A DNA stretch of 64,000 bases from contig CM016928.1 in assembly GCA_006247105.1 (NCBI GenBank), positions 496,001 through 560,000 of the forward strand, written 5' to 3'. Below the pieces are notes generated by a model. The model saw only the letters and a program-made list of their open reading frames with translations. It searched no databases and was not told where the DNA came from. Positions 1 through 64,000 of this stretch are shown here, piece after piece. Each line of letters starts with the position of its first letter. Within the stretch, counting starts at the first letter, position 1. The stretch is from Giardia muris. Taxonomy: Eukaryota; Fornicata; Diplomonadida; Hexamitidae. The position numbers and the translations under genes are program-made.

Positions 1-125
1 CGTCGCCTCCAAGATGGGACTCGCCTAAGCTTCGCGCTCATGTGAACGCAACCTTTCCCTGTCTCCACTCCTCTCCTCCTTCGGATCCTGTGGCTCCTCT
101 ATGACCCTTTCTCTCACCATTAAAA

Positions 126-3100
126 ATGACGAAGCCTGGATCGGATTTCTATGGAACCACGCCTCTTGGCGGGATCTTCCGCGCCCGGAGTCAGAGTACG
201 ATGCTTCTCCAGGCGAGCCGCGGAACCTCGGGCGGAAGGGTCCAGCCAATGTCGACTCAGCCCAGAAATCGGAAGGGGGCGGATGACATAATCACGATCG
301 AGGCCTTTCCCGAGCTCTCAGATGAGGAGGAGTTGTCCCCAAATTCCGAGTCCGAAGGTGATCTGGAGTATGATAACTGCCCTCCGGTCCAATTGGACGA
401 TGGACGCCATGGAGCTCCCTCTGTTGCCCCTAGCTCGAGTAACCTCTTCGTCCGGATGGTCCAGGCGATCAATGACAATAGTGGGCTTCAGGCGATTCTC
501 GCTGTCGCAACTCTGAAGTCGACAGACTTCAAGGTTCTGAAGACAAGGCAGCTCTTTCTGACAGCAGGAGGGATCAGTGCTCTCCTCCGAGTCGTCTCTA
601 GTGTCTCCCTGGTCCCCTTAAAGCAGAATGACACCGGGTCTGACAAGATCTTCCGAAGTGATCCCAAGCTTGCATACGAGAGCCTCTTCGTCCTTGCGGC
701 TCTGGCTGATATTGCCCGCGACGCTCGGAAGACGATTATGAGTAACGACGGAATCAAGATCGCACTCTCCGTGGTACGGGCGCAGTTCTCTCCGCACATC
801 CCCTTCGTCGCTGGCATCCGAGCGCGTGCACTCCGGATGATCGCTGGCTGCCTCCTTGATGCTGACTGTCGCCGGGCGACCAGAAGGATTGGGGGTGTTC
901 AGCTACTCATTGCCACTACGAAGCAGGCCATCAAGGATTATCAGGCGAAGCCCACACCCGAGCAGGGGAGCATCCTGTTCGGGGCCGTCGCGGCCTTGGA
1001 CTCGATGATGGCCTCCTTCTCGTGTCGTGAAGTCTTTCGGGCAGAGAGCGGAATAAGTTTGTTCGTGCAGATCGCGTCCGATATGCCACTGTCGTTCCCC
1101 ATCACGGACGACATGACGAAGCTCACCGCAGACGCCGTGCGTGAGGGGAACTCGGCTGACTTCCTCTTCGAAACTGTGACTAACACTCTTCGTACTTTAT
1201 CCCAGTCTCCAGCAGGGCGCCAAGACATCCACCACTTCGGTGGGATCCCCAAGGTATGCACCCTTCTCCAGAAGACGCAGAGCGCTCGCGTGCGTCAACG
1301 CAGTGTGGCGATCTTGGCCAATTGCGCACAAGACCCTGGAGTCGACTCTGCCGTTAGAAAGGCTGGCGGTCTGGCGGTCCTTAGCTCCCTCCTCACCTCC
1401 CAGGACGTCGACACCCTCCTGAGCGCGTGCAAGACAATCGTCCTAGTCTGTCGGAGCGGACCCTACTTTGGAAGCTACGAGGACTCGATCGTCTACAACG
1501 CCCACAACGGCTATCTCAGCTTTAATGCTCGCAACGACGAGAACATCCTCGCCCTCGTCCGTTATAAATCCATCACCAACCTTAGCCCCCATATCGAGGT
1601 CTCCCTTGATGTCCTTGGAGTTGGTGAGAACCCCTCCTCAAGCCTCATTGTCACTGCGAAGGATGACGAGAAGACCTCTGATGTGACGGTCGTCCTGGCT
1701 AAACAGAAGCGCCTTCTGGTTCTTAGCGCAACACGCGCCCTCGCACCCCTTCTCTCCTCAAAGGAGGGTCGGGCAGCCTTTAAGGCGACAAAGGCTCTGT
1801 TTTCCGCCCTTCTCGCACATATCACCGTCGCGGACCCGGAGATTATCACCGCGACGTGCTTCGCCCTCTCGACGGGCGCAGAGGGTGATCCCGAGTTATG
1901 TAAGCAGATCGCAGCACAGGATGGGTTGAAGAAGCTCTGGTCTCTAATAAAGCACCCGAACATCCTCGTCGTCACGGCCGTCGCTCGCGCCCTCGTCCCC
2001 CTCCTCTACGATAAGAGCCGTGCGCAGGTGATCGGCCGGCAGATCAATGGCTCTCTTGAACAGCTCAGTGTTCTCTTGAAGTGTCCTACCGTCATCGAAA
2101 CGTCGACTGACGACATCGTCGACGACGCTTACCGTGCGTACCTGACCCTAGAATGCAAGGGGTGGCTTGTTGGGCTTGTCGCGGAGCTTTGTAAGGACGA
2201 GGAGAACGCGCGTATTCTGACCGAGTATGGGCTTGTACCCGTAGTCTGCGACCTTACCATGACATATGCCACTCCCGACGCGCGGGCTGACCACCCTTAT
2301 GCGTTCTACGTGTACCAACTCATTCGGGAGAAGTGTGCGCTTGCTCTCTCAACGATCTCCTGTATCGAGTCCAATATGAACGCGATCGCAGACTACGGAG
2401 CGATTCCCGCGGTGGTGCGCCTCATAACCTCGACCTCAGGCGTCTCGGTATTCGATCCAGCCGTCGTTGAGGATACCACCGTCATTGGAGGCCCAGTCGT
2501 GGAATGCACAAATCAATATGGCTCATACGTTAACTTCACGGAGACCCCAGCGACTCTTGATCCGAACGCCCCCGTTGATCAAGATCCACAAGGGACTAGC
2601 AATCCGTACATCATCACGAACCGAGCCGCTGCAATCGCTCTATCAGAACTATCGAAGAATAAGAAGTGTGCGGTCCTTTTCCGTCAATGCGGGGCGATTT
2701 ATGGCCTCCTGACGCTGATTGGGAGCACGGATGCAAGGACCCAGGAGGCTGCCTCAAGCGCTTTGAAGAACATTCGACAGATGCACATCGCATGCATCGA
2801 GGCATACACGCGGCGGATGGAGCGGCAGCTCGCAACCATCAATATTGAGAAGAATATGGATAGCGTCGTCTCAATCCCACTCGTGAAGGCAGCCGTCGAG
2901 ACGATCTATAACGACCTCGAGTTTGATGAGGATGAGTGTGGTAGTCCTCGGGCGGCTCGCCGTCAGATGCTGCGCATGTTTAGGCAAGCTGCACGGCAGG
3001 GAATCGAACCAAACGACCCGACCTTCTTGAAGACCGCCATGCCCAAGTCCTCTGGCTCTTTGAATTGCGGTCAGTCTCTTCAGGTATCCGTTCTTACGGC

Positions 3101-3365
3101 GCCTAAGAGAGACCCACAGCCCCGTGTCCAGTTACGTACTCCTGGCCGTCTGACGATCTCAGACCTGAACACGGGCACCTCTCCGATTCGTATGATGGCG
3201 AGCACGAAGGATTTCGTGCAACTCACCGGGAGCGACAACGATGCCAGTGCTCCTGGCGACGACGAGGTGTATCGCCAAGAAACCCCAGCAGAAGGATATG
3301 GCCGCCGCCCCTCTAGTACTGGGCAGGTAGAAACTGATGGAATCATGGACGACGACGTCTACTAG
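126..3365 (+). CDS. Armadillo-repeat protein, function unknown
   Basis: The 1079-residue protein is built largely of alpha-helical ARM-like repeats from about residue 100 to 960. Phrases such as GGISALLRVV, GGIPKVCTLL, GGLAVLSSLL and YGAIPAVVRL recur with the usual spacing. An acidic stretch lies near residues 60-85. The last 120 residues are basic, proline/serine-rich and probably disordered. ARM proteins are usually scaffolds for protein binding, in flagella, adhesion or nuclear import, and I cannot say which applies. The start ATG follows the AT-rich string attaaaa, a typical Giardia initiator, and the stop is TAG. An AGTAAAG signal lies 35 bp past the stop. Gene confidence is high; the role is open. 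Confidence 0.85.
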   Translation: MTKPGSDFYGTTPLGGIFRARSQSTMLLQASRGTSGGRVQPMSTQPRNRKGADDIITIEAFPELSDEEELSPNSESEGDLEYDNCPPVQLDDGRHGAPSVAPSSSNLFVRMVQAINDNSGLQAILAVATLKSTDFKVLKTRQLFLTAGGISALLRVVSSVSLVPLKQNDTGSDKIFRSDPKLAYESLFVLAALADIARDARKTIMSNDGIKIALSVVRAQFSPHIPFVAGIRARALRMIAGCLLDADCRRATRRIGGVQLLIATTKQAIKDYQAKPTPEQGSILFGAVAALDSMMASFSCREVFRAESGISLFVQIASDMPLSFPITDDMTKLTADAVREGNSADFLFETVTNTLRTLSQSPAGRQDIHHFGGIPKVCTLLQKTQSARVRQRSVAILANCAQDPGVDSAVRKAGGLAVLSSLLTSQDVDTLLSACKTIVLVCRSGPYFGSYEDSIVYNAHNGYLSFNARNDENILALVRYKSITNLSPHIEVSLDVLGVGENPSSSLIVTAKDDEKTSDVTVVLAKQKRLLVLSATRALAPLLSSKEGRAAFKATKALFSALLAHITVADPEIITATCFALSTGAEGDPELCKQIAAQDGLKKLWSLIKHPNILVVTAVARALVPLLYDKSRAQVIGRQINGSLEQLSVLLKCPTVIETSTDDIVDDAYRAYLTLECKGWLVGLVAELCKDEENARILTEYGLVPVVCDLTMTYATPDARADHPYAFYVYQLIREKCALALSTISCIESNMNAIADYGAIPAVVRLITSTSGVSVFDPAVVEDTTVIGGPVVECTNQYGSYVNFTETPATLDPNAPVDQDPQGTSNPYIITNRAAAIALSELSKNKKCAVLFRQCGAIYGLLTLIGSTDARTQEAASSALKNIRQMHIACIEAYTRRMERQLATINIEKNMDSVVSIPLVKAAVETIYNDLEFDEDECGSPRAARRQMLRMFRQAARQGIEPNDPTFLKTAMPKSSGSLNCGQSLQVSVLTAPKRDPQPRVQLRTPGRLTISDLNTGTSPIRMMASTKDFVQLTGSDNDASAPGDDEVYRQETPAEGYGRRPSSTGQVETDGIMDDDVY

Positions 3366-3399
3366 GACATATGGAGGACTGGTAAAAGAAGGGAGAGCA

Positions 3400-3406
3400 A
3401 GTAAAG
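3400..3406 (+). terminator. Polyadenylation signal of the ARM-repeat gene
   Basis: AGTAAAG fits the Giardia AGTRAA consensus and lies 35 bp after the TAG stop. Confidence 0.45.
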
Positions 3407-3439
3407 GAGGCACAGCAAATACCTCTCTTGGACCGAACC

Positions 3440-3446
3440 CTTTACT
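3440..3446 (-). terminator. Polyadenylation signal overlapping the L31e stop
   Basis: On the minus strand AGTAAAG contains the TAA stop of the L31e gene. This overlap of stop and AGTRAA signal is typical of Giardia. Confidence 0.5.
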
Positions 3447-3753
3447 CAGAAATGATCTTCTTCTCGGTCGTAAGGCCCTTGAACGTCTCGACTTGCTTGT
3501 GTGCAACTATGACGTACTTGTGGTCCTCCTGGTCAACGACGTTGATCTCGATGCGGATGCGGCGAGGGAGATGACGAATCCCGCGGGACCAGACGAAGCA
3601 GTTGACGGACGGATCGAGACGGACGTCCTCAATCTTGGTCAGCTTCGTGACGTAGTCCCTGATTAAGCGCATCGCGGTCGGAGCACATTTCTTCCCAGGT
3701 GTGCCGGTGGTGACCCTGCGGAGGCGCATCGTGTGCTCATAGGTGACGGGCAT
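3442..3753 (-). CDS. RPL31: 60S ribosomal protein L31e
   Basis: The 103-residue protein matches the L31e family in length and layout. It has an N-terminal VTYEHTMRLRR strand, then KKCAPTAMRLIRDYV (family form KRAPRALKEIRKF), VRLDPSVNCFVWSRGIR (family DVRIDTRLNKAVWAKGIR), PRRIRIEI, and a C-terminal strand ending VETFKGL. L31e sits at the rim of the large-subunit exit tunnel. The gene is convergent with the ARM-repeat gene, with 76 bp between the two stops. The start is the only ATG that gives a complete N-terminus. Confidence 0.93.
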   Translation of the reverse strand: MPVTYEHTMRLRRVTTGTPGKKCAPTAMRLIRDYVTKLTKIEDVRLDPSVNCFVWSRGIRHLPRRIRIEINVVDQEDHKYVIVAHKQVETFKGLTTEKKIISE

Positions 3754-3796
3754 TGCTCACACTTCCTTCCTGGCCGGCTAATGGAAATAGGCCGAA

Positions 3797-3803
3797 TTTC
3801 ACT
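3797..3803 (-). terminator. Polyadenylation signal of the L-asparaginase gene
   Basis: The minus strand reads AGTGAAA about 22 bp past the TAG stop, fitting AGTRAA. Confidence 0.4.
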
Positions 3804-3825
3804 TCAATTTGCTTGTCCCAGCGGG

Positions 3826-5040
3826 TCAATAGGGGGCCCGTAGGTCTGAGTTCCGGAACGTCTCGATCTCACCACGGATATCGACGCACATCGCGCGCTC
3901 AATCTCCTCTCGGGACGTGCAACCAATTGAGAGGAGGTAGACCAGCTTTGCATAAGCGGCCTGCGGAGTCATCGTATATCCAGAGATCACCCCAACCTTT
4001 CCTAGACCTGCAGCATAGCGTCCAAGATCGACGAGACCCCAATGGGTTTGGGTAACGCAGATGACTATGATTCCTTCTTGTTTGAGACGCTTGATGGCGG
4101 TAGCAAAGTGTGGGTCGGAAGTGGGACCATTTCCAGCGCCATAAGCAAGGATGATGACGCCGCGCTTGCTAGCACCAGCGGCTAAGATATCCTGACCCGT
4201 GATCCCAGGGTATAGGTAGATCATGGTGACATCGTTACAGACCTTACGTGGGATGATAATTGTGTCCGAGGGATGAGTCGCGACGTCTTCGGAGCTTTCT
4301 CCAAGACGGACCTCGACGGACTTGACTCGAGGGATGGCTGAAATTGGTGCGGACTTCTGCTTCGCTAGAGTCTCTCGGAACTCTCCATTGTACATTACGA
4401 ACTCGTCATGGATGGAGATGGTGGCACCCCACTCTCCCAGGCAAGGGAAGCATGCAGAATCGAAGGCGTTGAGAGACCAGGAGGAATATTTCTGAACACG
4501 GTTCGCACGCATCAACTTCCCACCGAAGAACAGGGTGACTTCGGGGATGCAATACCAGCCGGCCATATAAATCGCCCCGATGAAGTTGAAGAGACCGTCG
4601 TTGTACAGCTCCGACATGGGGATTTGCGCCCCAGTGACCACGACATGTTTCGATAAGTTCCTTAAGAAGAAGGACAATGCCGACCCTGTGAAGGCTAACG
4701 TATCGGTCCCGTGCAGGACGACAAAGCCATCGTACTTGGCGTAATTATACTCTATATCCTGACAGATCTGTAGCCAATTCTGTGGCGTTGAGTCTGATGA
4801 ATCAATAAGGGTTTCATATTCGTGGATCTCATACAATGGCATATCCGGATGATGGAAGTTCGGAGTTGAGCTCGTTACCTCGTTAAGATAACCTGGGGCT
4901 GGGAAAAAGGCTCCTTCGGCGTCTCGTTTCATCCCAATTGTCCCCCCCGTGTAGATACACAGAACCTTCGGGCGCGGCTCCGAGGCCGGTCGCCTGTAGA
5001 TCGACGACCGTTGTGTAGTATTGACGACTGTCAGATTCAT
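3826..5040 (-). CDS. Cytosolic (type I) L-asparaginase
   Basis: The 404-residue enzyme hydrolyses L-asparagine to aspartate and ammonia. Both family signatures are present: TGGTIGM at residues 31-37, with the first catalytic Thr, and HGTDTLAFTGS at 110-120, with the second Thr-Asp pair. A DSS motif at 80-82 and GAGNGPTSDPHF in the C-terminal domain also match. No signal peptide is present, which fits the cytosolic AnsA-like class, and the ankyrin tail of animal asparaginases is absent. The start ATG is preceded by cagtaa and the stop is TAG. In an amino-acid-fermenting anaerobe it would feed aspartate and nitrogen metabolism. The relatives are largely prokaryotic, so lateral origin is possible but not shown here. 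Confidence 0.9.
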   Translation of the reverse strand: MNLTVVNTTQRSSIYRRPASEPRPKVLCIYTGGTIGMKRDAEGAFFPAPGYLNEVTSSTPNFHHPDMPLYEIHEYETLIDSSDSTPQNWLQICQDIEYNYAKYDGFVVLHGTDTLAFTGSALSFFLRNLSKHVVVTGAQIPMSELYNDGLFNFIGAIYMAGWYCIPEVTLFFGGKLMRANRVQKYSSWSLNAFDSACFPCLGEWGATISIHDEFVMYNGEFRETLAKQKSAPISAIPRVKSVEVRLGESSEDVATHPSDTIIIPRKVCNDVTMIYLYPGITGQDILAAGASKRGVIILAYGAGNGPTSDPHFATAIKRLKQEGIIVICVTQTHWGLVDLGRYAAGLGKVGVISGYTMTPQAAYAKLVYLLSIGCTSREEIERAMCVDIRGEIETFRNSDLRAPY

Positions 5041-5148
5041 TTACTGAAATGTGTGCGGTCTACCCCTCCCACAACAACAAATCTATCTTGACTAACCAGG
5101 ACATGGACTGACTTCGGACGACCAGGATTCACTTCCCCCCGCATGTCC

Positions 5149-7176
5149 TCAACGCCTATTCCGAGTGCCCAGGCTCATCTTTCCTGTCATCAGGTGACGG
5201 GCTGCAGTCTCGGCCGGTGCCTTGTAGGAGTAATGTGCCGCACTCTCACGCTTTGCATCCCGATCAAGCTGACGCATCTGCTCGACGCTCACCCCAGCCC
5301 GACGCGATTGTTCTTCCATCCGCTCCTGTAACGTCTTCTGCTTCTCCTTCATCGGCCCGGACATCCGCTTGAACACGAGGTGAGTCACTGACTTGTCGAA
5401 GTCATGCCCAGTCTTCTCCCGAACCATGCGATCGAGCGCCCTACCGTTCTGCATGCTCTTGTGTCGCACAATCCTGTTGACGGAGGAGTATAGAAGGTCC
5501 ACGCCACGAAGGGGCGCCTTCTTCAGGGGTCTGTTGTCTGTAAGTTCTCTAAACAGCTCCAGCTTCTTGAAGAGCGCCTCGTCATCGTAAGCACCCTCGA
5601 GACGAAGCAGGCCCTCCTCCTCCTCCTCTAAACGCCTGAGACGCTCCTCAATGTCCTCGTCGACCGTGATAAAATCGAGTATGTTCTTCCCGTTGTGGAA
5701 ATAGGGGATCTGGTCGTACTTCCAATCATCGTTGGCAAGAAGCCAATGCTTGCGCTCGTCCGGCTTATAGACGCGAGGACCACCGTTTTCTCGCTCCAAA
5801 TCCAGCTCCGAGATGAATCCATCCTCACGGCCCAACGGCCGAATCTGCATGTGACTTTCCTGGAGCCTTCGGACGGAGTCGGGTATGCATGGGGCGCGTA
5901 CCTTGTTATCCCGTGGCTGAGGCTGCGCTACGAACTGGCGGTGCTCAAGCCTTTCACGCTTCTGGTCCGTCAGAAGCTGCACCTCTCGCGCCTGAAGAAG
6001 CTGCTCACATGCAACAGCCATGGCACGCTCCACACCCTGCATATCCTGAGTCGAAACGGGGATGAAGACTGGGCCACCGGCCGCGGCTTGTGCCACAATA
6101 CGCATACGAAGCTCATGCTCCTCATTAAGACGCCTTTCTGCGGCCACCGCATGTTCTCCACCGATGGCGAGTTCCCTTTCGGCCTCTGCAGTCGTCAGGT
6201 ACGGGATGGAATGAAGTCCAAGACAGCTTGCAAGAGGTACATTGGGAGAGAGCGCCTGGACCCGCTCGAAGATGTCGGGCGAAAGCGAGTCCGGAGTCCA
6301 AATGTCGGCCTTGGACAGGATGATGATCACAGGCTTACTTTGGAAGAAGGGGCGCATGGACTCGAAGAGGCGGAGCTGCTTTTGTAGGTGCTCGCCCCCA
6401 TACGAAATGTCCAAGAGGAAGAGGATCGCGGCGTTGAGGTAGGCGAGGGCCGTGATTGCTTGGAGCTCGATGTTGTTACGTTCCTCGAGAGGGTGGTCCA
6501 AGAGCCCTGGAGTGTCGATGATCTGATAACGTAGGAGCTTATACTCTGCATGGCCAACGAATAAAGACTGAGTCGTAAAGTCCCAGGATGCGACCTCGAC
6601 ATTGGCGTCGGTCAGCGCATTCAGCAAACTTGATTTGCCGACAGATGGGTACCCAGTCAATAACAAGGTCCTAGCCGAGGGGTCGATGACGGGTAGACGC
6701 CCCATGTGTTTCCGCACCTGCTCAAGGTATTCGAGGTATTCTCCTTGCTTCCGCAGTAATGAGATCATTCGTCCTAAGGCCGCACGCTTCAACGTCTTGC
6801 ACTGGAAGAGAGAGTCGGCGTGCTTCAACAGTTTGACGTAGTGCTTCCCAACCTTATCGACGAGAGCCTTGCATTGATGTAATTGCCCCAGGGCAATCTT
6901 GAAGTGATCCTTATCATAGATCACGTTGAACCAGTAGCGGTAGAAGGGGTGGATCTCGTCGATCTTCGGGAACTCCTCCGTGATGCTCGTCAGCTTCTGG
7001 TCGATCGTGTTCTGGGTGAACCTGACCTTGAGCATGTAGAAGGAGCGGATCCGCGAGAGCTTCATCGTCTTCCGGATGACCGTGGGCGTCCGACGCTGGG
7101 TCTTCGAGAGGACGATGTCGACGATGTCCTTCCCGTTCGGGATCGTCGAGATGGCACGGAAGTCATAGATGGGCAT
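5149..7176 (-). CDS. NOG1: Nucleolar GTP-binding protein NOG1
   Basis: The 675-residue GTPase acts in late 60S ribosomal subunit assembly. The helical NOG1 N-domain covers residues 1-165. The G domain follows, with P-loop GYPSVGKSS (about 175-183), the Thr-rich switch I region DFTTQSL, and DTPGLLDHPLEERN starting at 221. G4 reads LSKAD instead of the usual NKxD, a change at a guanine-specificity position. The C-terminal half is charged and holds the basic tail that wraps pre-60S rRNA. The start lies 33 bp from the divergent kinase gene, after gaaataa. Length and domain order are as expected. Confidence 0.93.
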   Translation of the reverse strand: MPIYDFRAISTIPNGKDIVDIVLSKTQRRTPTVIRKTMKLSRIRSFYMLKVRFTQNTIDQKLTSITEEFPKIDEIHPFYRYWFNVIYDKDHFKIALGQLHQCKALVDKVGKHYVKLLKHADSLFQCKTLKRAALGRMISLLRKQGEYLEYLEQVRKHMGRLPVIDPSARTLLLTGYPSVGKSSLLNALTDANVEVASWDFTTQSLFVGHAEYKLLRYQIIDTPGLLDHPLEERNNIELQAITALAYLNAAILFLLDISYGGEHLQKQLRLFESMRPFFQSKPVIIILSKADIWTPDSLSPDIFERVQALSPNVPLASCLGLHSIPYLTTAEAERELAIGGEHAVAAERRLNEEHELRMRIVAQAAAGGPVFIPVSTQDMQGVERAMAVACEQLLQAREVQLLTDQKRERLEHRQFVAQPQPRDNKVRAPCIPDSVRRLQESHMQIRPLGREDGFISELDLERENGGPRVYKPDERKHWLLANDDWKYDQIPYFHNGKNILDFITVDEDIEERLRRLEEEEEGLLRLEGAYDDEALFKKLELFRELTDNRPLKKAPLRGVDLLYSSVNRIVRHKSMQNGRALDRMVREKTGHDFDKSVTHLVFKRMSGPMKEKQKTLQERMEEQSRRAGVSVEQMRQLDRDAKRESAAHYSYKAPAETAARHLMTGKMSLGTRNRR

Positions 7177-7209
7177 TTATTTCATTTCCCATTACGATTC
7201 CCCACGAGT
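7177..7209. promoter_or_regulatory. Divergent promoter between NOG1 and the NEK pseudokinase
   Basis: The 33 bp between two divergent ATGs contain AT-rich runs (ttatttcatttcc). They must serve as initiators for both genes unless the promoters lie inside coding sequence. Confidence 0.5.
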
Positions 7210-8961
7210 ATGCCTCATCCCGAGCCTAAGGCGGCCGTCTCGCCTGTCGATGTCGAGCTGGAAAAGATCCTGGCGCTTGGGGACTATACGGCGGCTGCCC
7301 TGGGAACCGTTGATGCATCCGGCTCGATATTCCGGGTCACCACTCCTCGGCATTCACAGGCCGTGGCCTTGCGTTACTTCCCCATTGGTGAGCTCCCTCG
7401 CCAGGTGGTTGAGGCCTGCATTGAGGAGATCACTCATACTGTTCGATATAGGCATCTGAACATTATGGTGCAACACCCACCCCTCCTGAAGCAGGACTCT
7501 CTTCTTATTGAGACCGAGTTCTGCGTTGGAGGCCGCCTAGAGTACTACATACAGAACGTGAAGGCTAGCGGGTACGCCCTTGAGGAGTCGAAGGTCTGGA
7601 TGTTCGTGGCGCAGATTGCGGCCGGTCTGGCATACCTCCACTCTCCTAGGAATGGATTGGGAGTTCGACCACATGGAGCACTTCGACCTGGGAACATTGC
7701 TTTCCGGAGTGATGTCACTTTGAAGATTGGAGACTATGGCCTTACAAAGACCCTATCCACCCTCGCCCCGGAGGCGTACGAGCAAGCCATGAGGTATGCG
7801 GCCCCAGAGGTGCGCCAGACTGGTATTCCTTCACCGCCTGGGGACATCTGGTCGGTGGGGTGTATCACGTATGAGCTTTGCACGTTCAAGAAGCCGTCGA
7901 TGCCGGCCTCAGCCATGCTCCGACGAGTCAAGCTTGGACTTCAAGGTTATTCGCCAGAGCTCTGTAAGTTTATCAGTTCATGCCTTCAAGTGGATCCTGA
8001 CGCGCGGCTCACGGCAGAGAAGGCTCTGGGACTCCCCCAAGTCAAAGGGGCTGCGAATGAGCTTTCCAAACGGGTCAAGGAGCGCGCAGAGGTGAGTGAC
8101 GACCCCACTGCTCCTAATCAATTTGATGATGATCCACGCCTAGCCGCCCTTAAGATGGCCATCAAGGCGGACAGCTACGAGCTAGCTAAAGCGAACGTCG
8201 AGCACCTGACTGAGGGGTCAGCCTCGGAGCTCTTGAAGTATGCCATAAAGGCTCGGTCGGTGACAGTTCTACCAATCCTTTGTAATAAGATTTCCGAAAG
8301 ACACATCCTAGTGGAACTAGGAGCCCAGAAGCCTCTTGCTCGCCAAAAGGATGACACTGCGCTCATCCAAGCCTTACGAGAGGAAGCACCAATAAGTATC
8401 GAGGGATGTCGCGACCAGTTGGGGATTCTGACCTCCACAGGCTCGGCGTTGATTTGGGCCGCTAGGAGCGCTCGTGTCGACGTCATCCCTGACCTTCTTT
8501 GTGAGCTTGGCCTTCAGGATCGTACGGGCTTGACTGCCTTGATGGAGGCTGCTGGAAGAGGCTTTCTAGGATGCGCACGCTACCTTCAGGCCGAGGCTAG
8601 GATGCGTACCTTGGATGGGATCACTGCCTTGATGTGGGCAGCAATAGGTGGGCATGAAAGCTGCGTTCAGCTCCTAAAGGAATATGAAGAGGGTCTTCAA
8701 ACAACCAAGAGCTTCAAGCTTGGTCGTTACCATGGCGGTGGGTGGACAGCCTTAATGTTCGCCGCCTGTGAGGGACACCCTGCATGTGTCACACTACTCT
8801 TATCCGAACAGGCTCTACGCAATACCTTTGGGGAATCCGCCCTTGACCTGGCGCGACGGCAGCTCGCAGATGGCTGTGCCTGGGACGCGTTCAGGTACCG
8901 GCACTGTATTCGTCTCCTTGAGGAAGCTTCAACCCCCTTGGACAGGCCAAGCTCTGGATGA
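7210..8961 (+). CDS. NEK-like pseudokinase with ankyrin repeats
   Basis: The start ATG at 7210 gives 583 residues; the open frame extends further upstream but only inside the NOG1 gene. Residues about 20-275 have a protein-kinase fold, but catalytic residues are replaced. The VAIK lysine position reads VALRYF, the HRDLKPEN loop reads HGALRPGN, and DFG reads DYG. Glu of APE is present (YAAPEV), and DIWSVGCITYELCTF matches subdomain IX. Ankyrin units follow in the C-terminal half, with TALMEAAGRG, TALMWAAIGG and TALMFAACEG. This is the NEK-plus-ankyrin architecture greatly expanded in Giardia, where many copies are predicted inactive. A scaffold role at the cytoskeleton is inferred. The stop lies 4 bp before the next ATG. 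Confidence 0.88.
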   Translation: MPHPEPKAAVSPVDVELEKILALGDYTAAALGTVDASGSIFRVTTPRHSQAVALRYFPIGELPRQVVEACIEEITHTVRYRHLNIMVQHPPLLKQDSLLIETEFCVGGRLEYYIQNVKASGYALEESKVWMFVAQIAAGLAYLHSPRNGLGVRPHGALRPGNIAFRSDVTLKIGDYGLTKTLSTLAPEAYEQAMRYAAPEVRQTGIPSPPGDIWSVGCITYELCTFKKPSMPASAMLRRVKLGLQGYSPELCKFISSCLQVDPDARLTAEKALGLPQVKGAANELSKRVKERAEVSDDPTAPNQFDDDPRLAALKMAIKADSYELAKANVEHLTEGSASELLKYAIKARSVTVLPILCNKISERHILVELGAQKPLARQKDDTALIQALREEAPISIEGCRDQLGILTSTGSALIWAARSARVDVIPDLLCELGLQDRTGLTALMEAAGRGFLGCARYLQAEARMRTLDGITALMWAAIGGHESCVQLLKEYEEGLQTTKSFKLGRYHGGGWTALMFAACEGHPACVTLLLSEQALRNTFGESALDLARRQLADGCAWDAFRYRHCIRLLEEASTPLDRPSSG

Positions 8962-8965
8962 TAAA

Positions 8966-10054
8966 ATGAGATTTGAGAACTGGAGGCCTTCCACGGCCAT
9001 ACGCCCCTCCGCCTCCCCTCCCCTAGCGCCAGCGCACTCTCGCCCGCAGACGGCGGCAGTTTCCGGCCCGGTCCAGCGGCGTCCGCGGACCACCCTGGCG
9101 CTTTACACGTACAGGCGCCAGGATGTCCCACCAGAGCAGGCCACGTCCCGTCGAACGCCCAGACGGCCAGTGGACCTTCCATACTATATAGATCCTGGTA
9201 TAGATTTCGATACTGACAAACCCATCGATATCCTAGTCACCTCGTTTTCGGAGTCTGCCTTGGAGGCGGCTTCTAATCCCATGTGCGTCGTCAGGACCAT
9301 CGACGGAGGCTCCATGCCGGCTCCCCCATTATCCAGAGGCTTCATGCCCCTCCAACTGAGTGCTAGTCGTAAGCACCGAGTGCCTCAAGTGACCCCCAGA
9401 GATGGCGGATTCAGTCTTCCCTCGGCGAAGGAACCACACAGAAATAGTCTATTCCGGGTAGAGCGTAGACTTACGTCAACGGGGAGCCAGAGTCCAGCTC
9501 CCCCAAAGCCTGATGCTTCCGGAACGATGTTTGGTGCATGTATGATCCAAAGTGGAGGTTACTTTAGCCCAAGAGTACACGAGAGATCTCCGATGCGGGA
9601 ACGGCGAACGAAGCTATGGACTAGCCCGGCTCCACGACAGGCAGGGGTGCAGCCACGTATGCAACCGCGCCAGACTGGCAATATGCGAGGAGTGACTCGG
9701 CCTGCAAAGACCGCCGGTCCTAGGCCCGCCAATCCGAGTGGGCGAAAGAAAGCTGAGGATTATCTCGAGATCCGGGAGCTCATAGACGAATTTGAGTGCG
9801 AGAGTACGACGCTCAGCGAGTATCCCAGCCCCAGGAGCAGTACAGCCTCTGCAGGGCCGAAATCTGCAGGGCGAGGTACAAGCTCCAAGGAGCGGCCGAC
9901 TTCCACCCACTCTCGGGTGCGAGCCCAGAGTGCAACCATCATGAATCGGGCACTTGTTGACGAGTACATCTCGACGCTGACGTTCCGTCCCGTTTCTAGT
10001 GCGCGCGGACGACTGGTCGCCGGCATGCCCGGACTCTCCAGTCGGGGCGCATGA
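8966..10054 (+). CDS. Hypothetical basic, low-complexity protein
   Basis: The 362-residue protein starts at an ATG preceded by ataaa, just after the kinase stop. The open frame continues upstream inside the kinase gene, but that part is probably not translated. The sequence is rich in Ser, Pro and Arg and looks disordered, with a short acidic helix around the motif YLEIRELIDEFECE. No catalytic motif or membrane segment is visible. I do not recognise a family. A cytoskeletal accessory role would only be a guess. The stop is 4 bp from the stop of the convergent GLUG-repeat gene. Confidence 0.7.
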   Translation: MRFENWRPSTAIRPSASPPLAPAHSRPQTAAVSGPVQRRPRTTLALYTYRRQDVPPEQATSRRTPRRPVDLPYYIDPGIDFDTDKPIDILVTSFSESALEAASNPMCVVRTIDGGSMPAPPLSRGFMPLQLSASRKHRVPQVTPRDGGFSLPSAKEPHRNSLFRVERRLTSTGSQSPAPPKPDASGTMFGACMIQSGGYFSPRVHERSPMRERRTKLWTSPAPRQAGVQPRMQPRQTGNMRGVTRPAKTAGPRPANPSGRKKAEDYLEIRELIDEFECESTTLSEYPSPRSSTASAGPKSAGRGTSSKERPTSTHSRVRAQSATIMNRALVDEYISTLTFRPVSSARGRLVAGMPGLSSRGA

Positions 10055-10058
10055 GCGT

Positions 10059-13000
10059 TTACATGAAGGAGCTGTCATTGACCGACATCAACTGCTGGGT
10101 GTCGATCTTGCTCCTGGATATCGTCAGATGGGACATGGAACCGTTGAGGGTTGAGATGCGTGACATCCGACCTTTCTGACAGGAAAATTTCAAGATACCG
10201 AAGAACGCCAAGCCGGCAAGGACCGCCCCGACGAGCGTAAGAAGAGAGATTATCAAGACAGCGACCGCGGCGCCCGTTGCCGGCGTAAGGTTCTTGGAGA
10301 GCATCCTATGGGGGACACGGTTCCAGTTCGCGTGACGCATGACGCAAACGTTCTCGTAAGTGTAGAAGGTAGAGTTGCACTCACAAACGGGCATTCCATT
10401 CCATAGTGTGCACTGGCCAGCAGGGTCATTGGTGTCCGACCCTCCACAAGGGGTTTTGCTCGGAGACATACAGACAGCCGTCCTACAATCCTGCCCCACA
10501 TATCCGAGCGGACAATCGACGCATATTCCATCTCGACGGCAAGTACCACCGTTGCAGCCGTCAGTTCCACTACTTCCGCCACACTGTTGGCAGGTGAAAT
10601 CGGCCCCGTTCTTTCCAGGACTACAGGTGATAGGGCTCCAGGGGAGGGCTGGAGGATTCTCATAGTAGCACAACCCGGTGCAGGTATTGTTGGTCACATT
10701 CTTGAGCATCGGGAAGCCACCCGTCTTGTTGGGGTTTAACCAGAGCCCGGGCCGACGCGTGGCCGAGGAGTAAGTCCAGCATCTGTACGCCTTCTTGCAG
10801 ACGTTGGAGCTGGAGTAGTTCAGCACGGAATGGGTGAGGAGGCCGTTGAGGACGTTGGTACTAGATCCGGAGGCCGTTGCATCTTCTATCCCCTTCGGGT
10901 TAGGAGGTTGTATGAGGACGGGGAGCCTACTGCTGTTGAGCAGGTAGTAGAAGGAGTTGCCGCTCGAGCTCGAATCATAGACGTACCCGGACCAATCGAG
11001 GCTATTGAGGCTATTGACACCGTTGGTGAGCTTATAATTGTTGGGGTTTGTGATGGTCGAATAGTCGCCGTAGTGTACGGGAGTGTCGGCCCCTCGTGTT
11101 GTTGGGATCGTTGTCGCCTGTCGCGCAATATTTGAACCGCAGTTGGTACATAGGACGTTTTCTGTGCCCATGTCGCTGTTGGAATCAAACACCTTGCCGA
11201 AGAAATCAATGGGTTTCGATCCTACCTCCTTTGAGAAGGAGGCAATCGTGTATGTGTAGCTCGATGTCGCCCCTTGACCGAGGAAGCCGATGAAGGCGCC
11301 GACACGCGCAGTGGATGCATCTAGAGTGGCATCCAACGTGAAGTTCCCATGGGAGTAGGATGCAATGATATCACTGCCGGAGGTAAAACCTACGAACCCA
11401 CCAAGACTGACTTCAGTGCCTGTACTGGCTGACGTGGCAACGGTGAAATTCCCATTGGCCCAAGAGCCAGTGATGTTAGAGTTGGACTTCAGGTCTCCGG
11501 CAAAGGCGCCAAGACGGGTGGTGGACGTTCCAGGAGTGACACTCGAGAACTTCGTCATTGCAAAAGACCCAGTGACCATGTTATACCTATCAGCTGTCCC
11601 CACCGCTCCGCCGTAGTACAAATTCTTCACCTTTCCGGAAAGACTTATGTTATCCATCGACGCATAGCTGTTGTAGATCGAAGAAAAGTCGATCATTTCC
11701 CCTGCAATCCCCCCGACGTAGAGCTTCGTGACATTTCCCGCAACCGTCACCGTTTCTAGCTTCGCAAACGACGAGTCGACGCAGGACGTGTTCATCCTTG
11801 CCACCACACCCCCATACCTGAGAGAGGAATGATTGCAATTAAAGCTTGTAGTGTTGATGGCAGCATAGGACTGGACGAACCTGGCGAGGTGTGAGTAGCC
11901 GGCCAGGCCCCCGATCATAAGATCTCCAGTCTGTTTCGAGACTGAAGAGTCAGCTCTGACACTCAAGACGTTGATGACGCAGCCACAAGTGCGAAGTTCG
12001 CCGCCCTCGTCATTGTCCGCACGCGTACGGGCATCCCCCGTGCTCGCGGTATCGAAGTGGCCGACGACACCACCCACGGCCGTGGTTCCCGCCGATATGA
12101 CATCCAAAGTCCCAATACGAACGGAACATGAGGCGACCTCGGAATAGGCTCCCGCGCTCGAACGCTTAAGTCCACCAATCAGTCCTCCCACCCGGAAAGT
12201 GCCCGAAGAAGCCGCTCCACCCAGTGAGGCGACAAAGATGCTTTCCGAAACTGTGGATGAGTCCAAAATGCGGCCTCCAGTGTTCAGCCCGATAAGCCCT
12301 CCGACATTAGCGTTGACAACGTTGTCCACCTCTATATTGATCGAGCTCTCACACTGTGAGATGTCGGAGTGGAGCATGTACGCGGCCAGGCCACCAACGT
12401 AGCAGGTACGAGTATCCCCACAACGGAGATACCCGAGACTTCGGGTCCGTGCACCCTTCGTGAGACGCGTATCGAGATAAGTGGAAACAAGCTGTCCGAC
12501 GAAGCCTCCAATGTAGCACGTCCCCTGTAGGGTCGTCGAGTTATTCCCCTTGCACTCAACTTCTACCCATGCGCTGTCCACGTAATCGAATTGAGAACCC
12601 TCCCCGGCAAGACCACCGAGGTACACCTCAGCGTTACTAGCGCCATGGGTAACGGATAGAGTGCTACCCTCAGAGACGGCCGTGGAAAAGATCCGCGACG
12701 CCTTGACGCTTCCGACAAGCCCACCGCAAATAATTCGACGAGCGGCGGGTGCAGACACCTGCAGCACAGAGATATCCGACGTCCGCACCGAGCTGATCCG
12801 CTGAGACCCACTGACGGCACCGAAGAGTGAGCCTACTGCAATGTAGCTGTTGTAGTCCGGAAAGTCGAAGTTAAGGGTGGAGGAGGATAGGACGTTTGCC
12901 ATCGGATGTCCTTCGAGTAGAAGGTTCCCAACGAGACCACCGTAGTACTTCCATGACTTACTGGAGGTCTGGGCATTGGTGGTTGTGACGGTCGTCTCGG

Positions 13001-13394
13001 TCAGGAGCTGAATGTGATAGAAGAACGGATCTATGGCCTCACCTGCTAGGAGGCCGAAGTGAGTGATACCTCCTCCTAACGATAGCGAGGAAGGACCAAT
13101 CACGGTAAGGTTAAAGACTTGGCCTGAGTAGATGGTCGAGAAGAATCCAAGTCTACTCCCCTCTGCCCTACTGTTGAAACTCCGGATCACAAGGGTCTTC
13201 CCGTTCCCATTAAGGCTACCGGAGAACTCCTTGATTGGGGTATGATCGTCGACAGTGATATCTGCAGAGAGTTGGAAATCGCAGCAAGGACACTTGGCGA
13301 TCTCCTCGACGTCCTCTGCCGACGTAAGACTGATGATCTCGGGCTGCGGGTAGCAGGAACCCAGCAGGAGCCCCAGGACGGCGAGGACCAGCAT
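10059..13394 (-). CDS. GLUG-repeat type I membrane surface protein with EGF-like region
   Basis: The 1111-residue protein has a signal peptide (residues 1-16, LVLAVLGLLLGSC). About 15 degenerate GLUG units follow between residues 150 and 760, for example GGLAGYSHLARFVQSYA, GGIAGEMIDFSSIYNSYA and GAFAGDLKSNSNITGSWA. These should stack as a beta-helix. Around residues 930-1035 is a cysteine-rich EGF-like region (CNGGTCRRDGICVDCPLGY). A transmembrane helix lies near 1048-1072, followed by a short Ser-rich cytoplasmic tail. Many N-x-S/T sites fit an extracellular domain. GLUG repeats are best known from bacterial surface proteins. The likely role is as a host-, mucus- or cyst-facing surface protein (inference). 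The start follows aaaaattaagct. Confidence 0.85.
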   Translation of the reverse strand: MLVLAVLGLLLGSCYPQPEIISLTSAEDVEEIAKCPCCDFQLSADITVDDHTPIKEFSGSLNGNGKTLVIRSFNSRAEGSRLGFFSTIYSGQVFNLTVIGPSSLSLGGGITHFGLLAGEAIDPFFYHIQLLTETTVTTTNAQTSSKSWKYYGGLVGNLLLEGHPMANVLSSSTLNFDFPDYNSYIAVGSLFGAVSGSQRISSVRTSDISVLQVSAPAARRIICGGLVGSVKASRIFSTAVSEGSTLSVTHGASNAEVYLGGLAGEGSQFDYVDSAWVEVECKGNNSTTLQGTCYIGGFVGQLVSTYLDTRLTKGARTRSLGYLRCGDTRTCYVGGLAAYMLHSDISQCESSINIEVDNVVNANVGGLIGLNTGGRILDSSTVSESIFVASLGGAASSGTFRVGGLIGGLKRSSAGAYSEVASCSVRIGTLDVISAGTTAVGGVVGHFDTASTGDARTRADNDEGGELRTCGCVINVLSVRADSSVSKQTGDLMIGGLAGYSHLARFVQSYAAINTTSFNCNHSSLRYGGVVARMNTSCVDSSFAKLETVTVAGNVTKLYVGGIAGEMIDFSSIYNSYASMDNISLSGKVKNLYYGGAVGTADRYNMVTGSFAMTKFSSVTPGTSTTRLGAFAGDLKSNSNITGSWANGNFTVATSASTGTEVSLGGFVGFTSGSDIIASYSHGNFTLDATLDASTARVGAFIGFLGQGATSSYTYTIASFSKEVGSKPIDFFGKVFDSNSDMGTENVLCTNCGSNIARQATTIPTTRGADTPVHYGDYSTITNPNNYKLTNGVNSLNSLDWSGYVYDSSSSGNSFYYLLNSSRLPVLIQPPNPKGIEDATASGSSTNVLNGLLTHSVLNYSSSNVCKKAYRCWTYSSATRRPGLWLNPNKTGGFPMLKNVTNNTCTGLCYYENPPALPWSPITCSPGKNGADFTCQQCGGSSGTDGCNGGTCRRDGICVDCPLGYVGQDCRTAVCMSPSKTPCGGSDTNDPAGQCTLWNGMPVCECNSTFYTYENVCVMRHANWNRVPHRMLSKNLTPATGAAVAVLIISLLTLVGAVLAGLAFFGILKFSCQKGRMSRISTLNGSMSHLTISRSKIDTQQLMSVNDSSFM

Positions 13395-13662
13395 AGCTTA
13401 ATTTTTCTACTGGCCGGATATAGGCTGTCTTAATCAATTCTGAATCCTATGGCCTTGGGGATGAGCTGCAACTGTTGTTTCCAGGGTTTCTCTAGAAATA
13501 TAGTCATGGTACGTTTCTACGCCCGAACACCCCCTCTGATTAAACCAGGCGTATCTGGTCAGCTAGTTTGGCTGGAAGTCACATTCTCCTTCAGCGGGTA
13601 CAGGCCCGAACGGAGACCGCGGTATCTGAGAGATCTCCAAATGCTGGGACTGCAAAAATTCG
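13395..13662. promoter_or_regulatory. Divergent intergenic region, GLUG-repeat gene / Hint-LAGLIDADG gene
   Basis: The 268 bp between two divergent ATGs is long for this genome. AT-rich initiators abut each ATG (agctaattttt on the left, gcaaaaattcg on the right). I see no tRNA, conserved element or convincing extra ORF. Confidence 0.4.
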
Positions 13663-14982
13663 ATGCCGAGAGGTTTCGTCAAGGGGACGAACGTCCGCAC
13701 TTACGTGGGCGAGCTGAAACCTGTCGAGGGCGTCGTGCAAGGAGACGTCCTCATGGGGGACGACGGGAATACCCGTACCGTCCGCGCAGCCCGCCACGGC
13801 CCGAGTCGGGTTTATACCGTCACGTATTCGTCATACCTTGACGTCAAGAACGACCGCTCGTTCACGTGTGGGGACGACACGGTCCTCGTCCTTGTCCCCG
13901 ACGGGAATCGGGAGCATAACCGCGTGATTAGTGCCACCCCAGATAACCAATACCCCGTCGAGTTTGTTGAGCCGATCGTCGACGGGGCGGGGGTGATCAC
14001 GGGCGTTGAGTACCGCCGAAAGGTCTTCGGGCAGGCGGAAGAGGCCCTCAGCTACGTCGACAAGAGCCTCCCCAACTTCCTCTATGAGGTCTCCATCTCC
14101 CGCTTCCTCCAGTACGACGTGAAAACCCAGGGGATGTTCAAGCTCGTTAGGCCCCTTCTCCCGATCAGGTTTGTGGACGCGGTGACGGCGATCCAGAACG
14201 ACACGAAGGCGGAGGTTGACGTTCTTAAAACCTTCGAGGTCCGTTCAACGGATATGCCTTGGCTCTGCGGGCTGTACCTCGTGACGGGCGTTGGGGTCGA
14301 TGAGAAGACCTTCCGGTTCCATCTGAAGGAGCTTCATACGAACGTCCTCATTGAGGTGAAGCGCATCTTCGAGTGTCTTGGCTCCTATTACAAATTGGAG
14401 ATCGACGAGGCCACGGGGAACTACTCTGTGACGTTCCTTGGGACGGACAGCCGTACGGACTACTTCAAGAAGTTCATGACGAGCTTCGGGCTCTACGACG
14501 CCGGAAGCCGCAGATACACGAAGGACCGCCTATCCAAGGCCGTCTACCTAGAAAGTTTCAGTCGCATCCGCGGGCCCTTCCTGGCGGGCATTCTTGACGG
14601 AAGCTCCGGGTATGGGCTCTCTGATATTAACCATGGCCTCGAGTGTTATGTCCGAGGGATTACTCACCCGAGTACCCGGGCGACGATCGCAGATCTGGCG
14701 CGTTCCTGCTCTCTTAGTGCAGTTATTGATGAGCAGGATGGATCAATCACCCTGGCCGGTGGGATGCTCTTCCGTGTTCCTTGCGTCGCGACGATTCCAA
14801 AGGACTTCCCTGGACTCGTCTCTTTGACATCATACCCGAACCCAGATGGGACCTCGGTTCTTTTAGGTATGCCAATGCCGTTCACGATCCGCGAGAAAGG
14901 AACTGAGGAGTGCTATAGTTTCGAGCTGCAAGAGCAGAACAAACGTTGTCTCCTTGAGGAATACACGGTTGTTAACGTCTGA
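13663..14982 (+). CDS. Free-standing Hint / LAGLIDADG protein of the VMA1-intein / HO endonuclease family
   Basis: All 439 residues align by eye with the yeast VMA1 intein and HO endonuclease. GFVKGTNV matches the intein N-terminus CFAKGTNV. Then come VLMGDDGNTRTV (block A/B region), FTCGDDTVLVLVP, WLCGLYLVTGVG (first LAGLIDADG helix), FLAGILDGSSGY (second, residues 306-317), HPSTRATIADLARS, and YSFELQEQN near the end. No extein flanks it: a stop lies 12 codons upstream of the ATG, and the protein ends six residues after EEYT. Splicing residues are changed (Cys1 to Gly, block B His to Thr, penultimate His to Val, next residue Val). The acidic metal ligands of both LAGLIDADG helices also appear lost. 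The ORF is nevertheless intact, so it may be domesticated for DNA binding or another task. Confidence 0.85.
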   Translation: MPRGFVKGTNVRTYVGELKPVEGVVQGDVLMGDDGNTRTVRAARHGPSRVYTVTYSSYLDVKNDRSFTCGDDTVLVLVPDGNREHNRVISATPDNQYPVEFVEPIVDGAGVITGVEYRRKVFGQAEEALSYVDKSLPNFLYEVSISRFLQYDVKTQGMFKLVRPLLPIRFVDAVTAIQNDTKAEVDVLKTFEVRSTDMPWLCGLYLVTGVGVDEKTFRFHLKELHTNVLIEVKRIFECLGSYYKLEIDEATGNYSVTFLGTDSRTDYFKKFMTSFGLYDAGSRRYTKDRLSKAVYLESFSRIRGPFLAGILDGSSGYGLSDINHGLECYVRGITHPSTRATIADLARSCSLSAVIDEQDGSITLAGGMLFRVPCVATIPKDFPGLVSLTSYPNPDGTSVLLGMPMPFTIREKGTEECYSFELQEQNKRCLLEEYTVVNV

Positions 14983-15000
14983 CCCAAAATGTACGCCAGA

Positions 15001-15007
15001 AGTAAAA
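15001..15007 (+). terminator. Polyadenylation signal of the Hint/LAGLIDADG gene
   Basis: AGTAAAA lies 18 bp past the TGA stop, fitting AGTRAA. It sits in the 36-bp gap before the stop of the convergent coiled-coil gene. Confidence 0.45.
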
Positions 15008-15018
15008 GCTTCGTTCAC

Positions 15019-16689
15019 CTAGCAACAAAGAAGGTCGTCCGTGGACAGCTTCCCCTCGTCTATCGCTCTCGTCTGTGCAACTGATGCAGACAAAACGAGC
15101 GGGTCGACAGAGGCGGCCGAGTTGAGCGTGGAAACCGGTGCAACATAGGGCGGCGTTGCAGGAGGCTTCTGGCTCATGCTCTTGACAAGCTTCGCGCTCG
15201 CAACAGGCTCTCGAACCTTCTTCAGAGGAATGTACTTCCCAGCCTCGGCGACCTCCTCCTTCGAGAGATGCATCATGTTCTGAGGCTTCTCAACTGCCTC
15301 GCAGCGGTCGCACTCGACCAGATGCTCGACCACACGAGGACGCTCGTTTAGTCGCTCGGTCGCCCGCGCAATGAGTCCGCTGAGTTCCTGGTTGATGCGG
15401 CGTGCCTCAGCATCCTCCTCATACATACGGCGGAGTGAATCGCGCGCGCGAGCCTGTTCGGCCGCTTGAGCCTGGCGCTCCGCACGCTCGAGATCCTGGG
15501 CACGGGAAAGGGCAGCACGCTCGTTGGCCACTCGATTTGCACGCTCCTCCGCGCCGGCACGCTTCTGAGCTTCGATCTCCTCGAGAACCTCCCGGGCATT
15601 CCGTCGGTTGAGTTCTCGTTGCTCTTGCGCATCTCGAGCAGCTTTCTCCCGCAGCTCTGTAGCCTGCTGACGGAGGCGTGCGTTCTCAGCCTCCTGCTCT
15701 TCTCGAAGGCGCTCGCGTTCCTCTTCCTTGATACGGTTGTGCTCGCGCACATGCTCGTTGAGCTCTTCTATACGGCGACGACGTGCTGCAGCATCCTCTT
15801 CCGGTCGCCCAACGATCCCGACACCAGTTTCAAGCATGCGGCGTTCCTCCTCACGTTGCTGTTGGGCCTGTTCCTGACGGCGGCGGCATTCTGCTTCACG
15901 CTCTCGGGCATTCTCCGCAGCCTGCTCACGAATACGTCGCTGTTCCTCCGCATACCGACGCTGGTCCTCGCGGCGCATCTCATCCTGAGCCTCACGAACA
16001 CGTGCTTGCTCTTCGGCCGCTAACCGAGCACGCTCATCCCGTGCCTGCTGGGCATTCTTATAAGCATCCTGTGCATCCTGTCGTTCACGTGCACGCTTCA
16101 GCTGGGCAAGTTTGGCATCAATTTCAGCGAGTCGCTTCGCGTCTGCAAGCTGCTGGGCGGCATTCTGCTTCTCCTTTTCGCGTTCCATCTTCTCGAGGAG
16201 TGCCCGCTTTGCGGCATTGAGCTCATTGATGCAGCTGGGGCACCATGCATCCTTGCAGTGATCTACAACGCTCTCGACGGCGGGGGCTGTACTAACTGCA
16301 CCGCGACTTGCCTCTGCATCGCGCATCGCCGCCAGGAGTGCCTTCTTGTCCTCAAGCGACATGGTAGCCAACTGGGCACTCGTCACGTAGGGTGCCTGAG
16401 CGGGAGATTGGCCTTTAAGCGTGGAGGGTTGTGCATCGGACTGGGTCTGGGACGCACCCAGGTTTGAGGACAAGCTTAGCGCGAGGTCAGCCGTCTGGCT
16501 TGGCGGGCGTGAGCCCGTGGCCGAGGAGGAGGCTATGCGTCGACTGGGGGGATCCTTGCGTGCCGCGGGCGCGGCGGGAGCCTTCTGCAGAGGCGCGAAG
16601 ACCTTGGCTGTGCTGGTGCGCGTAATCGGGTGGATCGGGGTTGCTGGGACGCTGACACCAAGCGAGGCGAGGATGTTGAAATCTCCCAT
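15019..16689 (-). CDS. Long coiled-coil protein
   Basis: The 556-residue protein is dominated by a charged Arg/Glu/Ala/Gln coiled coil from about residue 160 to 450, with repeats such as RRRQEQAQQQREEERR. The N-terminal 110 residues are Ser/Ala/Pro-rich. Two short cysteine clusters flank the coil (CKDAWCPSC before it, CDRCEA after it) and could bind zinc, but no known finger is complete. Such proteins in Giardia often belong to the cytoskeleton, for instance axonemes, median body or disc (inference). The ATG follows aaaaataaact, a strong initiator. I do not recognise an orthologue. Confidence 0.75.
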   Translation of the reverse strand: MGDFNILASLGVSVPATPIHPITRTSTAKVFAPLQKAPAAPAARKDPPSRRIASSSATGSRPPSQTADLALSLSSNLGASQTQSDAQPSTLKGQSPAQAPYVTSAQLATMSLEDKKALLAAMRDAEASRGAVSTAPAVESVVDHCKDAWCPSCINELNAAKRALLEKMEREKEKQNAAQQLADAKRLAEIDAKLAQLKRARERQDAQDAYKNAQQARDERARLAAEEQARVREAQDEMRREDQRRYAEEQRRIREQAAENAREREAECRRRQEQAQQQREEERRMLETGVGIVGRPEEDAAARRRRIEELNEHVREHNRIKEEERERLREEQEAENARLRQQATELREKAARDAQEQRELNRRNAREVLEEIEAQKRAGAEERANRVANERAALSRAQDLERAERQAQAAEQARARDSLRRMYEEDAEARRINQELSGLIARATERLNERPRVVEHLVECDRCEAVEKPQNMMHLSKEEVAEAGKYIPLKKVREPVASAKLVKSMSQKPPATPPYVAPVSTLNSAASVDPLVLSASVAQTRAIDEGKLSTDDLLCC

Positions 16690-16787
16690 AGTTTATTTTT
16701 CCCGTGTTGGCGGAACTCGGTTTCGGGCGCACTCAGGCGGGTCGAAGCCGTATTACCCGTGGGTGTGGGCCTGCACCCCTTTAAAGA
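16690..16787. promoter_or_regulatory. Divergent promoter, coiled-coil gene / exosome subunit gene
   Basis: The 98-bp gap has AT-rich strings next to each ATG: aaaaataaact on the minus side and cctttaaaga on the plus side. Confidence 0.45.
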
Positions 16788-17522
16788 ATGTCTGCAAATC
16801 CGGTGCGGTCAGACTGGCGGGTGTCTCTTCTCGAGCCACGGATCCCCGAGGTTGAGACGGTGAAGGGGGCACGGGGGACGGTCGTTCTTAAGGTCACGGC
16901 CTCACGTGTCGCAGTGGCGGCGACAGTCCGCGTGACTGGGACCACGGCTAACCCTAACGGGTCCTTCTGTTCGGTTCACATCTCCATCGCACCCCTTCGT
17001 CAGGAACTACAACGGTACATCCCAGAGCTTCGGGCGTCGCTCGAGAGGATGGTCTGTCGTGAAGCCTTACCTGGAGCCAGGGTGACTATAATTCTGAGCC
17101 CTGCCAGCCTTGACGGGGCAGCCTACGGATGGCTCCATGCGGCCGCTACACTGGCACTCCATGTGACCGGGGTGCCACTAAACTACTTCGGCGTGGCCAT
17201 CGTTATTGGGCTAGCACCTTCAGGGTGTGTTATTGTGGACCCGTCAACTGAGGAGGAGAAGGAGGGAGCCCTCATCATGGTTGAGGCCCGAGTCCCATCG
17301 TTGGTATTCAGACTGCCAGACCCTAAGGCAAGTGGAGGCTCGAGAGGGGTTGAAGTGCAAGGGAATCGTACTATCACTAGGGAGAGCGTGATCCGAATAA
17401 GTAGTATGGGGGTCATCCGGTTCGAGTATATTGAGACTGTACTTCAAACGTCCATTCAAGCTCTCAACGAGTGGGCCGAACAGCTCTTGAACGGCCTATT
17501 CGAGCGCAAGCGGAGCACATGA
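16788..17522 (+). CDS. Exosome RNase PH-domain subunit (RRP41/RRP46-like)
   Basis: The 244-residue protein fits the RNase PH fold of exosome ring subunits. The best anchors are ASLERMVCREALPGARVTI, the helix-strand GWLHAAATLALHVTGVPL, and VDPSTEEEKEGALIM (RRP46 family form LDPTxxEEKxA). These subunits form the six-membered ring that channels RNA to RRP6 or DIS3 and are usually catalytically dead in eukaryotes. The phosphate-binding arginines of bacterial RNase PH are not obvious. It is closest by eye to RRP46, but RRP41, RRP42 or MTR3 cannot be excluded. The start ATG follows cctttaaaga. Confidence 0.75.
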   Translation: MSANPVRSDWRVSLLEPRIPEVETVKGARGTVVLKVTASRVAVAATVRVTGTTANPNGSFCSVHISIAPLRQELQRYIPELRASLERMVCREALPGARVTIILSPASLDGAAYGWLHAAATLALHVTGVPLNYFGVAIVIGLAPSGCVIVDPSTEEEKEGALIMVEARVPSLVFRLPDPKASGGSRGVEVQGNRTITRESVIRISSMGVIRFEYIETVLQTSIQALNEWAEQLLNGLFERKRST

Positions 17523-17650
17523 AACAGGACCGGCAGTAGGTCTAGAGTATGAAGTTATGGCGGTAACACGCAGGAGGGAGGGAGGATAAATGGTTCATGT
17601 CAAATAAATCCCCGAGAAAGAGGTATGAGAGTATGTCCTCAGAAGCGGTC

Positions 17651-18919
17651 TCACTTGGCACCCTTCAAGTGCTTGAGTGTATTCTGGTAATTGTCAGGGA
17701 AGATCCGGTTCAAGTGGAAGCGACGGAACCCACCGACCTGCTCTGTGACTAGAAACCCGTACTCTGTCGCCATGCTGTTGAGGATTGAGGCGGCGGCCGC
17801 GACGGGGATGCCTTCCTCCTTCGCCAACAAGTAAATCGTGTAGTACTCGTAACGCTTTCTCAAAAGATTCATCAAAGGCTTGATGAGGACTTCCTTTGTC
17901 ATCAGAAGGGAGGCGGCCATGAAGTACTTGGTCCCACCCATATCCCAGAGAACGTATTTGGGCATTTCAAACGAGCTTCCCGGAAGCTTAGCCTGATTAT
18001 AGATGGCCGTCATAGTACACATAATTTTATCGAATTGGTCAGGAGTGACGAGGGAGGTTTGCCGCGTACGGTTCAGTCCCGCAAATACTTCATCTGAAGG
18101 GACGATTTTCCAGGTCTTATGGCAAAGGTTCCCGGAGGCGATGTACCCATCAATGACCGCAGGGAGGTCCTCGTAGATGAATTTCTTTACGTTCTCACTC
18201 CTATTCAAGGGACTGAGCCGTTGAGGAACGGGGATGTTGAGGAAAAGCCTCTTAGAGTTCTCGAGGCAATTCCCTATATCAAAGGGTTGCAAGGCATCGA
18301 GGGAAAGCACGTGCTGTTTCAGCCCAACGCCGCAACGGTAGACGAGTCGCGCCATCTCAACGATGGTGGCCTCCTTGAACACGTCTGGATTGGCCACGCT
18401 CTCATCGATGACCGCACGAGTTTGCGCGATATTCTTTTTGTGTGCACGCTCGAGGTTATTCAGAAGAGGCGCCTCTTCAACACCTGAGGCCTGGCGGATG
18501 GTATTAACGCTCTGAAGGAACGCGTCCATCGCCTTGCGCTCCTGGAAGCATATCTTAATGTAGTCTGCCGTCCTGGTCGGTAATAATCTCTCGCAGCGAC
18601 TGGTATCACTGAAGTGAGGGTAGAGCTTGACGGTCCGACCACGATCACACTCTTCTACATGCTCGATGTCAGGGCCGAGAAGAGCGACGCCCTCGACGGC
18701 GCCCGAGACCGTGGGAGAGGGCCCTGTGAGGTAGATGGTGTTTCCACGGCGAGAGATGTAGACGGTCGGTTCGAATTGTTGTCGACGCTTCGCCTTGAAG
18801 AAGATTGGGGTGTCACCGTTATTGATCGACAAGACGTTCTCGGCGAAGATGAAGGGCTCGTGCTGGTTGGTCGGGATCCCCGTCGTACGGTCCAGCCGCG
18901 CATTATGACAACAATGCAT
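17651..18919 (-). CDS. VPS36: ESCRT-II subunit VPS36-like
   Basis: The 422-residue protein starts at the ATG preceded by caataaat; the frame runs eight codons further to a GTG that overlaps the next gene. The N-terminal 140 residues look like a GLUE/PH-type domain, with strands around DTPIFFKAKRR, TVYISRRGNTIYLTG and RGRTVKLYPHF. The C-terminal half matches the tandem winged helices of VPS36, ending in YEYYTIYLLAKEEGIPVA and FRRFHLNRIF (family pattern LRFYPNLF). ESCRT-II sorts ubiquitinated membrane cargo at endosomes and peripheral vacuoles. The match rests on domain order and short motifs, so VPS36 is probable rather than certain. Confidence 0.65.
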   Translation of the reverse strand: MHCCHNARLDRTTGIPTNQHEPFIFAENVLSINNGDTPIFFKAKRRQQFEPTVYISRRGNTIYLTGPSPTVSGAVEGVALLGPDIEHVEECDRGRTVKLYPHFSDTSRCERLLPTRTADYIKICFQERKAMDAFLQSVNTIRQASGVEEAPLLNNLERAHKKNIAQTRAVIDESVANPDVFKEATIVEMARLVYRCGVGLKQHVLSLDALQPFDIGNCLENSKRLFLNIPVPQRLSPLNRSENVKKFIYEDLPAVIDGYIASGNLCHKTWKIVPSDEVFAGLNRTRQTSLVTPDQFDKIMCTMTAIYNQAKLPGSSFEMPKYVLWDMGGTKYFMAASLLMTKEVLIKPLMNLLRKRYEYYTIYLLAKEEGIPVAAAASILNSMATEYGFLVTEQVGGFRRFHLNRIFPDNYQNTLKHLKGAK

Positions 18920-18939
18920 ATTTATTGCTCCCAAACCCG

Positions 18940-20043
18940 TCACCTGAGATCGATGGAGAGATGTTCCGTAGACTCGACGGACGCTAGGGAGGTGGACGAG
19001 GTCACGGGCTGGAGTGAGTGTTCCGTCTCTTCTTGAGGCTGTTGCGCCTGAGCCTGCTTTTCAAGGCGCTTCTTGTAACGATTGCTCGCAAGGGTGTAGC
19101 AGACAACTCCTGAGACGACGAGGACCAAGGAGCAGATCTTGTAGACGTCGATACAGTTAGCGCTTTCGACCTTACAGAACGTGAAGTGACTGATGACGAA
19201 GACGCCCACGGAACTGATTGCTTTGTTAACCCCAACCATGACGGCGCCGACGGAGACGACGGCTGTGAACTGTGCGTAGAGGTGGACCCAATCGAACAGG
19301 ATGAGGAGCAGATATAACAGGAAGATGTAGAGATAATTCCCTTGCTTGTCATGTACGGGCTCTACAAAAAGAGCTTCCCACCTGGGGACCGTCTCAGCTA
19401 GGGTATAAGAGAGAAATATGCTCACCCCGAAGATACCCATGAAGCCTGCTAAGTGACGTGAATGTATTGGCCTCTCCGTCGCCAAACAGAAATATTCTGA
19501 TACCCAATAGACACAGGAATGCAGGATCGTCCCGACCAGGGTGATGAGCATCCCAACCAGCTTGTCGGCTCCAAAGGAGGTCAAGGCACCTACTCCAGAG
19601 ACCATAAGACCGACAGTAACAACCCCTATTGATAACCACATCCATACTGACATCTTCCGCTTCAGAAGGATCCTCGACCCTATGGCGGACCAGATCGTTA
19701 AAGACGAGTAGATGATGATGTAGAGCCCCGAGCCAATCATCAGTTGGCCGAATAACGTCAGCGTAGTTGCAAAGACGTCAATTAGGGTCATAACAAAGAT
19801 ATCCCGAGGAAAGAGCCACAGCGAGTCCGTGCGGCTATGGAAAGCATCCTTGGCGGGGAGGGGGAGGAGAAGCGCCATCCCTAGGCTATTCGGGATCGGG
19901 AAGAGAAACGCCTCCTTCGATGCCCCTCCGAAAAGACTGATCGCGTCCAGAATGATCGGCTGGAAGACCCCGGTGACGACATACGCGATGACCAGCACGA
20001 TAGCCAACCACCGCGACATGGGGCGTGCCTCATTCACTGCCAT
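18940..20043 (-). CDS. Drug/metabolite transporter superfamily permease (SLC35-like)
   Basis: The 367-residue membrane protein starts at the ATG after tatatatt; the open frame runs further only through a TTG. About ten hydrophobic helices are visible, starting WLAIVLVIAYVVTGVF. The central segment IIIYSSLTIWSAIGSRILLKRKM is followed by a hydrophobic helix, the usual DMT/EamA half-repeat signature. A short charged tail with Gln/Glu follows. Family members move nucleotide sugars, thiamine or other small organic solutes in Golgi, ER or plasma membranes; the substrate cannot be read here. The stop lies 20 bp before the VPS36-like start, in tandem. Confidence 0.82.
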   Translation of the reverse strand: MAVNEARPMSRWLAIVLVIAYVVTGVFQPIILDAISLFGGASKEAFLFPIPNSLGMALLLPLPAKDAFHSRTDSLWLFPRDIFVMTLIDVFATTLTLFGQLMIGSGLYIIIYSSLTIWSAIGSRILLKRKMSVWMWLSIGVVTVGLMVSGVGALTSFGADKLVGMLITLVGTILHSCVYWVSEYFCLATERPIHSRHLAGFMGIFGVSIFLSYTLAETVPRWEALFVEPVHDKQGNYLYIFLLYLLLILFDWVHLYAQFTAVVSVGAVMVGVNKAISSVGVFVISHFTFCKVESANCIDVYKICSLVLVVSGVVCYTLASNRYKKRLEKQAQAQQPQEETEHSLQPVTSSTSLASVESTEHLSIDLR

Positions 20044-20520
20044 AATATATAACGGGATTCTCAATTCACTCCAGATCTAGGTGCCACTCACTCAGTGATA
20101 TCCCAGGACATCAACAGAATGGCTGCCTCCACCAGGGTAGTCCTTAGGTCTTATTTTAGAGTCCAATCTGAAGGTCTTGAGGCTATGAGGTGCTATCCTA
20201 ACGAAATCGTGAGAGATGCTGAATAGGACTAGAATGCTCTAATGTAGGCCGCAAGAGAATTGTCATATCGATTATCTCCTTCTTACTTGCGGAGAATATC
20301 AAGTGTGGGCAAAGGAGGACTAGACTAGATGGCCTTCAGGTTTCAGATCTGTCAATGTGAAGTGCAAAGACGAAGCTATTCTCATGTTTCTCATGAAACA
20401 GAAGGGGAGGATGACATCCAAGCCGCAGAACCAGTCTTCAACTGAGATGTCCGCGATCTAGCCTTTGCTATTCAAATAGACGCTTCCAGCCCTATTCCAT
20501 CCTTCAGGATATCCCAGTTA
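20044..20520. other. Intergenic region with no recognised gene
   Basis: This 477-bp gap is long for this genome. I see no tRNA arm, no ORF above about 35 codons and no repeat. The DMT initiator (tatatatt) abuts its left edge, and the right edge holds the 3' flank of the lyase-like gene. Confidence 0.5.
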
Positions 20521-23439
20521 TTAGTTCCTAGAATATAATGGAGGGTGGAAGTTGGAAAAGCTATCGTTAGCGACCGCAAGATCAGGTTTGCGATACGTCG
20601 GCTTTCGTCTTCGTAACCGCAAAGCACGGACTAAGAACACGATGCTGAGGACGATTCCTGCCACCAGGAGTATGCACGCAACGATAAGGATTGGAAAGAC
20701 GAAGGAACTAGTGACCGTGGCGACGACTCCTGGTACGATTGGGGTGACCACCGTCTCATTGAACGTGGGATCATCATCTGTCTGGTCCATGATTGTCGTC
20801 CCAAGGTTTCCGGGAATGACGGGGAGGATGGCGGGTTCTTCAGGGATGCCATTTGCAAAGGTGAATCCAACGTTGTCTGCAGACCCTCTTGAGACGTCGA
20901 CGTTGACGACTACCATCCCATTTGACGTGGGGACCACGGCTCCTTTATGTTGTACTGAGGTTCCAGATGGAAGTCCTATGAACCTCAAAGAAACGGGATT
21001 AGAAAGAAGGGCTGTTGGGTCTCGAACAGTAAGACGGGCTGTATTACCGTCAATGGCCATGACCATGGAGAGGGGACTTGGAGAGGTCACACGGACCGTC
21101 CCGACGAGCGGAACCGGGACATTCTGATAGCTTACAAGGCCTATCAGAGCATGTTCGTCTCGTCGCCATGTGAGTCGAGTATAGTTCATCGTCCCAAGGA
21201 AGCAGCTTTCTGGCGCATAGTTCCCAAAGACCATGCTGAGTTCGTCAAGGGAGAGTAATGCCGCCAGTTCATCATCGGTCAGGCCCGCCTTGGCACTCGG
21301 GAAGAGAGTGTACTGTAACGGGGGGCACGAGGTACGGCTGCCGACCCTAATGGTCGCGCGTCGTGAGACGACCACCTCTATGAACTTCTTGAATACTTTG
21401 GCGGTCCCTGTGATGGGATCCCCATTATTCGTGTATGAAGCTTCCTTCGAGTTAATGTGCATAGTCATCGTGGTGGGCTCGGAAAAAACCAAGGCGATAG
21501 AAAAGGAGAAGGAGTTAGTCCCCTGGACATTGAAGATGACACGAGTGACATTGGTACATTCAAGCTCGCTCACGGGGATCGCAATCTTCTCAGTTCCATC
21601 GCAAAAGGCGACCACCACGTCGTTCGTGTCTGCTAGGGGGAACGACAAAAGAGTCTGAGTCAAGTCGGAAAGACTACTCGAAACCGACCCCTCAACAAAA
21701 CTAATGGCGTGGATCGCATCAATATTGGTGTTAACGAGATAAAGAGTGCGGGTATTGATTCGGTCGGACGTTACTCCATAGTATTCATAGTTGACAAAAG
21801 CATGATTAAGGTCGTGCACGGCCGTGACTAACCTCGCCTTCGCTTGAGTCTCGAAGCTATTCATCTGGTTCCCGCAGGGGCTAGAAATCCCACTAGCCTT
21901 AGATGCAGGCTTCGTCAGGTTCATGGGGAAGGCTCCAGCGGAATAGTTGGTGTACTGATTGGTGTAGCCTTGGAGATATATCGAAAGGGCGCCAGCATTC
22001 TGATAGAATCCGTTCTTATTCAAGTCGTTGAGGCATTGATAACAACGGGTACGAAAGGAATACATCCCGATGAGGAGCGTGTAGTTCTCTCCCGTGTAGA
22101 GGTACTGGTCGGAGAAAGGGAGGTACTGGTGCCCCTTTGCGACGTAGGGCTCAAGATTATCAAGGCTATTTGCCCTATCCTGGAAGAAGTCGTAGATTCC
22201 GAAATTGTAGTCGGAGAAGAGCCCTTGCAACGTATCCATGCAGCTGCTGTTCAATCTCAACATGGTTCCATAGAAGGCACAGGCCTTGGACTCATGTGTG
22301 CTCATGTATCCGGACGTTTCCAGGAGGTGTGCGACGCGACCCACGCCAATGAACCAATTATACATCCTTTTGGGTGGTTGGTTTGAGAACTTAACTGCCT
22401 GAGCGCCGGAGACGGAGTCTGGAAGTCCACAGTCGATCAGGAAGGGGATTATCGACTTCTCCGTGAAGGTGCGCAAGGAGTTGGCGATCGTTTTCACTGC
22501 AGCTTGGATCTTCTTAGCCTCTGCATTCTGTGAGGAGGAGATGGTGTTGGCCGCCTTTAAAGCCATCTCGCAAAGAAGGGTCAGCTCGGTTATTAGATCC
22601 CGTGCCTCCGTAGCGAGGAGGATAGAGTTGTAATACACCTGGAGAGAACCATCAGGTCGAAAGCCATCATAGTTTAACGTCGGGTCGTTGATGGAATAAT
22701 TCCGATAGACTGGGGAGATCAGGTCAGCCATGTATTGCATGACCCCAGGGAGGTACGTGTAGTCACTAGTAAGGGCGGTGGCATAAGCGTAGAAGAGTGC
22801 GATATATGAATTGACAACGAGGTAGCTCCTATCGCACTGCGTGTCGTCATGCCACCCAGCCGCCTCCATGCACTTCTGAACATATTCTGAGTTCTGGACA
22901 TTCCTTATCATGGCGGAGATGGCTGTGATGGAGCTTTTTGCGAAGACATCGGGGGTCAAAGCATCGTACAAGTAAGCGCTGGTTGATATCGATAATAACA
23001 TTGAGCTTGGTAAGGAGAACAACAAAGTGGAACCGTCGCTTGTCGTAGTTAAGTTCAGGGCATTTGGGAACTGCCTCGCTGCTACCCCATAGGCCTTGGT
23101 GAAGACGTCCCGCCAGCTAGCAACAGAATTGGAAGTCCCCTGGGAGGCAAGACCAATAACAAATGTACGGTAGAGCAGGTGGTTCATCTCATCGGAGTTC
23201 GCCACGTCCTTTCCCCAACTCTTGTAGGAACTGACATACTTTGTAGCCTCCGAGTTCAGCCAACTTGTGTACGTTCGCATCATTGGGAGGGTAGGATCAA
23301 GGCCCGAAGGGTACCTTCGAGATACAAGGCCGGCCTTGAGCATGTCCACGTTTGGTTGGAAGGTGAGCTGGTCCAGGTCTAGAACAGGGTATGGGAAGCG
23401 GCCCTGAAGGAGGGGGAGTAGGATAAAAATGAGGGTCAT
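20521..23439 (-). CDS. Membrane-anchored polysaccharide lyase family 8-like protein
   Basis: The 972-residue protein starts at the ATG after tatgaaaaa. It has a signal peptide (TLIFILLPLLQG) and a transmembrane helix near residue 915-940 (FVFPILIVACILLVAGIV) before a basic tail. The ectodomain resembles PL8 lyases (hyaluronate, chondroitin AC, xanthan). Residues about 30-520 are helical, with DGFRPDGSLQVYYNS and the segment MYSFRTRCYQCLNDL followed by NGFYQNAGALSIYLQG, as in the PL8 region SNRIARYExxNxEN..GWxxGDGMTYLY. Beta-rich domains follow. The PL8 catalytic His after DGS reads Tyr, and the following Tyr is not conserved, so activity is doubtful. It may bind mucus glycans. Family assignment is by eye. 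Confidence 0.62.
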   Translation of the reverse strand: MTLIFILLPLLQGRFPYPVLDLDQLTFQPNVDMLKAGLVSRRYPSGLDPTLPMMRTYTSWLNSEATKYVSSYKSWGKDVANSDEMNHLLYRTFVIGLASQGTSNSVASWRDVFTKAYGVAARQFPNALNLTTTSDGSTLLFSLPSSMLLSISTSAYLYDALTPDVFAKSSITAISAMIRNVQNSEYVQKCMEAAGWHDDTQCDRSYLVVNSYIALFYAYATALTSDYTYLPGVMQYMADLISPVYRNYSINDPTLNYDGFRPDGSLQVYYNSILLATEARDLITELTLLCEMALKAANTISSSQNAEAKKIQAAVKTIANSLRTFTEKSIIPFLIDCGLPDSVSGAQAVKFSNQPPKRMYNWFIGVGRVAHLLETSGYMSTHESKACAFYGTMLRLNSSCMDTLQGLFSDYNFGIYDFFQDRANSLDNLEPYVAKGHQYLPFSDQYLYTGENYTLLIGMYSFRTRCYQCLNDLNKNGFYQNAGALSIYLQGYTNQYTNYSAGAFPMNLTKPASKASGISSPCGNQMNSFETQAKARLVTAVHDLNHAFVNYEYYGVTSDRINTRTLYLVNTNIDAIHAISFVEGSVSSSLSDLTQTLLSFPLADTNDVVVAFCDGTEKIAIPVSELECTNVTRVIFNVQGTNSFSFSIALVFSEPTTMTMHINSKEASYTNNGDPITGTAKVFKKFIEVVVSRRATIRVGSRTSCPPLQYTLFPSAKAGLTDDELAALLSLDELSMVFGNYAPESCFLGTMNYTRLTWRRDEHALIGLVSYQNVPVPLVGTVRVTSPSPLSMVMAIDGNTARLTVRDPTALLSNPVSLRFIGLPSGTSVQHKGAVVPTSNGMVVVNVDVSRGSADNVGFTFANGIPEEPAILPVIPGNLGTTIMDQTDDDPTFNETVVTPIVPGVVATVTSSFVFPILIVACILLVAGIVLSIVFLVRALRLRRRKPTYRKPDLAVANDSFSNFHPPLYSRN

Positions 23440-23598
23440 TTTTTCATACCCCAACAAATGATCAGCGAAGATTAAGAAAGAAGCAGATCTAAAACGACGT
23501 TGTGCTTTATTCCTCTCCCCTCCCTTTCAGTCGCAAAGCATGGCAAATCTTATGTCCATGTTTGATCACTCAACTAGATTGGCAGACGTACAGGCTAT

Positions 23599-25788
23599 CT
23601 ACCGATCGTCCTGACGTTCATAGACCACCGCTCCGCGCTCGACATCTTTGAGGAAGTCACGAGTCGCGGCAAGCGTCCGAAAGAAGGGACACTTGTCTCC
23701 CGCAAACGCCTCCATCTGAAGACATGCCTTCCACACGTCCTTGCACGCTATCGTGCTATACGGGTATCCCTGGTTATCACATAGGTACTCCCGTCGGTTC
23801 TCCGCCGTCTCCTGTTGCCGTGTGCCTTCAGAAACGAGGATATAAAAATACGCGTTCTGATCCCCGGACTTTGGACGCGAGATGCGCCCCACGCGCTGTG
23901 TCTCTTGCCGACGACTCCCGCTTTGCCAGTCGAGCTCTATGATGACGTTTGCATCTGGAAGGTCCAAGGAGGTGTCTCCAACCTTCGATAGCATGAGGCA
24001 ATTGATGTTCCTCTTGGTGAAGGCACTGACGATACACTCCCGCTCATCCTCCTTGCACCGCCCGGTGATGAAGGGGACGTGGAACTGACGTGCGTACTCC
24101 TCGGCCGCATAGAGCGTATCGCAGAACATGAGAACTTGGTCTCCGCGGCGTGTATGGAACTCCTTCAGGTACCAGGCGGTTATCACCTTGTATGGGTTGA
24201 GAATCTCAAGGCAGCTTCGTAGGTAGTTGTTCCTCCCACGGTCTGTGCTTTGAATGGTCGGAGCTCCTTCCTCGTAGCTGTACCATGCCTCATAAAAGAC
24301 CCGATGCATGGGGCAATGGACCTCTGCGCACTGAAGAGTCGCGATGAACCCCCGATTCGCGAGGTCGGACCAGTTCGACTCGTATAGCTTGTTCCCAAGA
24401 AGAAACAGGTCCTTCATCCGGTCGTCTTCGCGTAGAGGGGTCGCGGTCAGCCCAATCTTGCAATAGGACCGAAGGAAACACTTCGTCCCGGCCTTCTCCC
24501 GGTCGGTGCGGAATAGGGTCGAGTATGTCTCGGCAAAGACTTGATGCACCTCGTCAAAGAGGACGATCCCCCACATCACCGAGTGTAGGGCTGCGAGGGT
24601 CCGACGTCCATAGGCGCTCTGGTTCTCGCTGAGGGAGACGGTGAGCATCTGATATGTACTGATGAAGACGATGTGGAAACCAGGGATGAACTCCCGCTGG
24701 TCATCACGCTCTGCCGAGAAGACGAAGATCCTATCCTCGCTAATGTCCGAGAAAAGAAGAAACTGGTATTTCCACTGTTTAGATGAAAGGTTCCCGTTGG
24801 TAACGACGATGCAGGAGCGTCCAAGAGCACATGCACAGGATATACCAAGAAGCGACTTTCCAGCCCCACACGGAAGAACAACAAGTCCGGAACTACAACG
24901 CTTCAGACCATTTCCTAGGTCGGAGATGACTTTCTTTGTCGCAAGCGCCTGATAATCACGCAAATCCGTTGTTGGCTTCAACTGTGCATTGATTGGTGGT
25001 GCTTGGCGACGAAAAGCCTCACGTAGCTTCTGTTTGAGAGCGGCGCACACCTTCGAGTCTCCGGGCTTCGCAATCAACCGTCGCATCTCCTGAACCTCCT
25101 TGTTATCGGCGTATGTCTGTGAACACTCGAGGATGTACTCCTCAACCGTATTGATGTGAAGCTCCCGCTTCAGGTAGTTCCTCACGAAGGTGAGGTGCTC
25201 AATCCGCAGCAAGTAACGCTCGAGACGGATGACTGTCTTAATTGAACCTCCACGCTCAAGAAACCCGTGACTTCGGTTCGTCCCACTACCTCTACCCGTC
25301 TTCATCTGTAGTAGCTGGTCGTAAGCAGCATCGATCTCACCGCTGGGACAATCCTGAAGGAGAGCTTTAAGGTCTTCGGGAAGGGTGAGTGAGATGGGTA
25401 TTCGGATGATGAAGAACTCCTCATCATAAATCCCGAGGCTAACCATGCTCTGATTTTCCGAGAGGCGATGAAGCAGCGCAAGGAGAGAGGAGGGGAGACG
25501 CCGGTACTTCGAGAACTTCTCAAGGCTCCGCTGGATATCTACGGTCGAATATCCAAGCGTGATCCCCACCCGCAAGGAATCCTCCTTGATGATGTACTCG
25601 TGGATGTGGTTCGGCCGCGTGTCCGGCTCCGCAATCCCGATAAGGAAGTCATACGCCTCTGCGTAGATCGGGGAGAAGGTCTCGATCAGGACGATGTGGT
25701 CCTCGCTCGAGTCCCCCTGCTTCTTGGGAAAGACTGAGAGCGGGTACTTTGCATGGTCCTCCTTGAGATCCCCATATGTTAAATCCAT
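23599..25788 (-). CDS. ERCC3: TFIIH helicase XPB/RAD25
   Basis: The 729-residue SF2 helicase is the XPB subunit of TFIIH, which opens promoters and works in nucleotide excision repair. Visible motifs are CGAGKS (Walker A, about residue 303-308), FISTYQM, DEVHQV (Walker B, about 410), LTATPLREDD with the XPB RED element, and QETQRVGRISRPK (motif VI, about 625-637). The N-terminal damage-recognition region is present (YDEEFFIIRIPISL). Length is close to that of other protist XPBs. The start ATG lies 26 bp from the divergent SNU13 gene. Confidence 0.93.
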   Translation of the reverse strand: MDLTYGDLKEDHAKYPLSVFPKKQGDSSEDHIVLIETFSPIYAEAYDFLIGIAEPDTRPNHIHEYIIKEDSLRVGITLGYSTVDIQRSLEKFSKYRRLPSSLLALLHRLSENQSMVSLGIYDEEFFIIRIPISLTLPEDLKALLQDCPSGEIDAAYDQLLQMKTGRGSGTNRSHGFLERGGSIKTVIRLERYLLRIEHLTFVRNYLKRELHINTVEEYILECSQTYADNKEVQEMRRLIAKPGDSKVCAALKQKLREAFRRQAPPINAQLKPTTDLRDYQALATKKVISDLGNGLKRCSSGLVVLPCGAGKSLLGISCACALGRSCIVVTNGNLSSKQWKYQFLLFSDISEDRIFVFSAERDDQREFIPGFHIVFISTYQMLTVSLSENQSAYGRRTLAALHSVMWGIVLFDEVHQVFAETYSTLFRTDREKAGTKCFLRSYCKIGLTATPLREDDRMKDLFLLGNKLYESNWSDLANRGFIATLQCAEVHCPMHRVFYEAWYSYEEGAPTIQSTDRGRNNYLRSCLEILNPYKVITAWYLKEFHTRRGDQVLMFCDTLYAAEEYARQFHVPFITGRCKEDERECIVSAFTKRNINCLMLSKVGDTSLDLPDANVIIELDWQSGSRRQETQRVGRISRPKSGDQNAYFYILVSEGTRQQETAENRREYLCDNQGYPYSTIACKDVWKACLQMEAFAGDKCPFFRTLAATRDFLKDVERGAVVYERQDDR

Positions 25789-25814
25789 AACTCAAATTTC
25801 CTTTGAAGAGATTC
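25789..25814. promoter_or_regulatory. Divergent promoter, XPB / SNU13
   Basis: The 26 bp between two ATGs contain ctcaaatttcctttgaa, an AT-rich stretch that probably initiates both genes. Confidence 0.5.
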
Positions 25815-26180
25815 ATGGTAGACCCTCGCGCAACCCCGTTCGCCCCAGAGTCGCTCACAGTTGCCCTTCTCAACGCGACGAAGCAGGCCACAAGCTACCA
25901 AGCCGTACGCCGCGGCGCCAACGAGGCTCTGAAGCAGATCAACCGGGGTCGCGCCGCACTCGTCTTGATTGCGGCAGATGCCGAGCCTCTTGAAATCGTC
26001 CTCAATATCCCCTTGGTTTGCGAGGACCGGGGTGTTCCCTACGTCTTTCTTGGTTCAAAGGAGGCCTTGGGACGCGCTTGTGGTGTCTCCGTCCCAACCG
26101 TCGTCGCCTCTCTGAACAAACATGACCTTCTGAATAGTACACTAGAAGAGCTTATCGGGCAGATCGAAGCCCTCATTTGA
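25815..26180 (+). CDS. SNU13: SNU13 / 15.5K box C/D and U4 snRNP protein (L7Ae family)
   Basis: The ATG at 25815 gives 121 residues; the frame runs four codons further to a TTG. The match to SNU13/NHP2L1 is close: LLNATKQATSYQAVRRGANE, RGRAALVLIAADAEPLEI, PLVCEDRGVPYVFL and ALGRACGVS. It binds kink-turns in U4 snRNA and box C/D snoRNAs, and so serves splicing and rRNA methylation. The ribosomal L7Ae proteins and NHP2 are less similar. Its last 39 bp overlap the 3' end of the convergent 1276-residue orphan gene. Confidence 0.95.
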   Translation: MVDPRATPFAPESLTVALLNATKQATSYQAVRRGANEALKQINRGRAALVLIAADAEPLEIVLNIPLVCEDRGVPYVFLGSKEALGRACGVSVPTVVASLNKHDLLNSTLEELIGQIEALI

Positions 26181-29100
26181 GGTCGGGCTGTTTAGCCATA
26201 ACAGACCCATGACCTGAAGAAATTCAGTAAGAATTGTTGCGTCACTCCGTCCCACCTGTCCATCTGTCGGAGCCATGAACCCGCACCCAAAGGTACTGGA
26301 TATACAACCTCTGCAGCCAACAGAAAGCACGCGACGCCTCAATAGGTCTGTCTCATCAGCAAGTCTCAGAGGGTTATTACAGATGTGCACATGGCCCGAG
26401 TTTGGTGGCCCGGCAGTAAAATGATGCGAAGCGAACCTTGATGCGGCCTGATAGACTATTGCCTCTGACCTAAAAAGACCAGCAGCAATGTCATATGAGA
26501 TCCCACAACAGCAGAGGATTAAAGTGGCCATCAATGGGGTATGGTTCCGGGCCTCAAGGGCACGGGAAAAGGTGTGAGGTGAGAGAGGCCGGGTCTCCAC
26601 GCGTATCAAGGACGTCTCCAATATCTTGTGAGGGACCCCCTCTAGGAGATCCGATATTAAACAGGTGCAAAGGAGCACATGTATTGCCGGACAGGCCGTC
26701 GCGAGGACGATATACTCAGTCCAGAATGGTGCACATGGAGTCCCCCCGGAGGCGAAAACGATTCCTGCAAGCGTCACATCTGTGAAGGCGTGGAGCAACC
26801 CGAGTGCTGAAGCCGTCCCATATGAAGGATCGACTTCTCCACTCATCGTTTGTATAACCTTTCCCAGCCCCCTCAGAATACCTACCCAGTCAGCCTGATA
26901 AAACTCTCGGAAGACCATGGTGCGAAGCACCTGGGCATCTACCCCGTTGGAAGCATAAGCATGAAGTGCATCATAAATGTTCTGCATGTCATCACTCCTC
27001 CGTTGCAGTAATCGATTGTGTTCCAAAACTAAGACCAGAATCTCAATCGCGGATAAACGTTGACGTTCCGCGTTTAGGTCTTGATATATCCACAGAAGAC
27101 GTGCCAACTGGCTCCCACTATTTCTACTCATCACGCTCCTGAGCTCAGACGCATAGGCCTCAACCATTGCTGACCCTCGTTTAAGAGAGAGGATTAGGGA
27201 CGCTCCAATAGTCGAGTCCGCATCCAGGTGAGAGAGGTACGCTCGAATATCCCCACTCAAGCAAAGCAGGACCCGATCGAGAAAGATATGAGCAATACTG
27301 TTGCTAAGTGCGGCATGGAACGTACAGCCAAGTGAGATGGGAAGGAGACCGCATGAAAACGGGTCATGTGTCTCCCCACTCCTGAGATCTACCAGTTGTG
27401 TAATGCTTTGCTTCATCGTCGTAGAAAGCTCCTCGTACATGCGCACCAACCTCCCTCCAGGACTAGACTCGACGTTACTAAGATAGCCTTGTTTGTGTAC
27501 CCCATCCGCCTGCATAGCGGCATAAACCATCCGGTACACGATGTTACGACTGAGAAGTTCGGCATACTGTGCATCCAGCCTCCAAGAGGAGCGCTGAAAC
27601 AGCCAATACCACTGCTGGTCGAGTCTATCGCAGAGCTGAGTATCTTCCTCCCAACGTAGCAGCGTACTTACCCCTTCGCATGAGCAGATGGGCATGCTGA
27701 CGATCAGGTGCTCCTTATGACTGATGAAGTAAATGGCTTGCTTGGTCTGTGTAGGCCCCCGCTTATTCTCGAGGACATAAGGGGCGGCATCGGGGAGGAA
27801 TTTCCGTACCATGGGGTGGGCCACCTTGAAGTATTCTTCGAGTGTAGGTGCACCGAGCGTAGCACAACATCTGCCGCAGCATGGCTGCCGAGCTGAAAAG
27901 ACGCGAAATACGCGGCGTAGTAAGAAAAGCGGGAACTCGGTTGATAGAATATCTAGGACCTCCTCTCGGACACTGGTGGAGAGGGTGGGTGAACGAAGGT
28001 CGTCTGATTCCAAACGGTGTCTGTACGTGTATAGAGCCTGATTATACAGGAGGTTTGCCATCCGAATGTCAAAGTACGTATGATTCTCGTGAGAGGACGA
28101 GGGTATATGCGTAGCGTTATCAGGGACGAAGGTAGTGATTACTGATTCAAGCTCATGCCCTAGATGTTCTCTGAAAGCGTCCCTTGTCGCCTTCAGTAGG
28201 GCACTAAATAGCCGACTACTTGGTAGACGAAAAAGTTCTGGATTCTGATGCACATGCATGAGCAGCTGGCGCTGTACCGATCCTGAGTCGAGACAGAGAC
28301 CCGAGATCTCGCCAAGGAGATGAAAGAAGGTCAGAAATAGCGAGCCCGAGAGAGATCCGCATAGTACAGAGGCTTGGGAGCGAAATGGAAAGGTCACCAA
28401 TAATCCCTTAATTAGGAGCGATGAGTATGGGGCAGCGGCTGGAGGGGTGACAGGCGGTACTCCGAGTAAGACAGAGTGTGGGAGAACACGCTCCTCCTCT
28501 GGTCTTGCCAAGGATTCAACAAGGAAAGTATAGACAGGATGCGAGAGCCGTCCCGACCGGAGCTCAAACATGGTTACAGCGTTAATGACGGTCCGTATGG
28601 TATGATAGTAGCCTTGAAACCATCGCGTAAACATGCCATTGGAATCCGGACCCAGGAGCGGGAGGAACTCAAATGGGACTACAACAAATTGCACGGTACG
28701 TCGCGCTCCATGAAAATTTTGGGGTGTAGCGACACACACTGGGCGTAGAGTATGAAAGAGGAAGCTAACATCAAGCTCAAGGAGCCGTGGACCTTGCAGT
28801 GCTATATCACTATGGTCCTGGGACGACTTATGTGCACGAGGACTTCCATACATCATCCCAAAGAGGAATACATCTAGAAGGGCGGCGTACCTCGAGTTCC
28901 GAGCCTCTTCCATCTTTAGCAACGTGTTGATTAGCGGCGCCATTATAAAACTGTATCTCACCGGGTCTGTGCTTGTCGAGGCGGAGAGATGACGCAAGGA
29001 GCCGGACTGTGGGAGGTTCCAGAGGGAGGTGTAGCTCTCCGAAAAGACTCCAGAACGTTCAAGTAAGCAGAGCAATGGGAGGGGGTATCCTCGCAGCCAG

Positions 29101-29972
29101 TCAATGGCTGCAACGCCGGGGGAGATCCCCGTATCGACGTGGTCGATGGTGAAGCGTAGCAACGAGTGAAGGTCTCCGGGCTCAGGCCAATCCGGATTAT
29201 ATGTCCGACCTGGAAGTGCAAAGCTTAGCGGAGCCCCATATAGCCAGTCCAGGTACGGGATTCCTTGCACTAGTTCAGTTCTGGAGGGCAGCGGTCCACG
29301 GGATAAATGGGTCTGAACGAGTTCAAAGCAAAGGCGAAGCTCACTGTTATAGGAGCCACGGAAGAGTCTCTTTATGAGCGTGCCCATGAGCTTCTGGGCC
29401 GCAGCTTCTGCATCATCCCGGTAACCTGTGACCGCAAGAAGTGTATCCAATATTCGAGGACTATTTGAGGGGGGAACCGAAGGAGAGTCCAGGTTAAATG
29501 CATAGAGCGGCTCGAGAAGGCCTTCTATCGGCTTGATATGTGCACCATTAGGCGTCGGGTTGAAAGAGAGACTAGCGCCTCCGAAATAGTAGTGTGAAAA
29601 GGGAGTCTTAGGAAGAGCTGTAATTGCGCGATGTCTATCCCGCACGGTAAGCAAGTGTGCTGCGTAAAGTGTGAGGGGCTTGAGTATCTGTTCTCGTTGT
29701 GCTTGAGTAAGCTCAAGGTTGGAGGGGGAAAAGGGGGGGTGGCCTGGGTAAAGGGCGCTGATATAGGAGCAAAAGTAAGAGGCGTCGTGCCAGTCCGATA
29801 GATGTTCGAGGGGTGATAATAAGGTCTTGTGAGAGTTGGCAGGCGGTTGGGAAAAGGTAGGGGACTCGTCTAGGAACGCCCCGTGTTGAGATGCCCATGC
29901 ACTCAGCCGAATGACCTCGTCTTCTGAGAGATCAGGAGAGCTTGTATCCGGGCCGGTAATACGTGCATTCAT
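26142..29972 (-). CDS. Large hypothetical protein
   Basis: The 1276-residue protein has no family I recognise. It is predicted mostly helical and leucine-rich, with no signal peptide or clear membrane helix. A cysteine cluster CCGRCC lies near residue 695, and more cysteines occur downstream (PICSC) and near the C-terminus (VGCRGC, FGCGF). These could bind metal, but no standard finger is complete. Candidates such as UBR/HECT-type ligases or nucleoporins have no supporting motif. The ATG follows gaataaact, a clean initiator, and the uninterrupted frame over 3.8 kb makes the gene certain. Its 3' end overlaps SNU13 by 39 bp on the opposite strand. Confidence 0.8.
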   Translation of the reverse strand: MNARITGPDTSSPDLSEDEVIRLSAWASQHGAFLDESPTFSQPPANSHKTLLSPLEHLSDWHDASYFCSYISALYPGHPPFSPSNLELTQAQREQILKPLTLYAAHLLTVRDRHRAITALPKTPFSHYYFGGASLSFNPTPNGAHIKPIEGLLEPLYAFNLDSPSVPPSNSPRILDTLLAVTGYRDDAEAAAQKLMGTLIKRLFRGSYNSELRLCFELVQTHLSRGPLPSRTELVQGIPYLDWLYGAPLSFALPGRTYNPDWPEPGDLHSLLRFTIDHVDTGISPGVAAIDWLRGYPLPLLCLLERSGVFSESYTSLWNLPQSGSLRHLSASTSTDPVRYSFIMAPLINTLLKMEEARNSRYAALLDVFLFGMMYGSPRAHKSSQDHSDIALQGPRLLELDVSFLFHTLRPVCVATPQNFHGARRTVQFVVVPFEFLPLLGPDSNGMFTRWFQGYYHTIRTVINAVTMFELRSGRLSHPVYTFLVESLARPEEERVLPHSVLLGVPPVTPPAAAPYSSLLIKGLLVTFPFRSQASVLCGSLSGSLFLTFFHLLGEISGLCLDSGSVQRQLLMHVHQNPELFRLPSSRLFSALLKATRDAFREHLGHELESVITTFVPDNATHIPSSSHENHTYFDIRMANLLYNQALYTYRHRLESDDLRSPTLSTSVREEVLDILSTEFPLFLLRRVFRVFSARQPCCGRCCATLGAPTLEEYFKVAHPMVRKFLPDAAPYVLENKRGPTQTKQAIYFISHKEHLIVSMPICSCEGVSTLLRWEEDTQLCDRLDQQWYWLFQRSSWRLDAQYAELLSRNIVYRMVYAAMQADGVHKQGYLSNVESSPGGRLVRMYEELSTTMKQSITQLVDLRSGETHDPFSCGLLPISLGCTFHAALSNSIAHIFLDRVLLCLSGDIRAYLSHLDADSTIGASLILSLKRGSAMVEAYASELRSVMSRNSGSQLARLLWIYQDLNAERQRLSAIEILVLVLEHNRLLQRRSDDMQNIYDALHAYASNGVDAQVLRTMVFREFYQADWVGILRGLGKVIQTMSGEVDPSYGTASALGLLHAFTDVTLAGIVFASGGTPCAPFWTEYIVLATACPAIHVLLCTCLISDLLEGVPHKILETSLIRVETRPLSPHTFSRALEARNHTPLMATLILCCCGISYDIAAGLFRSEAIVYQAASRFASHHFTAGPPNSGHVHICNNPLRLADETDLLRRRVLSVGCRGCISSTFGCGFMAPTDGQVGRSDATILTEFLQVMGLLWLNSPTSNEGFDLPDKLF

Positions 29973-30210
29973 AGTTTATTCAGGAAACGTGATCATCTTG
30001 AGAGACCTAAGAGACTGGGGATTTAGCCAATGAACGGCATATCCTCCCAGTCCTAGCCGTAGTACTAGCCTAGGAGGCTTATTTCCTCATCACCTCTAAT
30101 GATGCATCAAGAGGGAGCGGCTTTTCAGGTCAGCAAAAGTTCCCACTACTCCGTGGCATCTTTTCCTCTGTAGTGTCCGATGAGGTCGAGTGTAGCAACA
30201 ACGCAGAAAA
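29973..30210. promoter_or_regulatory. Divergent intergenic region, large orphan / ankyrin protein
   Basis: The 238-bp gap has initiator-like gaataaact on the minus side and acgcagaaaa on the plus side. No RNA gene was seen. Confidence 0.35.
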
Positions 30211-31083
30211 ATGGATAATGAAAACGACTGGTTTGCCGCCATTAACTCGGGAGACCTTGCGCGGACACGGCAACTGGCGGCCAGTATGGCGGGAACTCGA
30301 GATGCCGAGGGCCTGACGGGGCTGATATGCGCTGTCAAGGCTGGACACATGCACATCGTCTCACTCCTTCTCCCCTCCGAAGGGAAGCTTCTCGACCGGA
30401 GAGGCTTCTCGGCCCTCTGCATAGCAGCAGAGATCAACAGTGCCGCCGCTGCAAGGCTTCTCGTTAAGGACCTAGCCGCGTATCGGACTCCTGAGGGCAG
30501 GGATGCCTTAATGATCGCAGCCATGAAGGGGTCGTTGAATGTCTGTGAGGTTCTGGTCCCCCACTTCAGGCTTGAGAGGGATGTGTCCGGAAGGACCGCT
30601 ATAGACTACGCCATCATCTCCGGAAGTTTACAGGTTGTATGCCTTTTTTACAGGACTGCGGAATACCTACGGCCTTCCACGTGGGACTCCGTCCGGCTGG
30701 CCGAGGCGTACGGCCACGATCACATCGCGGGTTACCTTCGGCTAAGGGTGAGCGAAGACGATGACCACAGCACTGGAAGTGTCGTCAGCTATACCGACGG
30801 CACGCGCGACGTGTCCGATGGGGCCGTCCTTTCCATTTCAATATCACCCTCCTTTTCCAACGAGGTCTCCCAGTCCCGAATGGAGTTTCTTACAGACTCC
30901 AGCGAGTCTTCTAACTTCAGTTCCGTGTATGCGGTGAGTACAGCGACGGCGGCTCTGCGGAGTTCCCACCCCTCTCCCAGCCTAAGCTTCGCCCTTCCCG
31001 CGCTATCAGTTGAAGAGCGCTCCCGTTGCTCAGGCGATTGGAAGCCGCCAGTCCCACCTAGAGATGGCCCACCAAGTCCTTGA
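30211..31083 (+). CDS. Ankyrin-repeat protein (21.1-like)
   Basis: The 290-residue protein has an N-terminal block of about five ankyrin units (residues 5-175), with TGLICAVKAGHMHIVSLLL, SALCIAAEIN, DALMIAAMKGSLNVCEVLV and TAIDYAIISGSLQVVCL. The C-terminal 100 residues are Ser/Pro-rich and probably disordered. No kinase domain follows. Such short ankyrin proteins form the large 21.1 family in Giardia; some associate with the cytoskeleton, and most have no known function. The start ATG follows gcagaaaa. Confidence 0.85.
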   Translation: MDNENDWFAAINSGDLARTRQLAASMAGTRDAEGLTGLICAVKAGHMHIVSLLLPSEGKLLDRRGFSALCIAAEINSAAAARLLVKDLAAYRTPEGRDALMIAAMKGSLNVCEVLVPHFRLERDVSGRTAIDYAIISGSLQVVCLFYRTAEYLRPSTWDSVRLAEAYGHDHIAGYLRLRVSEDDDHSTGSVVSYTDGTRDVSDGAVLSISISPSFSNEVSQSRMEFLTDSSESSNFSSVYAVSTATAALRSSHPSPSLSFALPALSVEERSRCSGDWKPPVPPRDGPPSP

Positions 31084-31711
31084 GAGACATCTCCCTCGAT
31101 ACAGTTTCTTTCCCTCAGTAAAGACTCGATCATTTGCAACCATCTCATTCCCCCTCAGCTTTGGCGCGTGGGACTACTCCTGGTGGTGAAAGAATAAATA
31201 GAAGGACGGAGATAGAGGGTAGAGAACGCTGTGAGATATGTGTTTGTTGCAGGCCTCCTTTTGAGTGAGAATGAATCTGTAAGACAGTAGGGATGGAAAC
31301 GGGGTGTTTATCATCAGAGCGGGGGTAGAACTGATCGTTTCGAGTACCCTTATCCAATCCGTGATTTCGTCTACGCAGGGCTCTACAATATGCCCACTAC
31401 AGGTTCTATGTTAAGCCTAGTGCCCGTTTCAATTAGAAGACGTTGGATCTGGAAGGATACCAGCGGCGTTGCAATGGCCACGCCCTCGTTTCGAAGCTCA
31501 TAGACCTGAGTTTTGGTCTTCATTCTTTATCTGTCAGGGTATCTGTTGATACTCATCAGTCTTAACCATATTGGGCGTAATGGCCGAAGGTTTGACGAAC
31601 AAAGAAGCTGTTCTGTACGGCGCCAGCCACGTCCTCAGGTCGATCAGATTTTTCTTAGTAACCCATAACACATGAAAAGAACAACATCGATCATCGGTTT
31701 GGAGGCCGAAA
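31084..31711. other. Intergenic region with no recognised gene
   Basis: This 628-bp stretch separates two ankyrin genes on the same strand. Short frames of 60-70 codons on the minus strand lack family features and overlap neighbours. I see no tRNA or repeat. It could hold a short RNA or a decayed ankyrin fragment, but I cannot support either. Confidence 0.45.
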
Positions 31712-33700
31712 ATGCCCCTGACACGCCTCATGATTGCAGCCCAGAAGGGTAACGCGTCTCTTCTACGGCGTTATCTGGCTGAGAACCGGGCACAGACGGA
31801 AGATGGGCGGACGGCATTAATGATCGCGGCCAGCCAAGGCCATCTGGATTGCATCCTTTCCTTATTGAAATATGAGGCAGGATTACAAGACTCCCAGGGT
31901 CGGACGGCGCTCTTCTTCGCCGTGGCCTCCCAACGGGTCACGTGCATCCCAGTTCTTTTACGATCGGAACGAGGAATCCAGAATACTTCTTTAGGGACCG
32001 CATTGATGTTTGCGACGGTCCATGGCTTTACACGCTGTGTCGAAGCACTCTTAGACGAAGCCGGTTGTCAGACGCTCCACCCCATTCGAGTCTCGATGAA
32101 TGGGATGACCTTCAAGTTCCCAATAGGCTCGACAGCCCTGATGATGGCAACGTGTCTTGGTAATGTCAAGCACGTGCGGCTTTTATGCCTGAGAGAAGCA
32201 GGAGTGCAAAATCAAGATGGATGGACGGCGTTGATGTATGCAGCAAAGCATGGGCATGAGGAAATAGTATCTCTATTGAAGGCCGAAGAGGGACTGTGTG
32301 ATAGCAAGGGACATACGGCCTTACACCACGCGATTAGTTCCCACCAAGCTGATTGCATACGACGGCTTCGTACAGAGCTTGTCATTCCAAACTTCCATGG
32401 CGTCTCTGAGGCGGATTTACTCCTCTCACAAGAGAAAACGGAGATATTGTATCAATTACTCGAGGGTATAGGGGATGGAGATGTCATTACGGGGGCCATT
32501 CAGACGCGTCATGAACCCTCCATCCGTTTCGCTTTAGACCAGTCAAAGCAAAGGACCATACCAGACGCGGAAGAACGGAAGCTAACTCTTCTCATGTGGG
32601 CGGTTATCATAAAGAGAACTGAGTGTCTCCCCTTTCTTAGGACGGACCTTAGGAAGCAGGATGTCAGGGGTGAAACAGCATTGATGAAGGCCGTAGAGAA
32701 GGGGTATGATGACCTTGTGAAGATTCTAGCGGAGGATGAAGGCGGGATATGTACTATGACAGGGGTGACAGCATTGATGCTTGCCGCACAAAGGGGAGAG
32801 GCAAGTTATATCCCCCTTCTTCTGATGCGCGAGGTTAGGATGCAAGCCAGTGATGGACGAACCGCCTTGATGATTGCGGCCTTGAATGGGCATAAGAGCG
32901 TCGTCAATGAGTTGAAGATGTACGAGGGCGACATGGTGGATGATAATGACAAGCCGGCGAGCTATTACGCTAGGCTCGGAGGCCATGACGATCTTGTCGA
33001 GCTATTGGACGAAAGAACTAAGGACATGGAGAGGACGCCTTCGAAAGAAGCTGACACGGAGGATAAAACACTTCCCAGCAGTCCTCCCTCTCCCCTACCC
33101 TCGTCTTGTTCATCTTCCAAGTTAGGTCACGTGATCACTCACCTTCAACACGTACAGCATTGGCTCGAAAGAGGGAAGACAACCTCTTTGAAGTCCGCAG
33201 CACAGTCTCTTTTAGAACCCATACGATACCTCAAGAAGGCCATCGATGAGGCCACGGTCGCTGCAGATGACGCGGAGAATGATGAAGCCGAACCAAGAAT
33301 CAAGCTTCTTGATCAAGACGTTACTACACAGAAGCCAGACGGTTCCATCGCGCTCTCTCTTGCGCTCAAGAAGACGAGGAAGATGGCCTTATTCTACTGG
33401 GAGAGGTGCAAGGAGTTACAACAGGCTCTTCGAATACCCCCTGCAATCGTCGACATGACCAAATATAACCTCCTTGAGCTCGAAACCCTCGAAAGGAACG
33501 CCACCCTTACTCGTGATGCAGCCATCTCGGCCGTTGCTTTGAGGCAAGCGGTCTCATGTGTTGTATGCCAAACGCGTAGGCGGAGTATCCTTATCCTTCC
33601 ATGTACACACCTTTGTCTTTGTGCCGAGTGCTCCACGAGATATACCGCATGTCCCATCTGTACACAACCCGTGACCGACTGCAAGGAAGTCCTCTTTTGA
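31712..33700 (+). CDS. Ankyrin-repeat protein with C-terminal RING finger (putative E3 ubiquitin ligase)
   Basis: The 662-residue protein has about a dozen ankyrin units in residues 1-440 (TALMIAASQGHLDCILSLL, TALMYAAKHGHEEIVSLL, TALMIAALNGHKSVVNEL). A Ser/Pro-rich linker and a helical region follow. A C3HC4-type RING covers residues 612-655: CVVC, then PCTHLCLCAEC, then CPIC. The layout recalls XIAP-like or ankyrin-RING ligases, with substrates bound by ankyrin repeats and an E2 by the RING; the substrate is unknown. The stop TGA directly abuts the stop of the convergent TRAPP-like gene, with no base between. Confidence 0.87.
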   Translation: MPLTRLMIAAQKGNASLLRRYLAENRAQTEDGRTALMIAASQGHLDCILSLLKYEAGLQDSQGRTALFFAVASQRVTCIPVLLRSERGIQNTSLGTALMFATVHGFTRCVEALLDEAGCQTLHPIRVSMNGMTFKFPIGSTALMMATCLGNVKHVRLLCLREAGVQNQDGWTALMYAAKHGHEEIVSLLKAEEGLCDSKGHTALHHAISSHQADCIRRLRTELVIPNFHGVSEADLLLSQEKTEILYQLLEGIGDGDVITGAIQTRHEPSIRFALDQSKQRTIPDAEERKLTLLMWAVIIKRTECLPFLRTDLRKQDVRGETALMKAVEKGYDDLVKILAEDEGGICTMTGVTALMLAAQRGEASYIPLLLMREVRMQASDGRTALMIAALNGHKSVVNELKMYEGDMVDDNDKPASYYARLGGHDDLVELLDERTKDMERTPSKEADTEDKTLPSSPPSPLPSSCSSSKLGHVITHLQHVQHWLERGKTTSLKSAAQSLLEPIRYLKKAIDEATVAADDAENDEAEPRIKLLDQDVTTQKPDGSIALSLALKKTRKMALFYWERCKELQQALRIPPAIVDMTKYNLLELETLERNATLTRDAAISAVALRQAVSCVVCQTRRRSILILPCTHLCLCAECSTRYTACPICTQPVTDCKEVLF

Positions 33701-34111
33701 TCAGGGCCTAGAAGTAAAACAGGTATCGATTATGGAACTCAACTCATCCATGAAGATATGGTTTCTTGAGATACCAACGCATCCGCCCAACGGGTTGAGG
33801 GTCTCCCTCATATATAAGGCCTCCACGCGTTCAATGAACTGACTCAAAGAATCCCCAAGTTGGTCCAATTCCACCGCTGATAAGAAGAGGAAACGTGACC
33901 CTTCTCGAGCCACAAAGCCATACGCAAACTCCCCACGAAACGACCCTAAACGGCCATGAAAGCCCCAAAGTTGCTGTCGAAGTGAGTCCAATAAAGAGTA
34001 CAAGTAGCGTTCGGTCTCGGCCTCAATGGGGACCCACTGGCTCATCTGAGTCCGTTGTCCCACGAAGACGGGGGCGCCCTTCGAGTCGACAATGATAAGA
34101 GAACCAAGCAT
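33701..34111 (-). CDS. Longin-fold TRAPP-like protein (TRAPPC2/TRAPPC2L family candidate)
   Basis: The start ATG at 34111 gives 136 residues; the frame runs 19 codons further, into the divergent gene. The protein opens with a hydrophobic strand (MLGSLIIVDSKGAPVFVG), continues with helix and strand elements of a longin/SNARE-like fold (RGEFAYGFVAREGSRFLFLS), and ends with a helix containing MRETLNPLG, comparable to the xNPFY region of sedlin. TRAPPC2 and TRAPPC2L tether ER-to-Golgi vesicles. The assignment rests on length and fold pattern, so an AP sigma subunit or another longin protein is possible. The start lies only 6 bp from the divergent ATG. Confidence 0.55.
   Translation of the reverse strand: MLGSLIIVDSKGAPVFVGQRTQMSQWVPIEAETERYLYSLLDSLRQQLWGFHGRLGSFRGEFAYGFVAREGSRFLFLSAVELDQLGDSLSQFIERVEALYMRETLNPLGGCVGISRNHIFMDELSSIIDTCFTSRP
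33713..33719 (+). terminator. Polyadenylation signal of the ankyrin-RING gene
   Basis: AGTAAAA lies 12 bp past the TGA stop, inside the 3' coding end of the convergent TRAPP-like gene. Confidence 0.45.
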
Positions 34112-34117
34112 TATTAA
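34112..34117. promoter_or_regulatory. Six-base bidirectional initiator
   Basis: Only tattaa separates the two divergent ATGs. Each start therefore has an AT-rich initiator formed by the same six bases, and any further promoter sequence must lie inside the opposite coding region. Confidence 0.55.
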
Positions 34118-35152
34118 ATGAGGATCTTCAACCATTCCGGTACACCACGGCTCATAGGACCGGCACACGTTGTGTGTCTAACGGCCGAGTTTATTTTTGG
34201 AGACGCATGCTGCTTGATTCACCTGTCAAACGACACCGTTCAGGTCTATCTTCTGGTGGAGGATGGTCAACATCGCTTATTAGGGGAAATCAACGACTGT
34301 GATGCCTTTGCAACATATCAGTGTGGAGAGAAGGAGACACTCCTCGTTGGGGTCATTGGACAAACCTTGAAGGCGTATCGACTCATCTTCACTGGTACTT
34401 CATTGAATATCATCTTCATCCTGGCCATTTCGCTTCCCGAGACTATCTCCTATGCCGCCAGCGACGCCCATGTCGTGGCGGTCGCTAGTCCTAAGAACCT
34501 ATATTTGTACTCTACTCATGCCATCTTGAATGGCGTCGTGCCAAGGCCTATCATCGTCGGGCTGAACGAGCACACGATCACTGACGTCGTCCTCAATCGG
34601 GACCGGCCAGGAGAGCTTCTTACTGCCAATGAGAATAGCGAGTTAGTTTTTATCGATGCGACTCTTCCGGAGCAACAGTTACGGGAGGGCATGGGTATGG
34701 ACGAGGCGGAAAGCCTCTTCCTCTTCGGATCCGCATACCCCTTCAGTCTTGGAAGCATAGCTTATGCCACTAGTATGCTTGTCCTATCAACTGGCTCGAT
34801 GGGATTGGTTCTAGTTGACCCTGAGGATGGTTCTATCGTCCGTCAGATCATGGACTGCAGTACCCTGGCTAAAGGCTACTCTAAGATTCTAACTGTTCAA
34901 GCAGGGCAAGACCCAATCGTTACTTGCACACGCGATTGTGGCGATGTCTCCATCTTCAGATACGTGCGGGACGGTGTGAAGGAGCGCTTAGAACGATTGT
35001 GCTTCTTCCCTGCCATGCGTCTTGTCTCCAACCCATCATCTGACGAAGTAATTACTATTCCACGAGTTGCACTGCTTTCTCCCACTGGCAAACAGGGGCT
35101 CGTGCTTAACATGTCCGGATACCTCCAACTCTATACCCTAGCGACAGAGTGA
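34118..35152 (+). CDS. Hypothetical protein, probable beta-propeller
   Basis: The 344-residue protein is rich in short beta strands repeated about every 40-50 residues (HVVAVASPKNLYLYST, GELLTANENSELVFID, SMLVLSTGSMGLVLVDPEDGS, PIVTCTRDCGDVSIF). This suggests a degenerate WD40-type propeller. No clear WD dipeptides or GH motifs remain, so the subfamily cannot be named. No signal peptide is visible. The start shares the six-base initiator with the divergent TRAPP-like gene. The stop is embedded in an AGTGAAG signal. A scaffold role in vesicle traffic or rRNA processing would be only a guess. Confidence 0.75.
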   Translation: MRIFNHSGTPRLIGPAHVVCLTAEFIFGDACCLIHLSNDTVQVYLLVEDGQHRLLGEINDCDAFATYQCGEKETLLVGVIGQTLKAYRLIFTGTSLNIIFILAISLPETISYAASDAHVVAVASPKNLYLYSTHAILNGVVPRPIIVGLNEHTITDVVLNRDRPGELLTANENSELVFIDATLPEQQLREGMGMDEAESLFLFGSAYPFSLGSIAYATSMLVLSTGSMGLVLVDPEDGSIVRQIMDCSTLAKGYSKILTVQAGQDPIVTCTRDCGDVSIFRYVRDGVKERLERLCFFPAMRLVSNPSSDEVITIPRVALLSPTGKQGLVLNMSGYLQLYTLATE

Positions 35153-35155
35153 AGA
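35149..35155 (+). terminator. Polyadenylation signal overlapping the propeller-gene stop
   Basis: AGTGAAG contains the TGA stop, fitting AGTRAA. Confidence 0.5.
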
Positions 35156-35184
35156 ACAAAGACGCATAGAAGTTCACCTTGGAC

Positions 35185-35610
35185 TCACTTCTCCTCCAGA
35201 CGCATGCGAGACTTGGAGTTGAGGACCTTGATCCCCATCTCGGCCGCCTTCGCGAGGATGACCTTGCGTGTCCTGACAGAAACCCCGTGCGCGATCTCCG
35301 CCGCATACTTCTGGTTCTCCGTCAGGAGGGCGTCCAGCTGGGCGACATTGTGGATCCTCATCTTGTAGAACCCACAAGGGAGCATGTGGCGCGTGGCCTT
35401 GTCGGACCCGTAGCCGATGGAGACCATCGGGCGCTGCCCGGAATACTGGCGGCGCATCGGAGAGTCGATCCCACGGGGCTTGCGCCACGACGCCTTGATA
35501 CGGACGAAGCGCTCAGAGTGGAAGCGAGCGAACCTCCTCGTGCGCTTCTTGATGATCGGCTTGTGTTCCAGAGGCTTCAGGGTCATTCTCCTTCCGTCGA
35601 CGACTTTCAT
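35185..35610 (-). CDS. RPL32: 60S ribosomal protein L32e
   Basis: The 141-residue protein matches L32e: KPIIKKRTRRFARFHSERFV, SWRKPRGIDSPMRRQYSG, PMVSIGYGSDKATRHMLPCG and ENQKYAAEIAHGVS are all family blocks in order. It is a large-subunit protein. The chosen ATG adds eight residues (MKVVDGRR) before a second possible start at MTLKPL, eight codons in. The gene is divergent from the THO2-like gene with 23 bp between the ATGs. Confidence 0.93.
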   Translation of the reverse strand: MKVVDGRRMTLKPLEHKPIIKKRTRRFARFHSERFVRIKASWRKPRGIDSPMRRQYSGQRPMVSIGYGSDKATRHMLPCGFYKMRIHNVAQLDALLTENQKYAAEIAHGVSVRTRKVILAKAAEMGIKVLNSKSRMRLEEK

Positions 35611-35633
35611 AGGGGCAATTTCAATTCAAAACA
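35611..35633. promoter_or_regulatory. Divergent promoter, L32e / THO2-like gene
   Basis: The 23-bp gap includes caatttcaattcaaaaca, an AT-rich core able to serve both directions. Confidence 0.5.
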
Positions 35634-38600
35634 ATGGCCGAGGCACAGGCTCCTCCGGACTATGCCCGCGCATTCGCGGCCGCTCAGGCCCAGGGTGTGG
35701 GGCGGACGCCGGCGCACCATCTCGTGCGAGTTTTTCAGGTGGCACTCCGGGACCAGGCTTCAGGGGCCCCCGCAAGCCTCACCAACTTCATCCAGGACTA
35801 CCTCCGGGACGGCGGTATCGCTCGCCTTATGGAGGTCGTCCATGCACTCGTCGTCGCTGGGGCTCTATTAGGTATCTATTCGGTAGTACCCGATCGGGAA
35901 CGTCTCTTAGCACTTCAACGGGATCCTACTTGTACTCGATGGATATCAGCCATCAAGACGGTCGGTGTGATGGCGGGGACGGTGGCCACGGGCAAAGGTC
36001 TGTTTCCCCCATGGCTAAGCGTTGGGACTGGTGCTAGTCGGGCACAGGGCTTTTGTTTCGTCCTCTTACGAGTGGATGTCATGCAAGCCGAGCTTGTGGC
36101 GAATCCGGTACTCAACTTCTTACATCCCAACGATAGGCTCGCGATCCAACAGTCATTGACGGTGTATGGGAATTATCGACACCGCATTTGTGCCGCCTTC
36201 ACCCCAACATTTCTACGGGACACCCACCACTGTCTCGGCGTGACAGCGATGGTTCTCTTTCTCGTGGAGCTCTTAAATCAACCGGAAACCACTCTCGATC
36301 AGTTTCTATGCGGACTCAGACGCGTCATCATCGCTTCTATGGTTCGGAGAGTCCCCCTCTCCTTCTCGTTGCTCTCACGCATCATCCTTACCGCCGGAAT
36401 GTTACCAGCATACCTTTCTTCCGAGTTTCTTGAAGTCTTCTTTCCTGAACTCACCCCAAAGATCCAGAACTTCCTCTATGGAAACATACTTCGATATTAC
36501 CTATCTTCGCGGTTAGAAACGCAGACTCTCTTGGATCGGATCGTTATTCTTCTGCGTCACTTCCATGCGCCCCTAGAGCAGCCTATTTCCACCCTTCTAC
36601 GAGGTATCTTCCAAGTACATTATGGGACCGAGCAGTTTGTCTATCCCTTTCTCGAAAGCGTCGTTGAGAAGCTCTACAACGTCTACAACCCCGAGGAGCA
36701 ACTCCGACAGATGCGCCTGGTCCTTAAGAATAAGTTACTGCAGGTTCTTCCCCAGATCCAGAGCAAGGATGGGCCCGGGATAGGGACTCTCTTCAATCGA
36801 TTAGATACTCATCGGTGCGGGACAGTTACCGCCCTGTTTGCAGAGCCATTGAATGGCGATGATGTCCCTATCATCCAGCTTCTCCTTCTCTTGCAAGAGC
36901 AAGGCTTTTCTGAAGAGGCAGGTGCCATCTTTCGTCTGCTCTTCGGAGAGATGATCTCCATTGATAACATTGACCTCGTGGCATGTATGCTCATATCGGT
37001 ACCTGGGGTGGCTACGTATGTTCCCGATGTGATCCTTGAGGCTCTTGGATGCCCCTTCCTCAACGACAGAACTCTAGAGAAGCATATGGAATTAGCTGAG
37101 AGGCACGACCTTCCGGTGCTACGCAAGGTTCTTCTACACTCCTTCTATCGGGATGACCATCATCAGGTCACGGCGCGTCTTTGGGCCATCCTCTCCACCC
37201 TCCCCTTCTCTACTCGCCGACAGTTCTACCTCAGCCTCCCCGTTGCGGCCGCTGAGCTTCGGGCGAAGTGTGCGATCTGCCCACTGTTGAACTATTACGC
37301 TCACATGCTTGACATGGGGCTTCTCCGAATACTCAACCTGGTCAGTTACAGAACATTCGTCCATTTCTCAGACCTGTTGAGTACCCTTCCCGCCGTCTTG
37401 TTCGTCTACATTTCCGAGCATGTCGTACGGAAGGTCGAGTTGACGGACATGAGATCGGCGCTATTTTTCCTTATCGCGCGTACGGTCCCTCTTGTTCAGG
37501 AACACCTGGTCTGTCTTCTTACAACAAACCTCCATGGGACCTTCGAGAGAGATCTGGCTTCCGTCTCTGCAAGGACGACGAATATATCCATTCTCTCTCG
37601 TGAAGGCCATTGGTTCCAGCAATGGTTCCGGAGCTATTGCACCTTCCTAGTACGCCTAGCCTTTTATGTGGGCCCGGACACGGCTCAATTCTTGGCGGAG
37701 CGAACGTACATGTGGTTAGCCTCCGGCGCGTTCGGAGCCCTGTATCTATTGAAGGAGATTTTGTGGTACCTTGTGGCGCCATGGGATGGGACTGAACCCC
37801 GCTATGCGCTTGTGACCGAGCTGGCCTCCATGTTAAGCCTCAAACGAACCGCCTTTGAGGTGGACAAGATGATCCACGATGACGATGATATTCCAAACTC
37901 ATTGAAGCCTGATCCGATAACGATCGCGGTACTCAACGTCCTTCTCTCGTCGGAAAACCTTCTTCCAGTCATATCCTGCCTCTCAGAAAGACGGCTTCTT
38001 AACTGGCTTGGGGTTGGGTGTGCGCCAGAACAGTTCTTCGATTTCCTACGGGGCTGTATCAACGACCTCCTGCATATTATCTCATTAGGATCGAACTGTC
38101 TCTCGAGAGAGTTCGACTACCTCCTGTTCCAGTCCGCCCAAAGTGACACATTGCCAGCTATTACTGCCCTTATAGCTTGGTACCAGCCCCTAGGCCTTGA
38201 TGCTCTTTATGAGCCCCATAGTCTTTCCCATCAATACCTACGCCTAGTCATCGATGAATCTAACAAAGAGGAAGATCTTAATGAGTTCTGTTCAGCCTTG
38301 ATGAGGGAATCCATTTCCTCCATCGAAGTCCTTATTGCAGAGACCATTCTGCCAGCTTTGGCACATACGCCTAGGTTTCTAAGTTCTAGGTGTGCCTCAG
38401 TCCTAAAAAGGGTGTTCAAACGCGTCCCAGTTTCTATCTTTCCGGTCATGATGTTAAGATGGCTAGTGATTGCCAGCTCCGCTTTGACCCGTGATAGCTC
38501 GGCAAGGTGTGCCGACTCATTGGCGTCATTATCTGCTGACGGCGTATTGCTCCCTGGTGTTGGTCCGGATGAGTGTTTGTTCCTACTCTCCTATGCTCTC

Positions 38601-38957
38601 TATTGGGCTACTCGGATATTCTCGACCTTCCTCGCGACGAGTCTTCTCGTATTCATAGAGTTCTTCCATGAACGGTTGAAAGACTCCGTTTGGCCCGCCT
38701 ATGCCCGTCTCATTGCAACGATAAAAGACTCTTATTCCGAGGACACGGGCAACGTCCATTGTGCTCGGTTTATTGCGATGAATAAGCATCTGATGGAGCC
38801 AGACCAAGTGGAGTTGGAGAAGATAGTTAGCCACGCTCAAGCCGGTTTACGGGCATACCTTACAGCGGGGGTGACACCAGACGTCCTTCACCTCTCCGAA
38901 GACGAACTGAAGGCCTTTCTTGTACCCTCGTCGGTTTCTGATGTGGTAGTATCATAA
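35634..38957 (+). CDS. Large helical protein, THO complex subunit 2-like candidate
   Basis: The 1107-residue protein is helical throughout with no signal peptide. A middle stretch aligns by eye with THOC2/THO2. TARLWAILSTLPFSTRRQFY compares with EEIWGMFKTFPYQHRYRLY. LPAVLFVYISEHV compares with NPTILFDYILSQI. WFQQWFRSYCTFLV followed by AFGALYLLKEILWYL compares with WLQSLASFCG followed by FDLLILKEVVQKM. THO2 scaffolds the THO complex that couples transcription with mRNA export. The order and spacing agree, but identity is low. Nucleoporin or exportin-like helical proteins remain possible. The last 70 bp overlap the 3' end of the small acidic gene on the other strand. Confidence 0.6.
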   Translation: MAEAQAPPDYARAFAAAQAQGVGRTPAHHLVRVFQVALRDQASGAPASLTNFIQDYLRDGGIARLMEVVHALVVAGALLGIYSVVPDRERLLALQRDPTCTRWISAIKTVGVMAGTVATGKGLFPPWLSVGTGASRAQGFCFVLLRVDVMQAELVANPVLNFLHPNDRLAIQQSLTVYGNYRHRICAAFTPTFLRDTHHCLGVTAMVLFLVELLNQPETTLDQFLCGLRRVIIASMVRRVPLSFSLLSRIILTAGMLPAYLSSEFLEVFFPELTPKIQNFLYGNILRYYLSSRLETQTLLDRIVILLRHFHAPLEQPISTLLRGIFQVHYGTEQFVYPFLESVVEKLYNVYNPEEQLRQMRLVLKNKLLQVLPQIQSKDGPGIGTLFNRLDTHRCGTVTALFAEPLNGDDVPIIQLLLLLQEQGFSEEAGAIFRLLFGEMISIDNIDLVACMLISVPGVATYVPDVILEALGCPFLNDRTLEKHMELAERHDLPVLRKVLLHSFYRDDHHQVTARLWAILSTLPFSTRRQFYLSLPVAAAELRAKCAICPLLNYYAHMLDMGLLRILNLVSYRTFVHFSDLLSTLPAVLFVYISEHVVRKVELTDMRSALFFLIARTVPLVQEHLVCLLTTNLHGTFERDLASVSARTTNISILSREGHWFQQWFRSYCTFLVRLAFYVGPDTAQFLAERTYMWLASGAFGALYLLKEILWYLVAPWDGTEPRYALVTELASMLSLKRTAFEVDKMIHDDDDIPNSLKPDPITIAVLNVLLSSENLLPVISCLSERRLLNWLGVGCAPEQFFDFLRGCINDLLHIISLGSNCLSREFDYLLFQSAQSDTLPAITALIAWYQPLGLDALYEPHSLSHQYLRLVIDESNKEEDLNEFCSALMRESISSIEVLIAETILPALAHTPRFLSSRCASVLKRVFKRVPVSIFPVMMLRWLVIASSALTRDSSARCADSLASLSADGVLLPGVGPDECLFLLSYALYWATRIFSTFLATSLLVFIEFFHERLKDSVWPAYARLIATIKDSYSEDTGNVHCARFIAMNKHLMEPDQVELEKIVSHAQAGLRAYLTAGVTPDVLHLSEDELKAFLVPSSVSDVVVS

Positions 38958-39205
38958 CACTCCTCTTCTTCCTCCTCAGGGCCTATAAATACCTCATCTT
39001 CTTCGTCAGATGGTAACTCATCTCGTACTAGCCTCTCATGGCCTAAAGAAGGGGCTTCGGTGCATTGCTTCATTGGTACCGGATCCACCATGGAATCGAC
39101 ATCTTGAGGATAGATAATGAGCTTGAGTGGGATTCGCTGTGCCTCTGAACGCATACTTGTCTCTAACTCGGTCGCTAACTGCTCCAGGCGACGGAGCTGT
39201 TTCAT
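38888..39205 (-). CDS. Small acidic hypothetical protein
   Basis: The 105-residue ORF begins at an ATG 27 bp from the divergent EB1 start. The N-terminal 30 residues form a likely helix (RRLEQLATELETSMRSEAQR), followed by the hydrophobic strand LKLIIYP and a long Asp/Glu-rich tail (EEDEVFIGPEEEEEEC). No family is recognised. Its tail overlaps 70 bp of the THO2-like gene. Support comes from the start placement and sensible composition; it could still be a chance frame. Confidence 0.5.
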   Translation of the reverse strand: MKQLRRLEQLATELETSMRSEAQRIPLKLIIYPQDVDSMVDPVPMKQCTEAPSLGHERLVRDELPSDEEDEVFIGPEEEEEECYDTTTSETDEGTRKAFSSSSER

Positions 39206-39232
39206 TGAGCTTCAAAAAGTGCATAATTTCCT
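39206..39232. promoter_or_regulatory. Divergent promoter, small acidic gene / EB1
   Basis: The 27 bp between ATGs contain cttcaaaaagtgcataatttcc, with AT-rich halves facing each gene. Confidence 0.45.
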
Positions 39233-39961
39233 ATGCCACCATTGTCACGTGCCCCTGGGAACGTCTCTAACTGCTACTTTGTGGGGAGGCAAGAGTTGCT
39301 CAAGTGGCTCTCCGACTTCTTGAAGGAGCCGGTCAAGAGGGTTGAGGACTGTGCCTCGGGGCATCATTATTGCCAGATCCTTGATGCAATTTACCCCGGC
39401 CAGGTCAATATGCAGAGGGTCCGCTTCAACGCCGCCCTCGAGTGGGAGCGCGAGGAGAACTTCAAGATCGTCCAGGACGTCCTCTCGCGGAACCAAGTGG
39501 ACCGCTGGATCGAGGTCAACAAGCTCATCACGGGGAAGTATATGGACAATCTGGAGTTCTTACAATGGTTCAAATGGTTCTTTGATCAGACTTACAAGGG
39601 GGACGGATACAACGCGGCGGAGGCGAAGGAGCGGGTGATCCGCCGCAAAGGGACTACAGGGAAGCCTACTAAGACACCGGCGGTGACGACGGGATCGGCC
39701 ACCGCAACGGCAACCACCGATGTGAAGGCACAGGAACTTGAGGAAATGAAACGGCAAATTGAGCGCGGCCGTCTCGAGTCACAGTTCTACTTCGACAAGC
39801 TACATCGTATTGAGATGTACATGGACGAGTTGAATGAGTTGATGCCACAGCTCGAGGTGGTTGAGCCCGAGGACTCCCCCTTCAACATTCGCGTCGTTGT
39901 CAAGAACATCGAGGACGTTCTCTACGCTGAATATAAGCCCACAGATCGACCATCTGATTGA
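39233..39961 (+). CDS. EB1: EB1 microtubule plus-end-binding protein
   Basis: The 242-residue protein has an N-terminal calponin-homology domain (about 15-120), with WLSDFLKEPVKRVEDCASG, HYCQILDAIYPGQVNMQRV, and YMDNLEFLQWFKWFFD. The last fits the hallmark xDNxEFLQWFKxFxD of EB proteins. A Thr/Ala-rich linker and a C-terminal coiled coil with the EBH region (ESQFYFDKLHRIEMYMDEL) follow. The terminal EEY/F tail of animal EB1 is missing. EB1 tracks growing microtubules in the spindle and flagella. Its stop is followed 17 bp later by the next ATG. Confidence 0.95.
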   Translation: MPPLSRAPGNVSNCYFVGRQELLKWLSDFLKEPVKRVEDCASGHHYCQILDAIYPGQVNMQRVRFNAALEWEREENFKIVQDVLSRNQVDRWIEVNKLITGKYMDNLEFLQWFKWFFDQTYKGDGYNAAEAKERVIRRKGTTGKPTKTPAVTTGSATATATTDVKAQELEEMKRQIERGRLESQFYFDKLHRIEMYMDELNELMPQLEVVEPEDSPFNIRVVVKNIEDVLYAEYKPTDRPSD

Positions 39962-39968
39962 CATCGCT

Positions 39969-39975
39969 AGTAAAA
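39969..39975 (+). terminator. EB1 polyadenylation signal fused to the CysRS initiator
   Basis: AGTAAAA lies 8 bp past the EB1 stop and 4 bp before the CysRS ATG. The same AT-rich bases can serve as the AGTRAA signal of one gene and the initiator of the next. Confidence 0.5.
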
Positions 39976-39978
39976 CAA

Positions 39979-41904
39979 ATGAGTCCAGGATATCCTACTT
40001 CCATAGTGGTTGAGAACACATTATCGAATAAGCGTGAGGAGCTCAGGACTCTGAGGCCTAACCGCCTACGCGTCTATATCTGCGGCCCGACCGTCTACGA
40101 CTCAACTCATCTCGGACATGCGCGCACATATGTCACATTCGATATCATTCGACGAATCCTTGAGGATCATTGTGGAATCTCTCTCACATATCAATGCAAT
40201 ATCACCGATATTGATGACAAGATCATTGTTCGTGCCATTGAACGTGGTCTTCCCATTCATGAGGTTTGTCGTCGTTATGAGCAGGAGTTCTTGGCGGACA
40301 TGTCTTCGCTTAACGTTCGTGACTTCACCCTCATCACACGTGTATCGGAATACATGGCCGAGATCATCGATACCATTCAACGTATTCTTGATAATGGCTT
40401 CGCTTATGAGAGTGCTGGCTCCATCTACTTCGACGTCACGGCTGCTCATGCGGCTGGTAAGAAATACCCACGTCTTCGTCCAAGAGGTAATAGTTCCGAT
40501 GAGTTACACAGTGCCCTTAGACTTCTTGAGGACGCTGAAGGTACCCTTCTGAAGAATCGTGTCGATGAGAAGCGTAGTCCTCATGATTTTGCCCTTTGGA
40601 AGGCTTGGAAGGAGACGGAACCCGAGGATGCTAAATGGGATGCCACCTTCCTTCTTGGTCCAACCCGGGATGTAACCACACTCTCCGGACGTCCAGGATG
40701 GCACATCGAGTGCTCCGCCATGTCTATCAAGGAACTAGGAACCACCTTTGACTTACATCTTGGCGGGTACGACCTTCAATTTCCGCATCATGATAACGAG
40801 CTCATCCAGACCGAGGCCGCAACAGGCTGTCAGCAGGCCGTGAACTACTTCCTACATAGCGGCCACCTCCGCGTCGCAGGAGATGTCATGTCCAAATCGA
40901 AAAAGAACTTCAAAACGGTACGTGAGATCCTTGAGATTTACACTCCAAACCAGATCCGCATGCTCTTCACCATGGTCCCGTATAGCTCTTCTCTTGATTA
41001 TAGCCTTGCGATGATGGATGGCGCCCTAGCACGCGAGAAGATAATTGTCAACTTTCTTGCTAACATCGATCATGAAATAGGGATATTGTCGAAGAAGGCT
41101 CCATCATCTTTACGCCTTACAGAGCCTGAGAGGCTTCTCACCGACGCAATCTCTGCCTTCCCCGCCCTTATTGACTCACACTTCCGCAAGAACTTCGACT
41201 ATGTCGAGGCTATGAATGCAGTACTCGATCTCGTTGACCGTATCAAGGCTTACTTGCATACCTGTTCCAATACTGAAGTGGAACCGAAGCGTCATATCTT
41301 GGCTCAGGCTAGGGTCTTTGTCTTACGTGTCCTCAATACTCTTGGCTTCACATATGGACAAGGAGGTTATGAGGGAGGCGATGGAAAGGCCGTAGCAGAG
41401 GTTGTCGCCACCTTCCGTGGTCGTGTTCGTGAAGTCGTTCAAGGACTCACTCCTGACACCCCTATTAAGGATATTAAGGGAATGCTTCTCATGCTTTGCG
41501 ACGAGGTGCGCGACGAGCTTCTCCCACCAACAGGTTTCATACTTGAAGATGCAGATGACCAAACCCTCGTGAAGCATATTGATGTGCTGGCGTGGAAGGC
41601 CCAGAAGCGCCGCGAAGATGAGCTTGCCGCATCGAAGCGGGCACAGCAGGAACGGCTGTGTAGAGAGCGTGAAGAAAAGCTTCGTGCCGAACGCGAGAGA
41701 GCTCAAATCCCTGCTGAGGACCTGTTTCGTAATGATCCAACGTATTCCAACTTTGATTCCCGTGGGATCCCCACCCATTTGGCCGAGCTTGATCCGACAA
41801 CCGGAAACCCCGTTCCAGTACCAAAGAGTCGTTTGAAGAAACTCGTGAAGGAGTGGGAACAGCAGAAGAAGCTTAACGAAAAGCACGCAGATGTCCCGAT
41901 TTAA
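39979..41904 (+). CDS. CARS: Cysteinyl-tRNA synthetase
   Basis: The 641-residue class I synthetase charges tRNA-Cys. The start is the ATG after taaaacaa; the frame runs seven codons further to a TTG overlapping the EB1 stop. The HIGH motif reads HLGH (44-47) and KMSKS reads VMSKSKKN (about 303-310). Zinc ligands are visible as Cys in ICGPTVYD, Cys in WHIECSAMS, and His/Glu in FPHHDNELIQTEA. A charged, coiled-coil-like C-terminal extension of about 100 residues (KRREDELAASKRAQQERL) follows the anticodon-binding part, as in eukaryotic forms. Confidence 0.95.
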   Translation: MSPGYPTSIVVENTLSNKREELRTLRPNRLRVYICGPTVYDSTHLGHARTYVTFDIIRRILEDHCGISLTYQCNITDIDDKIIVRAIERGLPIHEVCRRYEQEFLADMSSLNVRDFTLITRVSEYMAEIIDTIQRILDNGFAYESAGSIYFDVTAAHAAGKKYPRLRPRGNSSDELHSALRLLEDAEGTLLKNRVDEKRSPHDFALWKAWKETEPEDAKWDATFLLGPTRDVTTLSGRPGWHIECSAMSIKELGTTFDLHLGGYDLQFPHHDNELIQTEAATGCQQAVNYFLHSGHLRVAGDVMSKSKKNFKTVREILEIYTPNQIRMLFTMVPYSSSLDYSLAMMDGALAREKIIVNFLANIDHEIGILSKKAPSSLRLTEPERLLTDAISAFPALIDSHFRKNFDYVEAMNAVLDLVDRIKAYLHTCSNTEVEPKRHILAQARVFVLRVLNTLGFTYGQGGYEGGDGKAVAEVVATFRGRVREVVQGLTPDTPIKDIKGMLLMLCDEVRDELLPPTGFILEDADDQTLVKHIDVLAWKAQKRREDELAASKRAQQERLCREREEKLRAERERAQIPAEDLFRNDPTYSNFDSRGIPTHLAELDPTTGNPVPVPKSRLKKLVKEWEQQKKLNEKHADVPI

Positions 41905-42346
41905 CCGTCAAGTTATCCCCGCCATGTGAATCATTCCTCTCTCTTCTAATTGATCCTATGCTCTTACTACTTGTACCGTCCTTGAAATGTACCGTATCAT
42001 CCTCTTTTAAAGAGGGATGAGCAAAAGTTTCTCAGTATCTAACCAAAAGTATTGAAGCTTATCTCTCAGTCAATCCATATGGGACATCCTGATGCTCTGC
42101 TTGACCCGAGGCATCCATAAGAAGCATGCCCTCCATATTCCAGGGAGTTGAGTAGCACGACTCCTACCGATCCAGATCATTAGGCCCAAGATCGCCCAGT
42201 CCTCTCCTCCTGCCGAGACCTAGAAGCTATTCACTGTCCCATCCGCTGAACAGTTCCACGTGGTTCCAGGGCCGATACGTTGAAGAGAAGATCTCTGACG
42301 ATGTACCGCTTCCGGAGCCAGCTTCCAATCCCAATCGATCTTCCAC
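41905..42346. other. Intergenic region with no recognised gene
   Basis: The 442 bp between CysRS and the VSP 3' end hold no ORF I can support and no tRNA or repeat. It marks the border between core genes and the accessory block. The VSP stop is followed on the minus strand by AAGTGAGTGG, a weak AGTRAA-like string. Confidence 0.4.
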
Positions 42347-44314
42347 TCACTTCTCCCTGCATCCGAACCACCAACCGAGGAAGCCCCCGAGGCCTCCCAG
42401 CACCAGCAGGACGGCGATGACGATCCCCGCAATGGCACCCCCCGAGAGCCCCGAGGAGCTGGAGGAGGGGACGGCACTGCACTTCCCGTCGGTCGGAGCA
42501 TTCCCGTCCCAGCACGTGATGCAGGCCGAGGCGGAGCACGTCGTGCAGCCACTGGGGCAGGCCGTGCAGTCAGAGGAGGAGGCGACGGAGGTCGTGTTGT
42601 AGTACCCGAGACCGCAGGACGTGCAGGTGGTGGCAGAGGAGCATGCCCCACACCCGGCCGGACAGAGGGTGAAGACGCCATTGGAGAGGGGGAAGGGGGA
42701 GCCACTGGCAGCAGTAGTGCACTGACCATTGGAGGCCGATGAGCACAGCTTACTCCCGACGGAGTTCGGAGTCACGGGGTAGCAGCCCCCCTCGAAGAGG
42801 AAGTAGGCCGTCGAGCAGTTCTCGCACCTCGTGGCGGTCCCGTCGACAGGAGTCCCGTCGGCCTTCTTGCAGACGTCGTTGGTGGCCGTCCTCGAGATGG
42901 TCGAACTGACCTCGAGGCACGTCCCGTCGATCGGAACACTTCCCTTCTTGCACTCCTTGCACACCAGGGCCTCCCCGACGAGAAGCTGGTTGCTGTTGGC
43001 ACAGAGGCCCGTCTTGTCCGCATCGAAGGAGGAGAGGCAGGAGGAGTTGGAGAGCATGCATCCGTTGAGGCAGGACGTGCAGGAGAGGGACGTGGAGTAG
43101 GTGCAGGTGTCGCAGTTCGCCCTCCCGTTCGTCGCATCCCCGCAGAGATAGAGCTTCTTGTCCTTGAGGAAGGCGATGGAGGTCGAGGTCGAGCAGGTCC
43201 CGTCTGCCGTCCGAGTCGTCATTGCCGTGCACAGCTTGTTCCCGGGCTCCTTTGACTGGTCGTAGCACCCCCCGTTGAAGAGGAAGTGGGTGCTCGAGGA
43301 CCCACAGGAGTTGCAGACCCCGACCTGAGTTCCATTTTGGCTCGTCGTGCATGAGCTGGTCGGATCGGCCGTCCCCCCTTCCACCTTTATACACCTCCCG
43401 TCGACGGGGGCGAGCCCCTTCCCGCACTTACCGCAGAGGACCTCGGACCAGCCCGGGACGGAGAAGGACTCGAGGCAGATCCCGAGGCTCTTGAGGCTCT
43501 CGGGGCTAAAGCAGCCGTCGTGGAAGAAGAGGCTCCCCTCCTTGCAGGCCGTGCACTTTCCGGAGTTGGAGGCAGGGGTGCAGGAGGAGGCACTGTCCTT
43601 GGGGACGCACTTCCCGTTGACGGGGACGTGAGTGTCATCCTTGCACTCGAGACACACGAAGCTGGTCCCGATCTGCATGCAGCTCTTGCAGTTCTCGTTC
43701 GATGAGCAGCTGACGCAGGAGGTGATCGTTGGTGCCTCGAGGCTCTCCACGACAGGCCCGAACCCGGAGGCGCACTCCGTGCAGGTCGGCTTGTCGGCGG
43801 CGGGGGAGGTGCAGGTCTTGCAGTTGGGAACCCCGTTCGTCTTATCATCACAGGTGTAGAGGCCTGAGGGGTTGGAGTCGCTCCCTTTCACGAAGATGCC
43901 CGTCGCAGTATCAGCCCTCTTTGAGCACTTCCCGTTCGATGCCGCCGAGCAGAGAGCAGCACCCTCGCCTCCTGCCTGGTTGTAGCACCCCCCGTAGAAG
44001 AGGAAGTAGGTCCCTGTGCATGCCGTGCAGACACCAGTGGTTGTGTCCTTCGTACAATCGTTGGCTGTTGGGGCCTTGCACGTCCCGTCGATCGAGGCCT
44101 GGCTCGTGGTCGCGCACTCCTTGCAGACCTTCCCCAGCGTCCCGAGGTCGAGGCAGCTCCCCGTCTTGCAGTTGCCTGATGTCTCTCCTTCCGTACACGA
44201 GAGGTCTCTCGCGTTCTTCACCTCCATCGAGCCATCGAGGACGTCGATCTCCGGTACTGCTCTCCCGGAGGAGCGGTCGATCGTCCCGAGCATTGCGGGT
44301 CGTCCGGGCTCCAT
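42347..44314 (-). CDS. Variant-specific surface protein (VSP), lacking a signal peptide
   Basis: The first ATG gives 655 residues; the frame itself starts at a GTG 15 codons upstream. Some 17 CxxC motifs are spread along it (CKEC, CTAC, CKTC, CENC). A module ending in FLFxGGCY recurs four times (FYGGCYN, FFHDGCF, FNGGCYD, FEGGCYP). The C-terminus has the VSP-type anchor GGAIAGIVIAVLLVLGG, then WWFGCREK, where G. intestinalis VSPs end CRGKA. VSPs are the antigenically varied coat of Giardia. No signal peptide occurs in this or the other frames upstream, and the first 40 residues do not look like a VSP. The copy is therefore probably 5'-truncated and silent, possibly a donor for recombination. 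Confidence 0.8.
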   Translation of the reverse strand: MEPGRPAMLGTIDRSSGRAVPEIDVLDGSMEVKNARDLSCTEGETSGNCKTGSCLDLGTLGKVCKECATTSQASIDGTCKAPTANDCTKDTTTGVCTACTGTYFLFYGGCYNQAGGEGAALCSAASNGKCSKRADTATGIFVKGSDSNPSGLYTCDDKTNGVPNCKTCTSPAADKPTCTECASGFGPVVESLEAPTITSCVSCSSNENCKSCMQIGTSFVCLECKDDTHVPVNGKCVPKDSASSCTPASNSGKCTACKEGSLFFHDGCFSPESLKSLGICLESFSVPGWSEVLCGKCGKGLAPVDGRCIKVEGGTADPTSSCTTSQNGTQVGVCNSCGSSSTHFLFNGGCYDQSKEPGNKLCTAMTTRTADGTCSTSTSIAFLKDKKLYLCGDATNGRANCDTCTYSTSLSCTSCLNGCMLSNSSCLSSFDADKTGLCANSNQLLVGEALVCKECKKGSVPIDGTCLEVSSTISRTATNDVCKKADGTPVDGTATRCENCSTAYFLFEGGCYPVTPNSVGSKLCSSASNGQCTTAASGSPFPLSNGVFTLCPAGCGACSSATTCTSCGLGYYNTTSVASSSDCTACPSGCTTCSASACITCWDGNAPTDGKCSAVPSSSSSGLSGGAIAGIVIAVLLVLGGLGGFLGWWFGCREK

Positions 44315-44588
44315 TGGAGGGCAAGGGCCAGCCCCCGAACTGACTCGTCCCGTCTGCACCCGGGTGCCTGTATCTCCAGAGGTGCCTCGAGGTCGTTTGG
44401 AGGTTGACGAGTCGATGATGCGGCCACTCCACAGCCACCCAGGGATGTCAGGCCGTTGATGAGAGCTCCGGACTGCTGTTCCATCGGTCCTGTTCGCTCC
44501 CGCCCTTCAGAGAAGACTGGAGATGATCCTCCCCTCTCTGAGCACCCCACACTAGAGGACCTCGATGCCGACCCAGCTCCAGGAGGAT

Positions 44589-45083
44589 TCACTTGAAGAG
44601 GGAGAGGTACTTCTCCACACGGCCCTCACTCGGACTGTCGGAGTAGATCACGTGGAAAGGCAGTGGCTCCATACTGCAATACTTCGCGGAGGTGATGAAG
44701 GGCTTTGCGAGATCGTTGATCGTGAACTCTCCAGAATAGCTCTTAGAGTTCCCACCGGTCGTCATGATCACGCGGTACTTCTTTCCACGTAACGCCTCTC
44801 CTGTCCCGTAGGCCCATCCATAGGCGAAGACCGAATCGATGAAGCTCTTGAGCATTGCAGGGCAGGAGAACCAGTGGACTGGAAACTGGAAGAAGACCGC
44901 GTCAGCACCCTCGATGATCTTCTGCTCGGCAGCAATCTGTTCGGGGGTCAGACGGAAGGAGGGGTAGAGAGAGTCGAGCCAACGGACCTGGACGTTGGGG
45001 AGCTTCTTCGCCTCCTCGATCAGAGGGGCGTTGACGACGCTCACAGGCTCGGCCAGGTGGGAGTAGTAGAGGACGATGCGCAT
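44589..45083 (-). CDS. Flavodoxin-fold NAD(P)H:quinone oxidoreductase
   Basis: The 164-residue protein begins RIVLYYSHLAEPVSVVNAPL, a flavodoxin-like first strand and FMN loop. It continues with ADAVFFQFPVHWFSCPAMLK, which fits the family motif DxIVFQFPLxWYSxPAxLK, then FIDSVFAYGWAYG and the glycine loop MTTGGNSKSYS. This matches the KefF/MdaB/NQO-type reductases that move two electrons from NAD(P)H to quinones. These are mainly bacterial, so lateral acquisition is likely (inference). In an anaerobe it could counter oxidative or redox-active drug stress. The ATG follows gattaaaagaag. It lies just upstream of the VSP on the same strand. Confidence 0.88.
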   Translation of the reverse strand: MRIVLYYSHLAEPVSVVNAPLIEEAKKLPNVQVRWLDSLYPSFRLTPEQIAAEQKIIEGADAVFFQFPVHWFSCPAMLKSFIDSVFAYGWAYGTGEALRGKKYRVIMTTGGNSKSYSGEFTINDLAKPFITSAKYCSMEPLPFHVIYSDSPSEGRVEKYLSLFK

Positions 45084-45334
45084 CTTCTTTTAATCGAGGG
45101 ATACACTCTATCGATAGCCGAACTAGCGATAATTGGGTGAGGGCGTGCAGAGTACGATGTGGCCAGGATCTTCTGAGAAGACACCCCAACCTCTGAAAGA
45201 GGCAAGAGAGGCCAGAACTGGGGCTCGATGTACAAAAGAAAGAGTCTCACTGGCCCCCTGCCCTCAAGACTTCATCCCCCGTGGATTCTGCATCATCGAG
45301 TCTGTATTCCTACGATGCTCCTGACCTTCCATCC

Positions 45335-45553
45335 ATGAGGAGGCAAAAAGTACTTCCCAGAGACCCCTTCCCCACAAGGCGCCCAACCGAGGATGCCTTA
45401 CACGGACAACTCGTCTCGCCACTCGCGGCTACTCCAGACGAGTTCCGACGATACAGCCCTGACCAGATCCCCTCGTTCGTGGACCTCGCCTCCATCCGGA
45501 CTCCGTCAGAGGACGAGTCGCTGGCCCGGGCGTTACGAGCTCTTGATCTATGA
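45335..45553 (+). CDS. Possible small hypothetical protein
   Basis: The 72-codon ORF from the first ATG lies in a frame opened 18 codons earlier at a GTG. It is charged, with an Arg/Pro-rich first half and an acidic helix near the end (PSEDESLARALRALDL). Its stop lies 10 bp from the stop of the convergent GEX1-like gene, as expected for a real Giardia pair. There is no homology I can recognise and no AT-rich initiator, so this is a weak call. Confidence 0.3.
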   Translation: MRRQKVLPRDPFPTRRPTEDALHGQLVSPLAATPDEFRRYSPDQIPSFVDLASIRTPSEDESLARALRALDL

Positions 45554-45563
45554 ACGGACTTCG

Positions 45564-46931
45564 TCACCGCCCTTTCCTCGATGCTCTCTTGGTGTGGTGT
45601 GCCGGGAAGAGGGGGAGGATAATAGGAAGGATAGACAGGGCACGTATCAGATACTGCAGGCCACGTGTCACAGCAACAAGGACGTCTGGGCGCGGTACGC
45701 ATGATGCCAGAAGGGCTCCGCCGCTACCGACTGCATACTCAACGAGGTACGTCGCGCAGAAGAGAGCGGCGAGTGAGACGGAATCTCCTGAGTGACAGAG
45801 GGCTGAAGAGGCACGGGCCACGACATATCCGCCTAGATGCCAGACGACCCCGCCTGGAGCCCGCTTCTCGAGAAGGCCGAGGATGTGGAAGGGGCGGAAG
45901 CCGACCGTCGTAACCCTCTCCACGGCCTCTCCAACTGCGATCAGGGCAGCGGTCTGCTGTCTTGCTTGGTGCTCGACTGACTCCAGGGCCGCTGAAAGTG
46001 CTTCGGACGAGGCTTGCTGCTCTTTGTGCACCTCAGCAACGTAGACTGAATGACGTTCGACCTCCTCTGTAAGCGTCTCGACTGCCCCTTGAAGAGTATT
46101 TGTGGAAGCAGCGATCCCGGACAGCCTTCCTCCCGCTATCTCAAGCTCATCCGACACGTGCCTCACAGTATCGGCAGTGACGTTGAGCGACTCGTGTATG
46201 ATGTCCAGACGGGCCTCGAGACTTTCTACCAGAGCACCAACCCGGGCTATGGCAGACTCCTGGGCGACGAGGGCATCGTTCAGACCTTTTTGGAGACTTG
46301 CCGTCCGACTCGACAGTGCCGTATCTAGTGTCTCCATCCTCTTCCCCAATTGCTCCTGTGCAGTGACCGCATGCAGGGCCAAGTCGGATAGAGCTTCGAT
46401 CAACGCCTGGAGATTAGAGCTTTGGGCGGAGAGCTCCTCGAGTGTGCTATGCGCAGTCTGTTGCAATGTAATCAAGGCATCATGTGCACGCTCGGATGAG
46501 GCCAGGAGGTCACGAGAAGCCGACGCTGAACGTCGCTGGAAGGCCGATGCCTCGAGGTAGACGCAAAGATCAAAGATGCGACCGAGCTGGTGCACGAAGA
46601 CCGCAACCCCAGTGCCTCCCTCCTCCTTGCCCAGTGTACGGATACATGCCCGAAGCTTGGAAGCTCTTCCGGGACGACGGGGGCAGCACCGAACAGGGGA
46701 GAGTCCGGTGAGTTCGAGGTAACAGCTGGTCAGACGCAGGGCAGCATACTGATGTATCACATCGTCGCCCTCACTTTCCAGTACCTGGGGGCAGATCTCT
46801 CTGAGGTCCAGGCCGAGAGATGCGAAGCAGGCGTCGTCCGGACCTGCAGACGTCAGCTCGTTGTACTCACGCTCTCCACGGGCATAGGCCTCAACAAGTG
46901 AGGCTGCACAAATGGTCACAAACCAAAGCAT
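45564..46931 (-). CDS. GEX1 / Kar5 / Brambleberry-like nuclear-fusion protein candidate
   Basis: The 455-residue protein starts at an ATG ten codons inside a GTG-opened frame. It has a signal peptide (MLWFVTICAASLVEAYA). A cysteine-patterned domain (about 30-150) contains YAALRLTSCYLELTG, ACIRTLG and FVHQLGRIFDLCVYLEASAF. This matches the Kar5/GEX1 pattern of a LxxC helix, a C-L motif, then FxHxDxxCxFLxxxAF. A long coiled coil (about 150-350) and two or three hydrophobic C-terminal segments (SLAALFCATYLVEYAV, YLIRALSILPIILPLF) follow. Family members sit in the nuclear envelope and drive nuclear membrane fusion after mating. The layout is complete; the match is by eye. Confidence 0.65.
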   Translation of the reverse strand: MLWFVTICAASLVEAYARGEREYNELTSAGPDDACFASLGLDLREICPQVLESEGDDVIHQYAALRLTSCYLELTGLSPVRCCPRRPGRASKLRACIRTLGKEEGGTGVAVFVHQLGRIFDLCVYLEASAFQRRSASASRDLLASSERAHDALITLQQTAHSTLEELSAQSSNLQALIEALSDLALHAVTAQEQLGKRMETLDTALSSRTASLQKGLNDALVAQESAIARVGALVESLEARLDIIHESLNVTADTVRHVSDELEIAGGRLSGIAASTNTLQGAVETLTEEVERHSVYVAEVHKEQQASSEALSAALESVEHQARQQTAALIAVGEAVERVTTVGFRPFHILGLLEKRAPGGVVWHLGGYVVARASSALCHSGDSVSLAALFCATYLVEYAVGSGGALLASCVPRPDVLVAVTRGLQYLIRALSILPIILPLFPAHHTKRASRKGR

Positions 46932-47024
46932 TTCGGAGATGTGTCTACTGTGGCAGTCCACCCGGATTCGGGGACTGTCTCTGCTTACGTTGTCCTGCGA
47001 CCACTCGGAGACCTATTCCATCTT

Positions 47025-49166
47025 TCAAGCAACAGGAACATGCCGCGTATCACATATCAATACTCCAAGGCCAATGAAACCATAATAGGAGAGGAGGACG
47101 TTCTCCGGCTTCAGGTCTCTATGAACATACCTCTTCTCGTGGAGGTAGGCAAGACCGCTCGCCATCTCCCGAAGGCATCTCCACACCTCCTCGTCCCTGA
47201 AGGGCTCTCCCCTCTCCCCGCGCCCCCGGACCTCGTCGAGGAGCGTCCCGGAGCACCACTCCATCACGAGGTAGGCGGTCCCTTTGTCCGGGTCGTCGTG
47301 CACCCGGTGGTAGCGGAGGACGTGGGGGTGCTCGAGGGAGGGGATGGTCCCCATCTCCCTTCGGAGGGAGTCGACGATCGTCCTCTCCATCTCCTCGTAC
47401 TCAACGACCTTCAGGGCGCAGTTCCCGTGCTCCTCGGACCAGGCGGAGAAGACGGTCCCGAAGGTCCCCCTTCCGAGCCTCCCCGTAAGCTGGAAGGACG
47501 AGAGCTCATCGGGAAGGTCGGGGAGCTGGACCTTCTTTCTGAGGAGGGGCGTGATCTTCTTCTTCTTCCCATCGGGAAGGCCGTTGGCGACGTCCTCTGC
47601 TGTCCTGCCCTCCCTGTCCTTCAGGTCCCTCTCCAGAAGGAGGAGGCCGACGCACTCCTCGTGTCCTCCCCTCACTGCATGCATCAAGGCCGTCCATCCC
47701 CTCCCGTCCTGGAGGCGGGCCTCGAGGGGCCGGAGGAGGCGGACGACCTCGGTCTGGCCTCGGGAGGCGGCGTGCATCAGAGCTGTCATGCCCGAGGAGT
47801 CCTTCTGTCCCGCTTGGTCGAGGTGCCTTCGGAGTGTGTTGAGGTCTCCCTGGATGGCAGATGAGATGAGGGACTCTTCAGTTCTAGTAGGCGGATTCTC
47901 GAGGGAAGAGGTTTTCCCTTCTGGTTGGGATAGTTCTTTCTTGAGAGATTCGTTCTCAGCTGTGAGCTTGTTGATACGTTCTTGACTGGTTAGGCCAGGG
48001 CTTGGTGGAGGGATCCGTTCTGTTCCTTCTTTCTCAAGGAGCTGAATGATTCGAGTGGAGTTACCTTTCTTTTTCTTCTTTGCATACTGCTTAGCTGTGT
48101 GCTCTTTGGAATCCTTCAGCCCTTGCTCGTAGGGAAGAAGGAGTTCAACTATCTTGGGGTGGTTCCGACGGGCAGCAAGCATGAGAGCCGTCGCTCCGGG
48201 AGGGAACCCATTGCAGTTCTTCGTCGTTTGCTTCCCTGTTTCAGAGAGGAGGTGTCGAATACAGTCTGTCTTGCCATAAAAGGCAGCAAACATCAAGGCA
48301 GTCCACCCAGAGCTGTCCTGCTTCCCAATCTCCTTCTCGAGGAGGGGGATGCACTTGGTCTGGCCGCATTCTGCAGCCTTCATTAATGCCGTCTGACCAG
48401 AGTTGTTTTTCTTCTCAACCTCTTCCTTGAGGAGGGGTATACAATTGGAGTGTCCGTTGTAGGCGGCATGCATCAAAGCTGTCCATCCCCCTTTGTCCTG
48501 CATCCCGGCCTCTTCTTCGAGGAGGAGGATGCACTCGGCGTAACCTTTCTCTGCTGCCAACATCAGAGCTGTCATTCCATTCGAATCCTGATAACCCGCA
48601 TGGCTCACATACTTCCTAACTCCCTCGACGTCTCCAGCTACTGTGCAAATATGAAGGAATACAGATTCTTTTGGTGGAGGAGGAGCACGTTTTGAACCCT
48701 CATTCTTGAGGAGCTTGCGGACACGGGTGAAGTTGCCTCCCCATGAGCTGTTATTTGCATGCCATTGAGCACTATGACCTTTGGAATCCTTAAGTCCCTG
48801 TTCATGTGGGAGAAGGAGTTTGACGACCTCGGGGTGGTTCTGATGAGCTGCCATCATGAGAGCAGCCGTTCCGGGGGGAAAGTCATACCATTCCTTCGTT
48901 GTCTGCTTCCCGGCCTCTGAAAGGAGGAGCCGGACACAGTCTGCATTGCCAGTGAGGGCGGCTAACATCAATGCGGTCCATCCCCAGTTGTTCTGCATCC
49001 CGATCTCTTTCTCTAGGAGGGGTATGCAATTGGCATGGCCATTAATTGCGGCCCGTATCAGGGCCGTCTCACCATATCCGCCCTGCTTCCCGACCTGATT
49101 GAGGTTCCTTTTCACGTCATCGAGGTCCCCATTCCGGGCTGCCTCCATCAAAGCCGTATCAGACAT
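47025..49166 (-). CDS. Ankyrin-repeat NEK kinase with truncated kinase domain
   Basis: The 713-residue frame opens with about ten ankyrin units (TALMEAARNGDL up to residue 375). A coiled coil, a second ankyrin block (430-530) and a kinase domain from about 545 follow. The kinase has GRLGRGTFGTVF, the VAIK-type lysine (CALKVVEY) and HRDLKPENVLL. Directly after HRDLKPEN the sequence leaves the kinase pattern (SYYGFIGLGVLIC) and stops. The DFG, APE and C-lobe are absent, and only 93 bp separate the stop from the next gene. It is a 3'-truncated, probably inactive copy. Part of its ankyrin block lies in the inverted repeat shared with the plus-strand paralogue. The ATG follows gttcaaaa. Confidence 0.8.
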   Translation of the reverse strand: MSDTALMEAARNGDLDDVKRNLNQVGKQGGYGETALIRAAINGHANCIPLLEKEIGMQNNWGWTALMLAALTGNADCVRLLLSEAGKQTTKEWYDFPPGTAALMMAAHQNHPEVVKLLLPHEQGLKDSKGHSAQWHANNSSWGGNFTRVRKLLKNEGSKRAPPPPKESVFLHICTVAGDVEGVRKYVSHAGYQDSNGMTALMLAAEKGYAECILLLEEEAGMQDKGGWTALMHAAYNGHSNCIPLLKEEVEKKNNSGQTALMKAAECGQTKCIPLLEKEIGKQDSSGWTALMFAAFYGKTDCIRHLLSETGKQTTKNCNGFPPGATALMLAARRNHPKIVELLLPYEQGLKDSKEHTAKQYAKKKKKGNSTRIIQLLEKEGTERIPPPSPGLTSQERINKLTAENESLKKELSQPEGKTSSLENPPTRTEESLISSAIQGDLNTLRRHLDQAGQKDSSGMTALMHAASRGQTEVVRLLRPLEARLQDGRGWTALMHAVRGGHEECVGLLLLERDLKDREGRTAEDVANGLPDGKKKKITPLLRKKVQLPDLPDELSSFQLTGRLGRGTFGTVFSAWSEEHGNCALKVVEYEEMERTIVDSLRREMGTIPSLEHPHVLRYHRVHDDPDKGTAYLVMEWCSGTLLDEVRGRGERGEPFRDEEVWRCLREMASGLAYLHEKRYVHRDLKPENVLLSYYGFIGLGVLICDTRHVPVA
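47509..47791 (-). repeat. Inverted repeat arm A (ankyrin-kinase linker)
   Basis: The 283 bases match the reverse complement of 50249-50531 with one visible difference (GTGAGGGG here, GTGGGGGG there). Sequence on both sides diverges. It encodes the second ankyrin block and the linker before the kinase domain. Confidence 0.9.
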
Positions 49167-49599
49167 TTTTGAACATCAAACATCCCCTTTCACAAGCCTT
49201 CCACTGATGCTCCCCCTCCCCGCCCATCTGACACTCTGGGCATCCAACCACTACCAACGATCTGCCCCGAGGACGAAGGCCCACAGCTCTCCTCGGGGTG
49301 CTCTCGTCCCTGGATGAGCTCCCACTGGTCATCAGTCTCCCCTTATAGCCCCCCAATCTCCTGGTGAGGGTCGGACCCGTTCCCCTCTCGAGGACGAAGG
49401 GCCTCTGACGAGAGTCGTGCCAGACGGAGAGAGGGGCCCACTGGCTTCCCGGGGACGGGTGCACTGATCTGGACGCCCCTCTGTTGTCGAGGGGATGTGA
49501 GATGACGGGTAGGCCTCTTGGACCGGAGGAGAGGGAGCTGGGGCTCAGAAACATCCCCCACTCCTTTGATGGAGACATCGAGAGGGAAGGACGATCTCG
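49167..49599. other. Region between divergent ankyrin-NEK paralogues
   Basis: The GC-rich 433 bp hold only short, low-complexity frames on both strands. From about 49560 on the plus strand, decayed ankyrin sequence is legible in shifting frames. No regulatory motif stands out apart from gttcaaaa next to the minus-strand ATG. Confidence 0.4.
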
Positions 49600-51309
49600 A
49601 TGAGGTCGGGGAGAGGAAGAAGGTGGCTGGACTGCACGGTGTGGCCGCACAGACTGCTTCCTCCTCTCAGAGGCGAACGAGGAAGGAGTGGACTCCCTCC
49701 CGGACCGTCCTCATGCTCCCAACATGCCACGACCACCCCGAGGTCGTCGAGCCCTCCTCCCCACGAGCGAGGAGTGGAGGACTCCGGGGGGCACGGGAAT
49801 GGTAGTCTGGGGACAGGAGGCTGCTCCCAGGTCCGGGGGCTCCTCAAGAACGGGGGGACAGAGCGAATCCCTCCTCCATCAAACCCTGCTGAAATGCTTG
49901 AGCTTCGAGAGCGTGTTGATGAGCTCACCACTGAGAATGAGTCTCTCAGGAAAGACCTTTCCTCCTTCAAGAATGCACACGAGGAGACAAAGAAGGAGCT
50001 ATCCCAACTGAATCGGGAAGTCTCCTCCCTCAAACAGCAGCTCCAGAAGGCCAACAGAGATCCATCTCGTGCCCACACCGACTCCGAGGACCTCAAGAGA
50101 GAACTCACAGACCAGAAGGCCCGAATCCTCGCTCTCGAGAGGGAGAACGCTCGACTGAGAGAGGAGTCTCTCATATCATCTGCCATCCGAGGAGACATCG
50201 AAGGTATCCGAAGACGCCTCAGTCAGGTGAAGTGGCATGATGCCTCAAGCATGACAGCTCTGATGCACGCCGCCTCCCGAGGCCAGACCGAGGTCGTCCG
50301 CCTCCTCCGGCCCCTCGAGGCCCGCCTCCAGGACGGGAGGGGATGGACGGCCTTGATGCATGCAGTGGGGGGAGGACACGAGGAGTGCGTCGGCCTCCTC
50401 CTTCTGGAGAGGGACCTGAAGGACAGGGAGGGCAGGACAGCAGAGGACGTCGCCAACGGCCTTCCCGATGGGAAGAAGAAGAAGATCACGCCCCTCCTCA
50501 GAAAGAAGGTCCAGCTCCCCGACCTTCCCGAGGAACTCTCATCCTTCCAGCTTACGGGGAGGCTCGGAGAAGGGACGTTCGGAACTGTCTATGCAGGCCA
50601 TGGGAACGGTAGGAATGTGGCGGCCAAGGTCGTCAATCTTAGAAAATATAACGAAAAGGACCAGGAAAAGCTTCGTGCTGAAGTTCGAATGCATCTATCC
50701 CTCAACCATCCGAACGTCCTCCGATGCCTCGGGACGGGGGAGAACGACGTTGACGATACCTACGTCATTGTGACAGAATTCTGCTGTGGAGACCTTCGTG
50801 AGGAGATGAGCAGAAGGAAGAATGCAGGACGTCCCTACACCAATCAGGAAGTATGGAAGACGATCCGAGAGGTGGCCGCCGCCCTCGCATACCTCCACGA
50901 GAAGAGGCATGTTCATAGAGACCTGAAACCTGCGAATATCCTTGTCGCTTCTGACGGTAGATGCGTCCTCGCAGACTTTGGGCTAGCAAAGGTGCTCGAG
51001 GACTCGTCTCAGATGGGCACGGTATTGGGAACGCTCTTGTACATGGCCCCCGAGATCCTCCGAGAGGAGGACTACGACAAGTCTGTCGACGTCTGGGCCC
51101 TGGGGGTGATTGGATATGAGATGTGCACTGGGGGTCGTCCATTCAGGAATGTAGCAGCTATCCTCGAAAACACGCCTGCTCCTCCTCTCGAGGGTCGTCC
51201 CTCAGAACTTGCTGCCCTCATCTCCCGAATGCTCTCAAGGGACCCCAAAGACCGTCCGACAGCACGAGATATTCTTGACGAGGCAGGACAGCACGATAGG
51301 GCGGTTTGA
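49600..51309 (+). CDS. Ankyrin-repeat NEK kinase with decayed 5' end
   Basis: The longest ATG frame gives 569 residues. The first 70 do not resemble a protein family: ankyrin sequence of the paralogue is seen here in other frames (MLPTCHDHPEVVEPSSP, GRTDCFLLSEA). A second ATG at 49894 (MLELRERVDEL) would give a clean 471-residue protein. From there a coiled coil, ankyrin block TALMHAASRGQTEVVRLL and a full kinase follow. The kinase has GRLGEGTFGTVY, VAAKVV, HRDLKPANIL, DFGLAKV, MAPEIL and DVWALGVIGYEM, so catalytic residues are intact. NEK kinases in Giardia act largely on cytoskeleton and cell cycle. The working start is uncertain. Confidence 0.78.
   Translation: MRSGRGRRWLDCTVWPHRLLPPLRGERGRSGLPPGPSSCSQHATTTPRSSSPPPHERGVEDSGGHGNGSLGTGGCSQVRGLLKNGGTERIPPPSNPAEMLELRERVDELTTENESLRKDLSSFKNAHEETKKELSQLNREVSSLKQQLQKANRDPSRAHTDSEDLKRELTDQKARILALERENARLREESLISSAIRGDIEGIRRRLSQVKWHDASSMTALMHAASRGQTEVVRLLRPLEARLQDGRGWTALMHAVGGGHEECVGLLLLERDLKDREGRTAEDVANGLPDGKKKKITPLLRKKVQLPDLPEELSSFQLTGRLGEGTFGTVYAGHGNGRNVAAKVVNLRKYNEKDQEKLRAEVRMHLSLNHPNVLRCLGTGENDVDDTYVIVTEFCCGDLREEMSRRKNAGRPYTNQEVWKTIREVAAALAYLHEKRHVHRDLKPANILVASDGRCVLADFGLAKVLEDSSQMGTVLGTLLYMAPEILREEDYDKSVDVWALGVIGYEMCTGGRPFRNVAAILENTPAPPLEGRPSELAALISRMLSRDPKDRPTARDILDEAGQHDRAV
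50249..50531 (+). repeat. Inverted repeat arm B (ankyrin-kinase linker)
   Basis: This is the partner of 47509-47791. The 283 bases differ at one position, and 2,457 bp separate the arms. Confidence 0.9.
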
Positions 51310-51540
51310 AGTCTTGAAGACAAGGATAGGGATATGATGCCCCGATGCACAGGCCGTCTCGTCGAAGAAGTGTGGAAGGAGGAAAGGGCTTGGCCTGGTG
51401 ATGAACTTCTTCCATGACTCGCACCAGCACTCCTCAAGAAGACGGCACGTGCCTAGAGAAGCGCTCTCCCCTGAATCCTATGCTGTAAGACTCCTACTAC
51501 CCTGATGGCACTTCGAAGGTGAAAAACACCCTCTTCAGAG

Positions 51541-52320
51541 ATGCAAGGCACAGCTTGTACATCATCGGCCCTGGAAGAGACGCGTAGACTGCTGACTCAG
51601 GCGTACACAGAGCGACTTGAGGCTATAGGATCCACACAGACTCTGGTCGCCCTCGGATTCAAGAAGTCTCAGAGTCTGAACCGCCAGAACCCAGTCAGAA
51701 TATCGACGAGGTTCTCGGGCTCCATTGCGACTGATATTCCTCACGGACCTCTGGATACGTTCTCCTACTCATCGGCGTACGCACAGCTCGATGCCGTCCC
51801 TTCTCGAGGCGACCTGTCCCTCTCACAGGCCCCTGTCCTGCTGAGCTCCCATGAATGTGTGCACGCGTCGTTCCCAAAGCCTCTGGGGGTGGTCGAGGAG
51901 GTCTACGCAACCTTGACGGCTCTGGAGGACGCCACTGTCGCATCTCCGAGCTTCGCCAATCCGGGGGAATCGAACACCCAGTCCTACGACCCCGAAGGCT
52001 CTGTACCCGGAGAGGTATCTTGCTCGATCCTTCGCTCAGGCCCAGGAGACTCGCTACAAGCCTCAGTAATGCAGGCTCGAGCCTTGACCCCGATTACGAC
52101 CATCCCGAGCCCCTGGACGGAGCAGAAGCAGGCTGCTACGCACTCTCTGGGATGGGCAGGAGTGACCAAACCTTCGGGGAGCTTCCGAAGCCGGAGTGCC
52201 GAGCATGACGGGGACTGCAGCATCCTCTCCGCCCACAGCTCTCGAAGTTCACTCCGGAGCTCGTCGCGGATCGAGAACGACCCCATCGGGAGCGAGGTCT
52301 TCTCGGCGATCATCGACTAA
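51541..52320 (+). CDS. Hypothetical Ser-rich protein
   Basis: The 259-codon ORF starts with ATG and reads as a Ser/Thr/Pro-rich, probably disordered protein with a short N-terminal helix (ALEETRRLLTQAYTERLEAI). No family, signal peptide or membrane segment is seen. No AT-rich initiator precedes the ATG (cctcttcagag), which lowers confidence. Its stop lies 32 bp from the end of the convergent NSF pseudogene. Confidence 0.5.
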   Translation: MQGTACTSSALEETRRLLTQAYTERLEAIGSTQTLVALGFKKSQSLNRQNPVRISTRFSGSIATDIPHGPLDTFSYSSAYAQLDAVPSRGDLSLSQAPVLLSSHECVHASFPKPLGVVEEVYATLTALEDATVASPSFANPGESNTQSYDPEGSVPGEVSCSILRSGPGDSLQASVMQARALTPITTIPSPWTEQKQAATHSLGWAGVTKPSGSFRSRSAEHDGDCSILSAHSSRSSLRSSSRIENDPIGSEVFSAIID

Positions 52321-52352
52321 CGGCTCACTGCCTGTTCCCCGCTGCTCTGTCA

Positions 52353-54060
52353 CTATATCTTCTCCAACGACCTCTCGACGTCCCCCCACTTCAGAGGTCG
52401 GCCTTCCTCCTTGCATACCCGATTGGCCTCCTCGAGTGCGAGTATGACGGGCTTCAGACGGATTGGCCTTCCATCACGAGCCATGGCCTCCAGAGCCTGG
52501 GACACGTGCTTCTTGGGTTCCAGCTGGCACTGCACCCCACTGCGGGTAGTGATGGTCTCGCAGAACTTCCTGATGTAGGCACATGCCTGGTCCAGCTCCA
52601 GACGTGGGATTCGGACGTGCATCTCGAACGAGCCCGCAAGTGATCTCATGCATCGCCCCATATGTGGCAGTCGTCCCGATGGAGGGGGTAGTGGACCAGG
52701 GATGCGATGGTGCGAAAGACAGTGGTTGAGAAGCGCATTCCGACGGGAGTGTAGTTGATGAGTCCTTCGATCCCGTCCAGGATGATGAGCGCCTTGGGAA
52801 CGTGATATGCCGCCTCGAAGACGTTCGAGATGCTGTTTGCGATTCCAAGCTCGGTAGCCGCCTGGCGAACGAGCCTCTCCATCGAGACGACCTTCGCAAA
52901 GTCGAAGCCCGCATCTCGGATGACTCGTGCACAGATGGCCGTCGTCTCGCTGCACAAGAGGTGTGATCAAGGAGCCTTGACGACGTCCAGGATGCTGGTC
53001 ACCAGGGGTCGTATGGGTCGCTTTGCATGCCCAGAGGCACCGCTTTGGATCCACCACTTGAGGCTGAGGTGAGCTCGTCGATAGCCTCGAGGAGGTCGTT
53101 CTGGCCCCCAGGACTCAGAAACCGAGAGGCCTGGTGCTCGCAAGTGGGAGTGCTAGGGGTACGACGCCAGCAAGATCGACCCCTGAAAGGCCAGCCGTTC
53201 TCCAGACGGTTTCTGGGCTGCCTGAGAGACCGGGTAGGCTGCAGGCACTGAGTCCCTTCGTGCGGACCTGGAGGATATGAGGGCGCCCCTGAGGTCTGGG
53301 AGCTCTACATCTGCTGGAAATCGGAGCATGCAGTCAGAAAGGAGTGCCGATCGGCTCTTTGCGTTTGTCATCCCGACGGCCAGGAAGCTCCCAAGGGGTT
53401 TTGGCTACCCATCCTCGTAGAGGGCCGGTGGGAGATGTTGCCCATCAGCTTGTCCGGTCCGCCTGACTCCTGCGTTCTCTGCAAGCGGCATCGAGCTCGT
53501 CCAGGATGACCGGACTTCCCTCTCCTCTCTTCCTACCCCTTCTTGGAGTTGTCGAAGAGGTTCCGAGCTTTCTCCTCCGAGTCTGACAGGCTGGGCGTTG
53601 GACCCTGGGATGGCCTTCGATTATCACGTCAAGGATCTTCCCAATGGCACGGACGAGGGGAGTCGGGGGTCCGTGGAGAATCCCCCTGACGTGGGAGATC
53701 CCCGACTCCTGAAGTAAAGCTGGAGGGGTCATGTGTGAGGGCAAGCCCGACGGAAGACATCCGCAACTGTCTGTTGGGCCCCGATCTCCAGGATGTTCGA
53801 GAAGCTCCTCGGGACTGTCTGCAGGAGCCTCCTCTTCAGACAAAGCCCGATGAACCCTGCTATCGTCCCGCAGTCCTGCCAGAGGATTATCGACATACCA
53901 ACTGGGGAGGAGACCGGAATGGACGGGAGACGTCTCCGGCCAGAAGGTGGGACCTTCGGAGCTGTTAGGGCACGTTGCTACTCAGCTCTGCAGTTCATCG
54001 GAAGGATGGACTTCTAGGAGGACCCCGTCGACCGCATAGCTTGAGGATGGCATCCATCCG
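52353..54060 (-). pseudogene. NSF (N-ethylmaleimide-sensitive factor) ATPase pseudogene
   Basis: Fragments of NSF follow in the right order on the minus strand but in different frames. From 5' to 3' they are MDAILK of the N-domain end (about 54050), a D1 fragment ending DVFRRACPHT (about 53750), HVRGILHGPP then RAIGKILDV with the GTGKT core lost (about 53650), VILDELDAACRERR (Walker B, about 53490), MTNAKSRSALLSDCMLRFP (about 53370-53310), D2 KALIILDGIEGLINY and VGMRFS (about 52780), and EMHVRIPRLELDQACAYIRK (about 52600). At least three frame changes and several stops break it. NSF disassembles SNARE complexes, and a functional copy must lie elsewhere. A spliced gene is unlikely, since the breaks lack intron borders and Walker A is damaged. 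Confidence 0.8.
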
Positions 54061-55226
54061 ACCTCTAGGGAGAACGTGCTTCTCCATCGGAGAGACCTAT
54101 GCCTCAGTGTCCAGCCTGCAAAGAAGAGGGACTCCCCCGAGATGGAGGGCTCTCAGACTTGCCCCCAGACCCGCAAGGTCTCTGAGCTTGTCGTGCAGGT
54201 CTCCTCGAGAGGCCGGAATGGCCACCACCGATGCTCCCAACATGTGTCCCGGTGTGGAGGGACGCCCAAACGCTAGTCCGGACGAGTTCCACAGACATCA
54301 GCACTGCCTCTCGGTCGAGGCTCCCTTCGAGATTGAAGGGGCGAAGACCATGCCTTCCTCCTTGGAGCGGAAGGAAGAAGCGGGGACCCTCCCAGGCCAC
54401 GACAGGGCTCAGGGAACGAGACACGAGTTCTGTCCCTCTACCTCGGTTCGTCGAGAGGACTGCCCCCATGGTGGGAACAGACCTTGGTGGTGTCAGGCGG
54501 CTCACAAACAAGGAGGTGGGATTACGAGACGATGGTGGAGATACGGGTCTGCATTGGGGCCAGTGAGTGCGTCCAGGTGTCGGCGAGGTCTGAATGCAAG
54601 CCGTAGAGTCCGGATACCGGGCAGGACGTCTGGGATAGCACTCTCCCCGGAGGATGTGCGCATCAAGACTCTACGACTCATCCTCTATGCGGGAAGTATC
54701 AGGGGTTGTGCAAACGGGAATAGGACCTTGTGGTATGCCGAGTGCAGACGGACGACGCCTCGAAGGTGGCTGCTCACGCTTGGAGGCTCCAAGCCCTCTC
54801 TCTCATCCGTCCCCATCGTTCCACCGAGCTGGAAGTACACCAGCTCTCCCGCCTGCTTCTGAAAGCCAATCCCTCCGAGCCGAATGGCATGCACAAAGGA
54901 CTCCTTTCCCACCAACAGCAGTGCTCTCATCCCCCTCCTCCTCCTCGGGGCTCTCGAGAGGGGCGTCCTCATTGTTCTTCTTGCACTGGAAAAGAAATAA
55001 TGCTTGTTGGAGTCAAGCTCGATGAGAGGTGGGTAAGGGTATGGGGGAGCGCGTTATCAAACGAGAGCTTAGTCGATAGGCTTCAAAATCGTCGGAACGA
55101 AGGAACAGAAATCCATCATCTCGGAAGGGTCTTGGACCTCTGGATTATGAGATGGCTCCAGAATACGTTAGGAGATAAGGGTAACATGACTAATGACGGT
55201 TGTTGTTACCACTTTCTCCCAAAAGA
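54061..55226. other. Region without a convincing gene
   Basis: About 1.1 kb of GC-rich DNA follows the NSF remnant. Plus-strand frames of up to 295 codons are Arg/Pro-rich and run across the NSF fragment, so I treat them as shadows. The minus strand may hold more decayed sequence, such as a frame with LLLVGKESFVHAIRLGG near 54900, but I cannot name it. Confidence 0.45.
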
Positions 55227-56543
55227 ATGCACGATAGCGACCTGAAAGAGATACACGCTCTCCTGTTCAGCGCGGAGCGGAATGAACGTGCCAATGGGCA
55301 GGCCATGGTTGATGTGATGCGAAAGAAGGGAAATATCTCCGTAGGACTTGATAGTACAGCCGCCCTCATCGCGGTCCAAGACTTGGAATCAGACCATTCG
55401 GACGTGGCCGACCATTCAATCCAGAGTGCATATAGCCTCGCACTGATTCGAGCGGTCAACGGGCTCGTTGATCGGGAGCAGCGCTCAACGTTCAGGACGT
55501 CACTAAAAACCCTTGCTGCACGTATTCATTTGCCGTACTCTCTCGTTGACGTACGGCACGAGGCGACGCACCAGCAGCTACCACCGCTCCCCGCCCTACG
55601 GCAGAGTGCACTACTGATGTTAGACTGGCTCCGACACAATTACTGGGGACCGACGTTACGAGTATCTCATGCGGAGATGGTTACTAGTTGTACTGGGGAG
55701 TTGCAGGGCTTCTTCACCGCGTCCAGACCGATTGAGACGTTTATTGATGAGCTTGTTAGGTCTGGAGATATCGTAGCCCTACCTGGCGCCCTTGTTGAGT
55801 CAATTTATCTAACGAATCGGACGCCGGACCTATTGGAGGCGTCGAGCAATGGAGGGGAGCTTATTCGCCGTGCCTTAGATGGGCTTCTTGGCCCGTCGTT
55901 CCTTGGGAGTATTCTAGGGCCATTCTTTGCTCGTATCTTTTCAGATGTCGTGAGGAAGTGTTATTTGACTCTCAAACTACTTTATCCCGATGAGAAGCAG
56001 GTGATGACGTTGGGGCTTTCTTGGCTAGATGCCCTGCTCGGTTATGCGGAGAAACGACAGGGATCCGCTGGCCTTCTAACAATCATTCGGGAGGCGCTCC
56101 TATTGGTTATCTCTCAAATGGATGATCAGTACATTTTCCTGCTTGAAGAGGTCTATTCGGCTGGTAAGAGCCGTCTTCATAATCAACTTACCGTCTCGGA
56201 TGAGTTCACGATGAAGAAGACTTTATTATTAGATGAAGATGATGTCGGAACTATGGTTCCAGAGCCTTCACGCGCTCGTTGCGACACAGAACTACTTCCT
56301 TCCCATACCCTTGCACGGTTATTGCATGATATGTCTCAGAAGTTCTCTCTTGGTGCCCAGGCACTTGATAGCATCATCGGACTTGATGTCTCCACCCAGA
56401 CAACAATAGTACATAGGCTTTCCTTGAAAACCTCCCTTGGAGCTACAACCTTAACTGGGACTCTTTGGAGCGATAACGCCGAGGTCCGCGCTTATTACTA
56501 CGGCGGCCTCCGGTCCATTCCACGACCCACAGACCCCGAGTGA
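55227..56543 (+). CDS. LAS1: LAS1-family pre-rRNA endoribonuclease
   Basis: The 438-residue protein starts at the ATG after cccaaaaga; the frame runs nine codons further to a TTG. The N-terminal HEPN domain carries the LAS1 hallmark: LVDVRHEATHQQLP with RHxxTH at residues 110-115, then ALLMLDWLRHNYW. LAS1 with the kinase GRC3 cuts ITS2 in pre-60S particles. The catalytic Arg and His are intact. The C-terminal 290 residues are helical and poorly conserved, as in other LAS1 proteins. It joins NOG1, L31e and L32e as a ribosome-biogenesis gene in this window. Confidence 0.85.
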   Translation: MHDSDLKEIHALLFSAERNERANGQAMVDVMRKKGNISVGLDSTAALIAVQDLESDHSDVADHSIQSAYSLALIRAVNGLVDREQRSTFRTSLKTLAARIHLPYSLVDVRHEATHQQLPPLPALRQSALLMLDWLRHNYWGPTLRVSHAEMVTSCTGELQGFFTASRPIETFIDELVRSGDIVALPGALVESIYLTNRTPDLLEASSNGGELIRRALDGLLGPSFLGSILGPFFARIFSDVVRKCYLTLKLLYPDEKQVMTLGLSWLDALLGYAEKRQGSAGLLTIIREALLLVISQMDDQYIFLLEEVYSAGKSRLHNQLTVSDEFTMKKTLLLDEDDVGTMVPEPSRARCDTELLPSHTLARLLHDMSQKFSLGAQALDSIIGLDVSTQTTIVHRLSLKTSLGATTLTGTLWSDNAEVRAYYYGGLRSIPRPTDPE

Positions 56544-56613
56544 ACGTCCCTTCGAACTCCGACCCACAATCACCGGGCTGAGTACACGCCACATAAAAGC
56601 CCCGAAAAAAGAT

Positions 56614-58251
56614 ATGCACGCCATTCATGAACGTGCTGCAAAGGGCTACCCTGGGAAGCTGACGGCCGCAAACCTAATCGCGGCCCCGGCCTATGGGGGT
56701 GAGGACGCGCCTCCTTACCGCCGCGGGAAGGTCATTGTCACGCTTGGTCCGGGCTGCAACACTCGAGAGGCCATTGCACAGATGCTTACTGACGGAGTCG
56801 ATGCCTTTCGTATCATGATGGCCAAGGCAACCAATGAGGAGAACCTACGCCTCTTTAACCTTGTCCGCGAGGTTGCCGACGAGCAGAAGAAGTTTGTCCC
56901 TATCATCGCCTCTCTTCAAGGCCCTAAGTTTCGGATCGCGAGATTTCCCGACGATAACGTGATCAGCCTCCAGGAGGGCCAAGAGATCACGTTCTGCCAC
57001 TGCAGGGACCAGACATGTGGGAAGCCAAATACCATCTGTATCAACGACGACATCGTCTTCACGGAGCTCGCGGTTGGTGATGAACTCGTCTTCAGACATG
57101 CAAAGCTCGTCATCCAGGTGACGGCTATCGCCTCGACCAAGGATAGCTGTGTTGCCACCGTGCTTACTCGCGGGTCGACACGCGTCACGGGCGGAAGCTC
57201 CTTCCGCGTCGCGACGAAGTTCACGACTCTCGCCCCCTTGACGGACGTCGACTACGGACACCTCGACTTCATCGCAGAGAAGATGCCCGTCGATTGGATC
57301 TGTCTCTCTCACATCAACACCCTCCAGGACATCCGCATCGTCGAGTCCTATCTCGAGTCTCTCGAGAAGAGGCACCCGGGCTTCGCGGCGCGAATTCTCA
57401 TGAAGGTTGAGACGGCCCTCGCCGTCTCCAACCTCCGCGAGACCATCAAGCATGTCGATGGCGTTATTGTCGCCCGCGGGGCGCTCTGCGAGGAGATGGA
57501 GCTCGGATACGTACCGGTCGCCCAGAAGACGATCATCGGGATCGCTCGTGAGTTTGGAAAGCCAAGCTATGTGGCGAGTAGTGTCTGCGACTCGATGTAC
57601 GACAATATCATCCCGACGCGTGCAGAGGTCTCCGACGTGAACAATGCCCTCGCTGACGGTTGTGATGGGCTTGTTCTTTGTAGGGAGACGGCCATCGGAG
57701 AGTTTGCGATCCAGGCGGCGAGGTATCTTATCGAGATCGTCACGGCTACTGAGACGGATCCACTTGATGCGACGTATTGTGGGAAGCTTCTGAGTGACGG
57801 ACATGGCCATGGGAGCCCGCAGCCAACGCTTGGACCTTTCATTGCGCAAGATGGGATCTCCATCTCCGCGGTTGCGATGGCAAAGTCTCTTAAAGCGAAG
57901 TGCATCTGTGTCTTCAGCATCAAGGGTGGGTCTGCTCTCCGCCTTGTTCGCCAACGTCCAGGCGTCCCCATCATCGTCTTCACGGCGGCTCCGTCGGCCG
58001 CTCGCTGGATGTCGATGCTTTGGGGCGTCAAGGTCTTTGTTGTTCAGCGCCTCAAGGGTGTTTGCCTCGTAAAGGCCGTTTGCGATGAAATCCTCCCGAC
58101 GCTCGGCTTCGTGGAGAAGGGAGATCACGTGGTCCTGATTGCGGGCTCTTTCTTGGATGCCTCGGCTAATCCCGAGTCGATCGGTGTCATCCACCGTGGA
58201 ACGAATCACATCGTTGCACACAAGGTTGGTTTTGGCGCATGCTCGAAGTGA
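56614..58251 (+). CDS. Pyruvate kinase paralogue with altered active site
   Basis: The 545-residue protein spans the full pyruvate kinase fold: KVIVTLGPGCN, ASLQGPKFRIARF (beta-barrel B domain follows), MKVETALAV, GVIVARGALC, PTRAEVSDVNNALADGCDGLVL and a C-terminal domain. Several conserved residues differ. ARGDLG reads ARGALC, so the metal-binding Asp is Ala290. The RxNxSH loop reads RIMMAK, with Arg66 kept but Asn, Ser and His replaced by Met68, Ala70 and Lys71. Lys264 and Glu266 of the KxE motif are kept. Giardia has more than one pyruvate kinase gene; this copy probably lacks or has changed activity. The start follows cccgaaaaaagat. Confidence 0.88.
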   Translation: MHAIHERAAKGYPGKLTAANLIAAPAYGGEDAPPYRRGKVIVTLGPGCNTREAIAQMLTDGVDAFRIMMAKATNEENLRLFNLVREVADEQKKFVPIIASLQGPKFRIARFPDDNVISLQEGQEITFCHCRDQTCGKPNTICINDDIVFTELAVGDELVFRHAKLVIQVTAIASTKDSCVATVLTRGSTRVTGGSSFRVATKFTTLAPLTDVDYGHLDFIAEKMPVDWICLSHINTLQDIRIVESYLESLEKRHPGFAARILMKVETALAVSNLRETIKHVDGVIVARGALCEEMELGYVPVAQKTIIGIAREFGKPSYVASSVCDSMYDNIIPTRAEVSDVNNALADGCDGLVLCRETAIGEFAIQAARYLIEIVTATETDPLDATYCGKLLSDGHGHGSPQPTLGPFIAQDGISISAVAMAKSLKAKCICVFSIKGGSALRLVRQRPGVPIIVFTAAPSAARWMSMLWGVKVFVVQRLKGVCLVKAVCDEILPTLGFVEKGDHVVLIAGSFLDASANPESIGVIHRGTNHIVAHKVGFGACSK

Positions 58252-58253
58252 AG
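58247..58253 (+). terminator. Polyadenylation signal overlapping the pyruvate kinase stop
   Basis: AGTGAAG contains the TGA stop, fitting AGTRAA. Confidence 0.5.
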
Positions 58254-58291
58254 TATGAAGTGAGGATGCTGTTTATTTGACCTATGTTCTT

Positions 58292-59161
58292 TTACATGCC
58301 GAAGAAGACTGGAATGGCTCTTTTGCTATTGGTTGGACTATAACGCTCCTTAGGAATGTGAAGGACGATCTCAAGCTCATCTCTTCTATCCTGTTGTACG
58401 GCGGAGATGAGCTTCTGACATAGTTCAGGTGATTTGAGCTGAATAACAGTCCAGTTACGATTTGTTCGTACTTCAGGCTTTCTAGTATCTGGATGGAGAT
58501 GGGTGGCATCCAAAGGGGTATGAAAGAGGTCATCGGCGTCAACGCCTGCAAGTTCAACGAGACGACCACGAAGAGTATCGGGGGTGAAAGTGGGAGGGAT
58601 ATTCCTTATGAGAATCGTACTATTTCCAGAGGGATGGCGTGGAAGCGTTCGTGTGGCGACAATCTTCATCTCTCCCAGGTACTTACCCGTAGTCTCCCTA
58701 ACTGCTCTTTCTGCTTGCTCATTCGTGTCAAAAGTCAGATACCCAACACGTCCTTGCTTCGTCTCCTTGATGTGGCATTCTACGAGCTCTCCAAAGCCTG
58801 AGTAGGCACCACGAAGTTCACGCAAAGTGATCCGTGGCCCAATCCCAGTGACCTGGATCATACCTCGACAAGTCGTTCTACGCTCCTTGAAATCGGGCTT
58901 ATAGACGGACAGATGAAGGAGATAGACCTTCTCATCCATGCGAATCTCGATGTCCTGAAGGATATCGATCGCACTGTCCATATTCTTCCGGTTATCGAAG
59001 GTGAGAATAACAAACTTCGTCTCAGAATCACTAGAGTCATGCAACGGCTTCTGGAGACAGACCGGCTGAGTCCCCAACGGGATCTTCGCCTGCTTGAACA
59101 CCTCCTTGATCCCGCCATCATCGAAGCTACCCGGAATATTGGATACGACAAGCTGGAGCAT
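58292..59161 (-). CDS. RNA-binding protein with three RRM domains
   Basis: The 289-residue protein has three RNA recognition motifs at about residues 1-85, 98-175 and 180-275. RNP2-like strands read LVVSNIPGSF, IQVTGIGPRI and ILIRNIPPTF. The RNP1 strands are KFVILTFDN and GRVGYLTFD; the third (NWTVIQLKS) lacks the aromatic residues. Spacing between domains is short, as in ELAV-like or hnRNP-type proteins. Binding of mRNA for stability or translation control is likely; the target is unknown. The gene is in tandem behind the dynein gene, with its ATG 30 bp from the dynein stop. Confidence 0.85.
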   Translation of the reverse strand: MLQLVVSNIPGSFDDGGIKEVFKQAKIPLGTQPVCLQKPLHDSSDSETKFVILTFDNRKNMDSAIDILQDIEIRMDEKVYLLHLSVYKPDFKERRTTCRGMIQVTGIGPRITLRELRGAYSGFGELVECHIKETKQGRVGYLTFDTNEQAERAVRETTGKYLGEMKIVATRTLPRHPSGNSTILIRNIPPTFTPDTLRGRLVELAGVDADDLFHTPLDATHLHPDTRKPEVRTNRNWTVIQLKSPELCQKLISAVQQDRRDELEIVLHIPKERYSPTNSKRAIPVFFGM

Positions 59162-59191
59162 CTTTTTGTGTTTATTGATATTCTCCCCTTT

Positions 59192-62100
59192 TCAGGCGTT
59201 CTGTTGGAATAAGGCCACTCCTAGACGTACCCACTTACCCGCAGGCTCCTCACTAGGAAGCAGGACGTCAAATATGTAGTTGCTGCTATGCCCCGTGGTC
59301 GTTAAGACCCCACGCCGAAGACTGGTACGGTATACGGGGCATGGATACCGTGATCCAACCTCAAAGTCGACGGCACGCATCGGGATGAGGGTGATGTTCG
59401 GCATCTCCTCGAATAGGACGCCCGGACGCGCTGCAACGAGCCCATGCGCCGCAGCCCACGAAGCACATTGAAGGAAAAGACCCGAGATGGTTGCAGCATG
59501 ACCCTCCTTTGGCGACTCAGTAGAGAAGTCGAATGCGAGCTCGTCGATTGCGATCTTTGTTGCTCGGGAGTAGTTCTGAAGCGTCCCAGTGAGGAAGGCT
59601 TGAGGATAGCTGAAGCCTGAGAACCATACGACCGCAGGAGTCCCATTCTCAACCCAATCGCGGATGAAGGCGATACGTCTATGAAGGTCGACGATCCACG
59701 TCGCAAGCGGCATAATCGAGGGCCAGGCCGCGGTCTCCCAGACCGTTGGGACCTGATTGAACTCAAGCGCGTTGATAATGCTCTCGGTCTCCTTCGTCAT
59801 TATGATCAACCCCTTGATGCAGTTCTCCACGTTGTTCAGCGTTGTCCTGATGATCCGCAGGAGCTTATTGTAGCGCCCACACTCCTGTACGAGGACGGTG
59901 TTCATGGATTGGAAGTAGTTTGTCGGATACTTCTCGCCAATCGCCTTCTCATCGAAGAGTGGTGGGAGCTCACTAAGGATACGGTTGATCTGGACGAGTA
60001 TTGCGTCGCTGGAGTTAGTGGAGCCCTTCTTGTTGTCTCCGGACCCTCTATATGCATCTAATACGAGTGTCATCAACTCCTTTCCAGAGGATTGGGCAAG
60101 GAAAATGGTAGCATTTGAATCAAGACCATACACCTCTGGAAGGTCCGTATCCGGCCAGTTAGTCGCAACGTGCTCAAGAAGGCTTTCCTTAGTGAACGAA
60201 AGACCCGATGGGAGGCCATAGATCTCATGCACGTCACGTCCAAGCTGCTTGAGGTCGTCGTCATAGAAGGCATTCATCAAGGATATGACACACAGGCGGT
60301 CCTTACTATCGGAGACTCTACCTCCAACGTTGATCTCTGCGGTTAGGAACTTCAATGCAGCCATCGCAGCCACTAGCTTCCCGGAGAGGAGGCTGGAGTC
60401 GAGAGAGGCCAACTCCTGGAAACGAACTGCGAGTTGGGACTTCGAGATATGAAGGTCCGGATCAGACCAATCGTATGGAGAATTGAAGCCAATGCTTCCG
60501 AACCGTCGACGCTCTAGGACGACCGAGAAGAAGAGAGACAAGTGCCAAAGGAGGGTCTTGTACCTCTTATCGGTCTGGTACGCAATACGCAATGGATCAG
60601 TCGTTCGAAGGGTCTCAAAGGACTTGACTCCCTGTTGCTCTGCGCGTTTCATCAGATCCGGTACAAGCGTCAAGTCCGCTACCTCGTATGCACCCAAGAG
60701 ACGCAGCATGTTATTCTTCAGTCCTAACGGTGGCTCTGTCGAGATCTTAGTGCTATTCCTCGCGATCGAGGATGGGAACTGCGGGAATGGCATGGTTGTG
60801 AGGAATAATCGGAAGTCGTTATGGATCTCGAACGCTTGACGCTTCTGGCCCTTATCCATCCCCCTAGCCGCCCCTGACCCCGCATTCGGGTCGTAACTAT
60901 TGTCCGCAATAGCGTCGCATAGCGACTCAAGCTTCTGAAGCCAGGAACCCGCTAGGTGGGTGTTCCCAAGTAGAACCCACCCACCATTCGTCGCGGCATC
61001 TGCGATCGCACGCTCGGCGACGATCCCTTGCCCACGCCCGAGCGAAACGCTATGGACTGTGATCCCACGGCTATCTGCAAGCCCCATGATCGTATTCGAG
61101 GGATCCGAGCCCGACGAAAGGAGAACAAGGACCGGAACCGTGTTCTTTGACTCATTGCATATCTCAATGATGCTCGCGGCTTCTGTGTTCACGAAACCCG
61201 CACCAAGAGACGTCCGGATGTGTAACCGAACCGCCTCCACGAGATTCTTCCTATCGACACATGCACAAAAGGCGACATAAGCAAGCGTGGAGATTCTATA
61301 TCGCTCCAGGAGTGGCAATTTGTCACCCACGGCATCCATAATCTCCGTGAGGGCTGCAACTCGCTCCTTCTCAAGCGTCAACTCCGGGAACTGCTGAGTA
61401 TGGCATAGAGCCACCAAAAGTTCCCAGTCGTTGTCGGGAACACTTGGGAAGAGGTTATCAGGCACCTCTTCACAGGTAAGATTCCCACTGAAGCTTGCCA
61501 GAAGGGTATCAAATTGCGCCTGACTGAGCTCATCGTTCGTCAATTGCATGCTCAGACAGATATCCAGGGCAAACATGAGCTTATGGCGGACAAACAACCC
61601 ACGGGAGATCGACCCATAGAGTCGCTCTGCAAACAAACGCGCAATCGCTCTGAGCCTATCATCTCCTTCGATATCGCGACCTGAGGCAACTACGCTCGTG
61701 AAGAGAGTCAGGAAGTTCTGGAGCGAGTTCTCGTACATCGCGTCAAGCTTAGTGAGGCGTTGCAGGGCGAAGAAGAGGCAGCTGGCGTCCCGTGCAAGGC
61801 ATCGATAGCCCACACGAGCCGCGTCAATATCTGCCGAGGTCTTCGCAGCCTTAACCATTCGCCGGCCAATGTCCTGTGCACGCTGCTGCGTCTCGTTGAG
61901 TGCATCGACGAGCGCGACGTTATCGAGAAGGGTCTGGCCTTCCTCGGCGTTCTGGGACTCGGAGAGAAGGTTTAGCAGCTGGGTCTCGAGGTTGAGGAGG
62001 GTCGTCGCGTCTTCCGCGGCTGCAGCTTGAAGGCTCTTCCGTTGTAGCTCCAGTTCAGGCTTCTCGCACTCAACCGCAACGGAGAGGAGAAGATCTTCAA

Positions 62101-64000
62101 GAGCCTCCTTCGTCGCCTTGAAGGTGACATAGTGGAAATCTCCGAACGAGTCCGGAGGGATTCGGATGTCGCAGATACTAACGAGGATGAGGGCGAACGT
62201 AGAGGGAACCTCGATCGTCGAGTCTCCGAAGCGGACCTCAATTGATCTCGGTTCCGCTTGACTGAAGATGAGGTTATGGGCGATGATCGCTGCCTTGATC
62301 TTCGGGTCGGAACGAACGAAAGCGCTATTACTGATCCCTTCAATGACAAGGACCGTTCCGGTCCGAAGACATTGCTCAACCTTCTTGTGCAAACTCGGGT
62401 CAGCAATACGAACTACACAGGCCTTAGTCTCCAACTGTGTCCTCATGTCCTGGGGTAAGCAATTTGCTGCCCACTTTCGCGCTTGACTTTGAGGGTCGAC
62501 CAGAAGAGGAACGTGACGGCTTGTCATCGCCACACACGCACTAGTCAGGCTAAATGCATCGCGAGGAAGTCCATTACTGATCCAGCGGCTGATAAAGGCC
62601 TGTTCTGCAAGAACCTCGAATAACTTGAATGACTCGAGTGCCTCTCCAGGGAAATAACGAGAGATTAGCTCTCCCCAGCGCTGCTGCATGGAATCACGGT
62701 CCACAAAGTCGAAGCCGCCCATACACGAGCAGAAGGCCGTTGCGATGAGGACCGTCGGAAGAATCATCTCCTTTTCGCGTTGGAGTTTGTCTATCTCCGC
62801 GTTCCACCGAACTTTCTCTCCAGATAGACCTGCGATAAGGCCTTCGGCACGGACAAGACGATTTGAGCAGAGCTCATACTCGGCCGAAAGGCGCTGGAGC
62901 TCCTGCTGGGCTTTGTTCGCGTCAGCCTCGAGGCCTGCCAGCTCGTCTTCCGCGTCCTTAAGCTGCTTCTGCTTGATTGCCAGCTCGTCTTGCAAACGCT
63001 TCGCCTCGGCATTGGCGAGGGCGAGCTTCTCACGCTTCGGGTTGACCTCCTTCATTACCGTGTAATACGCGACGATGGCATGGACCCACTCGCAAAGCCC
63101 CGCGGCTGCTATGGAGGACTTCTGGACTGCGACCGGGTCGAAGTCGGGAGAGGAAAGATATGTCTTCTGAAGTGTAGCCGCGACAGCCTCGGGCATGCGC
63201 TCTGCATCATAGGACTTTAGGGAAGCAAGGAAGCCATTAGCACGGAGCATCTTCTGGGCGACCGGCCAATTGTCTGCATCCGGGGCGTTGGAGATCTTGA
63301 TACCCTTGACAATGCAGATGGCATCCATAACGAAGCGGACCAGCTTTGGAGGGGTTGCAAGGGAACGCACCTCGTTAACGTCGGAAGGCTTCAGTGCGCT
63401 CAAAGCCTTAGTGGCACGATAGACGAGTGGTTCTGCACGACGTAGCTCCTCCGCACAATCCTCTGCAAGCGCGTCGGCCTCAGCAGAGGCTTTGCTAACG
63501 ATGGCCTCCTCAGACATAACAACCTCCTTGACCTTTCCTACCTCCGCCTTCCGAAGTTCGATGTGTTTGGCCATCGCATTAACCTCCTTCTGGGCGGCGG
63601 CAAGAACGGGTTGCTTCGCCGTCTGTTCAGCCTTAAGAGTATCAACCGCCGCCTCCGTCTCCGTTAGTCTGGCGATTCCATTAGTATAGCGTTGATTCCC
63701 ACGGTCAAGCTTAGTAGATAGCTTCTCGATGAGAGCCTGGAACGTGTTCAGAATCCCAAGGAAGGTCGCAGGAGAGGCCGAGAGCATTGGGTACTTCTCT
63801 TCTATAAGTTTCTCAGCGTCTCGGTGCACTGTGACAAGGATCTCCGCAATATCATCGGACTTTTCATGTTCGGACAGGTAGAACCGTGCGATGCTTCGAA
63901 GCGTGTCCGTCTCCCATGGAGAGAACCAGTTGACGGAAAGTGAGCCGAGAAGCGACGGGAAGGACGTCACAAGCTTGTCTAGGGAGAGGGATTCGGGAGT
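59192..64000 (-). CDS. Dynein heavy chain, C-terminal part (runs off the window)
   Basis: More than 1,600 residues are in view and the frame stays open to the right edge, so the N-terminal half is missing from the window. They begin in the AAA4-to-stalk transition (LLGSLSVNWFSPW). The stalk coiled coil follows, with a return helix ending CSNRLVRAEGLIAGLSGEKVRW, then AAA5, AAA6 and the C-terminal domain. Typical end motifs are PQAFLTGTLQNYSRATKIAI and YPCPVYRTSLRRGVL. A stalk and a full C-terminal domain fit an axonemal heavy chain that powers flagellar beating; inner or outer arm cannot be decided without the N-terminal half. Confidence 0.93.
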   Translation of the reverse strand, partial: TPESLSLDKLVTSFPSLLGSLSVNWFSPWETDTLRSIARFYLSEHEKSDDIAEILVTVHRDAEKLIEEKYPMLSASPATFLGILNTFQALIEKLSTKLDRGNQRYTNGIARLTETEAAVDTLKAEQTAKQPVLAAAQKEVNAMAKHIELRKAEVGKVKEVVMSEEAIVSKASAEADALAEDCAEELRRAEPLVYRATKALSALKPSDVNEVRSLATPPKLVRFVMDAICIVKGIKISNAPDADNWPVAQKMLRANGFLASLKSYDAERMPEAVAATLQKTYLSSPDFDPVAVQKSSIAAAGLCEWVHAIVAYYTVMKEVNPKREKLALANAEAKRLQDELAIKQKQLKDAEDELAGLEADANKAQQELQRLSAEYELCSNRLVRAEGLIAGLSGEKVRWNAEIDKLQREKEMILPTVLIATAFCSCMGGFDFVDRDSMQQRWGELISRYFPGEALESFKLFEVLAEQAFISRWISNGLPRDAFSLTSACVAMTSRHVPLLVDPQSQARKWAANCLPQDMRTQLETKACVVRIADPSLHKKVEQCLRTGTVLVIEGISNSAFVRSDPKIKAAIIAHNLIFSQAEPRSIEVRFGDSTIEVPSTFALILVSICDIRIPPDSFGDFHYVTFKATKEALEDLLLSVAVECEKPELELQRKSLQAAAAEDATTLLNLETQLLNLLSESQNAEEGQTLLDNVALVDALNETQQRAQDIGRRMVKAAKTSADIDAARVGYRCLARDASCLFFALQRLTKLDAMYENSLQNFLTLFTSVVASGRDIEGDDRLRAIARLFAERLYGSISRGLFVRHKLMFALDICLSMQLTNDELSQAQFDTLLASFSGNLTCEEVPDNLFPSVPDNDWELLVALCHTQQFPELTLEKERVAALTEIMDAVGDKLPLLERYRISTLAYVAFCACVDRKNLVEAVRLHIRTSLGAGFVNTEAASIIEICNESKNTVPVLVLLSSGSDPSNTIMGLADSRGITVHSVSLGRGQGIVAERAIADAATNGGWVLLGNTHLAGSWLQKLESLCDAIADNSYDPNAGSGAARGMDKGQKRQAFEIHNDFRLFLTTMPFPQFPSSIARNSTKISTEPPLGLKNNMLRLLGAYEVADLTLVPDLMKRAEQQGVKSFETLRTTDPLRIAYQTDKRYKTLLWHLSLFFSVVLERRRFGSIGFNSPYDWSDPDLHISKSQLAVRFQELASLDSSLLSGKLVAAMAALKFLTAEINVGGRVSDSKDRLCVISLMNAFYDDDLKQLGRDVHEIYGLPSGLSFTKESLLEHVATNWPDTDLPEVYGLDSNATIFLAQSSGKELMTLVLDAYRGSGDNKKGSTNSSDAILVQINRILSELPPLFDEKAIGEKYPTNYFQSMNTVLVQECGRYNKLLRIIRTTLNNVENCIKGLIIMTKETESIINALEFNQVPTVWETAAWPSIMPLATWIVDLHRRIAFIRDWVENGTPAVVWFSGFSYPQAFLTGTLQNYSRATKIAIDELAFDFSTESPKEGHAATISGLFLQCASWAAAHGLVAARPGVLFEEMPNITLIPMRAVDFEVGSRYPCPVYRTSLRRGVLTTTGHSSNYIFDVLLPSEEPAGKWVRLGVALFQQNA

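Follow-up and report, generated by a model that had tools for sequence, protein, structure and literature searches.

An apparently non-catalytic, intein-derived protein in Giardia muris and other diplomonads

To our knowledge, few domesticated inteins are known. In PMC7282813, the yeast proteins HO and WHO are described as free-standing, extein-less and intein-derived, and HO, which retained its nuclease and carries a C-terminal zinc finger, as a domesticated cellular gene. The same paper describes WhiA as a LAGLIDADG-derived protein, which is no longer capable of cleavage and persists as a gene of the cell. The diplomonad protein described here shares with HO and WHO that it is free-standing, extein-less and intein-derived, a likeness based on the published description only. 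While HO comprises a zinc finger and a nuclease, the diplomonad protein stops at the intein terminus and contains neither catalytic Asp, and Pfam revealed no zinc finger in it. With WhiA (DUF199) it has the LAGLIDADG origin and the loss of cleavage in common, again according to description and not to sequence. We know of no Hint domain in WhiA. According to PMC11701221, WhiA is bacterial and fused to an HTH, whereas the diplomonad protein comprises another architecture. Compared to PI-SceI, the yeast VMA1 intein (PF05203 and PF05204), the diplomonad protein differs in having no exteins, in the loss of Cys1, of the block B His, of both Asp and of the terminal Asn, and in its acidity, while PI-SceI is basic. 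Furthermore, the G. muris genome carries no VMA insertion.

The gene, its surroundings and its similarity to complete inteins

The analysed window, a stretch of 64,000 nucleotides from G. muris, contains the gene as an intact ORF, which starts with ATG and ends with TGA (Table 1). The motifs named in a preliminary description of the 439-residue ORF were all present: GFVKGTNV comprises residues 4-11, FLAGILDGSSGY starts at residue 306 and is followed by HPSTRATIADLARS, and YSFELQEQ is located close to the C-terminus. Upstream of the ATG the frame is open for 11 codons only and the protein stops on the last intein residue, in agreement with the absence of a host extein stated there. In the searched genome (9.74 Mb, 52 contigs), a single copy of the gene was found, which was also the sole match to PF05203, and neither PF14890 nor PF14528 showed a match at E <= 1. 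Based on these three scans, further inteins or LAGLIDADG genes in the G. muris genome were ruled out.

With a GC3 of 0.72 compared to 0.56-0.67 for seven neighbouring ORFs, the ORF is somewhat G+C-richer at third positions than its neighbours. The Giardia initiator is AT-rich. Among the 15 bases preceding the ATG, 9 were A/T, with a range of 4-12 for the 23 long ORFs of the window, which were used as the comparison set and some of which are perhaps not genes. The hexamer AGTAAA downstream of the stop codon fits AGURAA, which is given in PMC9014877 as the poly(A) signal of Giardia, and AGTRA was observed within <=40 bases past the stop codon in 7 of the 23 long ORFs, including the one described here.

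The neighbouring ORF of 1111 amino acids (10059-13394, minus strand) gave no match in Pfam. Read by eye, it comprises an apparent signal peptide, a transmembrane stretch, repeated GGLVG/GGLAG-type motifs and a Cys-rich end. The ORF at 17651-18943 (minus strand) is EAP30/Vps36-like with an E of 1.3e-4, which is under the cut-off; at E <= 0.001 only the protein itself and one other protein (83%) were obtained for it among 5.8 billion proteins. A repeat search across 10000-18500 showed short, weak repeats only, and a WHO-like element flanked by target-gene fragments was ruled out on this basis. An NCBIfam match of residues 126-167 (14038-14163) to RNA 2'-phosphotransferase (E 0.0034) reached 17 of the 233 bits needed and was rejected as probably due to chance.

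Table 1. Coordinates of the gene, its domains, the aligned catalytic positions and the flanking signals in the window
Feature	Position	Strand	Remark
Whole gene, free-standing ex-intein protein	13663..14982	+	439 aa; single genome copy found
A/T-rich stretch AAAAATT, directly 5' of ATG	13654..13660	+	sequence
N-terminal Hint block, residues 4-80	13672..13902	+	hhalign E 1.5e-22 to intein profile
Position of nucleophile Cys1, Gly4 in G. muris	13672..13674	+	alignment with inteins
Position of block B His, Thr73 in G. muris	13879..13881	+	alignment with inteins
Insertion in Hint fold, residues 81-196	13903..14250	+	alignment
First LAGLIDADG half, residues 197-296, degenerate motif	14251..14550	+	weak alone
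Position of first catalytic Asp, Thr208 in G. muris	14284..14286	+	alignment with inteins
Second LAGLIDADG half, residues 297-404	14551..14874	+	most conserved part
Position of second catalytic Asp, Ser314 in G. muris	14602..14604	+	alignment with inteins
C-terminal Hint block, residues 405-439	14875..14979	+	ends on last residue of the intein
AGTAAA, poly(A)-signal match	15001..15006	+	18 bases 3' of stop codon

The homology of the whole ORF to inteins, which had been proposed from an alignment by eye, was confirmed by profile comparisons. Pfam Hom_end_hint (PF05203) matched residues 5-437 with an E of 5.4e-11 and 43.4 bits (cut-off 32.1), and is annotated in all six members of the diplomonad family described below with a best E of 1.2e-12. 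The score of PF05204 remained under the cut-off for the G. muris protein. The profile-profile comparison with 14 phage inteins resulted in an E of 2e-28 and placed residues 5-438 onto positions 2-343 of 344. In a piecewise test, four segments were collinear with the intein profile and each of them scored above all 20 column shuffles. For the first LAGLIDADG half alone the margin was narrow, with 20.9 compared to a shuffle maximum of 19.0 over 14 columns, while the two halves jointly reached an E of 5e-7 and a score of 52.1 compared to a shuffle maximum of 20.3.

PI-SceI was the top PDB match by sequence, with an E of 3e-6 for the single query and of 2e-7 for the six-member profile, and it was also ranked first in the fold search. 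The fold comparison aligned 202 of the 217 residues of PI-SceI domain I with an rmsd of 4.5, and the Hint fold of the predicted structure matched a Prp8 intein over 138 residues with an rmsd of 1.5. The predicted model showed block pLDDT values of 25-41 across residues 291-390, and low values also at residues 161-180. Since half 2 is poorly modelled and the low-confidence stretches are absent from the top fold match, its assignment is based on sequence comparison only.

In all six members, Met and two further residues precede intein position 1, and the end of the protein is the last intein position. The insertion, which contains the conserved motifs PDGNR, PNFLYE, RPLLP and IQ..TK, sits at the place that we take to be the DNA-recognition region of PI-SceI. 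Altogether, the gene product follows the order of a complete intein from end to end, comprising Hint, insertion, two LAGLIDADG halves and Hint, without exteins. The Pfam match, the missing extein, the single copy and the intein-free V-ATPase A gene (see below) bear out the free-standing, intein-derived Hint plus LAGLIDADG protein that had been suggested.

A diplomonad family with replaced catalytic residues

The search of 5.8 billion proteins yielded six members including the G. muris protein. The identity to the latter was 46% for Spironucleus salmonicida, 47% for Hexamita inflata and 68, 67 and 60% for three Giardia-like relatives; the Spironucleus and Hexamita relatives carry the public name 'Homing endonuclease'. 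A profile search revealed no additional member among the 8000 scored candidates sharing most words. In the tree, the diplomonad members formed one clade with a support of 100/100, in which Spironucleus and Hexamita (95/70, a split that is not fully supported) were separated from the four Giardia-like rows (99/91). A split of Spironucleus and Hexamita from Giardia is the expectation from the species relationships. Accounting for only six sequences, the tree order appears compatible with vertical descent. Since relatives occur in Spironucleus and Hexamita, the family is common to these diplomonads and does not go back to a single capture by Giardia alone. Thus, from the preliminary view of an unexpected Giardia copy that originated from capture and reuse of an intein, the intein origin was retained, while the isolated occurrence was not.

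For G. intestinalis no match was obtained in the family searches, and the same holds true for the EAP30/Vps36-like neighbour gene, which was used as a control. According to PMC8394649, which also mentions high divergence, a Giardia VPS36 exists; since the control likewise remained without a match, an absence of the family from G. intestinalis cannot be deduced. Among the titles and abstract beginnings of the open-licence literature, no publication on such a diplomonad gene was found, and the words 'homing' and 'intein' are absent from the main text of the diplomonad genome and phylogeny papers PMC7641422, PMC11787283, PMC11437800 and PMC9509377.

The residues of the six members were compared with those of 33 inteins (14 phage and 19 bacterial). 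Position 1, which is Cys in 32 of the inteins and Ser in one, showed Gly in four members and Ser in two, and due to this Ser two relatives retain a possible nucleophile. The block B His, present in 33/33 inteins, was replaced by Ala in four members and by Thr in two. For the first LAGLIDADG Asp (32 inteins, with one Val), Thr was found in three members and Ala in the other three, while the second (31 inteins, with one Gly and one Cys) was Ser in all six. The terminal residue is Asn in every intein compared to Val, Leu or Met in the six members; in G. muris it is Val and is directly followed by the stop codon, and the other five protein records end there likewise. The penultimate His was retained in 2/6 members compared to 31/33 inteins. 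In PI-SceI, all six splicing and nuclease residues are present. As judged from these alignments, the six known diplomonad members are all without the residues driving protein splicing and DNA cleavage.

All six members are full-length proteins, and 131 of the 443 columns of their alignment were invariant. These comprise 16 of 81 columns in the N-terminal Hint block, 31 of 116 in the insertion, 16 of 101 in half 1, 63 of 109 in half 2 and 5 of 36 in the C-terminal Hint block. Half 2 showed the highest density, compared to 14-27% in the other parts, and according to the alignment it is the most rigidly held part of the protein. From the protein conservation we infer purifying selection on the family.

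Charge, possible function and alternative explanations

The whole-protein pI amounted to 5.2-5.8 in all six members, compared to 8.1 for PI-SceI and to more than 7.7 for 12 of the 14 phage inteins; since the other two are acidic (6.2 and 6.0), acidity alone is no proof. For half 2, a net charge of -3 to -7 was calculated in the family, whereas the 28 inteins used for comparison, one of which is PI-SceI with +3, ranged from 0 to +16 with a median of +7. Half 1 showed no difference, with -1 to +3 in the family and -5 to +8 in the inteins. The acidity would argue against bulk DNA binding, yet it could be compatible with a specific recognition of DNA or RNA. Half 2 may represent a fixed binding surface, for which a protein partner appears more likely than bulk DNA.

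These observations could be explained by the capture of a complete intein, or of an intein-derived free-standing gene, which took place at the latest in the common ancestor of the diplomonads sampled here. Mobility and catalysis would have been lost in that ancestral diplomonad, and the gene would afterwards have been passed on by vertical descent like any other gene of the cell, maintained by purifying selection. With less certainty, a non-enzymatic binding or scaffold role is assumed for the protein: half 1 and the Hint fold would form its frame, while the acidic half 2 together with the conserved insertion would bind a constant partner. To this joint reading of capture, loss of catalysis, vertical retention and a non-enzymatic role we assign a probability of roughly 0.7. 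We see an even chance that the ancestral diplomonad turned an entire intein into a vertically inherited non-enzymatic protein in such a way that half 2 was rebuilt into an acidic, nearly frozen partner surface and both catalytic centres were removed.

Alternatively, the protein could be a dead LAGLIDADG protein that still binds a fixed DNA or RNA site in the manner of a WhiA-like regulator. The most conserved part, half 2, belongs to a DNA-reading fold, and the insertion is found where the DNA-recognition region of PI-SceI is presumably located. WhiA itself would be a precedent for the change from a LAGLIDADG nuclease to a transcription regulator (PMC7282813 and PMC3781837). However, the low pI of all six members, the negative charge of half 2 compared to the inteins and the lack of a helix-turn-helix or zinc-finger domain in Pfam make this explanation less likely than the non-enzymatic binding or scaffold role.

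It is very unlikely that the protein is an active homing endonuclease, which would act like HO by means of relocated or unusual catalytic residues. Although the fold matches PI-SceI and the Spironucleus and Hexamita records are named accordingly, both metal-binding Asp are replaced (Thr or Ala; Ser) in all six members, a single copy was found with only short and weak repeats nearby, and a zinc finger, which HO requires for cleavage according to PMC7282813, is missing. Based on the replaced residues, an active nuclease, active splicing and self-cleavage were all rejected. The identity as a homing endonuclease, as initially described, was thus not upheld, and it is suggested that the public name is misleading for the diplomonad proteins. 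That the gene is a selfish relic in decay, or was recently transferred several times independently, and has no cellular function would be in line with the general mobility of intein-like genes and with the loss of the catalytic residues, but is hardly probable in view of the full length of all six proteins, the invariant columns shared across the Giardia-like, Spironucleus and Hexamita lineages and a tree order compatible with the species. Least probable of all is a hedgehog- or BIL-like Hint protein cleaving itself at one end, e.g. by a nucleophilic Ser4 in the Spironucleus and Hexamita proteins, since despite the match of the Hint fold to a Prp8 intein, the Ser at position 1 in two members and the penultimate His retained in two, position 1 is Gly in the other four, the block B His is missing in all six, and three residues before position 1 and none past the last one leave nothing to release.

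If the captured intein was indeed kept as a non-enzymatic cellular protein, the diplomonad case differs from HO, which retains its nuclease, as the whole Hint plus LAGLIDADG body was seemingly retained while both activities are gone. This suggests another route from a selfish splicing element to a cellular gene in a deeply branching group of eukaryotes, and offers a compact and tractable family for asking how an intein scaffold can possibly be reused.

Phage and bacterial inteins and the source lineage

A source of the VMA/HO type had been proposed for the protein. PI-SceI was the best match by fold, and the diplomonad insertion is placed like its presumed DNA-recognition region, both of which are in favour of this origin, whereas phage and bacterial inteins showed the highest non-diplomonad sequence scores among those compared, with an identity that reached 51% across residues 5-55, and have the motif GDxLMGDDxxPRxV in common with the diplomonad family. 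In BLAST, the phage inteins reached 38-54 bits (six best rows per query) compared to 27-42 bits for PI-SceI, a comparison that favours the phage inteins, since they were gathered by similarity to the family and comprise 14 rows versus one. Constraining the diplomonads to group with PI-SceI resulted in a cost of 7.3 log units (341 columns, AU p 0.325), and of 3.0 log units with the Hint part only (104 columns, AU p 0.152); in these trees PI-SceI forms a long branch and HO was left out. Since the sequence scores favour the phage inteins, the fold favours PI-SceI and the trees favour neither, the gene is named 'intein-derived' and no source lineage is given.

A first profile scan of the contigs with the six-member alignment found nothing; 24 bacterial loci were found to match the family. 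The phage and bacterial inteins are true inteins, which lie within longer frames and kept Cys1 (or Ser), His, Asp and Asn in 31-33 of 33 cases, and their insertion is shorter than the diplomonad one. Judging from the flanking sequence, their hosts are P-loop genes, several of which resemble DnaB-type helicases. In the locus L047 from a Cytophagales MAG, the intein at 3010-4008 showed intact splicing residues, while both LAGLIDADG Asp are lost (V, C). This represents a separate case of nuclease loss, and a second intein-like end is located further along the same frame. The open frame 4011-7676 of the locus L022 contains IVTHNS twice and the locus L039 shows SHNS at a later place in its frame, which in both cases possibly reflects two inteins within one gene.

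In the V-ATPase A gene of G. muris, both the P-loop and the CGERGNE stretch are uninterrupted. The insertion site looked for at this gene therefore holds no intein, and V-ATPase A was ruled out as the present host site. Two loci on one contig, L029 (G000:C1:1750850-1751539) and L030 (C1:2452335-2453024), carry an apparently identical V-ATPase B-like frame of 500 aa, while the surrounding 3690-base stretches differ; this could perhaps originate from a recent duplication.
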